Under the pieces are notes generated by a model. It searched no databases. It had not been told where the DNA came from and saw only the letters and a program-made list of their open reading frames with translations. Both the position numbers and the translations under genes were made by a program. Below, piece by piece: positions 1 through 64,000 of a stretch of DNA of 64,000 nt. Source of the DNA: a virus. The stretch is from the IMG/VR virus record IMGVR_UViG_3300038426_000075, positions 24,039 through 88,038 of that record; one strand, 5' to 3'. How positions within the stretch are numbered: the stretch's first letter is position 1; each line of letters starts with the position of its first letter.

Positions 1-2186
1 TTATCAATCTCTGGATACTCTTCTGGCATGAGCTCAAGGTGCTGAGCCGTCGGGGGAATTGCCTGAGTTGCAAGTGATTGCAAGTCGGGGTAGTCGGCTA
101 AAACTTCGGGGGAGACGGGTTTGCCTTTTTCAACAGCATCCTGCACTTCATATTGATGGAGTGATCTTGCCGTTTTCTTATCAAGAGTACCTTCTGGGTT
201 GCTAGGATCAATTGAGCGGTCAACAAATTCCTTTTTTGTCATCTCCCACGGTTGCTTTCCTACCATATCTGCCAGATTGACAGTTTCTTCAAATCCCTTC
301 TCTTTATGGTGTCTAAGTTCGTGATCAAGAGCCCTTTGGAAACCTTGTCTACTTAAATCCTTTCTTAGATAGATATTGCCCTCTGCATCATTTGTCGAAC
401 CTAATCCAGTCCCCTCAACACCTTTTGGGAGTTCAACTTCTTCAACCTTATAAACCTTATGGCCTTCTACCTCAAAATAGTCCGTAGATTGATTAGGAAC
501 CTGGGATTTAAAGCGATTAAATAGAGAATCATAATTAATAACCCCCTCCTCACTCACTGGCATGCCCTCTTTTGAGACTTCTTGACCAGCAAGGGGTTCG
601 GTAGCCTCCATAATCGGAAATTCTTCGGGTGGAAGTTTGGCCGCTTCCTCCATATCTTTACGGGCTATTTCAGTAATAATATTCTCTTTTGGCTTCGCAA
701 CCGTCGGCATTTGCTGCCCCATCCCCATCATCTGGGGGATTGGTTGAGGAATAGGGGCTTGAATGGGTGGTGCTGTCGGTGTTGGCTGTGGAGGTAGAGC
801 AATTGGACCGACTCCCATCGGCAGAATTGGCTGAGGTGCTTCAATCGGTGGTGCCTCTGGCCGTGGAGCGATAGATGATGCCGGCGGCATGGTGGTTCCG
901 ACAGGTTCTGGTGTCTCGGTCCCAATTCCAGGAGGTCTTACCGGTTCTGGTTCTCCCGTAATAGGGTTAATTTTAAACTCTGTTCCAACGGGAGCTTTTA
1001 GCCGCAAGATCGTCTTGGGTTTGGGTTCCATTAGCTGAAAACCTTGGCCTGGAGGCAATGCCAATTGAGCTCCTGCCTTTATTTCTGTAGCCGGTTGAAC
1101 TGCTGGAGTCCCGGGGGCAGGAATCGTCGAGCCGACAACTTCTGGAACTTCCGGCGCCATCCCAGGAGGAGTAATTTGTGGACTCTCTGCGGGCTTGCCT
1201 GCCTCTGCAAAGGGAGGATATTCCTCTCCTTTGTTCCTTCGTCTCAGAGCCTCTTCCCTCCACGATGGATTGTTCCAACGCCTTAGAACATCGCCTTCGG
1301 AATATCCCTTGTTCATCATGTCCTCAAGAGACTGTGTAACAAGACCACGTTCCTTATTTGTAAGGCTTCTAAGCCAAGGACCTATTGGCGTTTTTAAAAA
1401 TCTGGTTAATACCGCTGGTAGTACTTCCTCCGCAATGGTACCAGCCGCTCTCATAGCAGTTGGAAAAGCTGCCCATTCCGCAGCAGTCATTGTTTCTTTT
1501 GCCAAGGATTCATAGGGAGAAATCTTCTTTTTCCCAGTAACCAATTCTTTCTCGATCTCTTTCAATTTCTCTGGATCAGTTGTCGTCCCAGGGGGGAAAA
1601 AGTCTCCCTTTAATTCTGCTCGACCTTCCTCTCCTGCATATTTCCCAAAGGGAATCGTAAATTTTGCCACTTCCAATGCTGTCGGCGGAATCGCAGCCAA
1701 ATAGGGATGGCGAGCAGCAAAGGGAGAAGTGACAACTTTAGGTTCGACAACGGGAGGCACCTTTGGTGTCGGCTTTACTGGCTCATGCGAAGGAATGGGT
1801 TCCTCTTTCGGAAATCCCGACAAATCAACTCCTGCTTCCGCAGGTGTTTCACGTGCAACCACAGCTGTCATTGGAGAAGGCTTCGGTCTCTCTATCGGCT
1901 TCATGAGGTTCGGGTTGATCAAACCGGGAGGGGTGATAGGTGACACTGTTCGTTCCGGGACAAGAGGGGTAGGGGACTTCTCAACGATCGGTTTAGGCAA
2001 GGCTTCCTGTACGGTAGGTTTTGCTACAATACTCTTTTGAGGAGCGAGGTATTCGATGACCTCCCGATAGGGGACTCCTGCCTTCACAGCATCATCAAGC
2101 CGATAGTTTCTAGTTGCGGCCAGATGCTTAGCTATCTCTTCTTCTGGTACTCCATCCTTAAGTGCCTGCTCATAATTATATGGCAT
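1..2186 (-). CDS. Large phage polyvalent/ejection-type protein, partial (runs off left edge)
   Basis: The frame is open from an ATG at 2186 to position 1, so at least 728 residues are present and the C-terminus lies outside the window. The N-terminus carries two short helical repeats (around residues 6-46) ending in E-[IV]-x-x-[HY]-L-A. A long Pro/Glu/Thr-rich linker follows. A compact domain then contains HELRHH at about residues 622-627 (nt 306-323), matching the HExxH zinc-peptidase pattern. Downstream, a segment with KPVSPEVLADYP resembles accessory domains found in phage and mobile-element polyvalent proteins. It is the last gene of the virion block, so an injected internal protein with a protease-like domain is the best inference. 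The function is not proven. Confidence 0.6.
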   Translation of the reverse strand, partial: MPYNYEQALKDGVPEEEIAKHLAATRNYRLDDAVKAGVPYREVIEYLAPQKSIVAKPTVQEALPKPIVEKSPTPLVPERTVSPITPPGLINPNLMKPIERPKPSPMTAVVARETPAEAGVDLSGFPKEEPIPSHEPVKPTPKVPPVVEPKVVTSPFAARHPYLAAIPPTALEVAKFTIPFGKYAGEEGRAELKGDFFPPGTTTDPEKLKEIEKELVTGKKKISPYESLAKETMTAAEWAAFPTAMRAAGTIAEEVLPAVLTRFLKTPIGPWLRSLTNKERGLVTQSLEDMMNKGYSEGDVLRRWNNPSWREEALRRRNKGEEYPPFAEAGKPAESPQITPPGMAPEVPEVVGSTIPAPGTPAVQPATEIKAGAQLALPPGQGFQLMEPKPKTILRLKAPVGTEFKINPITGEPEPVRPPGIGTETPEPVGTTMPPASSIAPRPEAPPIEAPQPILPMGVGPIALPPQPTPTAPPIQAPIPQPIPQMMGMGQQMPTVAKPKENIITEIARKDMEEAAKLPPEEFPIMEATEPLAGQEVSKEGMPVSEEGVINYDSLFNRFKSQVPNQSTDYFEVEGHKVYKVEEVELPKGVEGTGLGSTNDAEGNIYLRKDLSRQGFQRALDHELRHHKEKGFEETVNLADMVGKQPWEMTKKEFVDRSIDPSNPEGTLDKKTARSLHQYEVQDAVEKGKPVSPEVLADYPDLQSLATQAIPPTAQHLELMPEEYPEID

Positions 2187-2188
2187 GT

Positions 2189-3862
2189 CTACTCACTTTC
2201 ATAGCGGGAATGGTCAACAGGAACTCTTGTTGCTGCTGGTTTTTCTACCCTACCCGCAAATCCCAGTGGTGCAAGAACTTCTGGTTTCGTTCCAATCTCG
2301 GCAATTTTTCTTATTGGTCCCCCAACTTTCTTAGCGGCCCAACCATAAGTGTTCAGGAATTCCCCCACTGCTCTCGGAGAACTTGCCAAAAGAATAGGCC
2401 AAAATTTAGGATTTATGAATTTTAAAAGAGCCGCTCCACCACCTGCTGCGAGCACCTTTCCCATTGATCCCCTTGGAATCCATTGTTTTCCCACATACCC
2501 AGCAACCTCAGCAGGGATATCAACCCCGGATTTATTCCCTAAAATCTGCATAAGATCTTTTCTCATCTCAAAGTTTTCTCTCAACGCTGAAGAGAGTCTC
2601 CGAAGAGTGTTATCAGCGGTTATTCTACCTATGGGGAAGGTCGCACCTTCTTTTTTTAACATCAGGTTACTTTCTATATCTTTTATGAGATTGGTCGCTT
2701 CGGCGTATCCCTTTGTCATCTTTTCATATTCAGGTATTGCACCTTTGAGACCTTTGCTAAGATTGTTCTCAAGTCGGGTTAAAAATACCTCCGCAGGACT
2801 TTGTTTTTCCACCTGATCTATGTATTTGCTCAATCTCTTTTTTAAATTATCGAGTCCCAATACCGTATTATCTTCCCAGTTCGTAACGTCTTCAATTGCC
2901 CTTTGGACTACATCCCGGTTCTTAACAAGAGGGCTTTGACTAAAATCCAGCTTAGTCCTGGCGTGCGTGCCCTTCCATTGCATAGAGGTTCCTATCTGAA
3001 ATTCATCTGGTCCCATTAGTTTAGCCAGCTCTTGGTCCAAACTGCTTCTTACCTGAGTAAATGCTCCGGGGGTAGCCCTCACTTTCGCCAATTCAGTAGT
3101 GTAAGCACTTCCACGCTGATCCCTGAGACTTTGCAGAGCGTCTTTAGCGTGATCAACAACTTCTTCTCCCGTAAGCTTTCCCCTCATCGCCTTGGTAAAT
3201 GCTTCACTCCCTTTAGCCGCTTCCTCAATAAATCCTGGCCCTCCTCCTGTAAGAGCTCCGACAGCTTCCTTTGTGGCTTTTCCAACGGCACCCACTATTG
3301 GTTTCGCAACCTTCAGGGGTAGGGTTAACGGATCCGTAACCGTTGCCGCAGTCTCCAATACCTTAGCCGTTCTACCTAACCCAGCAAGTTTTGCACCTTT
3401 TCCAGCCAACCCAAGCCCCCCAGATGCAAGTAGAGCAGCATCCACTGGTTTCTCATAAAGGTAATCAAATGCCATCCCTGGTATTTTGAGAGGGCTTTGA
3501 TAGGCTTTGACAATGGGTTTTGAAACTTTCTCAAATGCCGCTTGCGCTTCTGGCGTGGCTGGTTCACCTGTGACCTTTTCCAATCCTCCTCTTATTATCT
3601 GGCCCGCCGCCTCTCCTACATTTTCAGCCGTTCGAAATGGGTGAGTAACGGCCGTAACGAGTCCCTTAGCGACATCAGCCACATTGGTTCCGACATTGCT
3701 TACAAACCCGCCAATGGATTTCCCGGGCGGCGCAGGCGGTCTCGGTCCAGTAGTTTTTGTCTGTTCGATTTGATTAATTAAGGCAGAATCAGTAACCGCT
3801 TGCCCTTTATTTGCCTCTAATTGTTTAATAAGTTCAGGATCAGTAACCGCACCATTTGCCAT
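2189..3862 (-). CDS. Large virion-associated protein of unknown function (557 aa)
   Basis: The start MANGAV at 3862 is chosen over an upstream ATG because AGAAGGAG lies just before it. The N-terminus has two matching short units ending in DPELIKQLE and DSALINQIE. A Gly/Ala/Val-rich amphipathic segment follows (about residues 45-210), then a helical, charged C-terminal half. It sits between two other very large genes at the end of the structural cluster. Long proteins in this position in podovirus-like genomes are often internal or ejection proteins. No catalytic motif is seen. Amphipathic helices could interact with membrane during genome delivery, but this is inference. Confidence 0.55.
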   Translation of the reverse strand: MANGAVTDPELIKQLEANKGQAVTDSALINQIEQTKTTGPRPPAPPGKSIGGFVSNVGTNVADVAKGLVTAVTHPFRTAENVGEAAGQIIRGGLEKVTGEPATPEAQAAFEKVSKPIVKAYQSPLKIPGMAFDYLYEKPVDAALLASGGLGLAGKGAKLAGLGRTAKVLETAATVTDPLTLPLKVAKPIVGAVGKATKEAVGALTGGGPGFIEEAAKGSEAFTKAMRGKLTGEEVVDHAKDALQSLRDQRGSAYTTELAKVRATPGAFTQVRSSLDQELAKLMGPDEFQIGTSMQWKGTHARTKLDFSQSPLVKNRDVVQRAIEDVTNWEDNTVLGLDNLKKRLSKYIDQVEKQSPAEVFLTRLENNLSKGLKGAIPEYEKMTKGYAEATNLIKDIESNLMLKKEGATFPIGRITADNTLRRLSSALRENFEMRKDLMQILGNKSGVDIPAEVAGYVGKQWIPRGSMGKVLAAGGGAALLKFINPKFWPILLASSPRAVGEFLNTYGWAAKKVGGPIRKIAEIGTKPEVLAPLGFAGRVEKPAATRVPVDHSRYESE

Positions 3863-3864
3863 GG

Positions 3865-6726
3865 CTATTCTCCTTCTGGGAACCACTGACCATTGCGCTT
3901 AATATAATTTTTGCCACCAACCGTACTTCTTTCTTCGCCCCCCACTACTGGTGCTCCCACACCCGCAGGATTCCCACCAAAATCAGCGGCACGTGACCCC
4001 GCTGCTCCACCTGGCCTAACGTTTTTTGGTTCACCGGGCAGAGATGGAATCTTTCCCACTGACTCCTGTACCGATGAGTCCAATGCATCTATCTTATTCT
4101 GCATTTCTGATTTCAAGAATTTACTTACTTCCACAAGGGCCTTATGAGTAAAACCAGCTTCAATAAATTTATTGGCAATAGCTCTCTGCTCATTCTGGAT
4201 AACTGCCCCTCCAATACCCATTGATCCCATCATCCTCGCATATTCGGTTACTACCGTTTGAACCGCATCGTACAACTTGATGGCATTTGGATCGCTTAAT
4301 AATCTTATTTGTCCGGTACGAATAGCATCATTTAAGACCGGGATTGATGTTCTCGGGAGGTTCTTTGAAATATCAACCATTAAGTTTATATTCCTATCAA
4401 CCATTCCTTCAAAGGCCCCTGCATTTGCCCTTAGTTTTATCAGACCAGCAGTTGCCTCTTTCTGTCCCTTGAGAACCATCTGATTGGCCAGAATCATTTT
4501 ATCTCCCATTCCCTCTTCTTTTGCCACACGTCCAGCAACTTTATAGAATTCCATCATGGCGATTGAGCCACCCATACCTGGGAATCTGGGTGGTTCACCG
4601 CCTCGCAACCACATTCGGGCCGAAAGTTCTAAGGCATTTTTCATTTCAGGAGTAGAAATCTGCCCTATTGAAACAGAGGCAATGTTCGGAGGGATAACTG
4701 CCGGAACCCATTTATTTCCAGCCCCCAGGGTTGCCGAAGGTACAAATCCTTCAGGCTTTCCCATCTTTTGCCATGTATCTTTGGCCTCCTTGATGGCTTC
4801 ATTCTTATCTGGATAACCCTTCTGTCCTTCTCCCTTAACTTCTGCCTGCTTGGCTAAAATCTCACCGGGATAAGGTTCTCTATTAGTTATTCCCTTATTT
4901 ATAAGATCTTGCTTTACCGCAGCTGTTTCCAACCCAAGTTGAGTCAGGGGTGCCGTTTTCCTCATTCCCCTTGCCTCAGCCGCAGCAACTCTCTCCTCTG
5001 ACGTGAAAATTTTCTCTGGTATTCCCGCAGTCGTCCCGGTTAGACGTGCTAACTGCTCTGTAAGTATTGGAATATTCTTTAATGCCGCATCACGCTGTGC
5101 CCTTGCCGTCTTGGGATTCTGAGACAACCCATAGCCCTGAGCAATGTTTTTGGCGTCATCAAGAGATTTCTGGATTGCATCTATTGAAGATTTAGTCTCC
5201 CCTTTGGCCATCTCCATGAAGCGTTCTTCGGGGTGGACATCGTAGTAGGTTGGTTCTGGACCCAATGAAGCTAACGCTTCTTCTCTTCTGGTTTTTGTCC
5301 CCCTCTCTAACGTTGGCCTTAACGTCTCCAATGCCTCTTCCTGGGTAGGACGAACCCATCCTTTAGGAGTTGTAATTCCACCTTGACCTTCTGCACTGCG
5401 TATGGAATAACGGGTTTCTCCAGAGGGAAGAACTTCTTTATTAATATCAGAAAGGTTTCCCGATATACCGCCCTCTACCGGTTTGGTGGGTTCAGTCCCT
5501 GCGACCGGTGTCTGTTCCACCTTTTGAGCCTTGGGAACAATCACAGTTGGCACACGAGAGGAAGCAAGAGATTCTATCGGAAACGCTGTTTTTAGTAGTG
5601 CTACACGTCTTTTGCGTTCTTCTTCCGTCATCCCTTCCTCAAGATTAGGAGAAGTAGCCCCTCCAACATCCCTTGACAATAGTGGTGTCATACCAGGAGC
5701 TCCCGATGCCGCTTTTAAACGCTCATATAAATCTGGCGCCTGGGCAATTCCGTACTTCTTATTGTAAGCGGCCAACTGATCGGAACCAAACACGGGGGAT
5801 CCCTTATTCTCCTTAAATGGAGGAGGGGTCAATTCCGGTGATGAAGCTTTTGGTGGAGGTGGCGGCGTTGCCGTATCGAGTTCTTCTTCTTCAGGTTTCC
5901 AGATACGCTGAGGAGCGTATGAGGCTAAAGAAAGTGTGGATGTCAATGGTAGAGGCTTCGGTTCTAACGACTCCAAATTAGAAACCCATGGCGAGACATG
6001 GATAGGAGTAGACTTTAATAATGATGTGTTACGTCCCGCTTCAATTCCTTGTTGGGTGGAAGCTCCCAAATTTTCATAAGAGGTTTCTTTAAAAAGGCTT
6101 GGATTGACTTCTCCACCCTCTTGCTTCGGGATAAGTGGCATTGTTGATCCAGCTTCCGCAGGTCCTGTCGTTGATGTTTGCTTCCCTTCCGGGGCAAAAG
6201 AACTCAACCCTCCCTCCGACCTACCAGCTTTCATTCCGGGTCGGTAGTATATTGATTGATCGCTGAAAGACGGGTGCCCTGGTAATTTATAGGTATCTGG
6301 TAAATGTTCCGTTGTACTCCTATGTCCTTTTAGCCAAGCTCCTCGAGTGTCGTAAAAGTGTCTCGGATCATCTGGATTTGGATTGAGGCCCATATTCTTT
6401 GCACGCTCCGCATACCATCCCTGAAAATTCTTTTCCATCTCGGGCGTAAATGAGGACTTCCAGTCCGGGGGTTGCCATCCAGGGCCTACTTCTCCCCCGT
6501 CTTGTCTCGATTCCAACGGTATGACATTTCCTTTTTTTGCAGGGAAGTATACTCCAGGAGCTGTTACCACTTCTGGATTCGGCCTTCCGTCGGGCTTCGT
6601 CTCGGCGATCGTATAACCATGTGTCGGCTTCGGCACTTTTGGAGGCCTCGGCTCCTTCAGGATATCCGAGAGGATATCAACCAGTCTCACATTCGTCCGT
6701 TTGTGCCAGTCCTGCGAAAGTTCCAT
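3865..6726 (-). CDS. Very large virion-associated protein (953 aa)
   Basis: An ATG with AAAGGAG upstream opens a 953-residue frame that ends two bases before the next gene. The N-terminal third is Pro/Gly-rich and largely disordered. It has recurring GGEV signatures (near residues 78 and 204), and a run of prolines lies near residue 290. The C-terminal part is helical, with a predicted ordered core at about residues 680-880, and ends in a Gly-rich tail with GGKNYIKRNGQWFPEGE. It resembles the long multidomain proteins that close phage structural operons. An internal virion or ejection protein is the most likely role. No enzymatic motif was recognised. Confidence 0.55.
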   Translation of the reverse strand: MELSQDWHKRTNVRLVDILSDILKEPRPPKVPKPTHGYTIAETKPDGRPNPEVVTAPGVYFPAKKGNVIPLESRQDGGEVGPGWQPPDWKSSFTPEMEKNFQGWYAERAKNMGLNPNPDDPRHFYDTRGAWLKGHRSTTEHLPDTYKLPGHPSFSDQSIYYRPGMKAGRSEGGLSSFAPEGKQTSTTGPAEAGSTMPLIPKQEGGEVNPSLFKETSYENLGASTQQGIEAGRNTSLLKSTPIHVSPWVSNLESLEPKPLPLTSTLSLASYAPQRIWKPEEEELDTATPPPPPKASSPELTPPPFKENKGSPVFGSDQLAAYNKKYGIAQAPDLYERLKAASGAPGMTPLLSRDVGGATSPNLEEGMTEEERKRRVALLKTAFPIESLASSRVPTVIVPKAQKVEQTPVAGTEPTKPVEGGISGNLSDINKEVLPSGETRYSIRSAEGQGGITTPKGWVRPTQEEALETLRPTLERGTKTRREEALASLGPEPTYYDVHPEERFMEMAKGETKSSIDAIQKSLDDAKNIAQGYGLSQNPKTARAQRDAALKNIPILTEQLARLTGTTAGIPEKIFTSEERVAAAEARGMRKTAPLTQLGLETAAVKQDLINKGITNREPYPGEILAKQAEVKGEGQKGYPDKNEAIKEAKDTWQKMGKPEGFVPSATLGAGNKWVPAVIPPNIASVSIGQISTPEMKNALELSARMWLRGGEPPRFPGMGGSIAMMEFYKVAGRVAKEEGMGDKMILANQMVLKGQKEATAGLIKLRANAGAFEGMVDRNINLMVDISKNLPRTSIPVLNDAIRTGQIRLLSDPNAIKLYDAVQTVVTEYARMMGSMGIGGAVIQNEQRAIANKFIEAGFTHKALVEVSKFLKSEMQNKIDALDSSVQESVGKIPSLPGEPKNVRPGGAAGSRAADFGGNPAGVGAPVVGGEERSTVGGKNYIKRNGQWFPEGE

Positions 6727-6743
6727 GATTTTCTCCTTTAACC

Positions 6744-8012
6744 CTATGTACTGGATATGGTCTCGCTCGCACTTGCGCTGTCACTACGACTCATTGATGC
6801 AGCCGCATGGATGCTCGACAATGCGCCGGCCACTTCTTGGGCAACGATGGCCCCCATAGCCTTAATAACCTCAATCCTTAATCCGATGAGAGCTTCGTAC
6901 TCTCGGATCTGGATGTCCGCATTTTTGAGGTAGAGTTCGGCTCGGGAAATGGCAAGACTCGTTTGCGTCTTTATGATTTCAAGCTCGACGTTAGTTAATG
7001 CCTGATATACCTGAACATCGGCCCTATACGCCTCGATTTCCCCAGTAAAGACCTTGATCAGGGCATCCAACCGGGCCGCTTCTGCTTCAACCTCCGCCCT
7101 AAAAGCCGTCACCTCGGCTACATATATCTCAACCTTTGTCTTTGCCTCAGTCATTCTTACGTTAGCAACCGTCTGGTAGATATCGGTCATCATCCGGTAT
7201 TTGGCAATCTCGACATTGTAGACCTGGATCTGAGCCTGAACGGTTGCCCGGGAGGCTTCAAAAAGCCTCGCCTGAGTCGTCTGAAGGAAGTTCATCAAAA
7301 TCCCTTCGAGTTGGGTAGCCTGGGCGATTGCTGACTCCCGAACTTTGATGGCAAGATCGGATTCCTGGATAGCAATTTGTCCGCTTCTGTCTTCATACAC
7401 ATTTGCGTATCTGATGTCCTCAGATTCAATCGCTGCCACTAAAACCCCATCCGGCAAAGGTAAACCGCTTTTGGACCACTCGGCACGCTTCTGAGCCAAT
7501 AGATCCTGATGGGTCAGTAAATCCCTTGCCCGGCCGCGGTTCCATTTTGCGGTTTCGATATCTGGTCTATCTATATCCGTCTGGACATCGGCCAAAAGAC
7601 GTGCCTTAAGGGCCGTCAGCAATGCCGACTCATACGTTACCGCAGCCGCATCAATGGGGTCCACATGGACGGCGAGACCACTTATATCGGGGACCGTTAG
7701 GTCGCTCAGGTCGATATTAGCGAACACGCTTTTTTCGGGAGGAGAGGGAAAATTCGTCGTCACATCAGGCCTTGTTGGTCTAACCCCAATGAACGGAGTA
7801 ATAGTAGAAGTATCGATACCCTGAAGCGTGACATCTGTATCAATCTGCTTGATTGAACCGGAGATGGTCGCGAGATTATTTAAGAGTCCTTCAGCCAAAT
7901 TTACTGCCTGCGTCGTATAGTCTCGGGCCAGATCGAATTGTTTTTCGACCTCCACCATTGCCACTTCATAAATAGGGACACCGCCAACGGTGCCAGGGGT
8001 GCCATTAGACAT
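6744..8012 (-). CDS. Alpha-helical coiled-coil virion protein (422 aa)
   Basis: The start at 8012 has AGGAGG nine bases upstream. Residues 1-130 are mixed and contain a Pro-rich stretch. From about residue 200 to 410 the protein is an almost unbroken heptad-like helix rich in Ala, Glu, Ile and Gln, ending in a Ser-rich tail. It lies among tail genes. Long helical proteins here could form part of a tail hub or an internal channel, but neither is shown by sequence. A near-match to the TACGCA palindrome (TACACA-TT-TGCGTA) lies inside the gene at 7396-7409. Confidence 0.55.
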   Translation of the reverse strand: MSNGTPGTVGGVPIYEVAMVEVEKQFDLARDYTTQAVNLAEGLLNNLATISGSIKQIDTDVTLQGIDTSTITPFIGVRPTRPDVTTNFPSPPEKSVFANIDLSDLTVPDISGLAVHVDPIDAAAVTYESALLTALKARLLADVQTDIDRPDIETAKWNRGRARDLLTHQDLLAQKRAEWSKSGLPLPDGVLVAAIESEDIRYANVYEDRSGQIAIQESDLAIKVRESAIAQATQLEGILMNFLQTTQARLFEASRATVQAQIQVYNVEIAKYRMMTDIYQTVANVRMTEAKTKVEIYVAEVTAFRAEVEAEAARLDALIKVFTGEIEAYRADVQVYQALTNVELEIIKTQTSLAISRAELYLKNADIQIREYEALIGLRIEVIKAMGAIVAQEVAGALSSIHAAASMSRSDSASASETISST

Positions 8013-8021
8013 TGTAGCCTC

Positions 8022-8537
8022 CTATTTCAATCCGTCGTTGGTTACGGTCTTGATTCCCAGATCAGCCTTCATCCCACCTCGCCAATCTGGATTCTCCTCG
8101 GACATTCGCTGTGCCCTAAATAGCTCGGATTTCTCCGTTTTAAACCCACATCCAATTGGTTTCATATCAGGACCTATTTCCTCACATGAATACATTGTAT
8201 GATACTTTCCTCCTTCTGAATCAGTACAAGATGGACATATATCTTTTAGTGATAATCCATCCTTACGTCCACATTGTGGGCAATCTTTACGGGGAAAAAT
8301 AAACTTCCCATTTTTATCCACCATTTCATGCGGTGCAGGCAGATGGGAAATGTCTCTGGAAGAAAGGGTTTGTACAATCACACCAAGCAAAGGAGCGGTC
8401 TCATTAAATAAAATGGTGATATTTTTTTCTTCCGGCAATCCCTTCGCCTTTCTGATTTCTTTTGCTGCATTAATTACGAGCTGTCTAATTTGATGTTGAC
8501 ACTCATCAAATCTGTCGGCAATTCTTTTTTCGGCCAT
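8022..8537 (-). CDS. Zinc-ribbon protein (171 aa)
   Basis: An N-terminal helical region (residues 1-75) is followed by two CxxC-type knuckles, CPQCG and CPSC, and then further cysteines including a final GCGF, consistent with a zinc ribbon. The start has AGGAGG upstream. It lies between two virion-protein genes. Zinc-ribbon proteins recur through this genome, and the substrate or partner cannot be read from the sequence. Confidence 0.55.
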   Translation of the reverse strand: MAEKRIADRFDECQHQIRQLVINAAKEIRKAKGLPEEKNITILFNETAPLLGVIVQTLSSRDISHLPAPHEMVDKNGKFIFPRKDCPQCGRKDGLSLKDICPSCTDSEGGKYHTMYSCEEIGPDMKPIGCGFKTEKSELFRAQRMSEENPDWRGGMKADLGIKTVTNDGLK

Positions 8538-8546
8538 CTTCTCCTC

Positions 8547-10277
8547 CTAAAACGGTAATCCGGTTAATGGATTCAGAGGACAACATCCAGCTGCCTTCAT
8601 TGCATCGCCTCTTTCATCCGTTACAGTACCCATATGCCATGGGGAAATATCTCCATCACAGCAACCGTTACAATCGTTTCTTCCAACAGTATTGTCTGCA
8701 CAGATAACCTCTCTCCATCGCCCACAAACTCCTAAACATATGTCTTCTCGCACTGGTTCCCCGCTGTCGTAATATAAGAGCACTGTCCCACTACAATTCC
8801 ATTCCCAGTGCTGCGTCCTGAGACCCAGTTCGTGGCAGATACCACAATAGCTACAATCTGCTTGCGGAGGACACACATCACAGCAAAAACGGAATGTAGT
8901 CGTCCATAACTGCAATGCCATGCCCGGTGGAGTATAACAATTTACGGCCAAGCTGATTGCAGCACTTCCTCCGCAGCAATCCGTGAGCGTAATAGTTGGG
9001 TTATCGACGCAGTTTACATTCGTGGCTGGGGCGGTATATACAGCTTCCCCGCTATCATTGGGGCTGAAAGCGATAGTCCCCCCACCAGCAGTAACGGCCC
9101 AAGACCAAGGACCACATCCACCCTGAGCGGTAAGGGTTTGAGATCCGCCACAACTCATTAAAAGGGAAGTACAGAGAATAGAAAGAGGATCGGCATCATC
9201 ACAACATGGAGTACCTATAACAGTATAGGTACTCCCGCATCGATCTTTTAATTTTATAATACCAGGCTGGGTGCACTCGATACCAACACCCAAACCGGTG
9301 GATAGACCATCTTTTGACGTACCAAGCAGTGACAATGCCCCTGAAGCCGTCCATTCGAAGGGTAAACATCCTCCATTAACCTCTGGAATAGCGTATAATT
9401 TGCCAAATACACGATAGACAAGCAATCCACCAGCTCCTCCAAGGGGAACGGAAGTTGGCATTTTGCAAAGGGCCATACCCTCGTAAACTATATAGGGTTG
9501 ACAAGTTCCAAAATCTTCCCACCAAATCTCCACTTTTCTAAGATCAGGGGTTTTTAAACAGCAATCCACATCAATCTTTTGCTGTTGACTACATATTACA
9601 TTAGCATTATTATCGAGGATGATGCCCCCAAGAAGCAGGATGCCTAAACCAGTTCTGGAAAGTATGCCTGTCTCGGTATATGACTTCCAAATAATGTAAT
9701 TTCCTTTATCATCATGACCATGATCTATTATCTGACCCCAAGCTGGAGGAGAAAGGGAGTAAACCGTATGGTTATTTGGTTCACCGTCATAGTGTCTTGG
9801 TTCAACAGGAGCAGTATAGGTGAACAAAAAATCCCATACAATGTCCTGACAGGTGGGACATTTGCTTACATCAATTAAATAATAGGTTTTGAAATAATCA
9901 ATTCCAACGACATCTGTAGGTTCTATCACTCCTGAATTTTTCATCGGAGGAACAAAAAGCGGAAAATCAATAAATGTAATAGTGCATATACCTTTTATAG
10001 CTGTGACGACCCGACTTACATCAATCTCAACAAAGTCCTGACCAAACACCGACTTCACAATGATCGTTGTTCCAGGTTCAGGCGAACGTTTGTCTTGGAG
10101 CGATTTCAATTTCGGGACAGCTATGTTCATCCTGTTTTTTAACTGATAGAGCATATTCTTGGCTTCCCCAACAAATTGTTGGCAATAGGCCGGATCTCCG
10201 ATAAGGTTCCACGAAACGGCACCCGATGGGTATCGGTATCTCCAATCATCTAATTCCGAATAGTCTCGCTTTGCCAT
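8547..10277 (-). CDS. Cysteine-rich virion protein with Ig-like segment (576 aa)
   Basis: I count 36 cysteines in 576 residues, several as CC pairs, concentrated in the C-terminal half. A region at about residues 370-450 has the alternating pattern of an Ig-like beta-sandwich. The last 110 residues are a dense Cys cluster that could bind metal or form disulfides outside the cytoplasm. Its ATG overlaps the stop of the upstream gene (TAATG), so it is co-translated with the His-repeat protein. A host-contacting tail protein stabilised by disulfides after release is one possibility. No homologue is recognised. Confidence 0.5.
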   Translation of the reverse strand: MAKRDYSELDDWRYRYPSGAVSWNLIGDPAYCQQFVGEAKNMLYQLKNRMNIAVPKLKSLQDKRSPEPGTTIIVKSVFGQDFVEIDVSRVVTAIKGICTITFIDFPLFVPPMKNSGVIEPTDVVGIDYFKTYYLIDVSKCPTCQDIVWDFLFTYTAPVEPRHYDGEPNNHTVYSLSPPAWGQIIDHGHDDKGNYIIWKSYTETGILSRTGLGILLLGGIILDNNANVICSQQQKIDVDCCLKTPDLRKVEIWWEDFGTCQPYIVYEGMALCKMPTSVPLGGAGGLLVYRVFGKLYAIPEVNGGCLPFEWTASGALSLLGTSKDGLSTGLGVGIECTQPGIIKLKDRCGSTYTVIGTPCCDDADPLSILCTSLLMSCGGSQTLTAQGGCGPWSWAVTAGGGTIAFSPNDSGEAVYTAPATNVNCVDNPTITLTDCCGGSAAISLAVNCYTPPGMALQLWTTTFRFCCDVCPPQADCSYCGICHELGLRTQHWEWNCSGTVLLYYDSGEPVREDICLGVCGRWREVICADNTVGRNDCNGCCDGDISPWHMGTVTDERGDAMKAAGCCPLNPLTGLPF

Positions 10278-11152
10278 TACGACTGTTCCTCTGTCACCTT
10301 CTTTAAGTGAAGCCTTTGATAAGCAAAACTACCTTCTGGCCCCTGGTCGGGAATCTTTAAAGATGAATGCTCATAAGAAAAAGAGCCTTCAGTTACCGGA
10401 GGAGATTTCAGCTTCAAAAATTGATATCTAAAGTTCTCTGGAATTTTAGGTTTAGCTTGAAATACGTTAATTGAATCGATACGATGAAGATGTTGAAGCA
10501 TTTGGACAATAAGCTGGTAAATCTGACTGAGACTGACTGAACCTAAAGAATGACTGTGAATTAAATCCTCTACTATCAAAAGGAAGGAAAGGACAAGATT
10601 GACATTTTCTATTCCGTGGGCATGAGCCAAACTTTGAACCAAGAGATTATGAACCTGAGAAAGAATAACGCCATCTATAGCGTGTGAATGACTCATGGCC
10701 TGCACGATAAGTTGATGGATCTGTATCAACGTGGGAGTATCAATAGAATGAACATGAGAAAGGGCTTGGATTAATAATTGATGAATCTGTGTAAGCACCA
10801 CGTTGTCGATAGCATTGATGTGGGCTAAATTATTAACCAAAAGATTATGAATTTGAGAAATACTAACCTCGCCTAGGGCGTGTGAATGGGTCATGGCCTG
10901 GACAATAAGAAGATAGCTTTGAGATAAATCTACCGTCCCTAAAGAATGGGCATGCATCAAGGCCTGAACCACCAATAAAACGTTATAAATCATTTGGACA
11001 TTATCGATGGCGTGAGCATGGGCCAAATTATCAACCAGAAGGTGATGAACCTGTGTGAGCGCAACACCATCAATAACGTTGGCATGGGCTAAATTGTCCA
11101 CGGCCAACTGGAACTCTCCGCAAATAATAGGAACTATCCAATTTGGAAGCAT
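10277..11152 (-). CDS. His-x-His 22-residue repeat protein, probable tail fibre/needle (291 aa)
   Basis: The start MLPNWIV at 11152 overlaps the upstream stop (TAATG) and has GGAG eight bases upstream. A longer ATG at 11218 would overlap the previous gene by 67 bases and is less likely. Residues 18-215 hold nine exact 22-residue repeats plus a partial tenth, with pattern V-x-x-L-x-H-x-H-x-[IL]-[DG]-x-V-x-[LI]-x-Q-x-x-x-L-[LIV]. His-x-His in register recalls the iron-binding HxH motifs in the intertwined tip of T4 gp37. The C-terminal 60 residues are repeat-free and carry two related SFxY elements. A trimeric metal-stabilised fibre is the favoured inference. Confidence 0.55.
   Translation of the reverse strand: MLPNWIVPIICGEFQLAVDNLAHANVIDGVALTQVHHLLVDNLAHAHAIDNVQMIYNVLLVVQALMHAHSLGTVDLSQSYLLIVQAMTHSHALGEVSISQIHNLLVNNLAHINAIDNVVLTQIHQLLIQALSHVHSIDTPTLIQIHQLIVQAMSHSHAIDGVILSQVHNLLVQSLAHAHGIENVNLVLSFLLIVEDLIHSHSLGSVSLSQIYQLIVQMLQHLHRIDSINVFQAKPKIPENFRYQFLKLKSPPVTEGSFSYEHSSLKIPDQGPEGSFAYQRLHLKKVTEEQS
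10457..11101 (-). repeat. In-frame 66-bp tandem repeats of the His-x-His protein
   Basis: Nine full 66-bp units and a partial tenth encode the 22-residue repeats. The units have diverged at the DNA level while the protein pattern is kept, which points to selection on the protein rather than recent slippage. Confidence 0.8.
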
Positions 11153-11637
11153 TAAATTGGCTCCACGTATATCGTAACGGTTCCAGAAGAAATACTTTGT
11201 ACCAAAGGCCAGACCCAATTGGCCTTGCCGCAGTCAAAAATGTATCGGGCCGAATAGTATCGGGTTCCGTCTGTAAGTGCTGCATCTCCTATAAATGTGA
11301 TAGACTCCGTTAATCCAATAGCAACGGGCGTTCCTGCGGCATCGTGCATGATCAGGCAAATCTTTGCGTTTGCCGAGGCTACGGAAAATGTTGCATAGAC
11401 CTCAACTAAACTTGAATTTCCGAGAGCCTTTGCCGAAGCATTCTTGGTATGAACGTCTCCAGTATCTGCCGAAGCAACAGCGGATCGGAGAGCAGCTCCA
11501 TAATTGGCCTTCTTGCTTACCATGTATCCAGCGGGAGAGATATTGGCAGTCGATGATACCTGATTATTTTGGATTGCCAAAATATCCACCCCTGTATCAG
11601 CGGCTAATGTGTGAAGGACTTCGTCCCCTACTGCCAT
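11152..11637 (-). CDS. Small beta-rich virion protein (161 aa)
   Basis: It starts three bases before the spike gene's stop and ends overlapping the His-repeat gene. Composition is Ala/Ser/Thr/Val-rich with alternating hydrophobic residues typical of a beta-sandwich. The N-terminus reads like phage head or tail decoration proteins. No enzymatic motif is seen. Position between the spike and the fibre suggests a tail component. Confidence 0.45.
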   Translation of the reverse strand: MAVGDEVLHTLAADTGVDILAIQNNQVSSTANISPAGYMVSKKANYGAALRSAVASADTGDVHTKNASAKALGNSSLVEVYATFSVASANAKICLIMHDAAGTPVAIGLTESITFIGDAALTDGTRYYSARYIFDCGKANWVWPLVQSISSGTVTIYVEPI

Positions 11638-11639
11638 AA

Positions 11640-13463
11640 CTACCTCCTTCTTCCGTAAGCATGAAGAGGTTCAGGCCTTACCATGACTCCTCTCCGTGTC
11701 ATTGCTGAAATATTTGGATAGTGAATCAGCTTAAAATTTTCGGATGAATACTTATCGTTACCTGCGCCGAGACCCAATGGGAGTGATTTCGTAGGGTCCC
11801 ATGATGCACTCAATGCTGCTCCAGGCTTATAGGCCCAACTTCCGGTATACTCCCATCGTGCAGCAAATTCTGTTTGTAATAATGCAGGAAAGTAGGAAGT
11901 GACATAAGCCACATTATCTTGTACGCTTCCACTAGAAACAGAGCCAGCGAGAAGGTTATTGACCGTTGGAGTCGTATAGGCGTTTGCCGTAGGATACACC
12001 AGATTGATATGCGTTCCGTCAGGAATAGATAAAATCCTGTTTATCTCTCTATGGCCTCCATCTCCTATCCACACTATTTCCCATTGAACAAACGGAGCAC
12101 TGCTTGTTACCGGAATTGATGTTACTCCGGCGGAAACGCTACTCGCCGCAGTCGTCTTGGTTGCGTCTCTTGCGAAGATTGGATTCCCCGGATCTGCCAC
12201 AAAATTAGTCCAGTCTCTACTTCTCCATATTCCCTGTTGATACTGACTCGAATGATAGCCCTGGACATACAGAATAATCTCGCCCCTTTGGTAAAAAATA
12301 TCAGTAGGTAGTATCGTACTATCATTCCACGACCCGCCTGCTCCTACCAAAATAATCGGATTATTTGGATCAGCAACCCAAGGACCACCAACATACCCCG
12401 ATGTAAAATGTCCAATTTGCCATACCGATGAGACGTTGACCCCTCCAACGTACATGTGCCATTTTCTTGAGGCCAAATCATAGGCAATGACAGGAAATCC
12501 ATGTCCGCCAACATCCCAAGTCCCAGCATCCCCGACAGTGTCCATATACCCTACATCCGTGAAGGTAGCCCCAAGATCATTTGAATAAGCAAGCCGAATT
12601 CTATACTTTGCATCAGTATTTCGGTAAGCTGTGTAAAAAAGATAAATCTTCCCATCGAACCAAATAGGATTCGGGGCATATACCGAATTTTCTCCACTCA
12701 ACGCAGCAATCGAAGCATTATATCCATCCCATCGGTGAAATTTTATTCCGCTATCATACGACAATGCTCGAAAAATGGACTGGGTTCCAGATACCTGACC
12801 ATTGTAGAAGGCAATCATCACTGGATCATTGGAGAATTGGCAAAAGTCGGTCTTCATCGAGGTAATGTAATAATAATCCGTCCATGGCTCCCCCCAATAT
12901 AGATAAAGGGTTGTGAAGGCTTTCATGGCCGAAAACGCAATGGGGGATGTCTCTAAAACAGACATGGTATCCCCATTTTTTCTTATTGAAATCCTCCAAG
13001 ATCCCCCCTTAACGATAAGAGAAATATCTAACCAATAAGCTTGGCCTATGGCAAAACCGGAAATACCAGTTGTCCAATTACTTCCGTTCCAGTAATATAC
13101 TGTTCCAGTCGTTACTTGTTTATATTCTATGTAAACCAAACCCGAACTCTGAACATAATAAACCTGAAGCACCGTTTTTGCGTATTGAGCGGCAAAGGTG
13201 TCGCATGCCGGAATTCCATCTGAAAGGCAAAGCAAATGGACATAACCACTAACGGTACCGTCCATTAAATGCCGCATCGTATAAACAAAATCCTTCGTCG
13301 TGTCGATAGCAGCCTTGACATAAACCAGTGCCCCGTTAGCTGCGGCAGCGCCCATTGTAATATTGCACGACCCACCCGAATTGGAGACAGCTCCATCTCC
13401 GGCAACGGATGTCCCAAAGACGCTGGTATCGAGTGCGCTATCAAAATTATCAAGCCAGCTCAT
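11640..13463 (-). CDS. Tail spike-like protein with five-bladed beta-propeller (607 aa)
   Basis: Residues about 1-215 look like a jelly-roll (concanavalin-type) domain. Residues about 215-560 resemble the five-bladed propeller of GH43/GH32-type glycosidases, with repeated motifs such as APNPIWFDGKIYLFYTA, a HGFPVIAYD segment and KWHMYVGG. The family cleaves or binds polysaccharide, so a capsule- or O-antigen-directed receptor-binding or depolymerase role fits. Catalytic acids cannot be assigned with certainty. Its ATG overlaps the upstream stop (ATGA). Confidence 0.6.
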   Translation of the reverse strand: MSWLDNFDSALDTSVFGTSVAGDGAVSNSGGSCNITMGAAAANGALVYVKAAIDTTKDFVYTMRHLMDGTVSGYVHLLCLSDGIPACDTFAAQYAKTVLQVYYVQSSGLVYIEYKQVTTGTVYYWNGSNWTTGISGFAIGQAYWLDISLIVKGGSWRISIRKNGDTMSVLETSPIAFSAMKAFTTLYLYWGEPWTDYYYITSMKTDFCQFSNDPVMIAFYNGQVSGTQSIFRALSYDSGIKFHRWDGYNASIAALSGENSVYAPNPIWFDGKIYLFYTAYRNTDAKYRIRLAYSNDLGATFTDVGYMDTVGDAGTWDVGGHGFPVIAYDLASRKWHMYVGGVNVSSVWQIGHFTSGYVGGPWVADPNNPIILVGAGGSWNDSTILPTDIFYQRGEIILYVQGYHSSQYQQGIWRSRDWTNFVADPGNPIFARDATKTTAASSVSAGVTSIPVTSSAPFVQWEIVWIGDGGHREINRILSIPDGTHINLVYPTANAYTTPTVNNLLAGSVSSGSVQDNVAYVTSYFPALLQTEFAARWEYTGSWAYKPGAALSASWDPTKSLPLGLGAGNDKYSSENFKLIHYPNISAMTRRGVMVRPEPLHAYGRRR

Positions 13464-13816
13464 GTCGGGTCCGCTATTTCCTCTTTAAAAGCCGGAATGG
13501 TCACGGTATTCCCTGCCGTCAAAACCTGAGACGTGCATGTCGTTGTAAGTTTGATTACACCGCCCAAACTTAAAACAATGTGCAGAGCAGTTCCGCTCCC
13601 CGTCACAGATACGCCAGCCTTTTGTGCCGTTGTTATTTTGCGCCCAGATGAATCCCCTTCTGCGATTGCATAATCCCCAGGGGCCATCGCAACATTTGCG
13701 AGGGTATTAGTTAAGTCGGTTGGAGTGGTCACGTCGCTAGTCACATCCATACGAGTACAGGCCTGGACTACGCCAAGGGCTGCATCCAATACGGCATCTG
13801 CCACTGATTTACCCAT
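13460..13816 (-). CDS. Small virion-associated protein (118 aa)
   Basis: The start MGKSVADAV at 13816 has GGAGGAGG upstream and is preferred over an ATG ten codons earlier. The protein is Thr/Val/Ala-rich with beta character in its C-terminal half. It overlaps the spike gene by ATGA, so it is translationally coupled to it. A spike-associated or assembly role is inferred from position only. Confidence 0.45.
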   Translation of the reverse strand: MGKSVADAVLDAALGVVQACTRMDVTSDVTTPTDLTNTLANVAMAPGDYAIAEGDSSGRKITTAQKAGVSVTGSGTALHIVLSLGGVIKLTTTCTSQVLTAGNTVTIPAFKEEIADPT

Positions 13817-13922
13817 TGTCTTCCTCCTCCATAATTTTGATTCCATGACTAATGATCACGTCCTGGACTTCGAGCACGATCTCTTTCTTTTCCTCTTTCT
13901 TTTCTTCTTTAATTTCTTCCAT
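13809..13922 (-). CDS. Short Glu/Lys-rich protein (37 aa)
   Basis: An ATG at 13922 follows TAGGAGGT at ideal spacing and opens a 37-codon frame ending at 13809 inside the start of the next gene. The first half is a strongly charged helix of Glu and Lys. The second half contains the SD sequence for the following gene, so translation would couple the two. The RBS and the overlap support it as a real gene. Confidence 0.5.
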   Translation of the reverse strand: MEEIKEEKKEEKKEIVLEVQDVIISHGIKIMEEEDNG

Positions 13923-13934
13923 CTTAATTACCTC

Positions 13935-14864
13935 CTATCGCTTTCTATGTGTTATCGGATCAACCATTGCCCTGAATGATTCCAGGTCAAAGTCGGCTCC
14001 ATCAAGGTTTCTTATCACGAAGGACATAAATCTGTTCTTCAATCCCCGTGGAAATTTGACCCTTTCTTCCCCGGAAAAAGTCCCATTTGTATTCAGGACC
14101 CTTGTTATCGGATCTATCCTTCCCTCATCAAGGATAAGTTGTATGGAAATTGGCCCCCCTCTTTTTACGATCCATCCTTCTCGAAGTCGCTTTATGACAT
14201 CCCTCCACAAATCCTCAGTCCCAGTTTGGATTGCGCTATCAATCCTGACCCCGGCATCATCATCTCCATCCAAAAGAAAAACCCCTTGCTCGGAAGCCCC
14301 AATGTAAATACCGAGTCCATGGTAATCGCAGAATGAGTTGAATGGATAATTGCTGTACTCAGTCGTTCCAAAATGGCTCAGATTTACAGCGAATCCCTTT
14401 CGAATCGGAACGAATGCCGGCAGCACTCTGATCTCAAGCCATGGGTCAATAAATGGGATATCTAAGGCAAAGGCCAACTGGTTTTGATGGCCAATGGTAA
14501 GAACAAGCCCCAATGCGGGAATTTCAATTGCTCCACTAAGTACCCCACCGGATATCAAGGTTCCAGATAATTGAAGGGCAGGGATTCGGAGTGCGGCATC
14601 AATCTCATTACGAGGAGCAATCCTAAGAGAAAGTTCTACTGCCGGCATGGGGAGAGAAGCAGATAGCTTCCCCCCGCTTTTGATGGTTGCAGAGACCTCC
14701 AGGGCAGGGACTTCAAGTGGAAAGTCGAGTACCGCCCCCTGAGAGATGCTGGCACTCAGTTCGAGAGCAGGGATCCCTAAGCTGGCCGAGAGTGTACCCG
14801 CACTGATAACAAGCTCGGTCTCCAGGACAGGGATCTCAAGTGCAAACCACAGGTTATTTGACAT
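13935..14864 (-). CDS. Virion protein with IPALE beta-repeats (309 aa)
   Basis: Residues 5-150 contain about seven repeats of 20-21 residues built on [L]-x-x-[A]-[L]-x-[IV]-P-[AV]-[LI]-[EQG]-x-[ST]-x-x-[I], alternating short beta strands. The C-terminal 150 residues form a non-repeated domain. The same IPA[LI]E signature appears once at the very end of the protein at 15697-16698, two genes upstream in the transcript. The arrangement suggests a beta-helical or beta-stacked stem built from a shared module, probably part of the tail. Confidence 0.5.
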   Translation of the reverse strand: MSNNLWFALEIPVLETELVISAGTLSASLGIPALELSASISQGAVLDFPLEVPALEVSATIKSGGKLSASLPMPAVELSLRIAPRNEIDAALRIPALQLSGTLISGGVLSGAIEIPALGLVLTIGHQNQLAFALDIPFIDPWLEIRVLPAFVPIRKGFAVNLSHFGTTEYSNYPFNSFCDYHGLGIYIGASEQGVFLLDGDDDAGVRIDSAIQTGTEDLWRDVIKRLREGWIVKRGGPISIQLILDEGRIDPITRVLNTNGTFSGEERVKFPRGLKNRFMSFVIRNLDGADFDLESFRAMVDPITHRKR

Positions 14865-14873
14865 TTACCCACC

Positions 14874-15668
14874 TTATGTCTTGGAAGTGGGCAGCGTCAA
14901 AGAAAATGAAAGAACGACTGAAACGGCCGCAGCGGTAATCGATGCCGGATCAATTGTTGCGTCTCCACCCACAGCAGCAAGCGTCCCCTGAACCCGTTTA
15001 AAAACATAGGTGGAATCAAGAGCTCCAACATCGTCTGGCGTACATAAGGTGAAGTATCCCGCGACGCCAGAGGCCAGATTGCTCAAGCATTCCCAAGTAT
15101 CTCCGGCTGGTTTTGAAATTACGCCCGCAACCGGTGGACCGAATTGGAGGGTATTAACTCTGGCTACCGAAGTCTTTGCCGTATAGGTAACTGCCTGATC
15201 TCCCGCCCCCCCCGAATTATCCAGGGTAAGTGCTAAACCTGCTATCCTGTTTTGCACCCAAATAGCAGGTGTAGTCGGATCGCAAATAGCTTGGAGCTGA
15301 GGAATATCATTTAACATTCTGGCGACGTGGAGGTTAATCAAGGTTTCATTTCCGGTATCTGCTGCCGGGATTATATAGGTGTAAGTTGTCGCTACCCCCT
15401 CCACCGTTACGGTGACTTTGACTGTCTTCCCTGTAGTTCCACCCGCCGCAATTGTCAGCAAATAGGATCTCGCCGTTGATCGATCCGTTGTGGCAACGGC
15501 ACCCCCAGAGAGGGTGTACCTTGCCAATTTTGTTCCGATCCGTGCATCCTCGGGATTGGTAGGCGGATTCCCGTCATACACATCGAGCACGAAGTCCTCG
15601 AGGTCTTCCCTTACTCCCCTCCCTCCCATGATTGAATTCAACAAAGCCTGCGAATATTTTACTGTCAT
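14874..15668 (-). CDS. Structural protein, beta-rich (264 aa)
   Basis: The start has AAAGGAGG upstream. A perfect TACGCA-AA-TGCGTA palindrome (15682-15695) directly abuts the ribosome binding site. The protein is rich in Thr, Ala and Val with a repeated beta pattern, and has an N-terminal helical segment (about residues 1-30). It resembles tube- or sheath-like phage proteins in composition only. Its role is not determined. Confidence 0.45.
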   Translation of the reverse strand: MTVKYSQALLNSIMGGRGVREDLEDFVLDVYDGNPPTNPEDARIGTKLARYTLSGGAVATTDRSTARSYLLTIAAGGTTGKTVKVTVTVEGVATTYTYIIPAADTGNETLINLHVARMLNDIPQLQAICDPTTPAIWVQNRIAGLALTLDNSGGAGDQAVTYTAKTSVARVNTLQFGPPVAGVISKPAGDTWECLSNLASGVAGYFTLCTPDDVGALDSTYVFKRVQGTLAAVGGDATIDPASITAAAVSVVLSFSLTLPTSKT

Positions 15669-15681
15669 CTGTGTCCTCCTT

Positions 15682-15695
15682 TACGCAAATGCGTA
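15682..15695. promoter_or_regulatory. TACGCA-AA-TGCGTA palindrome, site 1
   Basis: A perfect 6-bp-arm palindrome lies in the gap between two virion genes, ending 14 bases before the ATG at 15668 and touching its SD sequence. It is one of a dispersed family (21287, 23384, 34948, 51836 and imperfect copies). A protein-binding operator or stoperator-like site is inferred. Confidence 0.6.
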
Positions 15696-15696
15696 T

Positions 15697-16698
15697 TTAA
15701 GCTGTGGTTATATGCCCACTAACCTCTATTGCCGGAATTCCTAATGCTGCCTCAATCCCACCATAGCCGGGCATTAGATCGTAGGTTCCCAGAAACTGCC
15801 GAATCTTTACCTGATTCTTAAGGATCCGGTAAAGAACTATCACTCTTCCTCTTGCCGCTCCATCTATCCAGAAATGGTCTGCCGTAACTCTATTGACCTG
15901 CCCACCCGGAAGTCCCATGTAGCAACCGTCTTGCGTAGCCCAGAGCACGATCTTCTCTGTCCGTCCACCGATAAGGGCCGTTCCGGATGTCTGGTGTACG
16001 ATTGAGATTGCCGTTCCCTCGATGGCCGGAAAATCGCATACATCGGTATAATTGAATTTAGGCGGATCTCCCGCACCTCCCCCAAGGAATCCGCACTTCT
16101 TGGTATCACTCACATAAAGGCCATCTTTAACCGCCTTCAACATCCTTCCCCTTCCTACGAACGAGACGAAATTATGCCTTGTATCTCTGACCCATGGCTC
16201 CGTGGCATCTGAATAGAGGAGAAGACCGTTCTGAAACACCCAGAGGCGGGAGTCCCAATACTCCATCAGGTGCCCAGCCACCATTCTGGCTTTGAATTCC
16301 TGGTCAACTTCTGGAATACCATGAGCCACATGTTCTCTGATGTATCCAAATTTCTCGACGTTCGAGAAAAATACCATGTCCCCAACGTCCTGAAAAATCA
16401 TCTCAATATCACCCACATTTGAAAGAATGGTAGTGTAGGTGAAGGTCATGGTGTTAAAATTTAGAGTCGCTTCTTTAAGATCTCCCGCCTGCACACAAAG
16501 GGTAATGTCGGCATTGGACCACATACTGTGGGTGCTCTCATCATCAAGTAACGTCCTTCCTCTCCGTCGATGGAGTTTCTTGTCATTATCGGAATCGATG
16601 TTCATGGCATACGGCACATAGCCAGCCGGGATCCTGGTTGGATCCCGCTTCTTCGAAACACCCACAATGTTTTTATATTCAAAATTTGGCTGAGGCAT
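15697..16698 (-). CDS. Propeller-like structural protein, possible tail nozzle/connector (333 aa)
   Basis: The SD is AGGGA before the ATG at 16698. Residues 1-310 have repeated beta-blade-like patterns with Trp/Gly turns (for example YWDSRLWVFQNGLLLYSD), resembling phage propeller proteins that sit below the adaptor. The last 20 residues carry an IPAIE module matching the repeats of the protein at 13935-14864, possibly a docking element. It directly follows the adaptor gene. A nozzle-like connector is plausible but unproven. Confidence 0.45.
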   Translation of the reverse strand: MPQPNFEYKNIVGVSKKRDPTRIPAGYVPYAMNIDSDNDKKLHRRRGRTLLDDESTHSMWSNADITLCVQAGDLKEATLNFNTMTFTYTTILSNVGDIEMIFQDVGDMVFFSNVEKFGYIREHVAHGIPEVDQEFKARMVAGHLMEYWDSRLWVFQNGLLLYSDATEPWVRDTRHNFVSFVGRGRMLKAVKDGLYVSDTKKCGFLGGGAGDPPKFNYTDVCDFPAIEGTAISIVHQTSGTALIGGRTEKIVLWATQDGCYMGLPGGQVNRVTADHFWIDGAARGRVIVLYRILKNQVKIRQFLGTYDLMPGYGGIEAALGIPAIEVSGHITTA

Positions 16699-16707
16699 CG
16701 TCTATCC

Positions 16708-17685
16708 CTAATAACTCTTCCAGATTCCAGATCTACCGGACCTGACTTGTCTTTCCGATCGATCCAAGAAGATCAGGTCTTTCTTGACCTTCGCCTTTAA
16801 AATCTCAAAACGTTTACCATTTTTATCCGATGATGCCGGATCAAGGGTCTGTGTATCTTCTTTTAGGAAAGCCTCCCTGCCTATTCCATAGATCAATTCC
16901 CGGTGATACATTGCCTTGATTTCCGGGGCCACCGGAGGATTCGCAGTGATATCAGCAGTGGTGAATGGAGCCAGGGGTAAGCGATTGACCACCGTAATAA
17001 GGGTGTTACAGACCTTCCGAAGCGTAGCACTCGTCAGGAATTCATCGGACAAAGCTTGGTTGACGGTGATCTCGGATGCGGTGAGCGAAGCGACCGTTAC
17101 ATAACCATTGTTTTTGACCGTCCCGGAAATATTGATCTCATCCCCTACGTCATAGTGGGTCGTGAAGTTCCATGGATTTCCGTCTTCATCCACTCCAGTT
17201 ATTGAAATCTGACTCGTTGCTGCCGTAAATGAAATGCTCGAAACCCCTACTACCTCTCCCTTTCTGTGGTATTTTGGATATATATAAAAATAGCCCTTTC
17301 CACATTCTGGAATGTACCGCCGAGGACCATGCCATTCCCCTTCGTGATGATGCTCTTCCCTCCAATTCCTGTGCCATTGGTCCATATAGGCCTCGGAGGT
17401 TCTTATGAGGGTTCGGGGATGACCTGGATGATGATGTAAGAGATAGGCACCTTCTTTGATGTTGAGCACTAGGTCATCCGTGGTATATAGACCCATGTTA
17501 CTAAGTAACTTATACTGAGTAAGAGAAACTGTAGATCGATCCTCCACAAGTAATGTTTCTCTGTATAACTCTTCGGTAATAATATTCAGATAATGGATAA
17601 TCTCATCGTTTCCCCACAAAAAGGGCTCAATTGTATCGTCAAGGACCGTGCTTCGCGTGAGGTTAATTATTTCACCGACATTCAT
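16708..17685 (-). CDS. Head-tail adaptor (connector) protein (325 aa)
   Basis: The start MNVGEIINLTR at 17685 is used because AGGGGA precedes it. A 48-codon upstream extension would run under the oppositely oriented HNH gene. The first 60 residues match the phage adaptor pattern in which a short helical bundle with LDDTIEPFLW and DEIIHYLN is followed by an acidic helix (DUF6682-like connector). A beta-rich insertion lies at about residues 125-200 and a helical C-terminus follows. Such proteins form a ring under the portal. Confidence 0.6.
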   Translation of the reverse strand: MNVGEIINLTRSTVLDDTIEPFLWGNDEIIHYLNIITEELYRETLLVEDRSTVSLTQYKLLSNMGLYTTDDLVLNIKEGAYLLHHHPGHPRTLIRTSEAYMDQWHRNWREEHHHEGEWHGPRRYIPECGKGYFYIYPKYHRKGEVVGVSSISFTAATSQISITGVDEDGNPWNFTTHYDVGDEINISGTVKNNGYVTVASLTASEITVNQALSDEFLTSATLRKVCNTLITVVNRLPLAPFTTADITANPPVAPEIKAMYHRELIYGIGREAFLKEDTQTLDPASSDKNGKRFEILKAKVKKDLIFLDRSERQVRSGRSGIWKSY

Positions 17686-17696
17686 GACTTTTCCCC

Positions 17697-17725
17697 TTGA
17701 CAAACATATTACGCGATTGCATACT
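17697..17725 (+). promoter_or_regulatory. Sigma-70-type promoter for the reverse-oriented HNH gene
   Basis: TTGACA at 17697-17702 and CATACT at 17720-17725 are separated by 17 bases. The predicted start site falls only about ten bases before the ATG at 17741, so the leader would be almost absent. Either the leader is very short or an earlier start codon is used. Confidence 0.45.
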
Positions 17726-17740
17726 AAGAGAAAAACCAAA

Positions 17741-18337
17741 ATGCTTAAGCCTCCGAACTGGACAGAAGCTGAGAAAGAAATCCTTCGTAGATATTTCCCT
17801 ACGGAATCCAAAGAATATCTTTCTTCCATACTTCATAGAAACTTCGCGGCTATCGAGCGAAAAGCCAACTATTTGGGCATCAGAAGGTATCACCCTGAGA
17901 GCAGATTTGATAGTTTTTGGACTCCTGAACCCAATACTGGCTGCCGGCTGTGGACGGGGTCTGTAAATAGAAAAGGATATGGGCAAATTAGCAATCAAAG
18001 ACCTGTTCTTGCTCATCGAGTATCGTGGGAACTGTATATAGGTCCTATTCCAAATGGTCTTTGCGTACTTCATAAATGTGACATCCCCTCTTGCGTAAAC
18101 CATCGCCATCTTTTTCTTGGCACCCAACAGGATAACTCGGATGATTGTTGCAAGAAAAAGAGACAACTCTTTGGGGAACAAAAACCTGGGGCAAAACTGT
18201 CCGATGCCGCCGTAATAGCTATCAGACAGGATTCGAGAACTCAAAGAGAGATAGCTAAATCCTTTGGCGTATCCCAAAGTGCAATCGCTCAATCTAAAAT
18301 TGGAAAAACTTGGAAACATGTCACTAACCCTTCCTAA
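17741..18337 (+). CDS. HNH homing endonuclease, opposite strand (198 aa)
   Basis: This is the only gene on the plus strand inside the virion block. An N-terminal helical domain (about residues 1-60, TEAEKEIL start) precedes an HNH_3-type core in which GYGQI, HRVSWELYIGPIPNGL, a CDIPSCVNHRHLFLGT zinc/His region and NSDD follow in order. The C-terminal 45 residues look like a DNA-binding helix-turn-helix with REIAKSFGVSQSAIAQ. This organisation is typical of freestanding homing endonucleases. It sits between the adaptor and a capsid-stabilising gene with its own promoter. Confidence 0.8.
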   Translation: MLKPPNWTEAEKEILRRYFPTESKEYLSSILHRNFAAIERKANYLGIRRYHPESRFDSFWTPEPNTGCRLWTGSVNRKGYGQISNQRPVLAHRVSWELYIGPIPNGLCVLHKCDIPSCVNHRHLFLGTQQDNSDDCCKKKRQLFGEQKPGAKLSDAAVIAIRQDSRTQREIAKSFGVSQSAIAQSKIGKTWKHVTNPS

Positions 18338-18685
18338 CTATTTCAGTTCGCCTTTTTTGGCCTTCTCGATAGAACCAATGAGGCTATCGTTTTTCTTAGG
18401 AGATTTGGTCTGGACTCCGACCTTCTGAAGTTGGACTTCGACACTAAACTGATTCTTGTCTCCCTGTCTGTCCACCTTTCTGACCTCCATCACTTCACCA
18501 ATCCCAGAAATATCGACCTTCTCACCTATCTTGACCTTTTCCATCTGTGGAAATTTACCAATCAGATCGGTATTAAAGTTAAGCCTAAACCCATAAGGAT
18601 ATTTCTCATCCAAAAGACTGGGTTGACTGTCTTTCTTCAATTCTGCCTTGCTCTTCTTAGGGATTTTAAGATCAATTAAATTCAC
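18338..18685 (-). CDS. Capsid staple/stabilising-type protein (115 aa)
   Basis: A GTG start follows AAAGGAGG. The N-terminus (PKKSKAELKK), the YPYGFRLNF motif and the beta-barrel-like VKIGEKVDISGIGEVMEV segment match a widespread small phage protein family described as a capsid staple or cement protein. It lies close to capsid genes, which fits. It ends just beyond the convergent HNH gene. Confidence 0.5.
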   Translation of the reverse strand: MNLIDLKIPKKSKAELKKDSQPSLLDEKYPYGFRLNFNTDLIGKFPQMEKVKIGEKVDISGIGEVMEVRKVDRQGDKNQFSVEVQLQKVGVQTKSPKKNDSLIGSIEKAKKGELK

Positions 18686-18700
18686 GTTATTCGCCTCCTT

Positions 18701-18856
18701 TCAATCCTCGTTCTCGAATGTATAGCCGCAAAAAGGGCAGCGGCCGTGGAATGTTTCATCCGGCAAAAAGATCTGTCCGCACTTTCTGCAATGGATCACA
18801 TAACTATTCCCCGGGTTGGGATCAATAGACCCTTCGCTTACGGTTTGATCAGCCAT
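18701..18856 (-). CDS. Small zinc-ribbon protein (51 aa)
   Basis: An ATG at 18856 with AAGGAGG upstream opens 51 codons ending at 18701. Two CxxC knuckles (CRKCG and CPFCG) about 17 residues apart form a classic rubredoxin-like zinc ribbon. The upstream and downstream neighbours are also compact virion-block genes. Function unknown. Confidence 0.6.
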   Translation of the reverse strand: MADQTVSEGSIDPNPGNSYVIHCRKCGQIFLPDETFHGRCPFCGYTFENED

Positions 18857-18858
18857 AC

Positions 18859-18978
18859 CTAATCCTCCTTAACGTGCCCACAGACCTTACACACCTTAAA
18901 GATTCTCCGGCCCTTCTTCACCTTTCTCCAACTGCATTCTCCACAGGATGGGCATTTATCTGAAGATTTTATAGTCCC
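18859..18978 (-). other. Zinc-ribbon coding sequence in frame beyond a TAA stop
   Basis: Directly after the TAA that ends the 166-aa gene, the same frame stays open for 39 codons. It encodes CPSCGEC and CKVCGH, a complete-looking zinc ribbon, ending in TAG just before the next gene. No ATG, GTG or TTG begins it, and an SD for the next gene lies at its end. It may be a readthrough extension, a gene with a non-standard start, or the remnant of a fused gene. Confidence 0.4.
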
Positions 18979-19479
18979 TTACCCCATAATCCCCATCTGC
19001 GAGAGAACACTTGGTTCCTTCTCCGTTTTAGGTCTCCCGGTGCGTTTCGACGCCTTGTTATCCTTCGGCTGCTCGGCCTTTCCGGTTACCGCCTCAGTCT
19101 TCTCAACTGGCTCGGGCGCCTCATCTTCCATCGCCTCGGCTTGCGCCTGCAGGGACCTGATTTCGGCCAGCAATTCTGCCTTGGTCATCTTCTTGCCGGC
19201 AGCCGGTGGTGCTGGATGATCGGGGGGCAATACTTCTTCCTCGAACTCCGGCCCTCCGAATCTCTGATCCCACCATGCGAGAGCCTTTTGCCTCTGTGGA
19301 TCGGGCAGAGATTCCAAGAGGGATTTGTCTTTTACAGGTTCCCCATTGGGAAGGATGTAATTTCCATCCATCGTCTCAAAGAAATTTCCCTGTTCTGTCG
19401 TAAAATTATGGCGCGTATAGACCTCCACTCCGTTCAAAACCTTTCTCGATCCTTCCGGTACTGTTTGGTTCGGTAACAT
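18979..19479 (-). CDS. Acidic virion-block protein (166 aa)
   Basis: The start has AAGGAGAG upstream and follows the terminator at 19507-19535. Residues 1-90 look folded. Residues 90-160 are a Glu/Ala/Pro-rich helix and linker ending in basic RTGRPKTEKE. The frame continues past the stop into a zinc ribbon (see 18859-18978). Function not recognised. Confidence 0.45.
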   Translation of the reverse strand: MLPNQTVPEGSRKVLNGVEVYTRHNFTTEQGNFFETMDGNYILPNGEPVKDKSLLESLPDPQRQKALAWWDQRFGGPEFEEEVLPPDHPAPPAAGKKMTKAELLAEIRSLQAQAEAMEDEAPEPVEKTEAVTGKAEQPKDNKASKRTGRPKTEKEPSVLSQMGIMG

Positions 19480-19506
19480 AAAGACTCTCCTTTCTGTTTT
19501 GATTTT

Positions 19507-19535
19507 GAAAAAGGTGGGGGCCCGAAGCCCCCACC
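19507..19535 (-). terminator. Rho-independent terminator after beta-helix gene
   Basis: On the minus strand a perfect 9-bp GC stem GGTGGGGGC/GCCCCCACC with a TTCGG loop is followed by TTTTTC. It lies just beyond the stop of the gene at 19558-20547. Confidence 0.8.
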
Positions 19536-19557
19536 CTGAAAGTTAAACGTTAAAAGG

Positions 19558-20547
19558 TTAGCCGGTTAAAGCAACCCATCTTCCACCAGTGCCTGCCCCA
19601 GGAACATCATTACCAAAGAGAAGGCCACTGTCGGATGTTTCCAGACCCGTCACTCCCTGAACGACAGAGTTCTTTAAGAGAACCTTGCCAACACCTCCCG
19701 TTGTGACAATGGTAAAAGCCTGGGTTAGGTTTGCCCCAAAGTTTTGGAACATACAATCCTCGAACAGCACGAAACGATCCATGCCATAAGCCGAGATATT
19801 CATGAACACGCTGCCTACCCCACCCCACTTATCTATATTGCAGCGCCTGAAAATGTTTCTTGGGGCAAGAGTCGCAGCTGTCTGAGCACCGCCGTCAAAG
19901 TCAATTTGTGCATTGGCCACATTCCCACCTTGTATAGTGTCCACACCAATGACACAATCCTCGAAAATATTCTCACCCGTTCTGATCACCAATGAACGCA
20001 TTGCAGCATTACCGGCAGCCAATCCACCCGAGTCTAATCCGGCAGCGATATGACAGTGATTAAATCTCTGCCTGAGTCCGGTAATCAGCATACAAACTGC
20101 CGCATTGGTAATGTGAGCGCCTCCCTGCTGGAATTCTATATTCTGGAAGAAGTTGGCGTTTCCGCTTACCGTGATCATCGGAGTACATGCAGTAATCACG
20201 GTAGCGGGAACAATAATCCTTGCGCGGGGAGAATAAGGGGTTCCCTGATTGGCTCCAATGACAAAGCAGTTACTTTTATGCCAGTCAAATACTGTCGTAA
20301 TGTTATATGTTCCCGGTAGAACTATCAGAGCATCATTCCTCTGATCTTTCATGGCTGTATAGGCCGTAGGTAAATCATTGAAGATGTGATCACCCGGGAC
20401 TCTCTGGTTTGCGAGCCAGACGTGATAATTATCTCCAACGACCGTAGGATCACACAGATAGAATACATCTCCAATTCCGGGTCCTAACTGGAGAGTGCTC
20501 TGAAGCCAAAATCTTAACGATTGGGAAAGATTTCCTAATTTAATCAT
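19558..20547 (-). CDS. Right-handed beta-helix protein near the capsid (329 aa)
   Basis: The start has TGGAGGA upstream and the GTTGCAAT palindrome (20578-20595) lies about 31-48 bases before it. After a helical N-terminus (residues 1-20), residues 60-320 show repeated short beta turns with I/V-x-x-C/N ladders such as CHIAAGLDSG and NIFEDCVIGVD, typical of pectin-lyase-like beta-helices. There is no signal peptide. Location next to the capsid genes suggests a trimeric capsid decoration or a spike. No catalytic residues are assigned. Confidence 0.5.
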   Translation of the reverse strand: MIKLGNLSQSLRFWLQSTLQLGPGIGDVFYLCDPTVVGDNYHVWLANQRVPGDHIFNDLPTAYTAMKDQRNDALIVLPGTYNITTVFDWHKSNCFVIGANQGTPYSPRARIIVPATVITACTPMITVSGNANFFQNIEFQQGGAHITNAAVCMLITGLRQRFNHCHIAAGLDSGGLAAGNAAMRSLVIRTGENIFEDCVIGVDTIQGGNVANAQIDFDGGAQTAATLAPRNIFRRCNIDKWGGVGSVFMNISAYGMDRFVLFEDCMFQNFGANLTQAFTIVTTGGVGKVLLKNSVVQGVTGLETSDSGLLFGNDVPGAGTGGRWVALTG

Positions 20548-20577
20548 GGTAGTCCTCCATAGTTTTCCCCTACAGGT

Positions 20578-20595
20578 GTTGCAATGAATTGCAAC
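20578..20595. promoter_or_regulatory. GTTGCAAT-GA-ATTGCAAC palindrome
   Basis: Perfect 8-bp arms with a 2-base centre sit 31-48 bases upstream of the ATG at 20547. Related sites occur upstream of starts at 54319 (54333-54351) and 59006 (59030-59048). A DNA-binding site is inferred. Confidence 0.5.
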
Positions 20596-20703
20596 CGTAG
20601 GATACTGGTTAAATTGTTAAAGAAATGAAGACCTTCGCCATTGCCAATTCTTCTTTGCCGATCAATCAAAGGACATAACTGTCCCGATGAGCGTCGAAGA
20701 GAT

Positions 20704-20726
20704 GGGGAGAGGAAAATCCCCTCCCC
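20704..20726. other. GC hairpin downstream of decoration gene
   Basis: GGGGAG and CTCCCC arms close a near-perfect stem with an A/T-rich centre in the 189-base gap between 20547 and 20737. No T-run follows, so it is a weak terminator or RNA-processing structure at best. I see no gene in this gap. Confidence 0.4.
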
Positions 20727-20736
20727 AGTTGATTGT

Positions 20737-21195
20737 TTATGCACTCTGGAGGAAGTTGCTGTTGTTAGCCTTGACTTCCGGCCTTGGATAAGCCTCGAAC
20801 CAGGGCCTCCACATCCCGGAGCCTCCACCACTATTAGCGGTGAACACCAATTCATCGCCGGCATTGAGCTTTACGGGAGCAACGACTACTACTCCGGCAA
20901 CTGTGGAGTGACAATTCTTCCAGACAATCTTCCCTAATGGAGTCAGGGTCGGAATGGTGACTACAGCCACCGCCGTTGCCGTTGCATCACCCCCAGAGCC
21001 TGGAATCAATCTCCTGGTGACGGTAATGATCATAGCACTTGTATCAAGTGTAACCAGGATCTTGGCCCCGACCGCAAAAAGATCACAGGGCTGATTCACC
21101 CTGCAAAGAACCACTGCACTTGCGGCAAAAGTGCCAATATCAGTTGATGCCACTGCTTCGTTAATCGCTTGAATTTTTGAATCTGTGTAAGCCAT
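20737..21195 (-). CDS. Capsid-associated beta-rich protein (152 aa)
   Basis: Start with AAGGAGG upstream. The protein has an N-terminal helix and then a beta-sandwich-like core rich in Val, Ile and Thr. It follows the major capsid gene and a weak terminator. Position and composition suggest a head decoration protein; no family is recognised. Confidence 0.45.
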   Translation of the reverse strand: MAYTDSKIQAINEAVASTDIGTFAASAVVLCRVNQPCDLFAVGAKILVTLDTSAMIITVTRRLIPGSGGDATATAVAVVTIPTLTPLGKIVWKNCHSTVAGVVVVAPVKLNAGDELVFTANSGGGSGMWRPWFEAYPRPEVKANNSNFLQSA

Positions 21196-21249
21196 TTTTA
21201 TTACCTCCTTATCTTTTTTGAACTACTTTAAATTCGGGTTGAGAAATAA

Positions 21250-21271
21250 GATGGGCCATGTTCGACCCATC
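21250..21271 (-). terminator. Weak terminator after major capsid gene
   Basis: The hairpin GATGGG/CCCATC with a 10-base loop is followed on the minus strand by TTATTTCTC. It lies 30 bases past the capsid stop and could partly reduce downstream transcription. Confidence 0.45.
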
Positions 21272-21286
21272 CCTACAAGTAATCTC

Positions 21287-21300
21287 TACGCAGATGCGTA
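21287..21300. promoter_or_regulatory. TACGCA-GA-TGCGTA palindrome, site 2
   Basis: Perfect 6-bp arms with a GA centre lie immediately after the capsid gene stop and 92 bases before the next ATG. Confidence 0.6.
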
Positions 21301-22260
21301 TTACGAGCTGGAAATGTAGCAGCCCTTCACTTTTCCAGCTGTTGCGGTCAATGGCCAAACGAGTCCGAGGCCAAGAACCCCATACCATGCCGCTGAATTT
21401 AACCGACCATGATCCTGTCCGAAGTTAACCTGCACTCTGACCTCCGGCGTTTCCGCCTCGATCATAGCTGCAAAGTCGTCTCCGAGGATGATCCCTTCAC
21501 CAAGAACAGAATTCGTCCCCGCGTTATTTTTGAGACAGACAGTGTCCTTGATTTCGATACACCGGATACTCTCAATCTTTCCAACCTCGGAGTTATGGAA
21601 GACATCCCCTTCACGGAGATATTGCTTCCAAGTTTCAAAGTTGTCGTCATTCTTGACGCCCCTCATTGCCTTTGTGGCGAGCAATCCAATATAGTCGTCA
21701 CCCTCGTAAGGATCTACGATATAGGTGTCAGCAAAGGCATCCCTGATCGCTCCCAGATGAGCGATGTTTACGTTGACAAGGGCTGCTGTAACAATGGTCC
21801 CGGTTTCAGTGAAGGTCCCTCCTGTCAGAGAAGTAGGGGTGTATGTCAGGTAGGTGGTCTTCATGACGGTTGCCGCAAGTCGGTCCAGGGCCTTTGTCAT
21901 CTGCTTTCTGAGGGCTTTCTGAATCGGGTCCTGCGGGTCGAATTTGGAAAGCAATTGGGACATATGGCTGAATGTCACCGCACGGCCATACTCTGCAACT
22001 GTGATCGCCGTGGTGGACAGAGCAAAGTCGTCCACGGGGATCCTGTCGTGCTCCGAAAGAGCAGCACTTGTGGGCTGGGTCAAAAGATCAGCCCGGGTAA
22101 GGGTTTGTGACTCGCCGCGTTTCTTCCCGAAGCCAGGTTCGGTCCTGACGAAATCCATGAACTTGGACTCGACAATAGACTGTTCACGAAGCTTCGCACT
22201 CAAAGCATTATTCTTGTAGACGCCTGTGGGAGCGCTAAACTCCCAGGTAAAATCTGCCAT
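21301..22260 (-). CDS. Major capsid protein, N4-gp56 family (319 aa)
   Basis: Start with AAGGAGG upstream. Length and features match the N4-gp56 major capsid family (HK97 fold): an N-terminal YKNNALSAKLREQ arm, a central region with the SHMSQLLSKFDP and AATVMKTTYLTYTP segments, and a C-terminal AWYGVLGLGLVWP motif. It follows the scaffold gene. It would form the icosahedral shell. Confidence 0.85.
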   Translation of the reverse strand: MADFTWEFSAPTGVYKNNALSAKLREQSIVESKFMDFVRTEPGFGKKRGESQTLTRADLLTQPTSAALSEHDRIPVDDFALSTTAITVAEYGRAVTFSHMSQLLSKFDPQDPIQKALRKQMTKALDRLAATVMKTTYLTYTPTSLTGGTFTETGTIVTAALVNVNIAHLGAIRDAFADTYIVDPYEGDDYIGLLATKAMRGVKNDDNFETWKQYLREGDVFHNSEVGKIESIRCIEIKDTVCLKNNAGTNSVLGEGIILGDDFAAMIEAETPEVRVQVNFGQDHGRLNSAAWYGVLGLGLVWPLTATAGKVKGCYISSS

Positions 22261-22274
22261 GGTTTATTTCCTCC

Positions 22275-23312
22275 TTATGGTGAGTGACGGAGTTTCCTCC
22301 TTTCGAGAGCTGCTCGTTGAGCATCGCCCATCGTATGAGAGGCCTCCGGTTCTTTTTTGGTTGTTACCTTTGAACCGCGCCCAAGGACTTCAAGATTCTC
22401 TTGGTTCTCCTTTTCCTTAAGGGCACGTTCCCTTTCCTCGCCTCTGAGTTCATCAACGAAGTCTTTGCATAACTTGGCGGTCTCTTTGATCTGGTCTTCC
22501 ATAGGGAGTGATTTTGAGACGTCCGTTGAGAAGTCCCAGAACAGTCGAAGAATACGTTCCTTCTCCTTCGGACTGGTCTTGTCAGAAATCAAGCCAGCCT
22601 CTTCCAAGGCGGTATCGACTGCGGATATAACGGCCTCCTTGTTTCTCTTGGCTTCTTCACGCTCCTCGAATGCGAGATTGGCAATCTCGGTTTGTGCCTC
22701 GGCCCAAACAAGGGCTACCTTTCCGTTATATTCCCCCATCTTCTTCTGGTAGTCGGCCCACTTGGTATCAAACTCCGGATCGTCTCGATCCTGTGGTGGC
22801 ACGGGAGATGGTATGGCCGCGGCCTTGGCAATGGTATCATCGGCAACCTTCTGGCGTTTCACACTCCATGGGTTTTCGGCAGCGGCTGTGACCGGGGCTT
22901 TACTGGCGGCTTCGTCCACGCGCTTTTGAAGATCTGAAACAACGGTTTCCAGCTTCTTAGCCTTTGTGGTAGCCTCCGTCATCTTCTTTTTGGCCTCTTT
23001 GACAGCCTTCTCAGCAGCTGCTTGGTCCTTGTACTCAAGGCGGGCCTCTTCTTCTTCCTTTTCCTTACCCTCACCCTCGACCTTCTTCAGCTCTTCAGCC
23101 GCTCGATCCTCTTCAGCCTTCTTCTGCCTTGCCTTTTTTTCCTCCACTTCCTTTTCGACCGCTTCGGCACCTATTGCTCCGTGCTCGGGAGATCCCTCAA
23201 ACTTGGCTTTGGACGAATCCTCACCGGGGTCCGCGCCAATCGGGGTATTCCCTTCGTCGGGGTCAAAATCGTCATCCAGATTCAAATCTTTTGCCGTCAA
23301 TGTCTTTGCCAT
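22275..23312 (-). CDS. Scaffolding protein (345 aa)
   Basis: The start MAKTLTAK at 23312 is preceded by GGAGAGAG. The longer frame from 23498 would cross a terminator and a palindrome and is rejected. The protein is highly charged, with a Lys/Glu/Ala-rich coiled coil (about residues 50-150), a Pro-rich hinge and a second helical domain to the C-terminus. This architecture immediately before the capsid gene is typical of phage scaffolds. Confidence 0.75.
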   Translation of the reverse strand: MAKTLTAKDLNLDDDFDPDEGNTPIGADPGEDSSKAKFEGSPEHGAIGAEAVEKEVEEKKARQKKAEEDRAAEELKKVEGEGKEKEEEEARLEYKDQAAAEKAVKEAKKKMTEATTKAKKLETVVSDLQKRVDEAASKAPVTAAAENPWSVKRQKVADDTIAKAAAIPSPVPPQDRDDPEFDTKWADYQKKMGEYNGKVALVWAEAQTEIANLAFEEREEAKRNKEAVISAVDTALEEAGLISDKTSPKEKERILRLFWDFSTDVSKSLPMEDQIKETAKLCKDFVDELRGEERERALKEKENQENLEVLGRGSKVTTKKEPEASHTMGDAQRAALERRKLRHSP

Positions 23313-23383
23313 CGTTTTCACTCTCTCCGAGAGTCCATTTCTGGGTCGGAGTCCTTTCTTGTATTTCCAAGTGCGAATCCTTG

Positions 23384-23397
23384 TACGCATTTGCGTA
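23384..23397. promoter_or_regulatory. TACGCA-TT-TGCGTA palindrome, site 3
   Basis: A perfect copy in the leader between the terminator at 23430-23482 and the scaffold ATG. This leader must carry the entry point for head-gene transcription unless readthrough occurs, so the site is well placed to control it. Confidence 0.6.
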
Positions 23398-23429
23398 TTC
23401 AGGGGCACTGTGGATGCTGTGTAGGCAAC

Positions 23430-23482
23430 AAAAAAGGCGGTCAGACATGAGTGTCGTGGCACCCACGAATGCCGCCTTTTTC
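23430..23482. terminator. Bidirectional rho-independent terminator
   Basis: GGCGG (23436-23440) and CCGCC (23472-23476) close a stem flanked by A6 on the left and T6 on the right, with an inner CGTGG/CCACG stem. It separates the HNH gene from the head-gene transcript. Confidence 0.7.
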
Positions 23483-23545
23483 CAGAATATCTGCCCACTA
23501 AGTGATCAACTTAGTGAGGTTGCTTTTATTATTTCCTATTCAAAT

Positions 23546-23968
23546 CTATATATGTTCATTTCGATCTTTTTCTCTCCACTCTCTTTGATATTCATTATGG
23601 GCCTCATTACACGCTGAACATCTACAGTCTCTATAAGAATATCCAGAATGTGTTCCGTGTGAAATTGGACCTTTCTGTTCCTTTCTGTTCTGCATTGAAT
23701 TGCAACTCAAATGAGCGAAAGCAATGTTATCCATATCCCAAAATAGATTGACATCAACACCCAACCATTTCCGCTTATGCTCAACTGATAAATCTCTGAC
23801 GGTATCAATGAGTTTGCCACATAAATAACACTTATTAAGATCATATTTTTTTAAAAGATCGAATAAAATCATCTTTCTTAGTCGATGGGTTGCCGTTCCA
23901 AAGGACATACCCAAAAAATCACTCTTCCTTTTGTTACATTTCCAATGATTTTCCTTTGTATCCCCCAT
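23546..23968 (-). CDS. HNH endonuclease (140 aa)
   Basis: Start with CGGAGG upstream. A core at about residues 45-95 has CYLCG, then DLSVEHK, then the NLFWDMDNIAFAHLSCNS segment, the order of cysteines and His in HNH nucleases. The C-terminus has a second Cys group (CRCSAC). It lies between scaffold and a tRNA gene as a probable homing element. Confidence 0.75.
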   Translation of the reverse strand: MGDTKENHWKCNKRKSDFLGMSFGTATHRLRKMILFDLLKKYDLNKCYLCGKLIDTVRDLSVEHKRKWLGVDVNLFWDMDNIAFAHLSCNSMQNRKEQKGPISHGTHSGYSYRDCRCSACNEAHNEYQREWREKDRNEHI

Positions 23969-24018
23969 GCTTTGACCTCCGTCTTTGATGGGAATTTTTG
24001 TTACTTTATCTTTCTATA

Positions 24019-24095
24019 TGGTAGCGGGAGCCAGATTCGCACTGGCGACCTCCGGGGTATGAGCCCGGCGCGCTTACTGCCTGCGCCATCCCGCA
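24019..24095 (-). tRNA. tRNA-Met (CAU), initiator-like, atypical
   Basis: The 77-nt fold starts at 24095 with U1 and ends in an encoded CCA. The anticodon stem is CCGGG/CCCGG, giving the three G-C pairs characteristic of initiator tRNA. Positions 1 and 72 are both U, so they are unpaired as in initiators. The anticodon CAT is at 24059-24061. The D stem GCGC and T stem GCCAG/CTGGC are intact. The T loop is TGCGAAT, with G at the usual U55. The D loop lacks the usual GG pair. Confidence 0.75.
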
Positions 24096-24124
24096 ATCTA
24101 TTCTATATTTGGTATTTCCCTTGC

Positions 24125-24454
24125 TTACCTTCCCAATCTTATCCGCGTCAACCTTTTGGCTGCCGCTTCTCCAATTTGGATATCTCGTCCAAGTTTATCA
24201 AGCATTCCCAAAAGTGTGAGTGCTTTAGGATCAGCATTTAACAACTCCTCTATCCTTTGCTGCAAGTCCTTTTCGATCATGGCCACAAAAAACTTTCCAG
24301 CCCTCGTCTTTAGTTTCTGTTCGGCCTCCATGCCAGCAGAGGCATCCGCTTCAAGCTGGCCCTCCAATAGTTTTTCTCTCTCGGTAGGACCCTTGTTTCT
24401 TGGCCTTCCACTCATGATATCAACTGCCATCCCACCAATGATGCTATCGCTCAT
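24125..24454 (-). CDS. Small helical protein (109 aa)
   Basis: The start MSDSIIGG at 24454 forms an ATGA overlap with the upstream stop. The first 40 residues are polar with an RPRNKGPTE basic patch. The rest is a Lys/Glu/Ala/Leu-rich helical bundle or coiled coil. It is the distal gene of a short cluster next to the tRNA. A DNA- or assembly-related role is possible; nothing specific is recognised. Confidence 0.4.
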   Translation of the reverse strand: MSDSIIGGMAVDIMSGRPRNKGPTEREKLLEGQLEADASAGMEAEQKLKTRAGKFFVAMIEKDLQQRIEELLNADPKALTLLGMLDKLGRDIQIGEAAAKRLTRIRLGR

Positions 24455-24696
24455 GCCTCTCTCCAAATTCCTTTTTCAAGAAACCCATGCCATTTATGTT
24501 CACCCTCATCGAGCAGAATCGAAGGTGAAACTGTTATTGTTCCATCCTCATGCTCGGTAACTTCATGATTGATTAAACTTCCCATATGGCATCCAGGTGG
24601 TCTCATATACCATGTGCCGTACTTATCCTTCCCATACTCACCCTCACACAAAAGAAGGTTTCCCTTTTCGTCTGGATAAGCCCTTCGCCCAATCAT
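24451..24696 (-). CDS. DUF6527-like small protein (81 aa)
   Basis: The central motif with CHMGSLINH, followed by a TITVSPSILLDEGEHKWHG segment and LEKGIWR, matches a small phage family of the DUF6527 type. It is coupled to both neighbours by ATGA overlaps. The family function is not established. Confidence 0.4.
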   Translation of the reverse strand: MIGRRAYPDEKGNLLLCEGEYGKDKYGTWYMRPPGCHMGSLINHEVTEHEDGTITVSPSILLDEGEHKWHGFLEKGIWREA

Positions 24697-24938
24697 CTCC
24701 CCTTCCTCTTCTTTGGGGCATATGAACTCAGGGACGATCCTCGACCGATCGATGGAAACTTAGCCTTTACCGCAGCCCTAACTCTCGATTCAACCGGCTT
24801 ACCAGAGGCTCGAGCCAATGCATTCCTAGCATGGCTAATATTTTGAATCGGATATGAGCCTGATCCTGGTGCCTTGCTTGGTATCGCAAATTGACTCTTG
24901 GAAAGTTTTTTCCTTTCGGAATAGCTTAACTTTGCCAT
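24693..24938 (-). CDS. DUF6582-like small basic protein (81 aa)
   Basis: The start MAKLSYSERKK at 24938 has AGGAGGA upstream. The pattern of YPI, HARNALARAS, and KVRAAVK-like RVRAAVKAKFPSI fits a family of short basic phage proteins with conserved HARNAL and AAVKAKFP segments. The tail is KKRKGR. It is the most conserved-looking gene of this cluster. Confidence 0.5.
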   Translation of the reverse strand: MAKLSYSERKKLSKSQFAIPSKAPGSGSYPIQNISHARNALARASGKPVESRVRAAVKAKFPSIGRGSSLSSYAPKKRKGR

Positions 24939-24964
24939 TTCATTCCTCCTGAGGAACATTGAAA

Positions 24965-25267
24965 TTAAACAGGAATTCTCTTCTTACCCCTCTTTGCCTT
25001 CTTGCCAGTCGGCATGAATCCCGCCAAAGGCGTACCTCTCATTTTCATAACCTTCGATCTCCCGGGAGAAACAGGCCCGCCTTTAGCCCTCGGAATTAAC
25101 GGCTCTTTTAGCTGACGAACTGCCCACGGTTTTGGACCCGTATAAGGAAGAGCAACTCCTCCCTGTGCAACACGATCTTTCATGCTCTTTCCGTAAGGTT
25201 TGTACTTCGGTACAGGAGTGCTGACTCCAATAGCTTCGTTATACTTTTCAAACGGATCTCTTGCCAT
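24965..25267 (-). CDS. Basic protein with C-terminal RGxPL module (100 aa)
   Basis: Start with AGGGGA upstream. The protein is Pro/Gly/Lys-rich. Its last 27 residues (KMRGTPLAGFMP followed by a KKAKRGKK tail) are repeated in the next upstream gene (25290-25529) as KTRGRPLSAFMP plus KKAKRGKK, so the two are paralogues. A DNA- or RNA-binding tail is inferred from charge. Confidence 0.45.
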   Translation of the reverse strand: MARDPFEKYNEAIGVSTPVPKYKPYGKSMKDRVAQGGVALPYTGPKPWAVRQLKEPLIPRAKGGPVSPGRSKVMKMRGTPLAGFMPTGKKAKRGKKRIPV

Positions 25268-25289
25268 CGTCTTTCCCCTTCACTTGAAA

Positions 25290-25529
25290 TTAGACTGCAA
25301 GCCTCTTCTGGCCTTTCTTTCCCCGCTTCGCCTTTTTGGGTGAAGGCATAAATGCAGAAAGCGGCCTTCCCCTCGTTTTCATCAGGGACCGTCCGGGGAG
25401 TCCAGTCATAGGTGCAGCACCTAGACCGGATGCGGGTGGTGACGCTGGCATAGGCATTCTACCAGCCATGGGATTCATTCCCGGGGTACTCGGTCCTCCA
25501 AGCGGAATTCGTTGCTTTTTTCTAGCCAT
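25290..25529 (-). CDS. Basic Met/Pro-rich protein, paralogue of 24965-25267 (79 aa)
   Basis: Start with AGGGAGG upstream. The N-terminus is Met/Gly/Pro-rich (MNPMAGRMPMP). The C-terminal 30 residues share the RG-P-L-AFMP and KKAKRGKK elements with its neighbour. It may be a small DNA-condensing or internal virion protein. Confidence 0.45.
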   Translation of the reverse strand: MARKKQRIPLGGPSTPGMNPMAGRMPMPASPPASGLGAAPMTGLPGRSLMKTRGRPLSAFMPSPKKAKRGKKGQKRLAV

Positions 25530-25533
25530 TTCA

Positions 25534-25710
25534 TTACCTCCCTTTCTTTTTTTTCTTCTTATAGGGCAACCCCTTATCGGGTGTTGCTGCGAAATCGTGT
25601 AGGGCTACTCCGGTCATCTTGAGAATCCCCCGATTCTTCTTATAGACCTTCTCGGGATGATGTTCGGCAAGTCTGGCCAACCTGCCCATTGCTATTGATT
25701 CTGCTGGCAT
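25534..25710 (-). CDS. DUF3008-like small protein (58 aa)
   Basis: The start MPAESIAMGRLARLAEHHP at 25710 has AGGGGG upstream. The LHDFAATPDKGLP segment followed by Lys-rich tail resembles the short DUF3008-type phage family (DFAxT-GLP-K). A long upstream extension in this frame is rejected because it overlaps the next gene's coding sequence. Confidence 0.45.
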   Translation of the reverse strand: MPAESIAMGRLARLAEHHPEKVYKKNRGILKMTGVALHDFAATPDKGLPYKKKKKKGR

Positions 25711-25718
25711 CTTACCCC

Positions 25719-26018
25719 CTATGTGATGTGAACCCCTGCTAATGCAGCGAGAATCAGGACGATCCAGATGATGGCGATGATACAGACAATGAATTTGAGT
25801 ATCTTCGGAAGAAGAGCCCAAATTTTTGCCATCTCTCTTGCCCAATAACCAATCGCCCACAAAGCAATTCCTGCCAAAATGCAGATCACGATAATCAGAA
25901 TGAGGGGGCCTAAAAACCTCGATACGTTGATGCTGCCCCCTGCAAAGGCAACGCTCGGTAAGCTGCATACTGCCATAGCCAATAACCAAAGCCATCCATT
26001 CCTGAGAGATTTAAACAT
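25719..26018 (-). CDS. Membrane protein with signal peptide and hydrophobic segments (99 aa)
   Basis: The first 26 residues form a Sec signal-like sequence ending in a SVAFA cleavage site. Two further hydrophobic stretches occupy about residues 35-58 and 70-92, and the protein ends in a short polar tail. This resembles secreted or inner-membrane phage accessory proteins. It begins the run of exported proteins that continues to 30.9 kb. A holin or receptor-related role is possible. Confidence 0.5.
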   Translation of the reverse strand: MFKSLRNGWLWLLAMAVCSLPSVAFAGGSINVSRFLGPLILIIVICILAGIALWAIGYWAREMAKIWALLPKILKFIVCIIAIIWIVLILAALAGVHIT

Positions 26019-26030
26019 GGTTTTCTCCTT

Positions 26031-26348
26031 TCAATTTAGTTTCTTGAAATTTCTCGTCCCGATATTGTCCCTGCCGTTATACATCCGAACAGGTTTCCAC
26101 GTGGAGTATTTAACTGGCCTACCGTCTGTATTTCGCATCTTCATCACCCGGTCAAATTTTGGTTTCTCTTTGAACAGATTAGATAAATCCTCTTCTTCCT
26201 TTTCCCTTTGGAGCTGAGTAAGAGTAAGAAGCAAACGATCAACCTGATTAGTGTCTGGCCCCGCCGTGCTTGTCGTGGAGCCGGTGCTCGGCAAATAAGT
26301 GGCCGTGGTCCTGGGCGTTTCCGACACTGTTACGTATACAGGGACCAT
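26031..26348 (-). CDS. Hypothetical protein (105 aa)
   Basis: The start MVPVYVTVSE at 26348 follows AGGAGGAGG. The N-terminal third is Ser/Thr/Pro-rich; the remainder is a charged helical segment (QLQREKEEEDLSNLFKE) and a short basic end. A potential 21-codon upstream reading frame overlaps its leader. No family recognised. Confidence 0.4.
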   Translation of the reverse strand: MVPVYVTVSETPRTTATYLPSTGSTTSTAGPDTNQVDRLLLTLTQLQREKEEEDLSNLFKEKPKFDRVMKMRNTDGRPVKYSTWKPVRMYNGRDNIGTRNFKKLN

Positions 26349-26395
26349 GCCTCCTCCTCTCCCTTGGAGCATATTATTAATATAATCTTTTTCAT
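26330..26395 (-). CDS. Possible 21-aa leader peptide
   Basis: An ATG at 26395 preceded by GGAGAGG opens MKKIILIICSKGEEEAWSLYT, stopping inside the next gene. The hydrophobic start and overlap suggest a coupled leader peptide, but chance cannot be excluded. The DNA here contains CTCCAAGGGAG, also seen upstream of 30901. Confidence 0.25.
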   Translation of the reverse strand: MKKIILIICSKGEEEAWSLYT

Positions 26396-26410
26396 GTTTA
26401 TCCTCTCCTC

Positions 26411-27970
26411 CTATCTAAAACTAAACCCTTGACCAGTGATTCCTTGTAAAGCTGGAGGTGTCCACTCGAATGCCCCCATATCCCAGGCTGGGCCTTGGGG
26501 ACGGGGGATGCCATCTTTATCAGTGGTAAAGGTTGCAGATAAATCCAGTCCCCCATCTCTCACATGACCTGTTCCTTGTGGAGAAGAAGAGGTAAGTTTG
26601 TAACTTGCATCCCAGGCAGGATTTTCGATAATGTTCCCATCTGCCGTTCCTGTCCATGTATCATTGAGATATGCAATTGTTCTCGTTGCTCCATCAAGAT
26701 AAACAGCTGTATCGGCTGCCTTATAGAAATCATTGTTTTGTACGGTGATGGAATTTGATGCAAGCAATTCACTAAACGCATATCCTGTACCACCTATATA
26801 GACAATGTTATTTTTTATAAGATTTCCATCTCCAGCATCTGACTCTATTTTAATTCCAGAATTGGCCGTAGCACTATTTGGTATGATGGCATTGTTATAA
26901 ATCAGATTACTTGCCGATGAACTCTGAATCATTATTTCAGAGTAAGTAGAAGAATTATAATCTGTCAGATTATTATATACAACATTGTTATAAATGACAT
27001 TTGAATTTGAAGTCTGAGCAATTTCAATTCCGTAATATTTATTTCCATAGACTGTATTTCCATAAACTGAGTTTGAATTGCATGAAGTGACTAACTGGAT
27101 ACCTCTATTTCCCGATTCCCATCCTGTATTATTATAGATGGTATTATTATAAACCAAATTGCCGACCATAGAATTCAGGGCTATCCCATTGCCAGCACAG
27201 TTATAGATTGTGTTATTGTAGAAAGAGTTTCCGTTCGGAGGATTAGCTTCAAACCCTTGTCCTGACGCACTTATTCCATTTGCCCCTGCAGTGATGGTAT
27301 TATAAATGATGTTGTACCTAATAATATTATTATCCGCACCATAACCACTAAGTTTAACTCCGTAGTAATTTATACCGTGAATAAGGCAATACTCAACAAT
27401 ACAGGCTTTTGGCCCATCTTCGGTAGAAGCATTTCCAAGATTCTCAGCCGTGATTCCTTCAAGTTTGATTCCCTGATAGACCTGGTAATTGTTATTCCGA
27501 ATCTCTAAATTCTTCAACCAGATATGATCCCCACCTATTACCTTAATAATATTATAAGCAGCATCTCCTCCGTCAAAGACAATGTGATGACCTACATCAC
27601 TACCAGAACCATCCCATTTCACATACTGAACAATATTAAGAGTATCCCCAATTTCTATCATATTGATATGGCTTGCCGTGGAGATAGTAACATCCTCATT
27701 CTGATAATTAGAGAAGGTAACATAGTTTCCAGCACTTCCATCATCGGCAGAAGTGATAACAATGGCAGAGGTTATTACATAGGTTCCAGACCTAATATAA
27801 ATATTGTCTCCTCCAGCCAAAGTTTTATTATCAATGACAGTTTGAACCGTTAGGCAGGGAGAAGCAAAACTGCAAGTCGTTCCACTTCCTGTCGTGGCAA
27901 CATAGTAATCCGTTGCGAAAACTGGAGAGGCTCCGATTAGAAATAAAACCAAAATGATTAACTTTCTCAT
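26411..27970 (-). CDS. Exported right-handed beta-helix protein (519 aa)
   Basis: The first 19 residues (MRKLIILVLFLIGASPVFA) are a Sec signal peptide. Residues 25-490 are a parallel beta-helix: many rungs with N-x-[IV]-[VI]-Y-N-N motifs, the pattern of the DUF1565 / right-handed beta-helix families. The end carries an RPQGPAWDMGAFEW motif that is typical of exported bacterial beta-helix proteins. It resembles surface adhesins or polysaccharide lyases. An exported protein in a phage structural cluster is unusual. Confidence 0.6.
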   Translation of the reverse strand: MRKLIILVLFLIGASPVFATDYYVATTGSGTTCSFASPCLTVQTVIDNKTLAGGDNIYIRSGTYVITSAIVITSADDGSAGNYVTFSNYQNEDVTISTASHINMIEIGDTLNIVQYVKWDGSGSDVGHHIVFDGGDAAYNIIKVIGGDHIWLKNLEIRNNNYQVYQGIKLEGITAENLGNASTEDGPKACIVEYCLIHGINYYGVKLSGYGADNNIIRYNIIYNTITAGANGISASGQGFEANPPNGNSFYNNTIYNCAGNGIALNSMVGNLVYNNTIYNNTGWESGNRGIQLVTSCNSNSVYGNTVYGNKYYGIEIAQTSNSNVIYNNVVYNNLTDYNSSTYSEIMIQSSSASNLIYNNAIIPNSATANSGIKIESDAGDGNLIKNNIVYIGGTGYAFSELLASNSITVQNNDFYKAADTAVYLDGATRTIAYLNDTWTGTADGNIIENPAWDASYKLTSSSPQGTGHVRDGGLDLSATFTTDKDGIPRPQGPAWDMGAFEWTPPALQGITGQGFSFR

Positions 27971-28542
27971 GACGGATTACCTGCTTGATTATTAAAAATA
28001 ATGGCAAGTGGTCTACTACTTACCAAAGTTGCTCCCGAAACATTGTCTCCACAATTATATACATGAGTGACACCATAAGTATCTGGAATACCTGTCGCAA
28101 ATGCCCCCGCAACCATAGTTATTGATGATCCAGTAACTTGTAATCCTAACCAATATGTTGTCGCTGCTAAAATTGTAGTGGATGATGATAGGGCCACGTT
28201 AATCCATGTTGCTGAGGATATCGCACCGAGACCTGTGGGTGCCGTTAATTTGATAGCGGTTCCAGAAGAATCCCAGATTGTGATACAAACCGTTTCATCT
28301 CCCGAAGCGGTTAGAACTAATATATGGGCATAACTTATCGTTCCGGCAGTTGTCGTAACGTAATCCGAATACACAATTTTAGTAGTAAGACATTCTAGCG
28401 AGTCTGCATTCGTAGTGCCGCCAATCAGACCATTTGCACCACCCGCAGCCACTCCTCCCCCAACCACTCCTTGCATCATTACCTGACCAAAACAAGGAGT
28501 TGCGATTAATAATAAAAGTAAGAGAAAAATTAACTTTTTCAT
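27967..28542 (-). CDS. Exported beta-sandwich protein (191 aa)
   Basis: A 19-residue Sec signal (MKKLIFLLLLLLIATPCFG) precedes a Gly-rich linker and a beta-rich domain at about residues 45-185 (YWLGLQVTGSSITMVAGAF) resembling carbohydrate-binding-like sandwiches. It overlaps the beta-helix gene by ATGA, so they are made together. Extracellular or periplasmic function is inferred. Confidence 0.5.
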   Translation of the reverse strand: MKKLIFLLLLLLIATPCFGQVMMQGVVGGGVAAGGANGLIGGTTNADSLECLTTKIVYSDYVTTTAGTISYAHILVLTASGDETVCITIWDSSGTAIKLTAPTGLGAISSATWINVALSSSTTILAATTYWLGLQVTGSSITMVAGAFATGIPDTYGVTHVYNCGDNVSGATLVSSRPLAIIFNNQAGNPS

Positions 28543-28551
28543 GTTGACTCC

Positions 28552-30531
28552 TTAATCTTTCGTCCACGTTCCCATCTGATGATATGCTGCCCAGTGAGTA
28601 TCATCCACTCCAATTACACAGGCTGAGTCACCTGCTGCACCATTGGATTTGATCTTTCCACCAGTATTAGTAAGCACTCCATCTAAATCTATGAACTGTC
28701 CAGAAGTGGAAGTTTGGAAGGTAAGAACTTGACTAATTCCAGTATAGTTCCTAATGCAATACTGTAAACCCGCTGCTGCTGTTGGTAAGGTAAAAATTGA
28801 ATGAGCAGCACTATCTCCAATGTTCCAAAAGTAGGAGGCGTTCCCGTGAGTGGCGACCACAATCGCTGTAGCCGAATTTGCCGTGGAGGTTAGCGTACCT
28901 ACTGTCCCGTCCACCCTTCCCGTTGCCATGAGTGAGGTTCCCGTAGCGGCTCCAAGAGCAGGAGTCGTAAAGGATGGACTCACAAGAGGAGCATAGGCCC
29001 CAAGTTTCGTGCTAACCACACCTTCAGAAGGAATGACCGTAGTACTAGAGCCTAATGCCGTTGAAGGATTGAAGGTAAGACTACTAAGTGGAGAAATAAG
29101 GTTCCCATCTCCATCTGCCGCAGGAATCCCCCACATAAACATTGAATAATTTGTACTAATTGTTAAGGGCATTTGGAGCCAAAAATTAGTAGCAACAGTT
29201 CCAGAGGGGCCTGCAAATCCTGGGCCAGTGATATCCGTACTATTTGAGGCATAAAGTGTTATGAAACCATATTTTCCTGATACTTTCTTGGTGACAAAAC
29301 TCTTTCCTGTGAAGGTATAATTCCCGGCATCCCAATCGGCAGTCAAAGCTTGTGTGCCCGCCGCAACCAAAGGGTTAGTCAAAACTGGTTGCCAGACGCC
29401 TTCCGTACCAGCACAGACCACTGGCAAACCACTTGCATCTGAACAAATCGGTTTACTGGCTGTCACCCATTTCCAAGCTGGAATTGTACCCGACATGTAA
29501 AGACCAAAGGCGTTTGTACCTAAAGGAACAAGACCTACGAGATTGGTTCCGTTATAATAAAGAGTGTACCCCTTTGCAAAAGTTACTCCTGCAATGTCCG
29601 TGAGGAGAGCGTTGGATGCCTGTTTTCCCCCCAATCCAGTATCCACATAGGCCGTGGTCGCCAACGCTGTAGAACTGTTCCCTTGAGATTTGGTAGTGGC
29701 TGTGGTTCCATCTGGCAAGGCTGGTGTTCCAGAGAGATTGCCTGCTGTGCCTGAAATATTAGAATCCAGAAAGGCAATCGTTTTTCTTGCCGTGGCACTT
29801 GTGATCGTAAAATAGAGGGCGTCGGTCGTGAACTCAAAAGCCCCAGCCACAGGAGTATTAGCTACGGTCCCCGAAACCATCTTCCAAGGTATTGCTCCTG
29901 TCCCGCCAGTTGGCATGGTAAGGATGCCCGTAAAGGTAGGTGAGGCAAGTGGAGCATAACCACTAAGAGAGGGAATATCCGCAAACTTAGCAAGTTTTGT
30001 CTCGGCAGCATTTGAATCTTCAAAATATGGATAAGTGTCTGATTTGAAGTAAAGCCTGTATTTTGCACCCGTAGGAGCGGCAGGTTTAGAAATAATCCCA
30101 AAATCAAGGTAACCTGTAAGGGGAACAGAACCGTCTGCCTTAAAGTCACCGTATGATCCTGCTATCTGCCAAACCCCCTCTGTCCCTGCACACACTGCTG
30201 GCTCTCCGCTGGAGTCCGTACAGGCTGGTTTGGAAGCTGTAACTCCAACACCTTTTATATGAGTGCTATCAGTAAACACTCCCCATTGATGAATAGCTGG
30301 AGTACCAGAATGGATAAGATCACCAGTACCAGCTCCTCCTACTGCTACAGATACTGACCCATCGGTGTTATTGTTCAGCGTGCCATTGCTAAATTTTAGC
30401 TTCCACGGTACTGCCGAATGAGATCCGTCCTCTTCCTCAATGATCGGCCGCCCAGGAGCTGGAAGTGCCTGACCATGAACCTGTAAAGGCAAGAAAAGTA
30501 TAACCAAGAACAGTAGGATTAGTCTTTTCAT
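28552..30531 (-). CDS. Tail-fibre-like protein with a signal peptide (659 aa)
   Basis: A 20-residue hydrophobic N-terminus (MKRLILLFLVILFLPLQVHG) is followed by fibre-type repeats: YAPLASPTFTG, YAPLVSPSFTT, and STALATTAYVDTGLGG. The ASKP-C-D-SG-P-VCAGTEGVWQ motif occurs twice (about residues 99-122 and 360-383). These are typical of phage tail fibres and collar fibres, which normally have no signal peptide. The protein could be exported or the N-terminus could instead be an anchor. Confidence 0.6.
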   Translation of the reverse strand: MKRLILLFLVILFLPLQVHGQALPAPGRPIIEEEDGSHSAVPWKLKFSNGTLNNNTDGSVSVAVGGAGTGDLIHSGTPAIHQWGVFTDSTHIKGVGVTASKPACTDSSGEPAVCAGTEGVWQIAGSYGDFKADGSVPLTGYLDFGIISKPAAPTGAKYRLYFKSDTYPYFEDSNAAETKLAKFADIPSLSGYAPLASPTFTGILTMPTGGTGAIPWKMVSGTVANTPVAGAFEFTTDALYFTITSATARKTIAFLDSNISGTAGNLSGTPALPDGTTATTKSQGNSSTALATTAYVDTGLGGKQASNALLTDIAGVTFAKGYTLYYNGTNLVGLVPLGTNAFGLYMSGTIPAWKWVTASKPICSDASGLPVVCAGTEGVWQPVLTNPLVAAGTQALTADWDAGNYTFTGKSFVTKKVSGKYGFITLYASNSTDITGPGFAGPSGTVATNFWLQMPLTISTNYSMFMWGIPAADGDGNLISPLSSLTFNPSTALGSSTTVIPSEGVVSTKLGAYAPLVSPSFTTPALGAATGTSLMATGRVDGTVGTLTSTANSATAIVVATHGNASYFWNIGDSAAHSIFTLPTAAAGLQYCIRNYTGISQVLTFQTSTSGQFIDLDGVLTNTGGKIKSNGAAGDSACVIGVDDTHWAAYHQMGTWTKD

Positions 30532-30541
30532 ATTCTCCTCC

Positions 30542-30901
30542 CTACTCGTAATAATTCGCCTTGATCGTGGCGTCTACACTCCCAGACCTAATGGCTCTGA
30601 AGTTCCTGATCTTATCCGAACTGTCCAACCAGATCGGAGTCATTGCCGTGGCCGTAAACCCCGTAGTCGTATTGGCCACGAAGGTTATTGGATCGCAGCT
30701 CCAGAGGATTGAAGCGGTCTCAACCTGTAACTGAGCCGTTCGTGCCCTTCCATAAGTGGTTGAGATCAGGCTTACCACCGAGGTGCTGACCGTCACCTTT
30801 TCAGAGGCCACAAACCATGCGGCCATGGCGGAAGAGGCCAGAAGCACTACCAAAATCAGTATCAGCATTTCCCATTTTTTAAGTAATCTAAAGGTCTTCA
30901 T
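30542..30901 (-). CDS. Exported or membrane-anchored small protein (119 aa)
   Basis: A basic start (KTFRLLKKW) and a hydrophobic segment ending in SSAMA form a signal peptide or anchor. The remaining 90 residues are beta-rich. It lies next to the fibre gene and is preceded by CAAGGGAGGGG at good spacing. A partner of the fibre is a reasonable guess. Confidence 0.45.
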   Translation of the reverse strand: MKTFRLLKKWEMLILILVVLLASSAMAAWFVASEKVTVSTSVVSLISTTYGRARTAQLQVETASILWSCDPITFVANTTTGFTATAMTPIWLDSSDKIRNFRAIRSGSVDATIKANYYE

Positions 30902-30937
30902 TTTTCCCCTCCCTTGGAGTATATGATTTGTGGTATA

Positions 30938-31699
30938 TCACTTATAGTAAATTGTGACGTAAACCGTTCCCCCACCAACTGGGTAATAATTTGCAGTCAC
31001 ACCCGTGTCGTTCAAATTGGACGTGCCTTCTTGAAACCCTCCGGATACCGTTGACATTACGGTAACGTATCCCATATCTGCCGATGATGCCGGAAGAGCT
31101 GGGAGAGCTAAAATAGCAAGAGCTTCGGAGCCATAACCGGTCCCGTTGGCCGATCCTGGGGTTACCGTTATTGTTCCGCCAGCAACGATTGAAAATCTGT
31201 AAATGCCCCATTTGTTTTGAGGGATAGTACCCGCTGCCAGAGCTGTTCCGATCGGAACAGCGATTTTTGAATATCCCGTTCCTGCGATAGCGAAGGTAAA
31301 GGCACCGTTGGCTACATTCGTATGGGTTGATCCAAGGGCAAGGGCGGTGCCTGGTGCCGCAGAGAGGTTTACGGTGATAACGCACCCTTCAAAAATCGGA
31401 TATTCGGCCTCCGGATCATCGTGTTTTGAAATCCTCACCGGCGTTGGACTTACCTGGTTCGCTGCTAGGTTCGCCTTGTGAAAAGTCATATTGCCATTTT
31501 GATCAAAGGCTTGAAACTCGGCTGTAATTGGACTAATCCAGTTTGGAATCTCAATCAAGGTGGTCTCCGCATCCCCGGAAGATACAGAATAGTTTGGAGG
31601 CCCGACTCCTCCTTTAATAACAAAGCTCTTGGTTATATCGTTTGCCCCAAACACTAACGCCTGCCTTGGAATATCCCTAAATCTTTTATTGGCACCCAT
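30938..31699 (-). CDS. Beta-rich virion protein (253 aa)
   Basis: Start with AGAGGAGG upstream. The N-terminus is charged (ANKRFRDIPRQA). Residues 50-253 have Ser/Thr/Gly-rich alternating beta strands, with TVTPGSANGTGYGSEALAI near residue 190. No signal peptide is seen, in contrast to its downstream neighbours. Likely a structural protein. Confidence 0.45.
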   Translation of the reverse strand: MGANKRFRDIPRQALVFGANDITKSFVIKGGVGPPNYSVSSGDAETTLIEIPNWISPITAEFQAFDQNGNMTFHKANLAANQVSPTPVRISKHDDPEAEYPIFEGCVITVNLSAAPGTALALGSTHTNVANGAFTFAIAGTGYSKIAVPIGTALAAGTIPQNKWGIYRFSIVAGGTITVTPGSANGTGYGSEALAILALPALPASSADMGYVTVMSTVSGGFQEGTSNLNDTGVTANYYPVGGGTVYVTIYYK

Positions 31700-31710
31700 T
31701 TTTACCTCCT

Positions 31711-33129
31711 CTAAAAGTGAAAGTCGTCTCCCTTCATGGCGTTCACTTCTTTGATAATTTGAAGCACATCCGTCTCGAACTTTGCAGGAAACGAGCTATT
31801 GGACATCTCGATCTGGGAAGCGATCTTACCGGCCGCATCCACTGCGGCTTTCGGAGTCTTCCCGTGGCCCATGGCGGTCGCAACTACCTGATCGCCGGGA
31901 ACAAACCAATAGTCTCCCGCCTTCCTTACGATGCGCCTAAAGCCCATGTCTTTTCTTATTTCTTGAGGAAAGTGGATCACCTCCCATGATTTGATATCGT
32001 CGGTGTAAACGCCGACCTGTGTGACGTATCCAGGATCCACTTCGGCCCGAACGTCCTGACCGGCCGCAATCTTGTAGGTATATTCGGGATAATTCTTTAT
32101 GAATCTGGATTGGATCGCACCGCAGGGCCACGCATCACGAGAGGTTGGATCGTGGACTCTAACTTTCCTTCCGTCCCAAAAGAATTCGAAGCTGATATTC
32201 CCATGGTAACCAGACTTGATCAGGGAAGGCTTTACTTTGTTGAGAATATGCTCATCGATCCCATTTTCTTCCACCCAAACTCCGATGGTTCCCTCTCCTT
32301 TGACTTCTATCGTGTAGAGGAAGGGCCGGATATAATCCCTTCCATTGAAACCTACGTCAACACCCAATTCGAGGCCTGGACACGCACGCTGGATCAGGAT
32401 CTCCATGGTGGTAAGATATGGCCCAAAACCGGCCTGTGTAAGAGCCACGAGGGCCTGTGTTCGGGTCTTTACCCCCTTCCCCGTCTCTTTATTGCCTCGA
32501 TATTCGCCAACCTTCGGGAAGAAGAGCGTCTTTCCATCCTCGTTCTTTTCGATGTAATCAAGGCACTCATCCAAACCATGAACCACGACACCATCAGGGA
32601 CCCCCACACCCATCTCTTGGAGCCTCTGCCATCCCTTCACACGATTGTTTTCATTCTCTGCCCACCACGCAGAAGGTCCATAAACGTCTTTGCCTTCTCC
32701 ACGCCAGATATCGGCATCCTTGCCAAAGCAACAGTCGGTAATGACAACAAAATCCTTGGAGGCAGCCTCCATCATGCTATCCACCTTATGGAGTCCCTTA
32801 AACCCATCTCCTGAAATTTTGTTCTCAATGGACGGGTAGGCCGCCGCGCCGGCAATAAAATAATAGACTTCGAACTCCTTCATCAGTGCAAGGGCATGAT
32901 CAATACCCAGGTTCGTATCGATGAAGCCAACGGTCCGCGGCATCCCATGTTCTCGCTTAAGCATAGGAAGAGCTTTGGTCGCTTTTGCTGTCTGATAATT
33001 GGCGATTTCTGCATAGGAATATCCTTCTTTGTGCGCCTCTTCGACCTTAAAACCCGTAAATCCAGCGAGATAAAAAGCTATCTCCCGGTATGAATGACCC
33101 TCTTTTCTTTGGCCTTCAACATCGTACAT
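31711..33129 (-). CDS. ATP-grasp (PurD/GARS-like) protein (472 aa)
   Basis: The ATG overlaps the portal stop by one base. The N-terminus carries two 25-residue helical repeats (KEG-[HY]-SY-x-EI), similar to units in the polyvalent protein at the left edge. Residues 140-460 follow the glycinamide ribonucleotide synthetase (ATP-grasp) plan: NRVKGWQRLQEMGVGVP, a lysine-bearing FFPKVG strand (about 203-208), ELGVDVGFNGRD (about 254-265), DPTSR (327-331), and a C-terminal AAVDAAGKI helix. This family joins a carboxylate to an amine using ATP. It is diverged, and its substrate is unknown. Confidence 0.6.
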   Translation of the reverse strand: MYDVEGQRKEGHSYREIAFYLAGFTGFKVEEAHKEGYSYAEIANYQTAKATKALPMLKREHGMPRTVGFIDTNLGIDHALALMKEFEVYYFIAGAAAYPSIENKISGDGFKGLHKVDSMMEAASKDFVVITDCCFGKDADIWRGEGKDVYGPSAWWAENENNRVKGWQRLQEMGVGVPDGVVVHGLDECLDYIEKNEDGKTLFFPKVGEYRGNKETGKGVKTRTQALVALTQAGFGPYLTTMEILIQRACPGLELGVDVGFNGRDYIRPFLYTIEVKGEGTIGVWVEENGIDEHILNKVKPSLIKSGYHGNISFEFFWDGRKVRVHDPTSRDAWPCGAIQSRFIKNYPEYTYKIAAGQDVRAEVDPGYVTQVGVYTDDIKSWEVIHFPQEIRKDMGFRRIVRKAGDYWFVPGDQVVATAMGHGKTPKAAVDAAGKIASQIEMSNSSFPAKFETDVLQIIKEVNAMKGDDFHF

Positions 33130-34937
33130 TATTGCCCCTCGAATGCGGAAAGAGGTCTACGCGTAGGCTCCCCTTCACCAGGGGCCAAAGCCCCAGGAAC
33201 CAAACCAGCCCCACCGACAGCCGGCGGAGGTGCTTGATCAATTGCCATTGCTTGGTCATCCGTCATAATGAAGTCCGGGTCATGAAACCCGAACGCATTA
33301 ACTTCGTGTTTCAGAAGCTTATACGGTTTAAAATACTTACCGAACGTAGAGCTTTCTGCCTGCTTAAGGAAGGCTTGATACATTTGAATAAGCTGACTAT
33401 TCTTGATTGCCGCAGATATCCCCATGATCTTAATATCGCAATTGGCCCTCAACATCTCCTTGCGTTGTTCGATGGACATCTGAGCGAACTTTTGAGCATT
33501 GGGATTGTTTCGCATAACACGGGAAATACTGGGATCTGAGTATTCGTTCCAGTTCAGGATCACTACTTCCAAGGCAGCTCTAATCGTATCGACCGCACCT
33601 TCTTCGATATCCTCACCTATTGAATCGAAGACTGTCATAGACTGACCGAGCAATATCTCAGCCTCTCCCTTTGTTTTCTGGCTTTTAGTTCCACGTTGAC
33701 CAGCTGCTAATTGAGTAAGCATTGAGGAAGCTTCCCGGCGCTGGTCCCAATGTTGAAGCGTGGCCAGCGTTTCGTTGCTTGAGGGACTCGTGTAGACCTC
33801 CTTGACTACCTGCTGGCCAGGCGGGACATCTGGGTTTATAAATACCGTCTTACCAGGAAACATGGCGACATCGGTAGGATCCTCGAGACTCATTCGTTTT
33901 ATCTCTCGAAGTTTATTGACCCGCCACGAGAGATCGTCAATATGGAGGCTCATCAAGTTGCAGCTGTTAAGCCACAGAAGAAGAGAGGTCTCGATAACGC
34001 CATGTCCCTCAAACGTAAATAAATCTGGAAGGGGAGAAAAAGATATGCCTGGCCATCTCATCGTAACGAAGGGGTTGGGTTCCGGATTCCGGATCAAAAC
34101 ATCTCCAGCCACGGTAAACCTGGCGTTATCGAGGAGGAGTTCTCCCGACTTATCCAAAATAACGCCCCAATGCTCAATCAGTCTCACGGCTTTCCTGAAG
34201 GTACTTCTTTGGTAATACTGACCTTTCCTGCGGGCCCGTCTTTCGGCAGTTTCCTGTCCCCAGTTTGCTTCACTGGCTGTGACCTCATCTAACCTTACGT
34301 ACCGTGGACCGAGCTTTTTAACCTTCCATAAATCAAGCCACTCCACATGATCCCAGTAATCTCCCGACTGTGGCTCCCGTGGCGTCGCATCCGGGTCACG
34401 ATAGATCTGCCATGGAGGGACGAGGGAAAACATCAATCCCTTTCCGGGGACCCATCGTGGAATTATCTCATGGGATTGACCGATCGCAAAGCCAAGTTCT
34501 GTTCCATCAGAAAACGCAGTATCTAAACGGGCGTGTTGAGGATTGAACCAAAACTCAGAAGCCTCTCTAAGGAAAGAGGCAATCCATTTTTCATTCTCAT
34601 CATCTGGATTTACCGCCTCGATTTTATACCAATCTGGCTGGCGAAGTGCTTTTCGGATAATCGCTACTCCCTGTTTAACCGTGGAGGTCATATCCCCAGT
34701 TGTCATCTTGGCCTGCCACTCTTCTTTTTCGGAATAATCAATATCTGCCTTGTAGGCCCTATAGCACTGATCCCAGAGATATCTGACTTCTATGTTGGCT
34801 TGCTCACTCTCGTTTATGCAGGAATGAGCAAAATCAACATAGGTATCGGGGTCCTCCTCACCATAAGCCGCTGCAGCTTCAGCCCTCTCCTCGAGTTCCT
34901 GATCGTCTATCCCTTGAAGCCCTTCGTCATTCGCCAT
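33129..34937 (-). CDS. Portal protein (602 aa)
   Basis: Start with TAGGGA upstream, directly after a TACGCA palindrome. The length and layout match podovirus-type portals: an acidic N-terminus, the conserved central region with PPWQIYRDPDAT and HVEWLDLWKVK, a stem helix region (WLNSCNLMSLHIDDL), and a long helical C-terminal barrel. It would form the dodecameric DNA gate at one capsid vertex. It opens the virion block. Confidence 0.7.
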   Translation of the reverse strand: MANDEGLQGIDDQELEERAEAAAAYGEEDPDTYVDFAHSCINESEQANIEVRYLWDQCYRAYKADIDYSEKEEWQAKMTTGDMTSTVKQGVAIIRKALRQPDWYKIEAVNPDDENEKWIASFLREASEFWFNPQHARLDTAFSDGTELGFAIGQSHEIIPRWVPGKGLMFSLVPPWQIYRDPDATPREPQSGDYWDHVEWLDLWKVKKLGPRYVRLDEVTASEANWGQETAERRARRKGQYYQRSTFRKAVRLIEHWGVILDKSGELLLDNARFTVAGDVLIRNPEPNPFVTMRWPGISFSPLPDLFTFEGHGVIETSLLLWLNSCNLMSLHIDDLSWRVNKLREIKRMSLEDPTDVAMFPGKTVFINPDVPPGQQVVKEVYTSPSSNETLATLQHWDQRREASSMLTQLAAGQRGTKSQKTKGEAEILLGQSMTVFDSIGEDIEEGAVDTIRAALEVVILNWNEYSDPSISRVMRNNPNAQKFAQMSIEQRKEMLRANCDIKIMGISAAIKNSQLIQMYQAFLKQAESSTFGKYFKPYKLLKHEVNAFGFHDPDFIMTDDQAMAIDQAPPPAVGGAGLVPGALAPGEGEPTRRPLSAFEGQ

Positions 34938-34947
34938 GAATTGTCCC

Positions 34948-34961
34948 TACGCATTTGCGTA
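34948..34961. promoter_or_regulatory. TACGCA-TT-TGCGTA palindrome, site 4
   Basis: A perfect copy lies 11-24 bases upstream of the portal ATG and directly next to its SD. The placement mirrors site 1 (15682-15695). Confidence 0.65.
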
Positions 34962-34964
34962 TGT

Positions 34965-35273
34965 TTAACTCCAAAGAAATTCACAGAGAGCCAACATACT
35001 TTGAACCGTTTCTTTTCTTTTTCGCTTTTTGATTTCTGGGGCAAACTGGAAACCTGAGAATCTTGCTCCAAAAGAAAAATAGACTTCTTTCGTTAGCCAA
35101 AGCGGTTTTTCACAACAAAAGCAAAGAGGAATAACCCCGCTCTGTGCCCCTCCCTCAATTTGACCATAGGCAGTTCCAATATCGTTTTCTTCTCCACAGT
35201 AAGGACAGACCTTAATTAATCCGAGTCTTAATATCTGGTCTTGCCTCTGGTAGCACTGAAGGCCAATATTCAT
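34965..35273 (-). CDS. Zinc-ribbon protein (102 aa)
   Basis: The start MNIGLQCYQR at 35273 is chosen because the longer frame runs through a terminator hairpin. CPYCG and CFCCE form a zinc ribbon at about residues 23-55. The C-terminus has a hydrophobic/basic FAPEIKKRKRKE segment. Located between the portal and a terminator. Confidence 0.45.
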   Translation of the reverse strand: MNIGLQCYQRQDQILRLGLIKVCPYCGEENDIGTAYGQIEGGAQSGVIPLCFCCEKPLWLTKEVYFSFGARFSGFQFAPEIKKRKRKETVQSMLALCEFLWS

Positions 35274-35303
35274 AGATAAAAACCCTTTACTTGAACCAGA
35301 AAC

Positions 35304-35343
35304 AAAAAAAGGGCACAATGGTTTTTAAACCACGTGCCCCTTT
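35304..35343 (-). terminator. Rho-independent terminator
   Basis: On the minus strand GGGCAC/GTGCCC with an inner TGGTTT/AAACCA stem is followed by seven T residues. It ends the transcript of the small-gene cluster above 35.3 kb and isolates the virion block. Confidence 0.75.
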
Positions 35344-35377
35344 GTTCCCGAATACTATGTGAGAGTTAGGGATGGAC

Positions 35378-35587
35378 TTACGTCCTATGTCTATTTAAGG
35401 CTTTTCTTAACCCCCGCTTAACTCCCTCCAAGATGGTTAACGCATTGATGATCTCCTTTTTCTTTACCGTTACTACTTCCTCATGGATGTCCTCTGCTGG
35501 TGAATCACCCACATCATCTGATGGGCCTTTATACTTTGCTTTTACGCATTTGTCAAGCTTTTTTTTAGTTACGATAGGTTCTGGCAT
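35378..35587 (-). CDS. Small charged protein (69 aa)
   Basis: Start with GGAGG 11 bases upstream. Lys-rich N-terminus and a helical C-terminus ending in basic KRGLRKALNRH. A half-palindrome TACGCATTTG lies at its start region. Function unknown. Confidence 0.4.
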   Translation of the reverse strand: MPEPIVTKKKLDKCVKAKYKGPSDDVGDSPAEDIHEEVVTVKKKEIINALTILEGVKRGLRKALNRHRT

Positions 35588-35623
35588 TAAATCTGGCCTC
35601 CAATCTCAATAAATCTTACCTCT

Positions 35624-35830
35624 TTAATCCGATCTGCGAGTGATATCTTTGTGCCTTAACCTCCTTGCGAAGCGTTTTGCTTCAGGCTTCTCCACGGACT
35701 CAAGCATTTGGAAATTCTCAATGCTATTGGGACCAGTCCACCGAGTTCCATAATCGGTACAACGGAAAATCTCTTTGCCCTCCTCATTGAGTATGGTTGA
35801 GAACTTTCCGTAAACTATTTTCTTACTCAT
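35624..35830 (-). CDS. Small hypothetical protein (68 aa)
   Basis: A compact beta-type N-terminus (KIVYGKFSTILNEEGKEIFRC) is followed by a basic C-terminal helix. The start overlaps the 3' end of a small basic gene (35823-35966). Function unknown. Confidence 0.4.
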   Translation of the reverse strand: MSKKIVYGKFSTILNEEGKEIFRCTDYGTRWTGPNSIENFQMLESVEKPEAKRFARRLRHKDITRRSD

Positions 35831-35966
35831 CTTTCCTACCCCTCAACCTTCTCCCTTTGTAAGTTTTCCGGTCCCTTAACCGTCTCTCCCGCATTAATTT
35901 CGTGAATGTTTTGGCCTCGGAGAGGCAACGACCCACATACTTTTCAGTCTCTCTTTGATTAGACAT
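35823..35966 (-). CDS. Small basic protein (47 aa)
   Basis: An ATG at 35966 with TAAGG upstream opens a 47-codon frame whose stop overlaps the next start by eight bases. It is Arg/Lys-rich (RERRLRDRK, GRRLRGRK). It could bind nucleic acid. Overlap with the downstream gene supports it. Confidence 0.4.
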   Translation of the reverse strand: MSNQRETEKYVGRCLSEAKTFTKLMRERRLRDRKTYKGRRLRGRKDE

Positions 35967-35977
35967 TCTGCCTTACT

Positions 35978-36235
35978 CTAAATTAATCGTTCCTTAAACT
36001 TCCCACACCACCAGTCATCCATGGTTCCAGGGAAACAGCCCTGCACAAGCATTTGTACCTGCATTTCAACGCCCTTTCCAATAATCAATTGATTTGGGTC
36101 TACCTTTGGAACTTGGGTCGGGATCACAACCGCTTGTGGGGATCTTTCTCTACAATCTCCAAGCTTGTCTTGCTTTCTTACAAAAAATCTACAGTTACCA
36201 CATTTTACCTGTACCGCTACAGTTGGCTCAGCCAT
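35978..36235 (-). CDS. Four-cysteine small protein (85 aa)
   Basis: Start MAEPTVAVQVK at 36235, with AGGAGGG upstream. CGNCRFF near the N-terminus, a GDCRE, and a DDWWCG element near the C-terminus match a common family of short phage proteins with four conserved cysteines that probably bind metal. Function unknown. Confidence 0.5.
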   Translation of the reverse strand: MAEPTVAVQVKCGNCRFFVRKQDKLGDCRERSPQAVVIPTQVPKVDPNQLIIGKGVEMQVQMLVQGCFPGTMDDWWCGKFKERLI

Positions 36236-36530
36236 GCTCTTTCCCTCCTGCTTTATTAATTTTAAGTGTTTTCTCATCCTGGAATTTTTTCCCATCTTTC
36301 TTATCCTCCCCCTTAATATAAGCTCCCCAAGGTGGACAGTCGGGATCGATCTTGATCACCATACCAGCAATTTCAAGAACAGCTTCGTGTTTCCTGTTAT
36401 CAATCTGGTTAACCTCATTTAAAAAAGATTCGTGGGCCGAGGGAGACATGTATATCCACTTGGGAGTAAGGTCCAAATCTTCCAGCTTTCGTTTCGCTGT
36501 TAGGATCGTGTCACGGATTGAGGCTGTCAC
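36228..36530 (-). CDS. Small hypothetical protein (100 aa)
   Basis: A GTG start lies two bases after the upstream stop, with AAAGGTG upstream. N-terminal helices are followed by a short domain (PKWIYMSPSAHESFLNE) and a Lys-rich tail. Related in style to small capsid-like or phage accessory proteins; function unknown. Confidence 0.4.
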   Translation of the reverse strand: MTASIRDTILTAKRKLEDLDLTPKWIYMSPSAHESFLNEVNQIDNRKHEAVLEIAGMVIKIDPDCPPWGAYIKGEDKKDGKKFQDEKTLKINKAGGKEHG

Positions 36531-36532
36531 CT

Positions 36533-36718
36533 TTACACCTTTGCCTTGAATGACTCAGCCAGACTGCGGATCATTGCCGCCCTCAGTTCGAGATTGGTAT
36601 CAACTGTGTTTTCCTTGGGCTCCGGCCATCCAATCCTGGGGGCGGTTTCATAGATCTCTTCGAGGGACCGCTGCCTCCTGCATAGACGACCAAATGAAAT
36701 GCCGAGTCCGAAGCTCAT
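36533..36718 (-). CDS. Small hypothetical protein (61 aa)
   Basis: The ATG overlaps the upstream stop as ATGA. The sequence is helical and amphipathic with a basic FGRLCRRQRSLEE. Overlap supports expression; function unknown. Confidence 0.4.
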   Translation of the reverse strand: MSFGLGISFGRLCRRQRSLEEIYETAPRIGWPEPKENTVDTNLELRAAMIRSLAESFKAKV

Positions 36719-36894
36719 TTCTTCACCCTCCTCAAACTCCCATCCTCGGCCACATAATACTTCCGGCCGTTGAAATCAGTGTAAATTTCACCCGGGGGCA
36801 AGAACTTACATTTATCCCTGAAGTCCAGGGTGCAACCCTTCTCTCGGGGATCGTGGCTATGGGGATGGAATGGCTTCTCGTCCTTTGGTAGCAT
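36715..36894 (-). CDS. Small protein (59 aa)
   Basis: An ATG at 36894 with AGAGGAGG upstream opens 59 codons and ends overlapping the start of the gene at 36718 (ATGA). It has two cysteines (GCTLDF and DKCKF) and a beta-like C-terminus (YYVAEDGSLRRVKK). Confidence 0.45.
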   Translation of the reverse strand: MLPKDEKPFHPHSHDPREKGCTLDFRDKCKFLPPGEIYTDFNGRKYYVAEDGSLRRVKK

Positions 36895-37111
36895 GGTCCT
36901 CCTCTGATTCCTTTTGGGCGATCCTCAGTATTTCTTCTTCGGCAATTCGCATAAATAGGTGAAATTTGGATTCGAAGTCATCTGCCGGCACTCTCATTTC
37001 AAAGCTATGTTCTATCTTCCCACCAACCTTGGCTTTAACAGAGCAACGTATGTGCTCTGCAGGAAATTCTTCCGGTCTGACTCTCACAATAATGTCATCA
37101 AGAATTCTCAT
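36857..37111 (-). CDS. Small helical protein (84 aa)
   Basis: Start with TAAGGAG upstream. Sequence begins with a basic beta strand then helical (FHLFMRIAEEEILRIAQ). Overlaps the following gene by 38 bases. No family recognised. Confidence 0.4.
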   Translation of the reverse strand: MRILDDIIVRVRPEEFPAEHIRCSVKAKVGGKIEHSFEMRVPADDFESKFHLFMRIAEEEILRIAQKESEEDHATKGREAIPSP

Positions 37112-37120
37112 TTCATCTCC

Positions 37121-37438
37121 TTATAGTAAAACGTTCGCCAAGCAGACCAGGATGCTAAGATGGATCGCCTGATCAAAGCCAATGAGGACAAAGAACCAAT
37201 GCATCTCTCCTTTTTGCCAGAGGCGTGCAGTTCCCAGGGAGGTAATTCCGTCCACAATGAGATGTGTCGCTCCAACGATGATTGCAAAGAGGACCCCACA
37301 CCACACAAAGCACAAGGCGTAGACCAGCGCATGGAGGCTCAGCCACTTGAGGCTCTTGCTTTTGTTCAGGGCCATGGCGTGACTCTGAAACAGTAGATCC
37401 CCTATGAAATGTGCCCAAATGAGTAAAAGAATAATCAT
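37121..37438 (-). CDS. DUF3307-like membrane protein (105 aa)
   Basis: Four to five hydrophobic segments span the protein. The WAHFIGDLLFQSHAMALNK start and the THLIVDG element match the DUF3307 family of small integral membrane proteins, which are found in phages and bacteria; their function is not established. Start overlaps the upstream stop (ATGA). Confidence 0.55.
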   Translation of the reverse strand: MIILLLIWAHFIGDLLFQSHAMALNKSKSLKWLSLHALVYALCFVWCGVLFAIIVGATHLIVDGITSLGTARLWQKGEMHWFFVLIGFDQAIHLSILVCLANVLL

Positions 37439-37698
37439 GTTTTGACCCCTGGCTCAAGCTTCCAGTCCCAAGTATATTCTTTCTTTCCATCTATTTCTCG
37501 AAGTGTTATTTCAGGTTTTACAACTGGAACCGACTCTCCGTCTCTCAACTTTGGAAAGTCTGGGCTACGGACCCAAACCCGGATAGTTGATGGTTTCTCC
37601 CAACCAGTTTGTGCTCCAATGATCTTACACCCCTTGGGGAGATGTAGGACCTCTTCAAGCATAAGTGTTGATATATCGAACATTACGGTGCGCACCAT
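37435..37698 (-). CDS. Hypothetical protein (87 aa)
   Basis: ATG directly follows the upstream TAG and the gene is coupled by ATGA to the DUF3307-like gene. The sequence is beta-rich with GCKIIGAQTGWEK and VPVVKPEITLREI. No signal peptide and no known family. Confidence 0.4.
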   Translation of the reverse strand: MVRTVMFDISTLMLEEVLHLPKGCKIIGAQTGWEKPSTIRVWVRSPDFPKLRDGESVPVVKPEITLREIDGKKEYTWDWKLEPGVKT

Positions 37699-37887
37699 CT
37701 AAAAAACCTTCCTTCTGGTATTTATGATATCTTCAAGCGTCCCGATCGGTGGACCGAGCCTTTCCAATACAAGATGATCGACAAAGTCCCGGAACTTGGG
37801 ATACCATCTACCGGGATGCAATTGACCTGCAAACTCCTTCTTGAATCGTTTAATAGTTTTACGCCTTTGCGTATGACTGTATGACAA
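37699..37887 (-). CDS. Small hypothetical protein, TTG start (62 aa)
   Basis: A TTG at 37887, with GGAGAAG upstream, begins two bases after the HNH stop. It is basic with Arg/Lys-rich QRRKTIKRFKKEF and a DHLVLERLG element. The imperfect palindrome TACGCC-TT-TGCGTA (37860-37873) lies within its first codons. Confidence 0.35.
   Translation of the reverse strand: MSYSHTQRRKTIKRFKKEFAGQLHPGRWYPKFRDFVDHLVLERLGPPIGTLEDIINTRRKVF
37860..37873. promoter_or_regulatory. TACGCC-TT-TGCGTA, imperfect palindrome
   Basis: A copy with one arm mismatch (C for A), located within the first codons of a small gene and downstream of an HNH stop. Confidence 0.4.
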
Positions 37888-37888
37888 A

Positions 37889-38266
37889 CTACTTCTCCAA
37901 ATATTTTAATGCCCTATCAATTTTATTTCTTTGATTTTCAACATATCCAACAATCCTATTGCATTGTGCATGTAAAAGCCCCCTGACTCTTCCAGTTATA
38001 TGGTCATGATCTATATGAGTCAAACGGTCTGTCGTAAGTTCTTTATTGCAAATAGGACATAAATTTTCTTGTACAAGTCTAAGCTTTTCCAGACTTTCTA
38101 AGGTCAGCCCGTATCTTTTTTTAAGGATATGTCTTCTCCGTAAAAGACGCCATCGGTCTGGATTCTTTTCTCTCCACTTTTTCTCCGCTAAGTACGCTTG
38201 AGCTTTATGGTTTTGTTTATACTTACGAGATGCTCTGCGAGCTGATTCCTTGCTCATCCTAGCCAT
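37889..38266 (-). CDS. Endonuclease VII-type HNH endonuclease (125 aa)
   Basis: N-terminal basic helix (about residues 1-50), then the CPICNKELTTDRLTHIDHDH core, TGRVRGLLHAQCN, and GYVEN in the order of T4 endonuclease VII (recombination endonuclease VII). The true start may be the internal ATG at 38257, since AGAGGG lies ten bases before it. Family members resolve or nick branched DNA; homing is also possible. Confidence 0.7.
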   Translation of the reverse strand: MARMSKESARRASRKYKQNHKAQAYLAEKKWREKNPDRWRLLRRRHILKKRYGLTLESLEKLRLVQENLCPICNKELTTDRLTHIDHDHITGRVRGLLHAQCNRIVGYVENQRNKIDRALKYLEK

Positions 38267-38272
38267 TCCCTC

Positions 38273-38476
38273 TTAATCATGCCCGAATATCCTCCGGTAG
38301 TTCTCTTTATACGCCTCAGAGACGGTCTTCCCTGTGCAGGCTGGGCATTTACAGAGGCCGTTCGGTGGTCCGGCACTGTGGCTACCATCATATTGTGCTC
38401 CGCATTTCCGACAAGCGAACGCCTCAGATTCTGGGGTTCGCTTCTTACTACGATAGACCGCAACCCAGTCCGACAT
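38273..38476 (-). CDS. Zinc-binding small protein (67 aa)
   Basis: Start with AAGGAG upstream. CRKCG and CKCPAC form a compact zinc module. The frame overlaps an alternative frame, but only this one contains the paired cysteines and a good RBS. Function unknown. Confidence 0.45.
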   Translation of the reverse strand: MSDWVAVYRSKKRTPESEAFACRKCGAQYDGSHSAGPPNGLCKCPACTGKTVSEAYKENYRRIFGHD

Positions 38477-38903
38477 CTCTTTCTCCTTGAAACTGTTTGA
38501 GATTGCTCATCCTTCCATCAACTGTCATGTGGCAATGTCTACAGAGAATTTGAACATTTGAGGGATCATTATTTGTTGTATCTCCGTCTCGGTGATGCCG
38601 GTCTGTTGCTTCCTCCCCGCAGAGTTCACATTTGAATAAATGATATCTAAGCCTTGCCCTCTGCCTACCCGATTCTTCAACTATATCATCACCCTTCCAC
38701 ATAGGATTCTTCTCTCCCCACTTTGCCACACGAACCTTTTCCTTTGATTCTTCAGTATGGTGTTTCCCTTTCCAGCCATGGCCCCAAATAAATCTCTTGG
38801 GTTGTCCTTTTATCCACCCGGATCTTCTCGATGTTATTATGGCAATGGGGGCTAAACCTCCGCATCCACATTCACAGAGTTTCTCGGATAGCAATTTGCT
38901 CAC
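38448..38903 (-). CDS. HNH homing endonuclease with NUMOD-like repeat (151 aa)
   Basis: A GTG start overlaps the upstream stop (GTGA). The N-terminal CECGCGG is followed by a NUMOD3-like HHTEESKEKVRVAKWGEKNP, then a CELCGEEATDRHHRDGDTTN HNH core and NVQILCRHCHMTVDGRM. It is paralogous to the protein at 42382-42960, including the same LKQFQ/LNQFQ end. A mobile homing endonuclease is the likely role. Confidence 0.75.
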   Translation of the reverse strand: MSKLLSEKLCECGCGGLAPIAIITSRRSGWIKGQPKRFIWGHGWKGKHHTEESKEKVRVAKWGEKNPMWKGDDIVEESGRQRARLRYHLFKCELCGEEATDRHHRDGDTTNNDPSNVQILCRHCHMTVDGRMSNLKQFQGERDVGLGCGLS

Positions 38904-39061
38904 TTTTCATCCCCTTCTGTAATCTTCGGTGCCTCATCCGATACCCATTCCCATATCTTCTTTGCCTCTTTTATTTCAGACTTTGATACCTGAAATAATT
39001 TCTTTATCGTTTGCTCGAAGTTAACTTTTGCTTTTAAACCTTCAATCATTTCTGACTTCAT
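38900..39061 (-). CDS. Small helical protein (53 aa)
   Basis: ATG at 39061 overlaps the upstream stop (ATGA) and the gene ends overlapping the HNH start. Lys/Glu-rich amphipathic helices (KVNFEQTIKKLFQVSKSEIK). Coupling to both neighbours supports it. Function unknown. Confidence 0.45.
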   Translation of the reverse strand: MKSEMIEGLKAKVNFEQTIKKLFQVSKSEIKEAKKIWEWVSDEAPKITEGDEK

Positions 39062-40041
39062 GATGTTTCATTCCTTTTAACTTTATTCAGTGAATCGAAA
39101 TACATAAGAAATTTAAACCTATTAACCGGATTATTATTAAGTTTCTTCTGCAATAACCACTGTGCATAATCACTGCCAGTGACGCCAGCCTTTTCTTCAA
39201 GAAGGCTATATTTATTTTTCCAATCTTCAAAATACCCTTTGGTAAAAAACAGAACCTTGTATCTTCCGGTAGCTCTCAATTCTTGTAATGATTTACGTTC
39301 AAACCTATACTTACGTGGGCCTATAAAGAAATTATCGTAATGCTTCATGGCTTCCCTGGCAAATATATCAGCCGCTTGGATACCGATACTCTCTGTTCGG
39401 GGAGCAAAACTGATTGTGTGAACCAAGCACGGAGCATATTTCCATTCCCACTCAGGTAAGCTTGTCATCCATTCATAGAACACGGCGGTGCTTGGATTAG
39501 TTCTATTGTTTAAATCAAAAGTGAAGTTTACCTTTTCACGAGGAACGGATTTATAAGCCATTCTAGCAAAGAGCATCACGACTTCTAAAAAACACAGGTC
39601 ATAAGGAATAGTATCTAAATTACCAGGGAAATAAGTCCGCCACCCTTGCAAATCAATAGCCTTTACAAAACCCATCAATTTTGTTGCTATAAGAAGATTT
39701 ACAAGCTGTCTGTATAGTTTTAGTCTTTCTTTACGGCTGATGCCCTTGTATTCTCCTTGGCCTGCTTCACAGTCCGCAGCGTGAAAAGGTTTTCCTCCCG
39801 TACGCTGATTCCAAAGAACCGCTAACTCATCCCACTCTTCCTGTGTTCCAGCAATGCCGGAAACCGCAAAAACACGTTGCTCTTTTTCATCATGGCTTTC
39901 GTCTCCGAATACACTCAATACGATTATTACCAGCCTCTTCTTTCTGGCTTGTCTTATTTCTTCTATGCCTATGCTCTTTAGAACGTTTCCAAGGTTATTA
40001 TCCATTAATTTTCTTTGTGTATCAACTACAATTCCTTGCAT
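39058..40041 (-). CDS. DUF3800 family protein (327 aa)
   Basis: Residues about 38-260 match the DUF3800 pattern: hydrophobic strand ending in FGDES (47-49 = D-E-S), AVSGIAGTQEEWDEL, FHAADCEAGQG, a V-x-F-T-F-D-L-N-N strand and a late ESIGIQAADIFAREAMKH helix. The DES and D-N acidic residues fit an RNase H-like or nuclease-like fold with metal. In other phages DUF3800 genes are accessory or defence-related. It is divergent from the plus-strand operon at 40134. Confidence 0.6.
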   Translation of the reverse strand: MQGIVVDTQRKLMDNNLGNVLKSIGIEEIRQARKKRLVIIVLSVFGDESHDEKEQRVFAVSGIAGTQEEWDELAVLWNQRTGGKPFHAADCEAGQGEYKGISRKERLKLYRQLVNLLIATKLMGFVKAIDLQGWRTYFPGNLDTIPYDLCFLEVVMLFARMAYKSVPREKVNFTFDLNNRTNPSTAVFYEWMTSLPEWEWKYAPCLVHTISFAPRTESIGIQAADIFAREAMKHYDNFFIGPRKYRFERKSLQELRATGRYKVLFFTKGYFEDWKNKYSLLEEKAGVTGSDYAQWLLQKKLNNNPVNRFKFLMYFDSLNKVKRNETS

Positions 40042-40063
40042 TTTTTCTCATCCCTCCTTTATC

Positions 40064-40091
40064 TTGACATCCCCATCTCCCTTGATATAAT
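40064..40091 (+). promoter_or_regulatory. Consensus sigma-70 promoter
   Basis: TTGACA (40064-40069) and TATAAT (40086-40091) are both perfect, separated by 16 bases, and read toward the plus-strand operon at 40134. This is one of the strongest promoters in the window. Confidence 0.8.
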
Positions 40092-40093
40092 CA

Positions 40094-40108
40094 GGTTCGG
40101 TCAGAACC
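40094..40108. promoter_or_regulatory. Dyad operator GGTTC-GGTCA-GAACC
   Basis: 5-bp arms flank a 5-base centre exactly at the predicted start of transcription. A repressor or regulator site is inferred. GGTTC/GAACC arms recur in the structured element at 45239-45298. Confidence 0.5.
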
Positions 40109-40133
40109 AAAATCATATCGAAAGGAGATAGGG

Positions 40134-40481
40134 ATGAATCAACTTACACTTTTGATTTATCTTGATTACGATCCAAAGAACCCCCAAAACGATTTGATTT
40201 CCAGGGCCAGATATATTGAAAAAGAAGATTACGGATCGCTCTTAGGGCGCGACGGCGTAATTCAACTCTCAAATAACGCTCTCTTGTTCGATCAAACCAA
40301 ATCGCATGATGTAATCGTTCAATTATGTAACGATCTAATCTCAATACAAAGGCCTTATCTGATCGTTGCACTGGAAGCAAACGACGCCTTACGGGTCGGA
40401 CCGTTATCCAAAGAAGCTCAAGCCAGTCTAAAAACGTATGGCGTTCCTGTCTTATGTCCACCATCTACAAAAACCTCCTAA
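40134..40481 (+). CDS. Plus-strand operon gene 1, hypothetical (115 aa)
   Basis: AAGGAGA precedes the ATG. The protein starts with a strong beta strand (MNQLTLLIYLDYDPKN) and then shows a charged helix and a second strand. The ferredoxin-like alternation could suit a small regulator or nuclease, but no conserved motif is recognised. It is directly controlled by the strong promoter and operator, suggesting an early or lysogeny/exclusion role. Confidence 0.5.
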   Translation: MNQLTLLIYLDYDPKNPQNDLISRARYIEKEDYGSLLGRDGVIQLSNNALLFDQTKSHDVIVQLCNDLISIQRPYLIVALEANDALRVGPLSKEAQASLKTYGVPVLCPPSTKTS

Positions 40482-40497
40482 CAGGAGAAAATGCTAT

Positions 40498-40641
40498 ATG
40501 GAAACTACAATCTGGATCTGCACGGGAATTATTTGCATCTGCATAATCTCTTCAGCTCATGGTATTGCTAAGTCCCTTGGTCAAATTAAAACACTGTTAG
40601 ATGAAATCCTGAGAATCACAAAATACACCTCCAAAATGTAA
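40498..40641 (+). CDS. Plus-strand operon gene 2, single-TM protein (47 aa)
   Basis: The start METTIWICTG at 40498 is preceded by AGGAG. A hydrophobic segment with several Ile/Cys (about residues 5-20) is followed by a short amphipathic helix with basic end. A small inner-membrane peptide in a phage operon under strong promoter control is typical of toxins, exclusion or immunity proteins, but this is inference. Confidence 0.45.
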   Translation: METTIWICTGIICICIISSAHGIAKSLGQIKTLLDEILRITKYTSKM

Positions 40642-40682
40642 AAAAATGACTCTATCTTTCTCACAATGAAAGGAGACGAATC

Positions 40683-40997
40683 ATGTCATTAGCCGAAGAC
40701 GCAAAACCCATCATGGATCTGATAGAGCAGAAGCAAAATTGCCCTTTATGTGAACATTCAGCGAAATTTATCGGCATTGACAGTGGCCGAAAGAAAAAGT
40801 TTTACTGCACAAACTGTAAGGTCTTCGTAACTCATAAAGACTCCGTGGAAGATATCGCCAAATTGCCAAAAACAATAAGAGAGGCAATTTCAAAAGCATC
40901 AAATCAATGTGCAAATGATATGGTCCTTCTAATCTTGGACGCACAAGATGTAAGAAAAGTCAATTGGCACTGCGAACCAGAGAGCAATTGGTCCTAA
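40683..40997 (+). CDS. Plus-strand operon gene 3, zinc-ribbon protein (104 aa)
   Basis: AAGGAGA precedes the ATG. CPLCEHS and CTNCK form a zinc ribbon at about residues 20-45. The C-terminal half is helical. The 3' end overlaps the convergent gene by 38 bases. It may be a transcription-related or DNA-binding protein. Confidence 0.5.
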   Translation: MSLAEDAKPIMDLIEQKQNCPLCEHSAKFIGIDSGRKKKFYCTNCKVFVTHKDSVEDIAKLPKTIREAISKASNQCANDMVLLILDAQDVRKVNWHCEPESNWS

Positions 40998-41322
40998 GAT
41001 CAAGAAAGCTTTCACCATTAGAGAAACCACTTATGCCCGTCAACGTTGGCGGATCATCTTTAAGCTTTTTTATGAATTGCTCTAAAATGTCTGTTGGATC
41101 GTAAACTCTACACGATTCATCCAAAGGGTAAATTGCTATATTCACAAATGGTCTTTTTTCGTTCTTCGGAATCCTTATGTAGTACCGTCGAGAAGGTGAG
41201 AGATTTTTGATTTTCCAGCGAATTTTGAAGCGGAGTAGGAACCATTTGTGTTGTAACCAGGTTAAGGCTCCATAGGCTATTGTGTGCCAAGTATATAATT
41301 GCCCTATATAGATCTCTTCCAT
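40960..41322 (-). CDS. Hypothetical protein (120 aa)
   Basis: The start MEEIYIGQLYTW at 41322 follows AGGAGGT and forms a TAATG overlap with the upstream stop. The N-terminus is hydrophobic (WHTIAYGALTWLQ), possibly an amphipathic helix, and the rest basic and beta-rich. Convergent with the plus-strand operon. Function unknown. Confidence 0.4.
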   Translation of the reverse strand: MEEIYIGQLYTWHTIAYGALTWLQHKWFLLRFKIRWKIKNLSPSRRYYIRIPKNEKRPFVNIAIYPLDESCRVYDPTDILEQFIKKLKDDPPTLTGISGFSNGESFLDLRTNCSLVRSAN

Positions 41323-41687
41323 TACTCTACCTCCTTTTGACGTAGACAAGCTAAATGTCCGTGCTCCCCACAAACGCTACAACGCGGATGTATGTCTTTA
41401 TCTCTTTCCCAACGATGACCTTCGTAACAAAGCTGACATCTCAAAGGATCGTATTTCGATGGAAACCAAGGATGAAGCGGGGCCGTTCCCTCAACCGCAT
41501 TGTAGTCAGGATAACTATTCATAAGTGGGGGTGGCTCCGGTAAAGGTTCTTTGCCTTCCAATAGGCGCCTTAACAAAGCAGAATGCTGAACGTCCGGACC
41601 AGTAGTAACATCTCCCCGATATTTATTCTTAATATCCAGCCACTTGGCTACACAATCTAAAATTCTTTTTTGTTCTGTTTCTTCCAT
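41322..41687 (-). CDS. Zinc-ribbon protein (121 aa)
   Basis: The start MEETEQKRIL at 41687 has GGTGGAG upstream. The N-terminal half is helical; the C-terminal half has CQLCYEGH, CSVCGEHGHLAC, a paired zinc cluster. Coupled downstream by TAATG. Function unknown. Confidence 0.45.
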   Translation of the reverse strand: MEETEQKRILDCVAKWLDIKNKYRGDVTTGPDVQHSALLRRLLEGKEPLPEPPPLMNSYPDYNAVEGTAPLHPWFPSKYDPLRCQLCYEGHRWERDKDIHPRCSVCGEHGHLACLRQKEVE

Positions 41688-41896
41688 GAACTCCACCTCT
41701 TGACCCACTCTTTTATCCGGATCCAAGCAACCATGACTTTCCTTGTCCAAAATAGCCTAAAAAACTGCCGCCAAGTTGGAGTTGGTCTCTGTATCTGGTA
41801 AAGCCGAATCTCATTCTCAATCTTGTCAAACTCCTGTTTTTTTAGTTTGACCCTGACCCGCCTTCCACTCGGGAGAACCAGCTCCATTGATAGCAT
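41657..41896 (-). CDS. Small basic protein (79 aa)
   Basis: Start MLSMELVLPSGRRV, with AAGGAGGG just upstream; the next ATG three codons in is an alternative. It has a beta N-terminus (VLPSGRRVRVKLKK) and a Trp/Arg-rich helix. Overlaps the next gene by 31 bases. Function unknown. Confidence 0.4.
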   Translation of the reverse strand: MLSMELVLPSGRRVRVKLKKQEFDKIENEIRLYQIQRPTPTWRQFFRLFWTRKVMVAWIRIKEWVKRWSSWKKQNKKEF

Positions 41897-41912
41897 CTTC
41901 CCTCCTTCTCGG

Positions 41913-42200
41913 TTATTTGGGAAGTTTCGCCCTTCTCTTGGCCTCTGGAAGGACCCGATGCACCAGCAGGCACTCTATGTCAAGGATCGACCAACCAGAG
42001 AGCAGAAACAGGATGCGTGCTTCCATCTTGTCAAGTCGGATCGAAATGCGTGCGCCTTCTGAAATACTCGCTAACGCCCCTGCGGCCAGTTTGGCATTGA
42101 CAGCACCGATATGCTTCAGTGTTTCAGTGTTTAGCCTTTTTGTTTCACGAGCATACTTGGCACACTTCTTTTTTAAGTCCTTCACTTTGGGATTAGTCAC
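41913..42200 (-). CDS. Helical protein (95 aa)
   Basis: A GTG start overlaps the upstream stop (GTGA). The sequence is Lys-rich with an amphipathic stretch (LTETLKHIGAVNAKLAAGALASI-like pattern). Coiled-coil or small regulatory protein; no family recognised. Confidence 0.35.
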   Translation of the reverse strand: MTNPKVKDLKKKCAKYARETKRLNTETLKHIGAVNAKLAAGALASISEGARISIRLDKMEARILFLLSGWSILDIECLLVHRVLPEAKRRAKLPK

Positions 42201-42400
42201 AAGAAACCTCCTTTCTTAGGGTGCAAGTTCACCACATACGACTTCCCCAAATTCTGCGGCTCTACTCGGTCCACCGATGACGGCACATGCCCACACCTCG
42301 AACACTTATACGGGAATGGATTCTTCTTATCCACCACCAAGAGCTCCAGCTGGCCGCCACACATGTTACAGAACTGCTGCGTCACACCATCATCGTACAA
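42197..42400 (-). CDS. Small zinc-ribbon protein (67 aa)
   Basis: TTG start with AAGGGGA upstream. CNMCGG and CSRCGH form the ribbon. The C-terminus QNLGKSYVVN closely resembles the last part of TerL (QNLAKSYAVN), as if a copy of that end was retained or captured. Lies after the HNH gene that follows TerL. Confidence 0.45.
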   Translation of the reverse strand: MYDDGVTQQFCNMCGGQLELLVVDKKNPFPYKCSRCGHVPSSVDRVEPQNLGKSYVVNLHPKKGGFL

Positions 42401-42960
42401 AATCTTCCCCTTCCATCATGGCCCAAGACCACCGGAACTTCTTGAAACTGATTAAGGTTCTTCATTCGGCCATCAGCTTTCATGTGGCAAGACCTACATA
42501 AAAACAATACGTTTTCAGGCTCATTGTTTGTGGTATCCCCATCTTTATGATGCCTATCAAGAGCTGGTCTCTCTCCACATTCCTGGCACTCTCCAATGGA
42601 AGTGTACATTCTTACTGCCCTTTGATTGCCGGAGAGCTTCCAGATTATAGACTTTCCCTTCCACTTTGGGTTAAGTTCTCCTACCTTTGCTTTGCCCATC
42701 TTCTCCCTTGTCTCTTTAGACCGTACCTTCCCAAGAGTTGAGCTTCGTATTTTTTCTTTGGTTTCCTCGGATACCACCCTTCTACACCCTGCAATGCTAA
42801 GCTTTTGCTTAGCTTCCTCAGTATGATGCATTCCTTCCCGGGCATGCCCCTTAATAAACCTCATACCATACCCTTTTACCATGCCCCTGCTTTTGCAAGA
42901 ACTTTCTGCAATAGCAGTCGGTCTTCCACATCCGCATTCACAAAGTTTTACCTCTATCAT
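42382..42960 (-). CDS. HNH homing endonuclease after TerL (192 aa)
   Basis: The ATG overlaps the TerL stop (ATGA). The CECGCG start, NUMOD3-like repeats (about residues 40-105), then ECQECGERPALDRHHKDGDT and CRSCHMKADG in HNH order make it a homing endonuclease. It is paralogous to the one at 38448-38903. It sits between TerL and a short gene whose end mimics TerL. Confidence 0.75.
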   Translation of the reverse strand: MIEVKLCECGCGRPTAIAESSCKSRGMVKGYGMRFIKGHAREGMHHTEEAKQKLSIAGCRRVVSEETKEKIRSSTLGKVRSKETREKMGKAKVGELNPKWKGKSIIWKLSGNQRAVRMYTSIGECQECGERPALDRHHKDGDTTNNEPENVLFLCRSCHMKADGRMKNLNQFQEVPVVLGHDGRGRFCTMMV

Positions 42961-44603
42961 CTCTTGGTTCCTTTATACCCCTGGTGCATACCGACATTCA
43001 CGGCGTAGCTTTTTGCGAGATTTTGCGCCGGTGGCATATCTGCGGGCTTTGTACGCCTTTGCGTAACCATTGAACAATAAACAACCGCCTCACCCTTGTC
43101 GGGGGATCTTCCCAGCCTCCTCTTGAGCCCGGCAATCTTCACTCCATCAGCCCCTATCTTGTCCTCTTTGGGTTCAATCAGAATCCCCCCAGGGGTCAGC
43201 ATCCATAGGGGAGCACATAGGTCGGCTTTCAGTTCAGGATCCGGAGGTAGAGCAACCTTATCACCCGTCTCTGGGTCTAAGCTCTCCCTGAATCTCCACC
43301 ACATGAAAGACCGCATGTTTCGGAAACGATACTTCTGGGTGGATTTGTCGGTCTTTCCCTCGAGTCCCTTCGTGCTGCCCGAATCAATGGCGATGACCTG
43401 GACCTTAACATTCGTCTTTAGGAAATCTACCACGGCTCCGCCAACCCCAATTCCATCAACATGGATGGGTGCCGCATCTCGCATCGCCTCAATAACCTTA
43501 CCGGCCGCTGATTGGCCATCTGGTGTCTGGATCCCGGGATAGCAGATCAACGGAGAGTACCATGTCCCATAGCGGGTCGAGATCACGGTCCGATCAGTCC
43601 CACCTCGAGCCACATCAACCCCTATGGAATCCATAGCCCCCTTCTTTCCATCCTCTTTCCAGCGAGCCTGGGCCTCGTCAACCCATGCCGTGGGGATCAC
43701 CTGCCATTCCGAATCACGGACGCCAGCCTGGAAGTTCCCTTCGAGCATTTGGGAGCGTAGGGGCTCCGGAGAGGCCTGAAGTGTGGCCTCATAGTTTGTG
43801 CCCACCAAAAAGGGGTTGTCTTGAATCTTGGATGGAATGAAGGTCCTAGACATCGGCTTGACCATGACGCCTTTAATCATGATCGGATTCCCATCCGGGA
43901 CCTCGATATCCTTTCCATCCTCTCCCGTGGTGTACCACCGAAGTTCGCCAGGTTTGGCAGGGTGTGGATGCTTTGGATCGATCCAGGGTCCCCAAAATTG
44001 GATCACCCACCGACCATTCGCATCAACCGGCGGGTTACCCGTGCAGACGATCCGACACCGCTGTCCTTCAAGTGTCGTTCGAAGCCAAAGGATTAAGAAG
44101 CGGAATTGGTATTCCAGGAAGCCGGGGAGTTCGTCAAAACCAATAAAATCATGAGCACGCCCTTGCCAGCGAGTTTCATCTCCCGGATCTTTACAGCTTC
44201 CAAACTCAATCTGTCGGTCCGGAAGTCTCCAAATTCCCTTTGTGTCGTTGAAACCCTCTCGGGTCCCAAGTATCTCCGCCAAGCGATCAACTAATGCAAC
44301 GGTCTGTGTTGCCTCACGTCGATAGATGATGGAGCGCCTATGCTCGTATAGAGAAAGGCCAAGAAGAAGATCCGATTTACTTCCCCCCGCGGCTCCGCCA
44401 AAGAAGATAATATCCGCAGGGCTTTGGTAGGCATCCAGTTGTGTTCCAGGAGTGGGAACCCACAGGCGTTTCTTGGAGGCATCAAAGACCTCTTTAGCCA
44501 GTTCTGACTTTTGCTCAGGGTTTAATCCCCGCTCAATGAAGTCTTTGAGCTCAAGGATCTGTTTTGCATACGTCTGCAATGGGGGCCCCTTTCTTTTCCG
44601 CAT
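42957..44603 (-). CDS. terL: Terminase large subunit (548 aa)
   Basis: Walker A is GGAAGGSKSD at residues 69-78, and Walker B is FIGFDE at about 153-158. The nuclease domain has GVDVARGG (about residue 330), VDGIGVGG and a late RRLGRSPDKGEAVV. This is the full phage packaging ATPase plus endonuclease. It pumps DNA through the portal. An imperfect TACGCA palindrome (43052-43065) lies near its 3' end. Confidence 0.85.
   Translation of the reverse strand: MRKRKGPPLQTYAKQILELKDFIERGLNPEQKSELAKEVFDASKKRLWVPTPGTQLDAYQSPADIIFFGGAAGGSKSDLLLGLSLYEHRRSIIYRREATQTVALVDRLAEILGTREGFNDTKGIWRLPDRQIEFGSCKDPGDETRWQGRAHDFIGFDELPGFLEYQFRFLILWLRTTLEGQRCRIVCTGNPPVDANGRWVIQFWGPWIDPKHPHPAKPGELRWYTTGEDGKDIEVPDGNPIMIKGVMVKPMSRTFIPSKIQDNPFLVGTNYEATLQASPEPLRSQMLEGNFQAGVRDSEWQVIPTAWVDEAQARWKEDGKKGAMDSIGVDVARGGTDRTVISTRYGTWYSPLICYPGIQTPDGQSAAGKVIEAMRDAAPIHVDGIGVGGAVVDFLKTNVKVQVIAIDSGSTKGLEGKTDKSTQKYRFRNMRSFMWWRFRESLDPETGDKVALPPDPELKADLCAPLWMLTPGGILIEPKEDKIGADGVKIAGLKRRLGRSPDKGEAVVYCSMVTQRRTKPADMPPAQNLAKSYAVNVGMHQGYKGTKR
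43052..43065. promoter_or_regulatory. TACGCC-TT-TGCGTA, imperfect palindrome in terL
   Basis: Located inside the terL 3' end, encoding VTQRR in the minus frame, with one arm mismatch. If functional it would act within a coding sequence, as stoperators do. Confidence 0.4.
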
Positions 44604-45195
44604 CCAATTTCTTCACTGTCTCAACTGCGAGCTTCACAAGGTAAACGATCCTTTGACTGATCTGAAGGGTAGTCATGTTCTTGACTATTTCCTCATCCTC
44701 ATCATCCTCATCACGATGCTTCCCGTTGCCAATGACTCCGAGATTCTTGGCCATATTCGTAAGAGAGGGATTCGGATCCCAAAGCCTAACCTTTTTGGTA
44801 TGGCCAATAAGGATACGATCTGCCCCTTTTCCCTGGTATTCCTCAAAGGTCTCAACTCCCGCTACTGCGGGCACTATCTCGTCCGGCCATTCATTGGGAG
44901 GCAATAGGGTTCCATTGGGCCCAAAGATCTTCCGAATGTCAGCAAACCCAAGCCGAGCCATCCGGATCAGGATCTGGGCACCCTCTACGCCCGCTTGGGT
45001 CAATCGGTCCTCTTCTTCCAGTTCTATGGCTTCTTTAACAGGTAACGTTTTGTAACGGAGGTCATAAGCGGTTTGTTTAGCTCTTTTCGGACTATACCCA
45101 GCCTCAATAGCAGCTCGAGATCCATTGAAATCCTTTAGGAATTCAGCAACAAAAACCTTCTGTTTTCCCGTGAGCTTACGAGTTTTTGATTTCAT
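44551..45195 (-). CDS. terS: Terminase small subunit (214 aa)
   Basis: Residues 1-60 have the Terminase_2 helix-turn-helix pattern (KLTGKQKVFVAEFLKDFNGS, AIEAGYSP, KRAKQTA). The central part oligomerises, and the C-terminus is acidic. It overlaps terL by 53 bases and starts with GGGGAGAT upstream. It recognises the packaging site; structured DNA just upstream (45239-45407) is a candidate. Confidence 0.75.
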   Translation of the reverse strand: MKSKTRKLTGKQKVFVAEFLKDFNGSRAAIEAGYSPKRAKQTAYDLRYKTLPVKEAIELEEEDRLTQAGVEGAQILIRMARLGFADIRKIFGPNGTLLPPNEWPDEIVPAVAGVETFEEYQGKGADRILIGHTKKVRLWDPNPSLTNMAKNLGVIGNGKHRDEDDEDEEIVKNMTTLQISQRIVYLVKLAVETVKKLDAEKKGAPIADVCKTDP

Positions 45196-45238
45196 GTAAA
45201 ATGGATCTCCCCTGTACGATTACTTCTTGATTTTTATT

Positions 45239-45298
45239 AGGGTGGGTAGGAGAGGGTTCCTAACTGGAGATGATGAACCAGCGCTTTCGCCCCACCCT
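45239..45298. other. Cloverleaf-like structured element upstream of terS
   Basis: An 8-bp AGGGTGGG/CCCACCCT stem closes three arms: AGGA/TCCT, CTGG/CCAG with a 10-base loop, and GCG/CGC with a CTTT loop. It also contains GGTTC/GAACC. The layout is tRNA-like in shape but lacks an anticodon arm of standard size. It lies 44 bases before the terS start in a 288-base non-coding gap. Confidence 0.4.
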
Positions 45299-45320
45299 CT
45301 TATTTCCAATCTTCACAGAA

Positions 45321-45407
45321 TGGGGAAGCAGGGAGTTCTGGTCGGTGAGGTAAAATAGAAACCAACGTATCGGTGTTGGGGGAACCGCCAGTTGCTTTGC
45401 TTCCCCA
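45321..45407. other. Cruciform-prone element with 10-bp arms
   Basis: TGGGGAAGCA (45321-45330) and TGCTTCCCCA (45398-45407) are perfect inverted arms 67 bases apart, with a CCAAC/GTTGG hairpin between them. Together with 45239-45298 it fills the non-coding gap upstream of terS. A packaging site or small RNA is possible. Confidence 0.4.
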
Positions 45408-45427
45408 AATTTTACATAAAATTTAGA

Positions 45428-45448
45428 GGCAGGGTTTAAAACCCTGCC
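45428..45448. terminator. Hairpin after lipoprotein gene
   Basis: GGCAGGGTTTAAAACCCTGCC is a perfect inverted repeat just beyond the lipoprotein stop at 45484. A short T-containing tract follows on both sides, so it may act weakly as a terminator. Confidence 0.5.
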
Positions 45449-45483
45449 TTTGGTTACTTTCCGAACTTACCTACCCTACCTTC

Positions 45484-45927
45484 TTAGAGTCCCAAAGCTG
45501 TAACATACGGTAATATTTTTGCTAAGACCGCAGGAAAGAATGTCTGCATGATTTTATCTACCCCACTTTTGCCAATAGACCCCCAGATCCATCCCCACAG
45601 GGTAACTATTTGTCCCATGTCGGTATCTGTAAGTTCCTGACAGGTCAGGACCCCATTGGAATCTTTCGCCACACACTTCGCTGAGAGGGTATTGAGAGTC
45701 TTGATATCACCATCGCAGTCACAGGGCAGAAGACCCTTAAATTTAACCAGCACAACCGAAAGGGCACCTGAGTTGAGTGGCCATGTCCTGGCAATTTCTT
45801 GGGCTACAATGCGGGTTGAGGCAGCATTAGTCGCATCCATCTGTGCAACACTAATGACAGTCTTTTGCCATGATGCACAGCCCGCTAAAAACATTAAAAG
45901 AAATGACATTATGACGAGCTTTTTCAT
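45484..45927 (-). CDS. Lipoprotein (147 aa)
   Basis: Start with AAGGAGG upstream. A lipobox LAGC places the lipidated cysteine at residue 17, and the residue after it is Ala, suggesting outer-membrane sorting. The mature domain is helical with a CDCDG Cys pair. It could be an outer-membrane spanin component or a surface exclusion factor. The nearby metal-dependent phosphoesterase and secreted protein point to cell-envelope functions. Confidence 0.55.
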   Translation of the reverse strand: MKKLVIMSFLLMFLAGCASWQKTVISVAQMDATNAASTRIVAQEIARTWPLNSGALSVVLVKFKGLLPCDCDGDIKTLNTLSAKCVAKDSNGVLTCQELTDTDMGQIVTLWGWIWGSIGKSGVDKIMQTFFPAVLAKILPYVTALGL

Positions 45928-45956
45928 TTTACTTTACCTCCTTTCCTTTAAGTAAG

Positions 45957-45989
45957 TGGGAACTGACAAATCCGGTACGCCAGTTCCCA
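45957..45989. other. 9-bp hairpin between phosphoesterase and lipoprotein genes
   Basis: TGGGAACTG/CAGTTCCCA with a 15-base loop. It lies in the 71-base gap and lacks a T-run, so it is more likely an RNA-processing or stability structure than a strong terminator. Confidence 0.4.
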
Positions 45990-45998
45990 TCATTTATC

Positions 45999-46697
45999 TC
46001 AATTCCTTCCAAATGGAATGATGTTCCCATCTTCTATCAAAAACCCCTTCAATGGAGACTCGTACCCTGCACCTGAATTATGGTTATTCCCAACATCCTT
46101 GAAAGCGTGGGTGTGTCCGTAGAGAAAATCCCATCCTGGATTTGCATCTGTAAGTTCCTGACGCATCTGTTTAACTGCTAAATGTCGATTTGGATTTGAA
46201 GGATGAGGAGAAGTTTCTGGGTCAATGCCAAGTTTGTCGGCTGCCCTGACAGCGAATCTTCCTATCTTCCAGCCTTCGCAGTTAGGCCAATCGTAAAGGT
46301 GGCCGTGGTCAAGGAATATTTTTTTACCGTACCCTTCGAAAATGTAAGCGATTGGAAGTGTCAGGAGATCCTTGGAATGGTTACTGTCTACCCAGTAAAG
46401 TTCCCCAACCCCTCCATAAGCATCGATTGCTCGAATTAAATCAGAATGAGCTGCATACATATTGACAAGATCGAATCCTCTCCAAACATCAAAGAACTCA
46501 CTCCCTAAGAGTGCATACCCCTTGCTCCTGAAATCCTTCAAGATGTCAATAATTAGTGGTTCAGTTCCAGCTGCCTTTAGAGGATCATGGTCATCTCCGG
46601 CCGCAGCGTGAAGATCGGAGATGTTGAGGCACTTCGCCGGCAAAGGAAGATGAGGAAGCGTTTTGATTAAATATTCGAATTTTTCTTGTAGGCTCAT
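45999..46697 (-). CDS. Calcineurin-like metallophosphoesterase (232 aa)
   Basis: The start MSLQEKFEYL at 46697 has GGGAG upstream. Family motifs are visible: SDLHAAAGDDHDP, GSEFFDVWRG in the place of GDxxD, a DSNHSKDL in place of GNHD, LDHGHLYDW, and YGHTHAFK. The Asp-to-Ser change in motif II is unusual. These enzymes bind two metals and cleave phosphoesters of nucleotides or lipids. Close to UDP-diacylglucosamine pyrophosphatase-like forms; the substrate cannot be set. Confidence 0.55.
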   Translation of the reverse strand: MSLQEKFEYLIKTLPHLPLPAKCLNISDLHAAAGDDHDPLKAAGTEPLIIDILKDFRSKGYALLGSEFFDVWRGFDLVNMYAAHSDLIRAIDAYGGVGELYWVDSNHSKDLLTLPIAYIFEGYGKKIFLDHGHLYDWPNCEGWKIGRFAVRAADKLGIDPETSPHPSNPNRHLAVKQMRQELTDANPGWDFLYGHTHAFKDVGNNHNSGAGYESPLKGFLIEDGNIIPFGRN

Positions 46698-46716
46698 TTT
46701 ATCCACCACTCCCTTC

Positions 46717-47046
46717 TTATTGTTTGAGCTTTATATTGGCTGGAATAGTAGGTGATGCTGGACGAGTAAATACGAAAGGGGTTGTGCTTGAGCACAATAA
46801 CCCCCATACTGGGTCAGTCAAACAGGCTGCCACAGTTAAAGAATTTAATCCTACAGTTGCTGCTGATACATCCATCTTGATACTTCCATCTGCCTGTGCT
46901 GTCACGGTCACAGGAACCCATGCTGGGCCGGTAAGAGAGTAACTTGTTACTCCTGTCTGTGGATCACAGACTAAGAAGGGACCTGCACAAGCCACCGATG
47001 CCATTAAAACAATACCAATTGCCAATAAAATAATCTTTTTAATCAT
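46717..47046 (-). CDS. Exported small beta-rich protein (109 aa)
   Basis: A 21-residue signal sequence ending in SVACA precedes a mature domain of about 88 residues with several Cys and alternating Thr/Val. The start overlaps the upstream stop (ATGA) and has AAGGAGG upstream. Function unknown; exported to the periplasm or surface. Confidence 0.55.
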   Translation of the reverse strand: MIKKIILLAIGIVLMASVACAGPFLVCDPQTGVTSYSLTGPAWVPVTVTAQADGSIKMDVSAATVGLNSLTVAACLTDPVWGLLCSSTTPFVFTRPASPTIPANIKLKQ

Positions 47047-47825
47047 GCCGTTACCTCCTTCAAATACTGCTCCAACTTGGGGATATCAAGCGGAGAATTA
47101 CTCCCAAGCCACTTATCCTTGTTGTCCACCACGGCATAAAGTTCGTCACAATACTTCTCCAAGAAATACCAGCTCATCCACCACTTCATGCCCCATGTCA
47201 CACATTGAACACCCTCTTTGAAGTAGGCACATAGATAAACGCAGTGTCCACCCCAGGTGCCCGGAACGCCATCTGCCCCTCCTACATCATACCAATGGCT
47301 CGCAGATTGAAGTTGAGAGTAAGCCGTAAGGGGAAGCTGGAGACCGATATAAAGACCGTTCAGGAGATACATTGCGGCTCTTACCATTTCTAGATCTTGA
47401 ACATTCATTGAGCCATAGGCATCAATCGTATAGTTCTTTCTGGCCGCCGTCCATCCCTTTTGTCTCCACTCATTCAGAGAATCGAGCATGACAAGACCAT
47501 TGTCCTGCCCACCACTTTCCTTGAAGTATTCGGCCTCAACTTCTTTATCAGAAATCGGGATCACTTTTCCCTGTTCATATCCCTCAAATCTCAAGGTCTG
47601 ATGAGCTCTTCCTGCCATTACACAATCCCCATAAACATCATTCCCAAATATAGGCGTAGGGATATTCAAAGATATTAAAGGTTTATTCGTGTCGATAAAC
47701 CATTCATCAGGTATTGGCGGAAGTGCCCTCATAATGTCTTTCAACTGCAGCGTTCTTGGATCTACCTTAGCTGGAGCTTTCCCAAGACAAAATTTTGGGT
47801 TAGTGTGAATACCTTTTGCTTTCAT
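47043..47825 (-). CDS. Papain-like cysteine peptidase-type protein (260 aa)
   Basis: The start MKAKGIHTNPKF at 47825 has AGGAGGT upstream and is preferred over an ATG ten codons earlier. Residues 60-75 include YGDCVMAG (C68), and residues 190-200 GGHCVYL (H194), with a following CVTWG segment. These fit the Cys-His pair of papain-like peptidases. The lack of a signal peptide argues for cytoplasmic or virion-linked action, for example on cell-wall peptides. Confidence 0.45.
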   Translation of the reverse strand: MKAKGIHTNPKFCLGKAPAKVDPRTLQLKDIMRALPPIPDEWFIDTNKPLISLNIPTPIFGNDVYGDCVMAGRAHQTLRFEGYEQGKVIPISDKEVEAEYFKESGGQDNGLVMLDSLNEWRQKGWTAARKNYTIDAYGSMNVQDLEMVRAAMYLLNGLYIGLQLPLTAYSQLQSASHWYDVGGADGVPGTWGGHCVYLCAYFKEGVQCVTWGMKWWMSWYFLEKYCDELYAVVDNKDKWLGSNSPLDIPKLEQYLKEVTA

Positions 47826-47829
47826 CCTC

Positions 47830-47919
47830 TTACCTCCTATCAAAATATTTTCCAAGCTTGAAACTCGCTATGCCAATTATCAAGACTATTAAAAGCCCAA
47901 TTATCACACCTAACCTCAT
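47830..47919 (-). CDS. Tiny single-TM protein (29 aa)
   Basis: An ATG at 47919 overlaps the upstream stop (ATGA) and has AGGAGG upstream. The sequence MRLGVIIGLLIVLIIGIASF is hydrophobic and ends in a basic tail. The translational coupling supports a membrane peptide rather than chance. Confidence 0.45.
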   Translation of the reverse strand: MRLGVIIGLLIVLIIGIASFKLGKYFDRR

Positions 47920-48983
47920 AATGCGTCCTCCTGTCTTTCATGGAAGTATCTTTGAACATCTCTTCGTAGCTGGGGACTTCTATCACTTAGGACATAAAGT
48001 CCCTGCCAATCCCTCTTCAAATCCGTATCAGGATTAAACTGGTGTTTGACAAGAATGTTTTCTCTGGTTGAATAGTGTCTTTCAGCTTTTGACCCATGCC
48101 AGTGATGAAGGCAAACACCCTTTACAACCCCTACGTTTCCGCAAATAGCCCTCTCCTGCCATAAACTCTGCTTTGCGCGGTTTTCCCACTCAAAGAGCCG
48201 AGCCGTAAAGCGGGGATGATATTTTCTTTGCAAATAATAATTGAGATGACCAATCAACGCATATGCCATATAACTATCTCCGGCTCCAAGGATGCAATAG
48301 TCAATCAACCCCCCCAACTGATCCCAGGCTTCCCTTCGCATGGCCCACGCAAGACCAGGTGCTCCAGGATAGAAAGGCTTTCTCTCGATGCCTGGATACG
48401 GATAGGGATAAGGATAACCCGTTTTTATGGTATGGATTATCTTCTCTGGATTTCCATTCACCCACCAATCAATAAAGCTCCTAATCGTTCCTCTCAAATT
48501 GTAGTCCGAATCAAGATCATGCATCTGAGTCCACATCTGCACAACGGGCCAATGCTCGAGTGCGTGTAATGTCTCATCCGCCCAATCCGATCTGACAAAA
48601 TGAGTATCGGCATCAATCCAGGCTACCTTTTTCCAACCTAATGGAAGCCTTTGAACTGCTAAATTAATCATGTTTTCTTTGTACCAAAGTTCATGTTGTG
48701 TTCTAAGCTGAAGGTGATAAGGATTATTTGGTTCGGTAACAACGAAGTCTCTGTCTCCAAAGGCTGCCTCTACGGTAAAAAGAACCGCACCTGCTTCCCA
48801 TACGTGCTTGGCAAAATCTTGATATAATCTCCAGCGAGAGCGATAACGAGGAGAATTAAAAACGGTTGTCACTACAAATAATTTATCGTGAAGTATATCG
48901 GGACGCTGAAATAGGGTGCGTTGGCTCTCATCAAATGAATGCTGAATATTTATTGTGCTTCCACGATGTTCATGAGATTCCAT
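47916..48983 (-). CDS. Glycosyltransferase, GT-A type (355 aa)
   Basis: AAGGGG precedes the ATG. Residues 30-130 show the GT-A nucleotide-binding half; DAD (124-126) is the metal-binding DxD, followed by DWADETLHAL. A PYPYPYP run lies around residue 195 and a GAGDSYMAYALIG helix near residue 245. Such phage enzymes glycosylate DNA bases, capsid proteins or host surface sugars. The substrate cannot be read from sequence. Confidence 0.6.
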   Translation of the reverse strand: MESHEHRGSTINIQHSFDESQRTLFQRPDILHDKLFVVTTVFNSPRYRSRWRLYQDFAKHVWEAGAVLFTVEAAFGDRDFVVTEPNNPYHLQLRTQHELWYKENMINLAVQRLPLGWKKVAWIDADTHFVRSDWADETLHALEHWPVVQMWTQMHDLDSDYNLRGTIRSFIDWWVNGNPEKIIHTIKTGYPYPYPYPGIERKPFYPGAPGLAWAMRREAWDQLGGLIDYCILGAGDSYMAYALIGHLNYYLQRKYHPRFTARLFEWENRAKQSLWQERAICGNVGVVKGVCLHHWHGSKAERHYSTRENILVKHQFNPDTDLKRDWQGLYVLSDRSPQLRRDVQRYFHERQEDAL

Positions 48984-49669
48984 CTTAGTCCCCTTTCCTT
49001 TTTCTGATTAGCATCACGCCAAAGAGGTTGAAGGTTAGAATAATGAAAACATTGAATTTGTTCTTCTGGATTAATTAAATCGAAAGTTGATACAGGCCGT
49101 ATATGATCGATTTGCCACTGTCCGTAATTACTCCAATTCATGCCCTCAATGAATCGATTTTGTAAATATTGCCACAAATATTCCGGTGAGCATCCTACAA
49201 GATCAAAGGTTGATTTCACTCTTCTTGTACCCACACGGCTATTAACTGCTTTGTAGAGTCTTGAACGAAGGTTGCGAACAATTCGAAAATTCAGATCAGT
49301 CCGCACTCGATTACGGATATATTCGGCAGCTTTTGCTTTAGCCTTGGGACTTGCCCTTTGTTGTTTTATGACATTCACTCGTTTAGCCCTGCCTGTTTTT
49401 TCTCGTGCTCTTACTTTTTGGGGATTTCTTTTTCTCTCTTGGCGCATCCATTCAGCATTTTTCTGCCTTAGCGATTCCTTTTCCTTTTCCGTCATTTGTG
49501 CACGTTTATTACGTGCCCAAAGCTTTTTGTACTCACGTATCCGAGTTAATTGTCCATCACTCAAAGGATTATTTAATCTCTTGATACGTCGCTCTTCATT
49601 CAATCGGACTTTGTTTTTAGCCCACCATTCTCGTCTTTTAGATAATGGTATCAATCCCCTAGCCTTCAA
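48950..49669 (-). CDS. HNH-like endonuclease (239 aa)
   Basis: The N-terminal 130 residues are basic, helical and repetitive. The C-terminal half has TFDLVGCSPEYLWQYLQ, QWQIDHIRPVSTFDL and NLQPLWRDANQKK, as in a class of phage HNH nucleases. The start is probably a TTG. It overlaps the glycosyltransferase start by 34 bases. A homing role is likely. Confidence 0.65.
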   Translation of the reverse strand: MKARGLIPLSKRREWWAKNKVRLNEERRIKRLNNPLSDGQLTRIREYKKLWARNKRAQMTEKEKESLRQKNAEWMRQERKRNPQKVRAREKTGRAKRVNVIKQQRASPKAKAKAAEYIRNRVRTDLNFRIVRNLRSRLYKAVNSRVGTRRVKSTFDLVGCSPEYLWQYLQNRFIEGMNWSNYGQWQIDHIRPVSTFDLINPEEQIQCFHYSNLQPLWRDANQKKERGLRWNLMNIVEAQ

Positions 49670-49976
49670 AACTGTAGATATGCCAAGACTGTTCGGGCTT
49701 CCCTCCCATGGCCGTCCATTGGGTATGCCAGTAATCCCATCCCTTTACAGGATCACAACGGTTCCCACTTACATCCCAAAAGAAGATGTATGCAGCCAGA
49801 CCCAACTGATAGGGGGATAGGGTACTAACACCATCATACGCAGTCAGACCTAACTCAAACAGGATTCTTACGGCCAGTCGTGACTGCCGAACGAAATCGA
49901 GTACAGGTCTTTCCCCCTCGGTAACCATTTGTTGAACTAATGCAGAAATCTTTGACGTAAATTCTACTCTATCCAT
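49659..49976 (-). CDS. M15-like protein without its zinc ligands (105 aa)
   Basis: The start MDRVEFTSKI at 49976 has AAGGAGG upstream. It aligns along its length with the M15 endolysin at 51344 (same N-terminal D/N-R-x-E-[FY] start, LSxYQLG for SAHQFG, GWDYWH for GWAYWH). The zinc-site His becomes Tyr56, the Asp becomes Tyr63 and the third ligand His becomes Ser102. A catalytically dead paralogue that regulates the endolysin is likely. Confidence 0.5.
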   Translation of the reverse strand: MDRVEFTSKISALVQQMVTEGERPVLDFVRQSRLAVRILFELGLTAYDGVSTLSPYQLGLAAYIFFWDVSGNRCDPVKGWDYWHTQWTAMGGKPEQSWHIYSFEG

Positions 49977-50608
49977 TTTTCTACCTCCTTCCATTCGATA
50001 ATCTTGCCAGATTTCAGCCCAGCCTGGTGTATATGTTCTGGGGCCGTATTAGAAATATCTATCTCTGGCCCAAGGAAATCTCTCTTGGCGATTTGATAGC
50101 AATGCCTAACCAATTGAGAACAAAACATACTGTTCTTACTAATGAAGGGATTGCGTTGCCACACCCTTTTAAGGATAATGTCCAACCAAACCGCTGCTAA
50201 CCCCACGATAGGAAAATTCACTTGCTCATCAACTAATTGCAGAGCAGTAGCCAATACATTATTGACTTCTACTTCTGACAGACCAAAATCTATAATACAG
50301 GCCTGGTCGGTTTGATTATCGCACCAGTTTCCTATCCAATTCTCTTGAGCACCATTTCGCATCTGTGCTTTTAAAAGGTAGATATCGAAACTACTCTCAA
50401 AAATATGCAGACTTGTCGGGGAATCAACAGAATGTCTGTCCAGCCTTAATCCTCCAAAAATAAGGGCGTGACACCATCGCGAAGGTAGACCATCCAGAGT
50501 GAACGATTTCTGTGCCTCCCGAATGGCTCTACCCATCAGATCAGTTGTTCCTACCAGACCGATAGCTCCAGGTTTAAAATTGGCTGTAAAGAACTCAATT
50601 AAGTTCAT
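49964..50608 (-). CDS. Permuted papain-fold (YiiX/NlpC-P60-like) protein (214 aa)
   Basis: The order His47 (in WCHALIF) then Cys163 (in MFCSQLVRHC) fits the permuted NlpC/P60-type papain fold, where the His comes first. Family members cut peptides or lipids and include cell-wall enzymes. It lies inside the lysis cassette. Whether it is an accessory peptidoglycan enzyme cannot be told. Confidence 0.55.
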   Translation of the reverse strand: MNLIEFFTANFKPGAIGLVGTTDLMGRAIREAQKSFTLDGLPSRWCHALIFGGLRLDRHSVDSPTSLHIFESSFDIYLLKAQMRNGAQENWIGNWCDNQTDQACIIDFGLSEVEVNNVLATALQLVDEQVNFPIVGLAAVWLDIILKRVWQRNPFISKNSMFCSQLVRHCYQIAKRDFLGPEIDISNTAPEHIHQAGLKSGKIIEWKEVEKWIE

Positions 50609-50853
50609 GGCTTCGGGCCCGGCAGTCCTTTCTTGATCTCAACTCCTGGTAGTGGACTTCTTGCGAGATAGTTTCCTATGGCAATAATCGCTGATACAGC
50701 TGAAACGATTATGACTTTATGTGTCCCTGTATCGAAATTAAAGGTCTGAGGAGCGACTATCATGGTGCTTATTGCCGTCCCGATAGCACCACTGGCCACC
50801 GAAATCAACCCTCCGATCCAACCTCTTGTCGTGTCTGATATTGTAAATTGCAT
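50605..50853 (-). CDS. Holin-like membrane protein (82 aa)
   Basis: Two hydrophobic segments (about residues 14-35 and 47-64) and a short basic Pro-rich tail make it a class II holin-like protein. It overlaps the next gene by ATGA and lies two genes downstream of the endolysin. Start with AAGGAGG upstream. Confidence 0.5.
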   Translation of the reverse strand: MQFTISDTTRGWIGGLISVASGAIGTAISTMIVAPQTFNFDTGTHKVIIVSAVSAIIAIGNYLARSPLPGVEIKKGLPGPKP

Positions 50854-50867
50854 GATACCTCCTTTTT

Positions 50868-51326
50868 CTACATAGGTTGAGGCGTGATAGGACCCTTAAT
50901 CGGTGGTGTTAGCCATTCTGGATGCTGCGCCAACATAGCCTTTACCTGTGCTTGTGTAGTGCCAGAAGGCAAAGTTGGACCTTTCCATGTCTGTATATAC
51001 CCACCCTTAACGATTTGTGTTCCAGTTTTTATTGCCGGATACGCACCCCCCGTTAGGACTCCAGTAAATTGAGGTGCATTTCCCAGAGGGAAATATGCAA
51101 TTCCACCACCTGGAGTTTGGCTAAAGGCATAGTGGGTAAAATCAATATTATTTGGGTCTATACCTTCCTCTGCCATTTGACCAGCATACTTTGGATCTTT
51201 CATCCATGTGGGCTGAGCATAAGCTGCATAGTAATCTGCTCTTGAGCGGCGTACGTAACTACCAGCTCCAAATGGAGCGGGTTGATTCCACATGCCACTA
51301 TAATTTGGTGCCTTTTGTACTGTCAT
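50868..51326 (-). CDS. Hypothetical protein in lysis cassette (152 aa)
   Basis: Start with AAAGGAG upstream. Tyr/Gly/Pro-rich, with no hydrophobic segment or signal peptide. Between holin-like and M15 genes. It could be a tail or lysis regulator; nothing is recognised. Confidence 0.35.
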   Translation of the reverse strand: MTVQKAPNYSGMWNQPAPFGAGSYVRRSRADYYAAYAQPTWMKDPKYAGQMAEEGIDPNNIDFTHYAFSQTPGGGIAYFPLGNAPQFTGVLTGGAYPAIKTGTQIVKGGYIQTWKGPTLPSGTTQAQVKAMLAQHPEWLTPPIKGPITPQPM

Positions 51327-51343
51327 AGTTTTATTCTCCTTTT

Positions 51344-51709
51344 TTAACTTTCAAAGTGATCTTCATCCCAAGAAATATCTTCCTTGCCGCCGTACTCCTC
51401 CTTCCACACCTTGTGCCAGTAAGCCCATCCCTTCTTTGGCGCAGGCAGAACCTTGGTCAAATCGTCTGACAGGAACATAATATCTAATGCCTTACCGAAC
51501 TGGTGAGCTGAGATATTCTTAATTCCATCACAATTCGTCACAACTTTCGACTTATCTATTACGTTGCCATCTTTATCTCTTCCAAGAGAAAACAGAAATT
51601 GCTGCTCTTCCGTTAGTCTATGCCATGAATCCCCAACTGGGTGCTCTCCCTCCGCAATCATCCTCGAAATGAATCTGGTTATCCGATCTGTATATTCAAA
51701 TCGGTTCAT
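51344..51709 (-). CDS. M15-type endolysin, probable L-Ala-D-Glu or D-Ala peptidase (121 aa)
   Basis: An N-terminal helix (NRFEYTDRITRFISRMI) is followed by the M15 core: GRDKDG, KVVTNCDGI, SAHQFGKALD (H69, D76), GWAYWH and a final DEDHFE (H118). Those are three zinc ligands. Endopeptidases of this family cut cross-bridges of peptidoglycan. It opens the lysis cassette and follows a terminator. Confidence 0.65.
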   Translation of the reverse strand: MNRFEYTDRITRFISRMIAEGEHPVGDSWHRLTEEQQFLFSLGRDKDGNVIDKSKVVTNCDGIKNISAHQFGKALDIMFLSDDLTKVLPAPKKGWAYWHKVWKEEYGGKEDISWDEDHFES

Positions 51710-51735
51710 GCTTTAACCATCCTCTTAACATTCCC

Positions 51736-51782
51736 CCAAAAAAAGAAAAGGCGCCCCCATAAATTGCAACTGAGTGCGCCTT
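51736..51782 (-). terminator. Rho-independent terminator before the lysis cassette
   Basis: AAGGCGC (51748-51754) and GCGCCTT (51776-51782) close a 7-bp stem, followed on the minus strand by TTTTCTTTTTTT. It stops transcription from the genes at 52-56 kb. Its 21-base loop contains an ATTGCAAC half-site. Confidence 0.7.
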
Positions 51783-51835
51783 ATCTATAAAAAAGTCTAT
51801 TCGGTCTGGGCGTTTTTATCACTGCCCCAAGTCTA

Positions 51836-51849
51836 TACGCAAATGCGTA
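51836..51849. promoter_or_regulatory. TACGCA-AA-TGCGTA palindrome, site 5
   Basis: A perfect copy in the gap between the terminator and the end of the coiled-coil gene at 51894, so it lies downstream of one transcript and upstream of the lysis genes. Confidence 0.6.
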
Positions 51850-51893
51850 ATCTTGTCAAGAAAAATCTTTGAGATAGACTTACAATTCGCATC

Positions 51894-52169
51894 TCACGAC
51901 TTATATGTCCTCTCAACCGCTCTATTCCTTTCTTCCCGTTTAAACACGTATGCCTCAAACGCAGCAATGTCTGTATCTGTGGCCGTACCTTTGAATATGG
52001 GCATACAAAGATTGAAAATCTTTTTCGATTCTTCCATCTCTGTCTGTATCTCAGCCATCTCTTTTTTAAATTGCCGACGTGATTTTATCATCCGAGGCAG
52101 GGCATAAAAAAGTAAAAAGCCAAACACTCCCAATTGAATGACCAATAAAATAATCTCAAGTGTTTTCAT
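51894..52169 (-). CDS. Membrane-anchored coiled-coil protein, spanin-like (91 aa)
   Basis: The start MKTLEIILLVIQLGVF at 52169 has AAGGAGG upstream. One N-terminal TM helix (about residues 4-22) precedes a coiled-coil tail of about 50 residues. This looks like an i-spanin or other inner-membrane phage protein, and a lipoprotein exists at 45484. Function unproven. Confidence 0.45.
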   Translation of the reverse strand: MKTLEIILLVIQLGVFGFLLFYALPRMIKSRRQFKKEMAEIQTEMEESKKIFNLCMPIFKGTATDTDIAAFEAYVFKREERNRAVERTYKS

Positions 52170-52257
52170 ATCAAACCTCCTTTTTATCCATTTCGTATAG
52201 ATTCCTACCATAAAAAGCTGGCGTTGTCCATCAGACCGATCCCTGAATATGACCCTT

Positions 52258-53229
52258 TCATTTTGGTGTCTCGTCCCAAATTTTCCCATCGAGCAATCGG
52301 CCAGCTTTCTTTTTGCCAACACGATACATCGTTATCATGTTGCTGTCTAAAAGTTCGTCTGGTTTTAGGGCGTTATAATGATAACCATCAGGCATGAATG
52401 TTTCCGTTTCGTGTGACCACCTTCTTTTTGATCTTCTGTAAAACAATTCTGGTTTGGTTGAGCTCCATTCCCCCCATCCCTTAAAAAAGAAAGGCACTCC
52501 TGCCGCTTGGGATTGATTTTTCAGAGATCTCACCCAATCGGGATGAATAGGGCGGGCCTTTGGGCCAGACTCTCCTCCACAGACGACCCAATCAATGCCT
52601 CCATCCAACGTCTGAGCGGGAGATCCAAGGTCGAACGTTTTTAGATGTGGTCGTGAGTCACTAAGCCATTTATATAAGAGCTTCACCGGTCCCAGCATCG
52701 GTTCCACACTCACAAACCTCTTCGCTGCCGGTATCTGCAAAAGAATCGGTATCCTCTCATCGGCGGTTTGCTGATCCTCGACCGAGACACCGAGCCATAA
52801 TCTTTTAGACTTGTCGGCGAGAATCCCCCCGCACGAATCGAGCCATACCCTTTGAAGGATGTGCTCCATTCTCTCCGGGCGCTTTGTCAGAAAGAAATAT
52901 TGATGCTTGTTGGCCCTGGCGAACGCTACGTTAAGGATTCTCACAACGAAAGAATCCGGAATGTCTTCGTGAAACAGATCCCCCATGAACTGCACTCCTA
53001 TCCTTGCGGGTTTCTTGAGACGAAGAGGGGCTTCGAGTTCTTTTTCATCAAGTATCGGTTTTTGCCCCTCATAAGCGAGTCTATGCCAAGCTGAAATATT
53101 TGGATTCATACGCAGTCTTCTTGCCATGGCCAGGTGCCAGCAGTTCCGACAGCCGTCAGAGACCGGAGTGCATCTCATGACGAGGGGGTTCCAAGTATGG
53201 GTTAAATATTCAATTTTGGTTCTTTGCAC
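52258..53229 (-). CDS. Phage Gp37/Gp68 (DUF5131) family protein (323 aa)
   Basis: A GTG start follows AAGGAGG. Residues 20-30 contain CTPVSDGCRNC, a C-x6-C-x2-C set typical of this family, followed by conserved WLGVSVEDQ and VVCGGESG elements. Family members are common in phages; a radical SAM-like or iron-sulfur function has been suggested but the activity is unclear. It neighbours another radical SAM gene. Confidence 0.6.
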   Translation of the reverse strand: MQRTKIEYLTHTWNPLVMRCTPVSDGCRNCWHLAMARRLRMNPNISAWHRLAYEGQKPILDEKELEAPLRLKKPARIGVQFMGDLFHEDIPDSFVVRILNVAFARANKHQYFFLTKRPERMEHILQRVWLDSCGGILADKSKRLWLGVSVEDQQTADERIPILLQIPAAKRFVSVEPMLGPVKLLYKWLSDSRPHLKTFDLGSPAQTLDGGIDWVVCGGESGPKARPIHPDWVRSLKNQSQAAGVPFFFKGWGEWSSTKPELFYRRSKRRWSHETETFMPDGYHYNALKPDELLDSNMITMYRVGKKKAGRLLDGKIWDETPK

Positions 53230-53570
53230 AAAAATGCCTCCTTTTTTAACAGCATCTCGATATGATCTCTGGTTAAAGAATAATGGCCGATGGCTCCCAA
53301 GTATCCTTCCACGGTCTCACGAAGCATTTGCTCCCGAAAGCTTTTCTTCAGCATCTCTTCTGCCAATCGTTGGTCGGATAGGCTGCGCTTATACTCTTCC
53401 CAATAGGCAAGAATCTCTTTGCGGGAAAGCTTTTTGCCGATTTCGCGGGCTTCTTCTGTGTTTTTAGGTATGAGCAAAGCTAACTCCTTAAATGCAATTG
53501 CGTAAATTTTTGGGAGACTTTTTGATAAATCAATCTCGGCCTTGCCCATCGTCTCTGAAATTTCAACCAT
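53202..53570 (-). CDS. Helical hypothetical protein (122 aa)
   Basis: All helical, Lys/Glu/Leu-rich, with LSRKEILAYWEEYKRSL in the middle. It overlaps the radical SAM gene by 91 bases at the favoured start; the internal MGKAEIDL at 53549 would reduce overlap. Coupled to the DUF5131 gene. Function unknown. Confidence 0.4.
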   Translation of the reverse strand: MVEISETMGKAEIDLSKSLPKIYAIAFKELALLIPKNTEEAREIGKKLSRKEILAYWEEYKRSLSDQRLAEEMLKKSFREQMLRETVEGYLGAIGHYSLTRDHIEMLLKKEAFLCKEPKLNI

Positions 53571-54319
53571 TTCCTATCTCGATGCATTCCCTGTTCGTCA
53601 CGCCACAACATGGCCATCGGAGTAAAACCCGCCTGGATCGTCTGTTTCAACCTACCTTCCGCAGATTCAAAACTGTCCTTCGGATATCCGATCAGCACAT
53701 AGGCCATTAAAACATGCCTTACCTTGGGGATTCCAGCCTCCCTCATTACCCTCCCTGCCTCAACAAGCGGCTCATAATCGTCGGGAGTATCGTAGGCAAA
53801 ATAGAGGCGGTCTGGTTTCAGATCGGCCAACATCTGGGCGTGCCATGCAGTGAGTCGCGCCGCCTCCAAACCTCCCGAGAATATAGACCTCTCCTTCTGC
53901 CGCTTCAGCATTTCACAGACCTTCAGGAAATGATCATCACTAGTAGCCAGAATATTGTCGTCCACTACGTTCCAACCCTCAATAATGGGAAGTTCTTTTA
54001 CTTCTGGATCCCTTTCGTGGACCGAGCAGAACCAACAGCGGTTGGGGCAACCCCTTGATGTGATCGTTATCCCGGGTTTGAGGAAGCGACCCGCAACAAA
54101 TTCTTCTCCTTTTGATCCAAGGGCCGGTCCTCCCATATCAACATCCGAATAGTATTGCTTCCAAGATTGATAAAGCCTTTCGGCTTCTGGAATGTCCCAC
54201 TTAAAAGCCACCGAAATCCTAACCGACTGCTCCGGAGGCCTAAAGAGTGTGGGACCTCCCACAAAGGCAAGATCGTCCCTTGGTGTCCATTGCGTCCGTC
54301 TTGGAAATACTCTAATCAT
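53480..54319 (-). CDS. Radical SAM protein (279 aa)
   Basis: The start MIRVFPRRTQW at 54319 is chosen. Residues 88-98 contain GCPNRCWFC, the CxxxCxxC iron-sulfur motif. LADLKPDRLYFAYD and a late GYPKDS segment follow, as in radical SAM enzymes. It lies next to the DUF5131 gene. The GTTGCAAT-type palindrome (54333-54351) lies 14-32 bases upstream of the ATG. Confidence 0.65.
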   Translation of the reverse strand: MIRVFPRRTQWTPRDDLAFVGGPTLFRPPEQSVRISVAFKWDIPEAERLYQSWKQYYSDVDMGGPALGSKGEEFVAGRFLKPGITITSRGCPNRCWFCSVHERDPEVKELPIIEGWNVVDDNILATSDDHFLKVCEMLKRQKERSIFSGGLEAARLTAWHAQMLADLKPDRLYFAYDTPDDYEPLVEAGRVMREAGIPKVRHVLMAYVLIGYPKDSFESAEGRLKQTIQAGFTPMAMLWRDEQGMHRDRKWLKFQRRWARPRLIYQKVSQKFTQLHLRS

Positions 54320-54332
54320 CATCGCCCCCAAA

Positions 54333-54351
54333 GTTGCAATCCAATTGCAAG
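54333..54351. promoter_or_regulatory. GTTGCAAT-CCA-ATTGCAAG palindrome
   Basis: Arms match at seven of eight positions with a 3-base centre. It lies directly upstream of the radical SAM start and matches the positions of the related sites at 20578 and 59030. Confidence 0.45.
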
Positions 54352-54364
54352 TTCCACGCGGTGA

Positions 54365-54808
54365 TCATTTAATCTCTTTCCCTGATCTGTGGGTTATCTG
54401 AATCTGCTTTGGAAATAAATCTGCCAATCCCAAAATTTCGTCACCCGCAACCTGAGAAGCAACCCTACCATCGGGAAGCATAAGATGGGAAAAAAACGCA
54501 TCTCTCGGCCCGCAAACCACGGCACGTAAGGCCACACCTTTGACATAGTGGTACAGCATCGTAGCCGCCTGAACCCGAGCTGCCCGCTCATTCTCCTTAT
54601 ATGATTTCATGACGGGCCAAATGATTTTAAAGGCGTCTCCCTTAATAGAAAAACCTATCATAAAGGCTGCTCTTCCCTCCCCATTCATACCAAAACCTTC
54701 ACCCTCGATCTTTCCGCCTAATTCTTCGATCTGTTTTTTGGCTCTATCAATCCATACATCGGGAGACGATTTGCTGGTTTGCCAGTAGTTTAAGTCGTCT
54801 GCATACAT
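54365..54808 (-). CDS. Hypothetical protein (147 aa)
   Basis: Start with AAGGAG upstream. Helical N-terminus (WIDRAKKQIEELGG), a beta core (AAFMIGFSIKGDAFKIIWPV) and a helical middle with ARVQAATMLYHYV. No catalytic motif recognised. Upstream of the radical SAM gene. Confidence 0.4.
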   Translation of the reverse strand: MYADDLNYWQTSKSSPDVWIDRAKKQIEELGGKIEGEGFGMNGEGRAAFMIGFSIKGDAFKIIWPVMKSYKENERAARVQAATMLYHYVKGVALRAVVCGPRDAFFSHLMLPDGRVASQVAGDEILGLADLFPKQIQITHRSGKEIK

Positions 54809-54823
54809 ATCAGTTTCTCCTTC

Positions 54824-54994
54824 TTACCTCGACTTCTCTTTGAAAATATCCTCTAATTTGTCTTCCTGGGCCTCAGTGAGGAAGCCGTTATCCTCGAAGA
54901 ACTCCGTCACGGACTCTACGAACCCAGCTTCCCACATGGTTAGCTTGTCATCGTCGAGTCCGTCCAGTATCCATTCAAGCCTGTCTTTGGTCAT
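54824..54994 (-). CDS. Small acidic protein (56 aa)
   Basis: An ATG at 54994 overlaps the upstream stop (ATGA) and opens 56 codons. Strongly acidic helix-rich sequence with DGLDDDKLTMWEAGFVES. Coupling to the ASCH gene supports it. Function unknown. Confidence 0.45.
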   Translation of the reverse strand: MTKDRLEWILDGLDDDKLTMWEAGFVESVTEFFEDNGFLTEAQEDKLEDIFKEKSR

Positions 54995-55413
54995 TTGATT
55001 TTAAAGTCTTGGATATTCCAAAGACCTTGAGCACCTTTAACCGTAATAGGTTTTTCCAGTTTCTGAACCTTATCGAGCATCCACATAAAGCGGCCAGGGG
55101 TATAGTCTCCGAAGGCCTTCTCCTGGGCTGAAAGTAAGAGAGGACCCGTATGAATAGGAAAGCACGCCTCAAGTTCACAAATTGCGACAATGGCACCGAG
55201 AGCATGAGCCTCCTTATAGGCGTATCCTGCTTCATAGAGAACCTTAAAAAATGGATCTCGGCCCAACAATAATCTTGCTTCCTTTTGCCATTTGCTACTC
55301 GAATGGATCGCCAGGGAACCTCGGTACTCGGTGCTCCAGCTTCTTGTTTCAATTTTTTTTACTCCAATCGCAATCAGGGTTGCCCAGGGTTGGTAAAGGG
55401 TGAGTGCTTTCAT
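54991..55413 (-). CDS. ASCH-domain protein (140 aa)
   Basis: The start MKALTLYQPWATLIAIGVKK and the following IETRSWSTEYRGSLAIHSS match the ASCH domain, a beta-barrel (PUA-like) fold that binds RNA or modified nucleotides. AIVAICELEACFP in the middle supports the fold. Coupled to the next gene by an ATGA overlap. Confidence 0.65.
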   Translation of the reverse strand: MKALTLYQPWATLIAIGVKKIETRSWSTEYRGSLAIHSSSKWQKEARLLLGRDPFFKVLYEAGYAYKEAHALGAIVAICELEACFPIHTGPLLLSAQEKAFGDYTPGRFMWMLDKVQKLEKPITVKGAQGLWNIQDFKIK

Positions 55414-55598
55414 GCTCTGTACGGTCCTTTCAGGGTGAGAGTGTCAAGAAATTTTTCTGGATCTAACACTTCGTCAAGCTTGGTACTCCATATTTTCCCG
55501 TTCATTGAGATGAGAACGATGGTAACTTGGGGAGCTTCAATATCCCCGGCAAGGTAGACACCAGGATTCTTAATCATGTGCTCAACTTCTTTTCTCAT
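55410..55598 (-). CDS. Small hypothetical protein (62 aa)
   Basis: Start with GGGAGG upstream. A short beta/alpha protein (VYLAGDIEAPQVTIVLISMNGKIW) coupled to the ASCH gene. Function unknown. Confidence 0.4.
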   Translation of the reverse strand: MRKEVEHMIKNPGVYLAGDIEAPQVTIVLISMNGKIWSTKLDEVLDPEKFLDTLTLKGPYRA

Positions 55599-55656
55599 TT
55601 TGGCACCTCCCGTTGCAATCGGTCTGCCGTGATCATATTAATCCCTTCTGTCCCTT

Positions 55657-56565
55657 TTACGGGGAACGCATTTGCGTAACCGAGGACGCAACATCCATTT
55701 TTATTTCATAATCCTTCAATACAACCCCTTTCTTATTCCTTCCCGCAACATGGGCTTGCCACCAGAATCTTCCGACAATATGACCAAAGAGAGGATTTTC
55801 TTCAGTATAAGTTTTGAAGTGACCACGGCACAAGTGGATTCGGTTGGTCCATAGATGCTTCGGGATTGACTTTTCCCTTTGTGTCGTTGGTTTAAGATAT
55901 AGGATGTGGTAAGTAAATAGTGGACCTTTATCACCCTTGGCTCTCTTTGTATTCAACTTAGGGGGGGGGATGACCTTCTCTGTTCCTATATTTTTGCAAT
56001 CCAGAAGCATTAAAGAAGAGTTTAACGCACCCAGATTTTGAGAATTTACTGCCGAGGAAAGTTCAATCACCTTGTTAAGTTTGCCACCATACATGGATTC
56101 TTTCCATGCTCCAAAGACTCCTATCCTCTCTTTGCCCACATCAACCTTATAGCCAAGCGCATCAATGGCCCACTTTTTTGCTTTATCAAAGTAACTAAAC
56201 GTCACAACGTCCCATACGAGCGGTTCCAATTCATTCGTCAGTATTGCGAACTTTGAGGTCTCACCGACATCTAAGTGCATTCCCAATAGATCTCCATCTA
56301 TACTCCAAGGTCTTGCCACTCTATTCTCATCAGGACTTATTACATAATCAAACCATGATACCTTATAGGGAATATTGACACCGCCTAACGGTCCTGTAAA
56401 CATAGGAACGCCTTGATGTTTTAAACAAAAAGACAGAATATCTTGAACTATTCCAAAGTGAAATTTTTGGGAGTGACGAATCAACTCATAAAGAACTGAG
56501 ACGTTTTTGTCCTCAATATAATGATGATCTCTTTTAAGATCTTCAATGACCTGGTGTGCAAACAT
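55657..56565 (-). CDS. Conserved phage hypothetical protein (302 aa)
   Basis: Start with GAGAGG upstream. The N-terminal 60 residues are helical. The C-terminal region has HLCRGHFKTYTEENPLFG, FWWQAH and KDYEIKM, seen in a phage family of unknown function. The last codons encode VTQMRSP and contain a near-perfect TACGCA palindrome (55665-55678). Confidence 0.45.
   Translation of the reverse strand: MFAHQVIEDLKRDHHYIEDKNVSVLYELIRHSQKFHFGIVQDILSFCLKHQGVPMFTGPLGGVNIPYKVSWFDYVISPDENRVARPWSIDGDLLGMHLDVGETSKFAILTNELEPLVWDVVTFSYFDKAKKWAIDALGYKVDVGKERIGVFGAWKESMYGGKLNKVIELSSAVNSQNLGALNSSLMLLDCKNIGTEKVIPPPKLNTKRAKGDKGPLFTYHILYLKPTTQREKSIPKHLWTNRIHLCRGHFKTYTEENPLFGHIVGRFWWQAHVAGRNKKGVVLKDYEIKMDVASSVTQMRSP
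55665..55678. promoter_or_regulatory. AACGCA-TT-TGCGTA, near-perfect palindrome
   Basis: One terminal mismatch from the consensus, located in the final codons of the upstream gene and 67 bases before the ATG at 55598. Confidence 0.5.
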
Positions 56566-56570
56566 ATCGC

Positions 56571-56639
56571 CTACCTCTCTTCCTTTTTAAAAATCACCAC
56601 CACGTCCACCACCTCAATCTTCAACTCGTTCTGCTCAAC
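56571..56639 (-). pseudogene. Duplicated C-terminal tail next to HNH gene
   Basis: The frame reads VEQNELKIEVVDVVVIFKK then EER and a stop. It closely resembles the last 22 codons of the HNH gene at 57204-57488 (ERNELQVGVVDIVVIFKK). The two copies flank the HNH gene at 56635-57207. A duplication or insertion during arrival of that HNH gene is inferred. Confidence 0.5.
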
Positions 56640-57207
56640 CGCCTTTATTTCTCCTGTTTTCCCATTTAGTACAAATTGGACAATAACGTGCTACTTTTCC
56701 ATGATGACAAGGAAAAGGACTTGGAAACAATGGATGTCCTTTCGGGCAGTGTGTTTTTCTTGCATTTACCCCTGTAACTCCATTACCTCTCAAAAGATTT
56801 TCTCTGAGTGTTACTGGTTCTAAATGGTCTGGATTTACACACCTTCTATTTCTGCAAAGATGATCCAGTGTTAAACCGTTAGGAATGGGCCCTTTAAAAT
56901 GTTCGTATGACCACCTATGGGCATTAAAACACTTCCTAACTTTATTTTTTTCAACATTGAATTTCCCGTATCCTCCCGGAGCAATGGCCCCTATCCAATT
57001 CCAACAACCATCCTGAGCCTTCTCAACCTTGCACATAAACCTTTCTATTATAGGTTTCGTTTCTTTCCCCATTAAATCCTTTGAATGTTGAATACCAGAA
57101 CACTTTTTACTACAGTATTTCCCCTTCCCTTTTCTAACCTTAGACGTTTGCGTAAAGAATGGTTCTCCACAAACCCCACAGAGTAATTTGACAATGCTCA
57201 CTTTCAT
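56635..57207 (-). CDS. HNH homing endonuclease (190 aa)
   Basis: CGVCGEPFFTQTSKVRKGKG at the start, then CWNWIGAIAPGGYGKF, NAHRWSYEHFKGPIPNGL, LDHLCRNRRCVNPDHLEPVT and LRENLLRG, the full HNH_3 homing endonuclease pattern. It is paralogous to 60052-60666. Start overlaps the previous gene by ATGA. Its flanks are a duplicated tail. Confidence 0.8.
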   Translation of the reverse strand: MKVSIVKLLCGVCGEPFFTQTSKVRKGKGKYCSKKCSGIQHSKDLMGKETKPIIERFMCKVEKAQDGCWNWIGAIAPGGYGKFNVEKNKVRKCFNAHRWSYEHFKGPIPNGLTLDHLCRNRRCVNPDHLEPVTLRENLLRGNGVTGVNARKTHCPKGHPLFPSPFPCHHGKVARYCPICTKWENRRNKGG

Positions 57208-57488
57208 TCCCCTTTTTTGAATATTACCACTATGTCTACGACTCCCACCTGCAACTCATTCCGCTCAATTTGTTCATGACATGGCAGGCAAAGCGTGATG
57301 ACGTTGCCAGGAACATCACTTCCAAGCTGAGATCGTCGAATTACATGATGAGGAGTCAATGACTTCCTCGACCCGCAACGGCGGCACATCCAGCTATCCC
57401 GGGTAAAGATGGACCGGGTAAATTTCTTGTACTCATCGCCTTCAAGTTTCTCACGATGCGGCTTTGGAAAAGATTTAACTGCGCTCAT
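57204..57488 (-). CDS. Compact HNH endonuclease (94 aa)
   Basis: DSWMCRRCGSRKSLTPHHVIRRS and NVITLCLPCHEQIE are the HNH zinc-finger core in a small stand-alone protein. Such compact HNH genes often act with terminase or in DNA repair. The C-terminus is a short beta strand (VDIVVIFKK) duplicated downstream. The ATG at 57488 overlaps the upstream stop. Confidence 0.75.
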   Translation of the reverse strand: MSAVKSFPKPHREKLEGDEYKKFTRSIFTRDSWMCRRCGSRKSLTPHHVIRRSQLGSDVPGNVITLCLPCHEQIERNELQVGVVDIVVIFKKGE

Positions 57489-57586
57489 TCTTCGTCCTCT
57501 TCCTCACCATAGTCCTCCTCTTCCTCTTCGTCGCAATCACAAGTGTACTCAGGCTCACCACAAAACGGGCAATCATGATCGCTCAT
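57485..57586 (-). CDS. Tiny acidic Cys protein (33 aa)
   Basis: An ATG at 57586 with AAGGAGG upstream opens 33 codons ending overlapping the HNH start (ATGA). CPFCG and CDCD plus a poly-Glu tail. A knuckle-like metal site is possible. Confidence 0.45.
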   Translation of the reverse strand: MSDHDCPFCGEPEYTCDCDEEEEEDYGEEEDEE

Positions 57587-57607
57587 ACTTTCCTCCTTTC
57601 GCCTCTC

Positions 57608-57793
57608 TCACCCGTAATTACAAAACACATTATCGTGTACATAGACCTGCTTAATTCTTCCAAAACAATCACAATATGAAAAATGTGCTGAACTCCCTTT
57701 TATTATTACTTTCTTGCAATGTTCGCAGATATGCTCGGTCCTTGTTTTTCCAACGAAATGATGATATAGATGGAATTCATGACTAAATTTCAT
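57608..57793 (-). CDS. Small zinc protein (61 aa)
   Basis: The start MKFSHEFHLYHHFVGK at 57793 has GGAGAG upstream. CEHCKK, then CDC and FCNYG close the protein. Histidine-rich N-terminus. Metal binding is likely; function unknown. Confidence 0.45.
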   Translation of the reverse strand: MKFSHEFHLYHHFVGKTRTEHICEHCKKVIIKGSSAHFSYCDCFGRIKQVYVHDNVFCNYG

Positions 57794-57981
57794 GTAATCT
57801 TTCTCTCCAACTCGGCCCATTCCTCGTCCGTCAGCGGTTTGCATGGAGGAGTATGGTCGCACGGCAAAATACAGAGGGACTCAAAGTTAAGGTTTCCCTG
57901 CAGATCTCTTTTAAGAGTGCTCCATTCTTCGTCCGATTGAAGTGCTTTTCTAAACCGACAAATCGAGATGGGGATGCTCAT
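57790..57981 (-). CDS. Small hypothetical protein (63 aa)
   Basis: Coupled to the next gene by ATGA overlap at both ends. Helical, with LPCDHTPPCKPLTDEEWAEL near the C-terminus. Function unknown. Confidence 0.4.
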   Translation of the reverse strand: MSIPISICRFRKALQSDEEWSTLKRDLQGNLNFESLCILPCDHTPPCKPLTDEEWAELERKIT

Positions 57982-59006
57982 CCTTCCCCCTCTACGAGGA
58001 TCTCGCCGGTTTCATCAACCACATCGCCTATGAATTTCACCTTCATTACTGCCTGGATTCGTCCCAATAAACCGGTGATTATCCTCGCCTTTGAAAACTC
58101 TGCGTCCTCACTTTCGTAAGTTCCTCTGAATTCAGCGCAGACCATTTCCAATTGATTCCCCCGCTTATCCGAATTCGTCATCCTGCCAGCCAATTCAAGT
58201 GCTCTCTCCACGTTCTCCTTCTGCTCCTTAAAGAGGGGAAAGGATATCTTCTCAGGAAGAATCTCTACTTCTTTCTCGGTCTTCCTGCCCAAGGCAACCT
58301 GAACTTTTCCCCACAGCATATGGACCGTCGTTTTCTTGTTGCGGGCCACATCAATCCAGTGATCCCTGTTCTTCTTCGTAACCACCGGACCAATCTCTTT
58401 AAGCCGGGACCACCCGATTTCTCCGGCAATCTCCCTTCCGATACCGACCTCATCACACTTTTTGCGGGTCATTCGTAAATAATCGATCGCTCTCCACTTG
58501 AGCTCGAGGGGGCCTAAAGCTACCTCACAGAAATCCTTCCAATTCGTGTAGCCCAAATCGATGTAATGCCGACCCTCGAAGATCTCCTCCAGTATCTTGC
58601 CGAGATCGAACCAACGAACCTCAATTTCAGCCTTTAGGGAAAGGACCTGTTCGTAAAGCTGTTGAGCCTTGCTAACTGAGGGGACCGCCGGCGGCCTTTC
58701 GATGATCTCTCGCCGAACGTCAGTATCGTCACTCTCCTGTACTTGGGGGGTATTGGATTCCACTTCCTCCTTCTCGGCGGGCTCTTCAGTCTGCTCGTCC
58801 ACATTGATCACCGTCTCAGATTTCAATTGATAAGGCGCAACAAAACCCTCGGGCACCAGTCCAAGTTTCTCGGCGGCCGCTAATGTGATTTCGCGTGGCA
58901 CCTCGTTGAAATTGTCGCACTCAAACTGCGCCTTGCAATTTGTCAGGCACACAGCCAACTCCACTTTCCGATCTTGTCTGTTTTTGCAAATCACATAGGT
59001 CGCCAT
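57978..59006 (-). CDS. DNA-binding-type regulatory protein (342 aa)
   Basis: The start MATYVICKNR at 59006 has AAGGAGG upstream; the GTTGCAAT palindrome (59030-59048) is 24-42 bases before it. The N-terminus has four cysteines (CKNR, CLTNC, CDNF), possibly a metal site. A mid segment with LGYTNWKDFCEVALG is found in plasmid and phage regulators that resemble ParB-like or replication proteins. A transcription or partition role is inferred. Confidence 0.45.
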   Translation of the reverse strand: MATYVICKNRQDRKVELAVCLTNCKAQFECDNFNEVPREITLAAAEKLGLVPEGFVAPYQLKSETVINVDEQTEEPAEKEEVESNTPQVQESDDTDVRREIIERPPAVPSVSKAQQLYEQVLSLKAEIEVRWFDLGKILEEIFEGRHYIDLGYTNWKDFCEVALGPLELKWRAIDYLRMTRKKCDEVGIGREIAGEIGWSRLKEIGPVVTKKNRDHWIDVARNKKTTVHMLWGKVQVALGRKTEKEVEILPEKISFPLFKEQKENVERALELAGRMTNSDKRGNQLEMVCAEFRGTYESEDAEFSKARIITGLLGRIQAVMKVKFIGDVVDETGEILVEGEG

Positions 59007-59029
59007 CGATCCTCCTTGTGTTCCTCCGA

Positions 59030-59048
59030 GTTGCAATGCAATTGCAAC
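59030..59048. promoter_or_regulatory. GTTGCAA-TGCAA-TTGCAAC palindrome
   Basis: Seven-base perfect arms flank a five-base centre, 24-42 bases upstream of the regulatory protein start. Same family as 20578-20595 and 54333-54351; possibly an autoregulatory operator. Confidence 0.5.
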
Positions 59049-59054
59049 TTTCAG

Positions 59055-59654
59055 TTAGGCCCGTCCCTCTCCCTTGATCGTGGCACTATGGCCATCCGAA
59101 GAGATTGTTACGCTCTCCCCTGGACCAAGGGTTTTCTTCATGTTATCGTGAAATTCTTTAGCTATCTCCTTTGGGCCTTCTTCCTTGTTTTTTTCTCGGT
59201 CCACAAACAGCTCTCCCTGCGCTCGAATACCGTTAATGTAGTCTTCGGCTTCAGAAATCAGGTCTTCCAGGCGTTGAACGCAGTCTTCTGATAGGCACTG
59301 CGACTTATCGCCATCCTCAGAATAGGGTTCGGACGGTTTATGAGGGGTATTTAGGTTCAAATTGACATTTGACAGATTTAGGGACATTTGGGAAATGATC
59401 GTGGCCCCAAGAATTTCTGCTTCTCCGCCATAGGAAAATGAAACACCGGTCACCATGATTCGTTTTCGGTAGTCCTCCGGCAATTCGCACATAAAAATCA
59501 CGTCTTCGGAGAGGGCCTGGAGTGCGACCTGGAATTCGGGTTTTGGTTCGTTCGAACAAGCCAAAGAGAACTGATCCCAATCCTTGAGCTTATTTCGGAG
59601 TTCGTACTCTATCTTAACCTTCCCTTTACTGTACTTAATCTTTTGAAATCTCAT
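59055..59654 (-). CDS. Conserved phage protein (199 aa)
   Basis: The start MRFQKIKYSKG at 59654 has AAGGAGG upstream. Residues 30-110 include an FQVALQALSEDVIFMCELPEDY segment and VTGVSFSYGG, the signature of a phage family of unknown function. The C-terminal half is acidic and ends in a small beta tail. Confidence 0.5.
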   Translation of the reverse strand: MRFQKIKYSKGKVKIEYELRNKLKDWDQFSLACSNEPKPEFQVALQALSEDVIFMCELPEDYRKRIMVTGVSFSYGGEAEILGATIISQMSLNLSNVNLNLNTPHKPSEPYSEDGDKSQCLSEDCVQRLEDLISEAEDYINGIRAQGELFVDREKNKEEGPKEIAKEFHDNMKKTLGPGESVTISSDGHSATIKGEGRA

Positions 59655-59919
59655 CGCTGACCTCCTTTTCAAATAAAAGACCAATTATTGTCTCATCCTC
59701 TTCCGAAAGTTCCTGGGAAAACGTGACGCTTTTGACGTACCTGGCTGAATCATCCTTGAGTAAACCTCCAAGTCTAAGGCCGTCAATCGCGGCTTTAGCA
59801 CTGATCCCATCGGGATCTGCGAGCCTCCGGCGTCTTGAATGCACATGGATACGACATTTCTGATCCATTTCTTTATCCTCATCCGCTCCTGTAGTCTCAT
59901 GGAAAACAGTTGGTTCCAT
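59635..59919 (-). CDS. RusA-like resolvase core in the -1 frame
   Basis: This frame contains RRRRLADPDGISAKAAIDGL, then RLGGLLKDDSARYVKSVTF, which matches the catalytic DxD/DDS region of RusA-type Holliday junction resolvases and related phage nucleases. Residues before it in the same frame are not family-like. The expected N-terminal domain is instead in the overlapping frame of 59685-59969, so a -1 shift would be needed to make the whole enzyme. Ends 20 bases inside the next gene. Confidence 0.5.
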   Translation of the reverse strand: MEPTVFHETTGADEDKEMDQKCRIHVHSRRRRLADPDGISAKAAIDGLRLGGLLKDDSARYVKSVTFSQELSEEDETIIGLLFEKEVSDEISKD

Positions 59920-59969
59920 GTCGGGAGTTTGAACGGCAAAATAACCGTGATTTGTTTTACCTCAGCCAC
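59685..59969 (-). CDS. RusA-like N-terminal frame (94 aa)
   Basis: A GTG start with GGAGGAT upstream. The first 45 residues (PFKLPTWNQLFSMRLQERMRIKKW) match the N-terminal part of phage RusA-like proteins. From about residue 45 the frame diverges to a Ser/Arg-rich tail. The catalytic half is in the overlapping -1 frame (59635-59919). The gene may need frameshifting, be broken, or contain an assembly error. Confidence 0.45.
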   Translation of the reverse strand: MAEVKQITVILPFKLPTWNQLFSMRLQERMRIKKWIRNVVSMCIQDAGGSQIPMGSVLKPRLTALDLEVYSRMIQPGTSKASRFPRNFRKRMRQ

Positions 59970-59989
59970 TATTGATCCTCCTCCCTTCC

Positions 59990-60038
59990 CCGCTCCTGGC
60001 CGATGTCCTCAATCATCGGCCTCCAAGGCCGGGAGCGG
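59990..60038 (-). other. Long bulged hairpin in the leader of the RusA-like gene
   Basis: On the minus strand CCGCTCC/GGAGCGG form an outer stem. GGCCGATG/CATCGGCC form an 8-bp inner hairpin with an ATTGAGGA loop. It lies 21 bases upstream of the GTG and just after the HNH gene. A regulatory RNA structure or homing-site remnant is possible. Confidence 0.5.
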
Positions 60039-60051
60039 TCGGCCCATAAAG

Positions 60052-60666
60052 TTATTGTTTAAATATGCGCTTCTGGAATCGGCTCCCTCTTAATACATTT
60101 TCCCTTTGCGTAACCGCCCCCAAATGATCTGGATTCACGCATTTACGATTTCTACAAAGATGATCTAAAGTAAGTCCAAGAGGAATTTCACCCTTAAAAT
60201 ACCGATAGGCCCATCTATGCGCATGGAAAGTTTTGCTGATATTGTTCTTTTTAACAGTAAACGTTCCATACCCGTTCGCCTTAATATTTCCAATCCAGTT
60301 CCAACATCCATTTGTGTCTTTTTTAACCTTATCCATAAACCTTTCTATTACAGGTTTAGTTTCTCTCCCCATCAATGTCTCGCTAATCTTTCTCCTATGA
60401 TCCTCCGTTTTAACGTGTGCTCTCATTTTTTCTTTTGCTTCTTCTGAGTGCTTCTTCCCCAATTTGGCGATTCTTATCTTTTCCTTTGTTGCCTCACTCG
60501 TTTTCATGCCGAGATGCGAACATTTTGGGGGAATACCTTTTAACTTTTGAGACTTGCCCGTTGCCTGGCATTGTCTACTGCAATATTTCCCGGCTCCCCT
60601 TTTCAGGTGACAGGAGTACACCGAAAACCCTTTACCGCACACCTCGCACCTTACCTCTATTTTCAT
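60052..60666 (-). CDS. HNH homing endonuclease (204 aa)
   Basis: N-terminal CEVCGKGFSVY and KYCSRQC zinc finger, NUMOD3-like repeats at about residues 55-95, then CWNWIGNIKANGYGTF, AHRWAYRYFKGEIPLGL, LDHLCRNRKCVNPDHLGAVT and RENVLRG. It is paralogous to 56635-57207. The ATG overlaps the stop of a small gene (ATGA). Confidence 0.8.
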   Translation of the reverse strand: MKIEVRCEVCGKGFSVYSCHLKRGAGKYCSRQCQATGKSQKLKGIPPKCSHLGMKTSEATKEKIRIAKLGKKHSEEAKEKMRAHVKTEDHRRKISETLMGRETKPVIERFMDKVKKDTNGCWNWIGNIKANGYGTFTVKKNNISKTFHAHRWAYRYFKGEIPLGLTLDHLCRNRKCVNPDHLGAVTQRENVLRGSRFQKRIFKQ

Positions 60667-60815
60667 AGATTGTTTTTCTCTCCATCTTGAGAAGGTGCTA
60701 TTAATTTCATAAGCGGTGGCTTCCTTGGCCTTTTGATTCCCTTCGGGGGATTGCGCGATAGATGATGATGTGGTAGCAATTTTTCAATCAGCCATTCGAT
60801 AATTCTCCTTCTCAT
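60663..60815 (-). CDS. Small basic protein (50 aa)
   Basis: An ATG at 60815 with AAGGAGG upstream opens 50 codons ending in an ATGA overlap with the HNH start. Arg/Pro/His-rich (KRPRKPP, HHHLSRNPP). A nucleic acid-binding peptide is possible. Confidence 0.4.
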   Translation of the reverse strand: MRRRIIEWLIEKLLPHHHLSRNPPKGIKRPRKPPLMKLIAPSQDGEKNNL

Positions 60816-60859
60816 ACATCCTCCTTATCTCACCCCTCACCGGGGTTAAAGTCTTGTCC

Positions 60860-60873
60860 TACGCCATTGCGTA
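60860..60873. promoter_or_regulatory. TACGCC-AT-TGCGTA, imperfect palindrome
   Basis: One arm mismatch from the consensus, in the gap between the replication gene stop (60922) and the small-gene start at 60815. Confidence 0.5.
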
Positions 60874-60921
60874 AAGCGTGGCGTACCTTTATTATCATTC
60901 TCCTACCCTTAGCGATGGAAT

Positions 60922-62574
60922 TTAATCACTCCCATATCTTCTATCTTGGTGTTCTTTTTTTTCTGGAGCCTTCCACTCGCCCTGAGCAATAAACTTGGCT
61001 CCCTGAACTATTTTTAATTCCATCTGCATCCCTTCGGGGTTTTGTTCCGATGCCCACGTTTTCCCCTTAATGATCTTTAATCTACCCCGGTCCATAGTTA
61101 GATAAAGTCGTGGTTTCTCAAGTCCGAGGCCTCCTCCTCGCCCATATTCCTTTTGTGGATCTTTCTGGATAGCAACGAACAGAACCCCTTTATTCAATCT
61201 CTTGTGGTACTCTCGGAGTCTTTCCGCTATCAGGTAGAACTTGTCTGTAATTTCCAAAAAATCAATAATATTAACTCCATCTGGATTGAGTGCATTGGCG
61301 AAATCCTCTTCTTTTTTATAGAATCCTACCTTCCTCCATTGTTTGAGGGGCCCCTCAAATTTCTTTAGCCGTGCCTTCAACTCTGGACCATCCATCTCCG
61401 ATGAAAAATAAAGGATTGGCCACTTATCCATATTCATTCTTGCAAAATTCAGGAGGAAGGCGGTTTTCCCAGCATTCGGAATCCCAGCAATAACCAAAAT
61501 GTTCTTAGGCATAATTGAGACAAGGCGCTCGATCTCGAATGGGAACTGAAGTGGTAAAATTGAATCGTCTGCATTCTCCCAGTTAATTAGTTCAATATCG
61601 GTCTCGATCTTTATAAACATTCCATTCTTGTCGCCATATTTCTGTATAACCCTCTGATCACAAAGGCGTTTTAGTGCCATAACTACTGCCTTTTTATCGT
61701 TTCTTGTGGTCACCTGTAGTCCAATGTGGACATCTGTGGTCAAGAAGTGTCCCGTTGTGGTCATCACAAAATCATGAACCTCTGAAGAAATGTTTCTTTC
61801 TTTTCTTTCTACTCGATCAAGTGCACTTTTTATTTTTGCATCAATCCATCTTTTATCAGGATTTTCACCCCATGAAAGTATAAGTCTTTCAAGCACTTCG
61901 CAGATAAATGCAGGTTCACCACCCGCCTTTGTCATTAGATTAGCGGTATGAAAAAGGCTATCGTCCCTTTTGCCATAACTAAAGAAATTGTGGTCAGTTG
62001 TGGTCGTTGTGGTCAGTTGTGTCTCTTTTTGGTTTTGTACCCCCCCTAGAACCCCCCCTTTAAAATCTAATGCTTTTATTATTATTTCTATTGCATTTGG
62101 AATTGAAGGAGCTTGAACTTCGAATAGGCTCAAACCCTCCATCCATTGCCAACTTCTTCCTGTGCCATTTACCGAAGGTGCTACGATGATGAACCCGCCT
62201 TTTGTCCGTACATCAATACCTTCAGCTACCTTAGCTTTATTAACAAAGCCATCTTGGTGTGAGAAGAAGAAATGTTTCCCTCCTCGAGGAGTTCTCTCAC
62301 AAGGAACCAAAAGTCCATCAGGTATTGCATCATTTATCCGAGTTATTCCTGCTACTGTATCAGCATCCACCACAAGGAGATTAGAAATTTCACCAGTTAC
62401 AAGTCCGATATTTGCATCAGGCATCTTTGACCACCATGATTTGATTTCATCAGAAGTAGCTCTCCGGCTTTGATAGAGTTCCCATTTAGTCAAAGGTTTT
62501 TTGTCCTTTGCCGCCGGAATTACAGAAAATCCTTTTGCTTCGTATTGTAAGGCCGCTTCCAAGAGTTTATTCAT
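60922..62574 (-). CDS. Primase-polymerase/helicase fusion (550 aa)
   Basis: The start ATG at 62574 overlaps the HNH stop (ATGA). Residues 5-150 match the bifunctional primase-polymerase (Prim-Pol) fold: FSVIPAAKDKKPLTKW, ANIGLVTGEISNLLVVDAD and VRTKGGFIIVAPS. After a Thr-rich linker encoded by repeated TTGTGGTCAG units, a DnaB/RecA-like ATPase has GIPNAGKT (about 364-371) and YFSSEM. This is a phage replication protein that primes and unwinds DNA. Confidence 0.75.
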   Translation of the reverse strand: MNKLLEAALQYEAKGFSVIPAAKDKKPLTKWELYQSRRATSDEIKSWWSKMPDANIGLVTGEISNLLVVDADTVAGITRINDAIPDGLLVPCERTPRGGKHFFFSHQDGFVNKAKVAEGIDVRTKGGFIIVAPSVNGTGRSWQWMEGLSLFEVQAPSIPNAIEIIIKALDFKGGVLGGVQNQKETQLTTTTTTDHNFFSYGKRDDSLFHTANLMTKAGGEPAFICEVLERLILSWGENPDKRWIDAKIKSALDRVERKERNISSEVHDFVMTTTGHFLTTDVHIGLQVTTRNDKKAVVMALKRLCDQRVIQKYGDKNGMFIKIETDIELINWENADDSILPLQFPFEIERLVSIMPKNILVIAGIPNAGKTAFLLNFARMNMDKWPILYFSSEMDGPELKARLKKFEGPLKQWRKVGFYKKEEDFANALNPDGVNIIDFLEITDKFYLIAERLREYHKRLNKGVLFVAIQKDPQKEYGRGGGLGLEKPRLYLTMDRGRLKIIKGKTWASEQNPEGMQMELKIVQGAKFIAQGEWKAPEKKEHQDRRYGSD

Positions 62575-63059
62575 TTCCAAAGTCCCGCGTGATATTCAGC
62601 ATGGCAATTAGCACAGAGAATGAGAAAATCAGTCTCTAAAATTTTCTGTTGAAAATGTTCAAAACTATATTGCCTTAACCATACCGAAAATTGATCACGA
62701 GGACCCTCTTTTCCCTTGGAGTTTGTATGATGGATTTGGATTGCTGCCAATGATTTATCATATCGACACCTATCACAATGAAGTCTGTCTGTTCCTAAAT
62801 GAGCTAAAAACCAATCAATCTTCTTTTTTCTATGTTTATATGCTCGATCAAGATACTCTTTTTTATGTACCTGATAATACTTCGTGCTTCTTTTTCTTGC
62901 ACTTTCAAGATGGTTTTTGTACCATTCACCACTTTTATAGTTGGCTTCTGCCTTATGCTGCTGATAGTACTGTTTGTGCTGTTTAATAAAACGCTCTCGA
63001 TTTTTTAGATAATATTCTTTTCTATGTTCTTTTGCTTTTTCTGGATCTTTATAGGGCAT
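62571..63059 (-). CDS. HNH endonuclease (162 aa)
   Basis: A basic, repetitive helical N-terminus (about residues 1-85) precedes CDRCRYDKSLAAIQIHHTN and FLILCANCHAEYHAGL, the HNH core. It overlaps the replication gene. It is a probable homing endonuclease. Confidence 0.7.
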   Translation of the reverse strand: MPYKDPEKAKEHRKEYYLKNRERFIKQHKQYYQQHKAEANYKSGEWYKNHLESARKRSTKYYQVHKKEYLDRAYKHRKKKIDWFLAHLGTDRLHCDRCRYDKSLAAIQIHHTNSKGKEGPRDQFSVWLRQYSFEHFQQKILETDFLILCANCHAEYHAGLWK

Positions 63060-63453
63060 TTGGTTGGTTTTCCTCTTTAATACCGGTTGCCTTTTCCTTC
63101 GGTGGAATATTGAGATAGTGGATATTGAAGACTATCTTTCTCCACATGCGAGAAGAAAGTTGATTTACCTGATAATTCTTGCGACCAGTCAAAAAACCTA
63201 TTTCTTTGGTGGTCATTTTTCCAAGAGTTGAAAATAACTTGCAGTAGACCTTTACGAAGTTACCCCCAGCCAATCCTATTTGGTTCTTCTTAGATACAGC
63301 ACCCCAGCAGGAGGTACAAAATAACGTAGGATTCTTAATTGTATTTTTGCCGTCCGGGAAGGTCTCTTGGTAAAGCCCTATCCTATCCGCTGCGACTCCA
63401 CAGAAAAAACATTTATATTCGTTGAGTCGAGACTTAGCCATTTCTGAATTCAT
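63049..63453 (-). CDS. Zinc-finger/HTH-type protein (134 aa)
   Basis: CFFCG and CTSCW form a zinc finger in the first 50 residues. The middle has a helix-turn-helix-like region (MTTKEIGFLTGRKNYQVNQL). Possibly a transcription factor near the divergent promoter. Start MNSEMAKS or the internal MAKS. Confidence 0.5.
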   Translation of the reverse strand: MNSEMAKSRLNEYKCFFCGVAADRIGLYQETFPDGKNTIKNPTLFCTSCWGAVSKKNQIGLAGGNFVKVYCKLFSTLGKMTTKEIGFLTGRKNYQVNQLSSRMWRKIVFNIHYLNIPPKEKATGIKEENQPNAL

Positions 63454-63550
63454 ATTTAGATCCCCAACATTCTCTCTTCGAAATGCTTCCCCATAATGAT
63501 CGTCTTTCTCGTGTAGACATAGTTATTCTCCACCATCAAGGTCCAATACC

Positions 63551-63898
63551 CTATAGGTCTCTATCTTCTAAAAATGTTAAAAATTGCTCAGCGTTCATTA
63601 ATGTAGTACTGCCATTTTGGTGATCTTTTACTATAAACGTGGCCACATTAAAATCCTCATCATCCATGTGTCTATCGGTGTACCCCGAGCCTCCACAGAC
63701 TTCACACTTAATTTTACCTATCTTTTTAACGAGTGGAAGTTTGACTGTGTAAAGACCTCTATAAAATTCTGCCTTCGGATCGGCGATTCTTAGTAATCTG
63801 TCGAGCAATTCGAAAGTTCTTTTCTGAGCATACTTCATGTCCCTATTCATCTTTTTCTCTATTAATTTTATTTCGGAATTGTTTACTTGACAAACCAT
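63551..63898 (-). CDS. Hypothetical protein with Cys pair (115 aa)
   Basis: Helical N-terminus, CEVCGGSGY at about residue 65-73 and an acidic C-terminus. The ATG at 63898 overlaps the -35 of the divergent promoter; the internal MNRDMKYAQ at 63850 is an alternative start. Confidence 0.4.
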   Translation of the reverse strand: MVCQVNNSEIKLIEKKMNRDMKYAQKRTFELLDRLLRIADPKAEFYRGLYTVKLPLVKKIGKIKCEVCGGSGYTDRHMDDEDFNVATFIVKDHQNGSTTLMNAEQFLTFLEDRDL

Positions 63899-63916
63899 TG
63901 GCCGTTTCCTTATAAT
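63887..63916 (+). promoter_or_regulatory. Sigma-70 promoter for the right-edge plus-strand gene
   Basis: TTGACA at 63887-63892 and TATAAT at 63911-63916 are perfect, with an 18-base spacer. It drives a plus-strand gene beginning at 63952 and marks the divergence from the minus-strand block. Confidence 0.75.
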
Positions 63917-63951
63917 AAAAACATCCTATCCTACAGAAAGGAGCAATCCCA

Positions 63952-64000
63952 ATGGCAAAAGTACCAGCATTTTACTCCATCAATGAGGTCAAGAAGCCAG
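63952..64000 (+). CDS. Plus-strand gene, partial at right edge
   Basis: AAAGGAG precedes the ATG at 63952. The visible 16 residues are MAKVPAFYSINEVKKP. Start of a right-going early gene cut by the window edge. Phage genes opening this way are known but unnamed, so no function is assigned. Confidence 0.6.
   Translation, partial: MAKVPAFYSINEVKKP

Follow-up and report, generated by a model that had tools for sequence, protein, structure and literature searches.

Known phage-encoded exported proteins are mainly lysis proteins and small exclusion lipoproteins. In open-access papers, phage endolysins, lysis modules and unspecified ORFs are reported to carry signal peptides (PMC8951688, PMC3338817, PMC5723332); a search of the same literature found none reported for tail fibres or capsid-adjacent proteins. 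Two exclusion lipoproteins, Llp of phage T5 (PMC9586334) and Rtp45 of phage Rtp (PMC12685063), are secreted and exert their effect at the receptor, and adsorption to debris is named in the Llp study among the things that exclusion prevents (PMC9586334). When made as a recombinant protein, phage gp38 inhibits phage adsorption (PMC12946066).

The late structural block of the uncultured phage analysed here contains an inserted cassette of four genes whose products are predicted to be exported. Like Llp and Rtp45, these proteins are phage-encoded, would leave the cytoplasm and may act at an outer-membrane receptor. Llp and Rtp45 are small lipoproteins, whereas the cassette encodes non-lipidated proteins of fibre, beta-helix and virion type. 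Endolysins and spanins with signal peptides are likewise late phage products that carry Sec signals, but they are lysis enzymes and adaptors. The 519-aa cassette protein resembles Pantoea WceF (PMC7949094), which has a tailspike fold, in being a beta-helix protein with a predicted export signal; WceF differs in that it is encoded by a bacterial gene, carries a Tat signal and belongs to a biofilm operon. Two isolate fibres with an Mtd_N domain (PF18454), those of S-WAM1 (AOV61566) and the Gordonia isolate Catfish (AXQ51864), start at the domain, whereas a 416-aa fibre with the same domain in phage A, described below, has a signal peptide first; the cassette itself lacks Mtd_N. Finally, a capsid-adjacent family of ~95-aa proteins is 34% identical across the mature 119-aa cassette protein, but is untagged (without a signal peptide) in six distinct members.

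Results

The window, i.e. the whole 64,000-nucleotide stretch analysed, comprises bases 24039-88038 of an 88-kb virus record. The structural genes lie on the minus strand, as do all features of the window given below. The terminase gene is at 42957-44603 and the portal gene at 33129-34937 (phrog_1216, 2.6e-8). The portal gene is followed by genes for a 472-aa and a 253-aa protein, the exported block, small-protein genes, a scaffold-like gene and, at 21301-22260, the gene for the capsid protein, so named because it is homologous to proteins annotated as capsid in Vibrio phages and in E. coli phage PTXU04. The same record encodes a tyrosine integrase outside the window (PF00589, 1.6e-8), so the phage may be temperate and capable of lysogeny.

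A preliminary description of this region reported that five of six consecutive genes encode hydrophobic N-terminal signal peptides or anchors. All five are open reading frames at the coordinates given below. Signal peptides were scored by rules (positive n-region, hydrophobic core, -3/-1 site) under which eight E. coli signal peptides scored 10.8-15.7 and four negatives all scored <=10.3. The five proteins scored 12.9-18.0 (119 aa, 18.0; 659 aa, 15.9; 191 aa, 16.1; 519 aa, 15.9; 99 aa, 12.9), each above the four negatives, and the sixth gene (26031-26345) scored 2.7 and has no signal peptide, in agreement with that report. The base rate of such calls was 0.5% of ORFs in shuffled DNA, 0/127 plus-strand ORFs and 7/88 minus-strand genes in the window. 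When labels were shuffled among the 88 minus-strand genes, five signal-peptide genes within six consecutive genes gave P=0.0002 and a run of four gave P=0.0013.

The term signal peptide or anchor covers two kinds of protein here. The four cassette proteins have a short positive start, a core with a mean Kyte-Doolittle value of 3.8-4.0 and a plausible signal peptidase site; they lack a second hydrophobic segment (19-residue hydropathy 1.08-1.21), and the remainder of each is soluble. By rule, all four have the sequence features of Sec/signal peptidase I substrates (hydrophobic core >=8, small -3/-1 residues, polar mature start), and in none does a lipobox cysteine directly follow the signal peptide. 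The 99-aa protein (25719-26018), encoded outside the insertion, has two further transmembrane segments (mature 19-residue hydropathy 3.31) and is a membrane protein. Cysteine amounts to 1.21 per 100 aa in the mature cassette proteins versus 0.62 in untagged proteins of the virion block, and its count is even in three of the four. Judged from sequence, export of the cassette proteins is very probable.

The four exported genes occupy a 4.5-kb insertion (26379-30904) that is absent from the nearest relative, L005, in which the portal is 93% and the capsid 94% identical. In L005, the homologue (L005:11798-12562) of the 253-aa protein (30938-31699), the near-side neighbour of the insertion, is followed by the homologue (L005:12586-12909) of the small conserved protein on the far side (26031-26345; a further homologue is at L007:4825-5136), with nothing between; neither neighbour has a signal peptide. 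Colinearity in blastn breaks at the cassette, and ~31 bp of L005 match both of its edges. The cassette is flanked by imperfect 24-nt direct repeats, AATCATATACTCCAAGGGAGGGGA upstream (30905-30928) and AATAATATGCTCCAAGGGAGAGGA downstream (26355-26378), which are 88% identical, are spaced 4550 bp apart and correspond to a single copy at the empty L005 junction. The 18-nt repeat core occurs without mismatch only in these two places in the window, where 0.3 matches would be expected even at three mismatches. Both marks of an inserted cassette, an empty site in relatives and flanking repeats, are thus present.

The cassette is absent from four relatives with portal and capsid proteins 71-94% identical to those of the window, and in L007, L010 and L012 the slot holds different untagged genes and no signal-peptide run. 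Since four close relatives lack it, with repeats around the insertion and a single empty site, the cassette appears to be dispensable for particle building in this group. On the downstream side of the cassette, a ribosome-binding site plus the codons ATG AAA AAG ATT ATA TTA ATA ATA (MKKIILII) extend into the flanking repeat (26372-26410). This scar looks like the remnant, truncated start of a further (fifth) signal-peptide gene, suggesting that the donor had a longer run. The neighbouring small protein probably starts at 26345 (MVP...) rather than at 26372 (a "113-aa" call), judging from L005. A scan for promoters and terminators gave signals at chance level, and no separate cassette promoter is therefore claimed. 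Two of the cassette genes have lower GC and GC3.

Homology over the domain places the 119-aa protein (30542-30901; predicted cleavage AMA/AWF), a signal peptide plus a ~90-residue beta domain, in a capsid-adjacent family of ~95-aa proteins. The mature domain matches an untagged 95-aa protein of a spring siphovirus (L039:20995-21282, UOF78916; 34% identity over 85 aa, the full length of the domain, pairwise E 5e-11) that is encoded directly downstream of the major capsid gene (phrog_267). A viral scan yielded eight further usable loci of this family (L041-L048), with two pairs of duplicates; a ninth match, L049, was spurious and was excluded. Apart from the one in L048, members open with the domain itself or have a short lead before it. 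The L048 member has a signal peptide, as does the product of the next gene; L048 and the window have the only tagged copies. Unlike the family's untagged position near the major capsid gene, the window gene lies between the portal and scaffold genes. An AlphaFold2 model from a seven-sequence alignment reached a pLDDT of 86.4, and Foldseek matched it to uncharacterised phage proteins of ~90-100 residues with E down to 1.9e-5, and to nothing below 1e-3 in the PDB.

The 659-aa protein (28552-30531), predicted to be exported and cleaved at VHG/QAL or GQA/LPA, had been called tail-fibre-like. Its HMM match to a tail fibre is weak (phrog_4209, E=0.019), but the fibre reading gains from modules in common with fibres of other phages, themselves tagged: an 80-residue module (69%) recurs in a 542-aa signal-peptide protein of L002/L003, and another (68% over 47 aa) in the tagged 1721-aa protein of G007. 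The 659-aa protein also has two C-x9-C pairs, and scans of bacterial genome contigs revealed no relative of it or of the MCP. The 191-aa protein (27967-28542), likewise predicted to be exported, is a probable beta-sandwich with sub-threshold matches to DUF4082 (E 0.015) and virion structural phrog_26200 (E 0.014); the scans found no relatives, and AlphaFold2 without an alignment gave a low-confidence model (pLDDT 39). The 519-aa protein (26411-27970; predicted cleavage VFA/TDY) is firmly a right-handed beta-helix protein (PF13229, 1.8e-14), as the preliminary description had proposed. No homologues of the 659-, 191- or 519-aa proteins were found among isolate phages. None of the four cassette proteins matches a lysis family beyond a chance-level spanin hit (E 0.31), and BLAST found no homology and no receptor-binding domain common to the cassette proteins and the untagged proteins of the same phage.

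Signal-peptide runs recur elsewhere. In L002/L003, an unrelated phage, three signal-peptide genes lie in a row between the portal and capsid genes, and the first of them encodes the 542-aa protein. In L032, signal peptides are encoded by eight genes of a ten-gene stretch that follows the capsid gene. A tagged L032 protein matches phrog_3287, a virion structural family, across almost its full length; a 541-aa protein of L032, considered as a tail nozzle, did not match two candidate nozzle proteins. The run of L029 encodes spike and LamG proteins (phrog_18522, 1.8e-9; PF13385, 4.6e-13), and LamG and pectate-lyase-like domains occur in a run other than that of the window; L031 has two signal-peptide genes before scaffold-like and capsid genes, and L023 has a further run. 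The number of these loci is not an estimate of frequency, because they were fetched through beta-helix similarity. Isolate phages with related capsids mostly lack such runs; in Vibrio phage 1.232.O, two genes of this kind are neighbours (33721-34726 of MG592596).

The record G007 (145 kb), of a relative, contains two virion modules, the second of which is referred to here as phage A (P22_portal, 9e-137; Phage_capsid_3, 2e-53). Phage A encodes a 142-aa signal-peptide protein after the portal, the 1721-aa fibre/spike-like protein (signal peptide AAA/TDYW) between virion genes, a 416-aa signal-peptide protein with Mtd_N at residues 30-66 (3e-14), and a 251-aa signal-peptide protein matching tail-fibre phrog_863 (3e-34). 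The 416-aa protein is matched by 385 isolate records. In the two isolates checked for Mtd_N, the S-WAM1 structural protein and the Gordonia Catfish minor tail protein, the domain starts from residue 5, so the signal peptide of phage A is an addition ahead of a known tail-fibre start. Among the phage A proteins scanned with PHROG, no recognised untagged fibre was found; unrecognised ones may exist.

Tagged fibre and spike proteins are present in several unrelated uncultured phages, an indication that surface-type proteins may be sent out of infected cells by some phages. With fibre, spike and capsid-adjacent families all found tagged, the untagged homologues provide a natural control. The preliminary description had missed the 4.5-kb inserted cassette, the recurrence in unrelated phages and the signal peptides prefixed to these families.

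Discussion

The locus is tentatively interpreted as an accessory late cassette of exported fibre and virion-surface-type proteins with added Sec signals, acting in trans at the host envelope. The cassette proteins would be made late, alongside the virion proteins, exported by Sec, cut by signal peptidase and joined by disulfides in the periplasm. The fibre, beta-helix and beta-sandwich modules would then occupy receptor or glycan sites at the host envelope, so that neither further phages nor the progeny of this phage would adsorb to the infected cell or to lysis debris, a protection that Llp and Rtp45 provide by a different route (PMC9586334, PMC12685063). Such occupation of receptors or glycans may be the main role of the cassette proteins, a suggestion made with slightly more reserve. 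Action in trans is favoured because close relatives lack the cassette and because its fibre modules, beta-helix and probable beta-sandwich point to proteins that bind sugars or receptors on the host surface.

Several observations stand against this interpretation. If the cassette proteins competed for the same receptor, they might share a receptor-binding domain with the untagged proteins, and BLAST revealed none. The virion of phage A would be left without a recognised fibre if its tagged proteins never join particles. In addition, the cassette lies in the late block, whereas many phages express exclusion proteins early (PMC9586334). The earlier view that the proteins are of exported surface or decoy type, and not ordinary virion parts, is upheld in part: the clean signal peptides, the doubled cysteine content and the absence of the insertion in close relatives favour it, but the PHROG-recognised fibres found in phage A are all tagged, so such proteins could also be real virion fibres.

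The main alternative, possible though somewhat unlikely, is that the cassette encodes exported parts of the virion. These fibre, spike or decoration subunits would fold in the periplasm, forming disulfides there, and would be added to otherwise complete particles only at lysis. P22 tailspikes join heads in vitro. The cassette sits in the structural block, the family of the 119-aa protein is otherwise capsid-adjacent and untagged, the fibre/spike-like proteins found in phage A (1721, 416 and 251 aa) are all tagged, with the largest encoded between virion genes, and L032 has its tagged match to a virion structural family. However, near relatives lack the cassette, which speaks against its being essential to the virion in this case, no precedent was found, and untagged receptor-binding proteins may exist unrecognised. 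The broader proposition, that some tailed phages export fibre, spike or decoration subunits via Sec and that the virion is partly assembled outside the cytoplasm at lysis, is unlikely. Either surface-type proteins are exported to act on the host envelope, or a tailed virion is partly finished outside the cytoplasm; such genes are currently annotated as fibres or as host-like secreted proteins.

A further alternative is that the cassette proteins are secreted to act on glycans or to adhere, either cleaving or binding exopolysaccharide of the host and so helping the phage to be released and to spread, or changing the surface of lysogens. The beta-helix fold of the 519-aa protein, the LamG and pectate-lyase-like domains in another run, the integrase in the record, which makes lysogeny possible, and the existence of an exported bacterial tailspike-like glycan hydrolase, WceF (PMC7949094), are consistent with such a role. 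It is nevertheless quite unlikely, given that no catalytic family is among the assignments of the cassette proteins, that a location among late structural genes gives no hint of expression in a lysogen, and that the capsid-adjacent family of the 119-aa protein would be left unexplained.

The hydrophobic N-termini might instead serve as anchors, either keeping the proteins in the virion or inserting into the membrane of the recipient at entry. All of the genes lie in virion blocks and the neighbouring 99-aa product is a genuine membrane protein, but the charge of the n-region, the length of the core and the -3/-1 sites fit signal peptidase I substrates gene after gene. Together with the cysteine enrichment of the mature cassette proteins and the existence of untagged homologues without any anchor, this makes anchoring very unlikely. 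Plain moron cargo, that is, ordinary secreted bacterial genes acquired by the phage, is highly improbable in view of the fibre and capsid-adjacent phage modules and the lack of a relative of the 659-aa protein in the bacterial scan, even though two genes have lower GC and GC3 and the insertion is bounded by repeats.

Further signal-peptide and lipoprotein genes are encoded by the virus. In the full virus record, a lipoprotein gene and a signal-peptide gene (record positions 17533-19048) adjoin the integrase gene at 19052, a location in which lysogenic-conversion genes are often found. A signal-peptide gene occupies the matching position in the relative G007 (L061:2232-2504). Another adjoining pair of signal-peptide genes, encoding proteins of 198 and 126 amino acids, is located at 13472-14505 of the virus record (locus L054); homologues of these proteins are present in the second virion module of G007 (phage A). 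Within the window, genes for a lipoprotein (45484-45927) and a 109-amino-acid signal-peptide protein (46717-47046) lie near putative lysis genes, and the lipoprotein has a homologue in phage A (L060:8344-8787, 69% identical). By eye, a pair of genes similar to each other (window 49659-49994 and 51344-51709) resembles a duplicated M15-type endolysin, one copy of which appears degenerate.

G007 (145 kb; loci L005 and L057-L061) is a single viral contig containing two related-phage virion modules in opposite orientation, which represent either tandem prophages or a chimeric assembly. A repeated motif, EG.s..EIA.YLA.tr.FD...h.kAG.s..EI..YL, was recognized by eye in three proteins: at the start of the 472-amino-acid protein (window 31711-33129), in the lipoprotein near the integrase (virus record 17533-18300), and in a 2409-amino-acid tail-block protein of the relative (G007 74642-81871).

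The short motif R-x-x-PL-S/A-x-F is common to the portal C-terminus (gene at window 33129-34937) and small basic proteins (24693-25600); in the latter, KKxKRGKK comes after it. The shared motif possibly serves as a docking motif for a partner in the capsid or scaffold. Probable homing-endonuclease genes, HNH or LAGLIDADG-like as judged by eye, are dispersed over the portal-capsid interval of related phage loci (L002 10802-11701, L005 12913-13194, L007 5580-6380 and L010 8394-9056), and are a possible cause of the variability of this interval. The structural block also contains a tRNA-Met gene (window 24019-24095).

Follow-up and report, generated by a model that had tools for sequence, protein, structure and literature searches.

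A zinc-less M15-fold protein maintained beside exchangeable endolysins in a tailed phage is a candidate regulator of lysis

What does a phage do with a protein that is built like an endolysin but has lost the active site of one? Endolysin control is commonly attributed to holins, SAR domains or dedicated antagonists. The question is raised by an 88,038-base virus record, of which bases 24039–88038 (64,000 nucleotides, hereafter the window) were analysed. Genes for terminase, portal and major head protein are present in the record, which thus belongs to a tailed phage. Its lysis region, encoded on the minus strand and situated upstream of the terminase genes, comprises in this order an M15-type endolysin (P1), an ORF of 152 aa, a holin-like ORF, a C92-like ORF, the zinc-less protein (P2), an HNH-like ORF and a glycosyltransferase-like ORF (Table 1). 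An earlier note had described P2 as a dead paralogue of P1 that could restrain or titrate it. Elsewhere in the window, a 313-aa ORF with imperfect repeats of ~24 residues (LLVQ..AHAHAID..; 10277–11218) and a 309-aa ORF with repeated IPALELS-type motifs (13935–14864) were recognised by eye. Many HNH/homing-endonuclease-like ORFs, likewise judged from their translations, are dispersed across it, namely, at 17648–18337, 23546–23968, 37889–38266, 38448–38903, 42382–42960, 56635–57207, 60052–60666 and 62571–63059.

Table 1. Features of the lysis region (window positions)
Feature	Position	Strand	Basis
P1, 121-aa M15-type endolysin; H69/D76/H118 and D115 intact	51344..51709	-	Foldseek, phrog_2649, motif
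152-aa ORF between P1 and the holin-like gene, no assigned function; in exchanged block	50868..51326	-	
Holin-like small membrane protein, 82 aa	50605..50853	-	size, position, sequence appearance; no family above cut-off
Exchanged block (P1, 152-aa ORF, holin-like gene); no L001 match	50615..51733	-	blastn
214-aa ORF, weak likeness to permuted papain-like amidase C92 (E 0.066)	49964..50608	-	
AGGAGGT ribosome-binding site of P2, within final codons of upstream ORF	49977..49994	-	sequence
P2, 105-aa zinc-less M15-fold pseudoenzyme; Y56, Y63, S102 at ligand sites, H99 at Asp site	49659..49976	-	
HNH-like ORF between P2 and glycosyltransferase	48950..49669	-	
Glycosyltransferase-like ORF, downstream of P2 in 3/3 P2 loci	47916..48983	-	

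P1 has the active-site residues of an M15 enzyme. Its zinc ligands are H69, D76 and H118, and the catalytic D115 is located three residues ahead of the last His. This spacing, with the Asp ligand seven residues after the first His, matches EndoT5, for which H66, D73 and H133 are given as zinc-binding residues and D130 as the catalytic Asp (PMC10487532). The AlphaFold2 model of P1 (nine-row alignment, pLDDT 88.2, pTM 0.77) had Ply500 (2vo9) as its best Foldseek match with E 4.0e-5, and a comparison with PHROGs gave the endolysin family phrog_2649 (E 7.8e-4). The Pfam scores remained below the cut-offs with 16.5 vs 25 bits for PF13539 and 14.3 vs 25 bits for VanY; the classification of P1 as an M15_C-type endolysin is based on predicted fold and motif. 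When all six frames of the window and of the remaining record were scanned by pattern, P1 was the only carrier of the zinc motif H..G.A.D. On a 42 kb viral contig, an endolysin gene of the P1 type (L015:6788–7141) has every ligand and a single in-frame TGA; the TGA may be a sequencing error, the sign of a broken gene or a case of recoding.

The automatically called P2 ORF starts at 49994 and encodes 111 aa, while AGGAGGT directly precedes an inner ATG at 49976, from which a protein of 105 aa would be made. P1 and P2 are clearly homologous. BLASTP aligned them with E 1e-19, and their Smith-Waterman score was 158, while 2000 shuffles averaged 26.7 and did not exceed 55. They share 41 of 105 aligned residues. 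The good alignment extends beyond the motifs, as 32 of 84 residues are identical outside P1 residues 66–77 and 113–121, so that the poor match that would have spoken against the earlier note was not observed. The replacement of the zinc ligands proposed there is exact, with H69 to Y56, D76 to Y63 and H118 to S102, and the catalytic Asp, which had been missed, is replaced as well (D115 to H99). All four substitutions are fixed in the three P2 copies known, and neither the zinc ligands nor the catalytic Asp by which an M15 peptidase is recognised are present in any of them. A family search of Pfam, PHROGs and NCBIfam returned no match for P2 at the thresholds used.

The three P2 copies were aligned with eight ligand-bearing sequences, namely, P1, L003, L004, L016, L027, P0003 (the same protein from L012 and L013), P0004 (from L014) and L015 with an X at its stop. 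Thirty columns are invariant across the ligand-bearing rows, and 21 of them are unchanged in all P2 copies. The nine changed columns are those of the three zinc ligands, the catalytic Asp, R31, Q36, I18, K92 and I112. That all three ligands are found among these nine is a modest enrichment with p 0.02, and inclusion of the Asp (4/4) gives p 0.005, both with columns treated as independent. R31 and Q36 are putative substrate-binding residues, judging from an Arg listed for M15 enzymes (PMC11266112) and from what is generally known about the fold. P2 is thus well supported as a pseudoenzyme that presumably lacks catalysis. It might instead be catalytic with another set of metal ligands or by a tyrosine-based mechanism, as Y56, Y63, H99 and Y101 lie around the old site and are invariant in the three copies. 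No ligand set like a known metal site was seen, though, and with the zinc ligands and the Asp gone such an activity is very unlikely.

P2 is confidently predicted to adopt the M15 fold. Its AlphaFold2 model, built from a nine-row alignment, reached a pLDDT of 93.6 and a pTM of 0.82. Foldseek placed Ply500 (2vo9) first with E 1.1e-4 and a TMq of 0.66, which agrees with the endolysin fold pattern that the earlier note had read from the sequence. With VIA-align, 102 residues were aligned both to Ply500 (Z 9.5, rmsd 3.5) and to LysB4 (Z 9.0, rmsd 3.7), and hedgehog domains had Z 5.4–5.7. All clear fold matches were of M15 type and no M23 chain was noticed among the matches listed; matches to ribosomal uL4 and Grainyhead chains were taken as chance. 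Since ligand-bearing relatives are part of the alignment, the model demonstrates compatibility with the fold rather than the exact shape of the groove.

P2 occurs in two further IMG/VR contigs, L001 (145,243-base record, 98% identical) and L002 (23,888-base record, 90% identical), so that three sequences, all from metagenomic contigs, are available. It is under purifying selection. The Nei-Gojobori dN/dS values were 0.052, 0.088 and 0.107 for the three pairs, and the synonymous excess over neutrality had p 1.2e-5, 7.3e-11 and 1.2e-9, the pairs being non-independent in both cases. The ratios for TerL, the C92-like gene and the glycosyltransferase are rough due to high dS. Most differences fall on third codon positions of P2 (2/0/10, 7/8/27 and 9/8/26 for first, second and third positions). 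Each of the three copies has an intact frame, with AGGAGGT immediately preceding the ATG. This bears on the possibility that P2 is the decaying relic of a replaced endolysin, to which its endolysin-like sister sequences and the lysin exchange in this region would fit. Given the selection and the intact frame and ribosome-binding site, a relic is most improbable, and it was rejected on account of the dN/dS near 0.1; the only escape would be selection from an overlapping element, but it is the third positions of the P2 frame that hold most differences. With three sequences, the evidence on selection and pairing depends on few events. P2 had only two chance-level matches (E 5, both records being one phage) among 50,697 phage records and none among 72,556 plasmids. 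In genome contigs, one query (A3) gave no match, and another (A8) recovered a single relative with ligands, L027, but not P2.

The tree, with ten rows, does not place P2 next to P1. P2 nests with P0003, L016 and P0004 (92/99, then 81/89 and 86/90), and P1 groups with L003 and L004 in a long subfamily apart from it. A short loop common to P2 and the short subfamily agrees with this. The nearest sequences, P0003, P0004, L016 and L027, have ~104 aa and intact ligands. As the tree is small with one starred branch and a long P2 stem, the exact sister of P2 is unsure. A duplication of P1 within the phage was rejected on this topology, and an origin of P2 from P1, as the word paralogue in the earlier note would imply, is not supported. 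From the sequences, P2 most likely descends from a short ligand-bearing M15 endolysin, and P1 and P2 were most likely brought together from two subfamilies. A second family member was absent from the five short-relative records searched (L012, L013, L014, L016 and L027). Eight records with a ligand-bearing relative (G003–G010), several of them fragments and two (G005 and G006) with the same protein, contained one family match each; the sole PF08291 matches were in the cellular genome G010, where they lie on another contig. L027 is located beside phage-like genes on a contig of a Candidatus Calidifonticultor daggyaiensis MAG (Actinomycetota, Humimicrobiia) and is the sole host lead for the short subfamily.

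The lysin upstream of P2 differs between the loci. When P1 was used as query against the L001 and L002 records, P2 was the single match in each. A conserved pair of P1 and P2 was therefore rejected; the search for the pair in other phages, which the earlier note had suggested, recovered P2 and, in place of P1, other M15 proteins upstream of it (L001:6476–6904 and L002:7363–7707). These match the endolysin family phrog_894 with E 3e-16 and 3.5e-21, respectively, and barely align with each other by BLASTP. On PF08291 (cut-off 23.2), the L001 lysin was below with 18 bits and the L002 lysin above with 35.3 bits. A ligand-bearing M15 enzyme from one of two different families is thus found upstream in all three P2 loci, and a holin-like ORF likewise. 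In blastn, the window matched L001 over 51870–51734 with 95% and over 50614–49661, ending with P2, with 85% identity: the lysin-holin block was exchanged between the two and P2 was retained. One boundary of this block, 51734–51870, is an intergenic stretch of 137 nt that precedes the lysin and shares 95% identity with L001; a TTGACA-like box and an inverted repeat, GGCGC/GCGCC, were recognised in it by eye. A promoter and terminator scan yielded no more sites than were found in shuffled sequences.

These findings bear directly on the proposal that P2, as a dead copy of P1, restrains or titrates it by mixed dimers or substrate occupancy. The two proteins are homologous and encoded in the same region on the same strand, and inactive EndoT5 D130A does compete with active EndoT5 (PMC10487532). 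In that study, though, 85% and 38% activity were left at a 30- and 300-fold excess of the inactive protein, and a complete block is given only for 1200-fold (PMC10487532). It is unlikely that co-expressed P2 would reach such ratios. Moreover, P2 most likely does not derive from P1, its losses extend past the catalytic residues to the invariant polar R31 and Q36, and it persists beside phrog_894 lysins in records without another P1 homologue. As P1 is not conserved across the P2 loci, a specific partnership is improbable. What stands of the earlier note is a conserved zinc-less M15-fold protein in a lysis region; the phrog_894 neighbours and the 300-fold excess make its titration of P1 quite unlikely.

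The other neighbours of P2 are variable to different extents. In 60-base steps, the window and L001 are 93–98% identical in P2 and 62–80% in the middle of the C92-like gene, which suggests that P2 was either recombined or more strongly constrained. L001 contains the C92-like gene. In L002, only ~47 nt of its start are left, joined to the P2 leader (L002:7942–7988), a deletion scar from which it follows that this gene was lost and P2 kept. A tie of P2 to the C92-like gene is ruled out by this remnant. At the junction of P2 and the glycosyltransferase, different HNH-like ORFs with 37% identity are present in the window (48950–49669) and L001 (8334–8912) and none in L002, and the junction is a likely insertion hot spot.

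The glycosyltransferase, a label taken from a PF00535 match of the L002 copy below the cut-off, accompanies P2 as constantly as the lysins do, and the role of P2 may therefore not be lysis. P2 could work with this enzyme or in another envelope function, e.g. by binding a surface polymer. The gene follows P2 in all three loci with 83–93% identity, and L002 lost the C92-like gene yet kept both. On the other hand, no P2 homologue was found among the ORFs of eight other glycosyltransferase loci (L019–L026, of which L022–L024 are nearly alike), which rules out a general tie between the two; P2 has also kept an endolysin fold, with a holin-like ORF and an M15 lysin upstream in every locus. An envelope role is thus unlikely, but it is ranked second after that of a lysin-independent regulator.

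The leading, still tentative reading is that P2 is a phage M15 pseudopeptidase acting as a non-catalytic, lysin-independent regulator or adaptor of lysis. P2 would be made from its own strong ribosome-binding site, alongside an M15 endolysin and a holin-like protein. Its emptied groove would bind a protein or a wall component without catalysis, and this binding may tune wall cleavage or the timing of lysis in the manner of degenerate LytM proteins. The persistence of P2 while the lysin is exchanged suggests that P2 is probably not partnered with any single lysin. By eye, no signal peptide is evident in P2, which means that the wall could be reached only after the holin opens.

Compared with the M15 endolysins Ply500 (2vo9), LysB4 (6akv) and EndoT5 (2mxz), P2 is similar in predicted fold, most scaffold residues and genomic setting, but lacks the three zinc ligands, the catalytic Asp and a cell-wall-binding domain. 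Another parallel may be seen in the degenerate LytM proteins EnvC, NlpD, ActS and DipM and in Csd2, which, like P2, have retained a wall-peptidase domain of the LAS class despite the loss of its metal site; the combination of a lost metal site and a conserved scaffold, characteristic of degenerate LytM proteins, is found in P2. LytM and D-Ala-D-Ala peptidases are both classed as LAS peptidases, and inactive LytM domains are described as regulators of wall hydrolases (PMC8416486). DipM is reported to interact with several autolysins via a conserved groove (PMC10336132), and inactive Csd2 to heterodimerize with active Csd1 (PMC5053510). By analogy, LytM-type regulators and the Csd1-Csd2 pairing would be a better model for P2 than substrate competition. 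The degenerate LytM regulators are, in contrast, cellular M23 proteins, with EnvC and NlpD working outside the cytoplasm, whereas P2 is an M15 protein encoded by a phage with no evident signal peptide. The hedgehog N-domain also uses an M15-like fold for binding, with the groove as binding site, but retains the three zinc ligands according to the table of a 2024 review of inactive metallopeptidases, while P2 retains none (PMC11266112). Hedgehog is the M15 entry encountered in this table, and the words phage, LytM and M23 are absent from the text of the review (PMC11266112). Word searches of the open-access literature returned no description of a phage M15 pseudoenzyme.

More doubtful, though conceivable, is the wider proposal that P2 is the founding member of a class of M15 pseudopeptidases with which phages control lysis no matter which endolysin they carry. 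Such a class would match, on the viral side, the degenerate LytM factors, and would have evolved within the M15 branch of the LAS peptidases through selective loss of the entire active site. If the regulatory reading is true, a selected dead protein with endolysin fold that stays in place while the active lysin changes would add a pseudoenzyme layer to the control of phage lysis and parallel the degenerate LytM regulators of bacterial division. P2 would then also be a small and readily expressed test case for a peptidase fold turning into a regulator.
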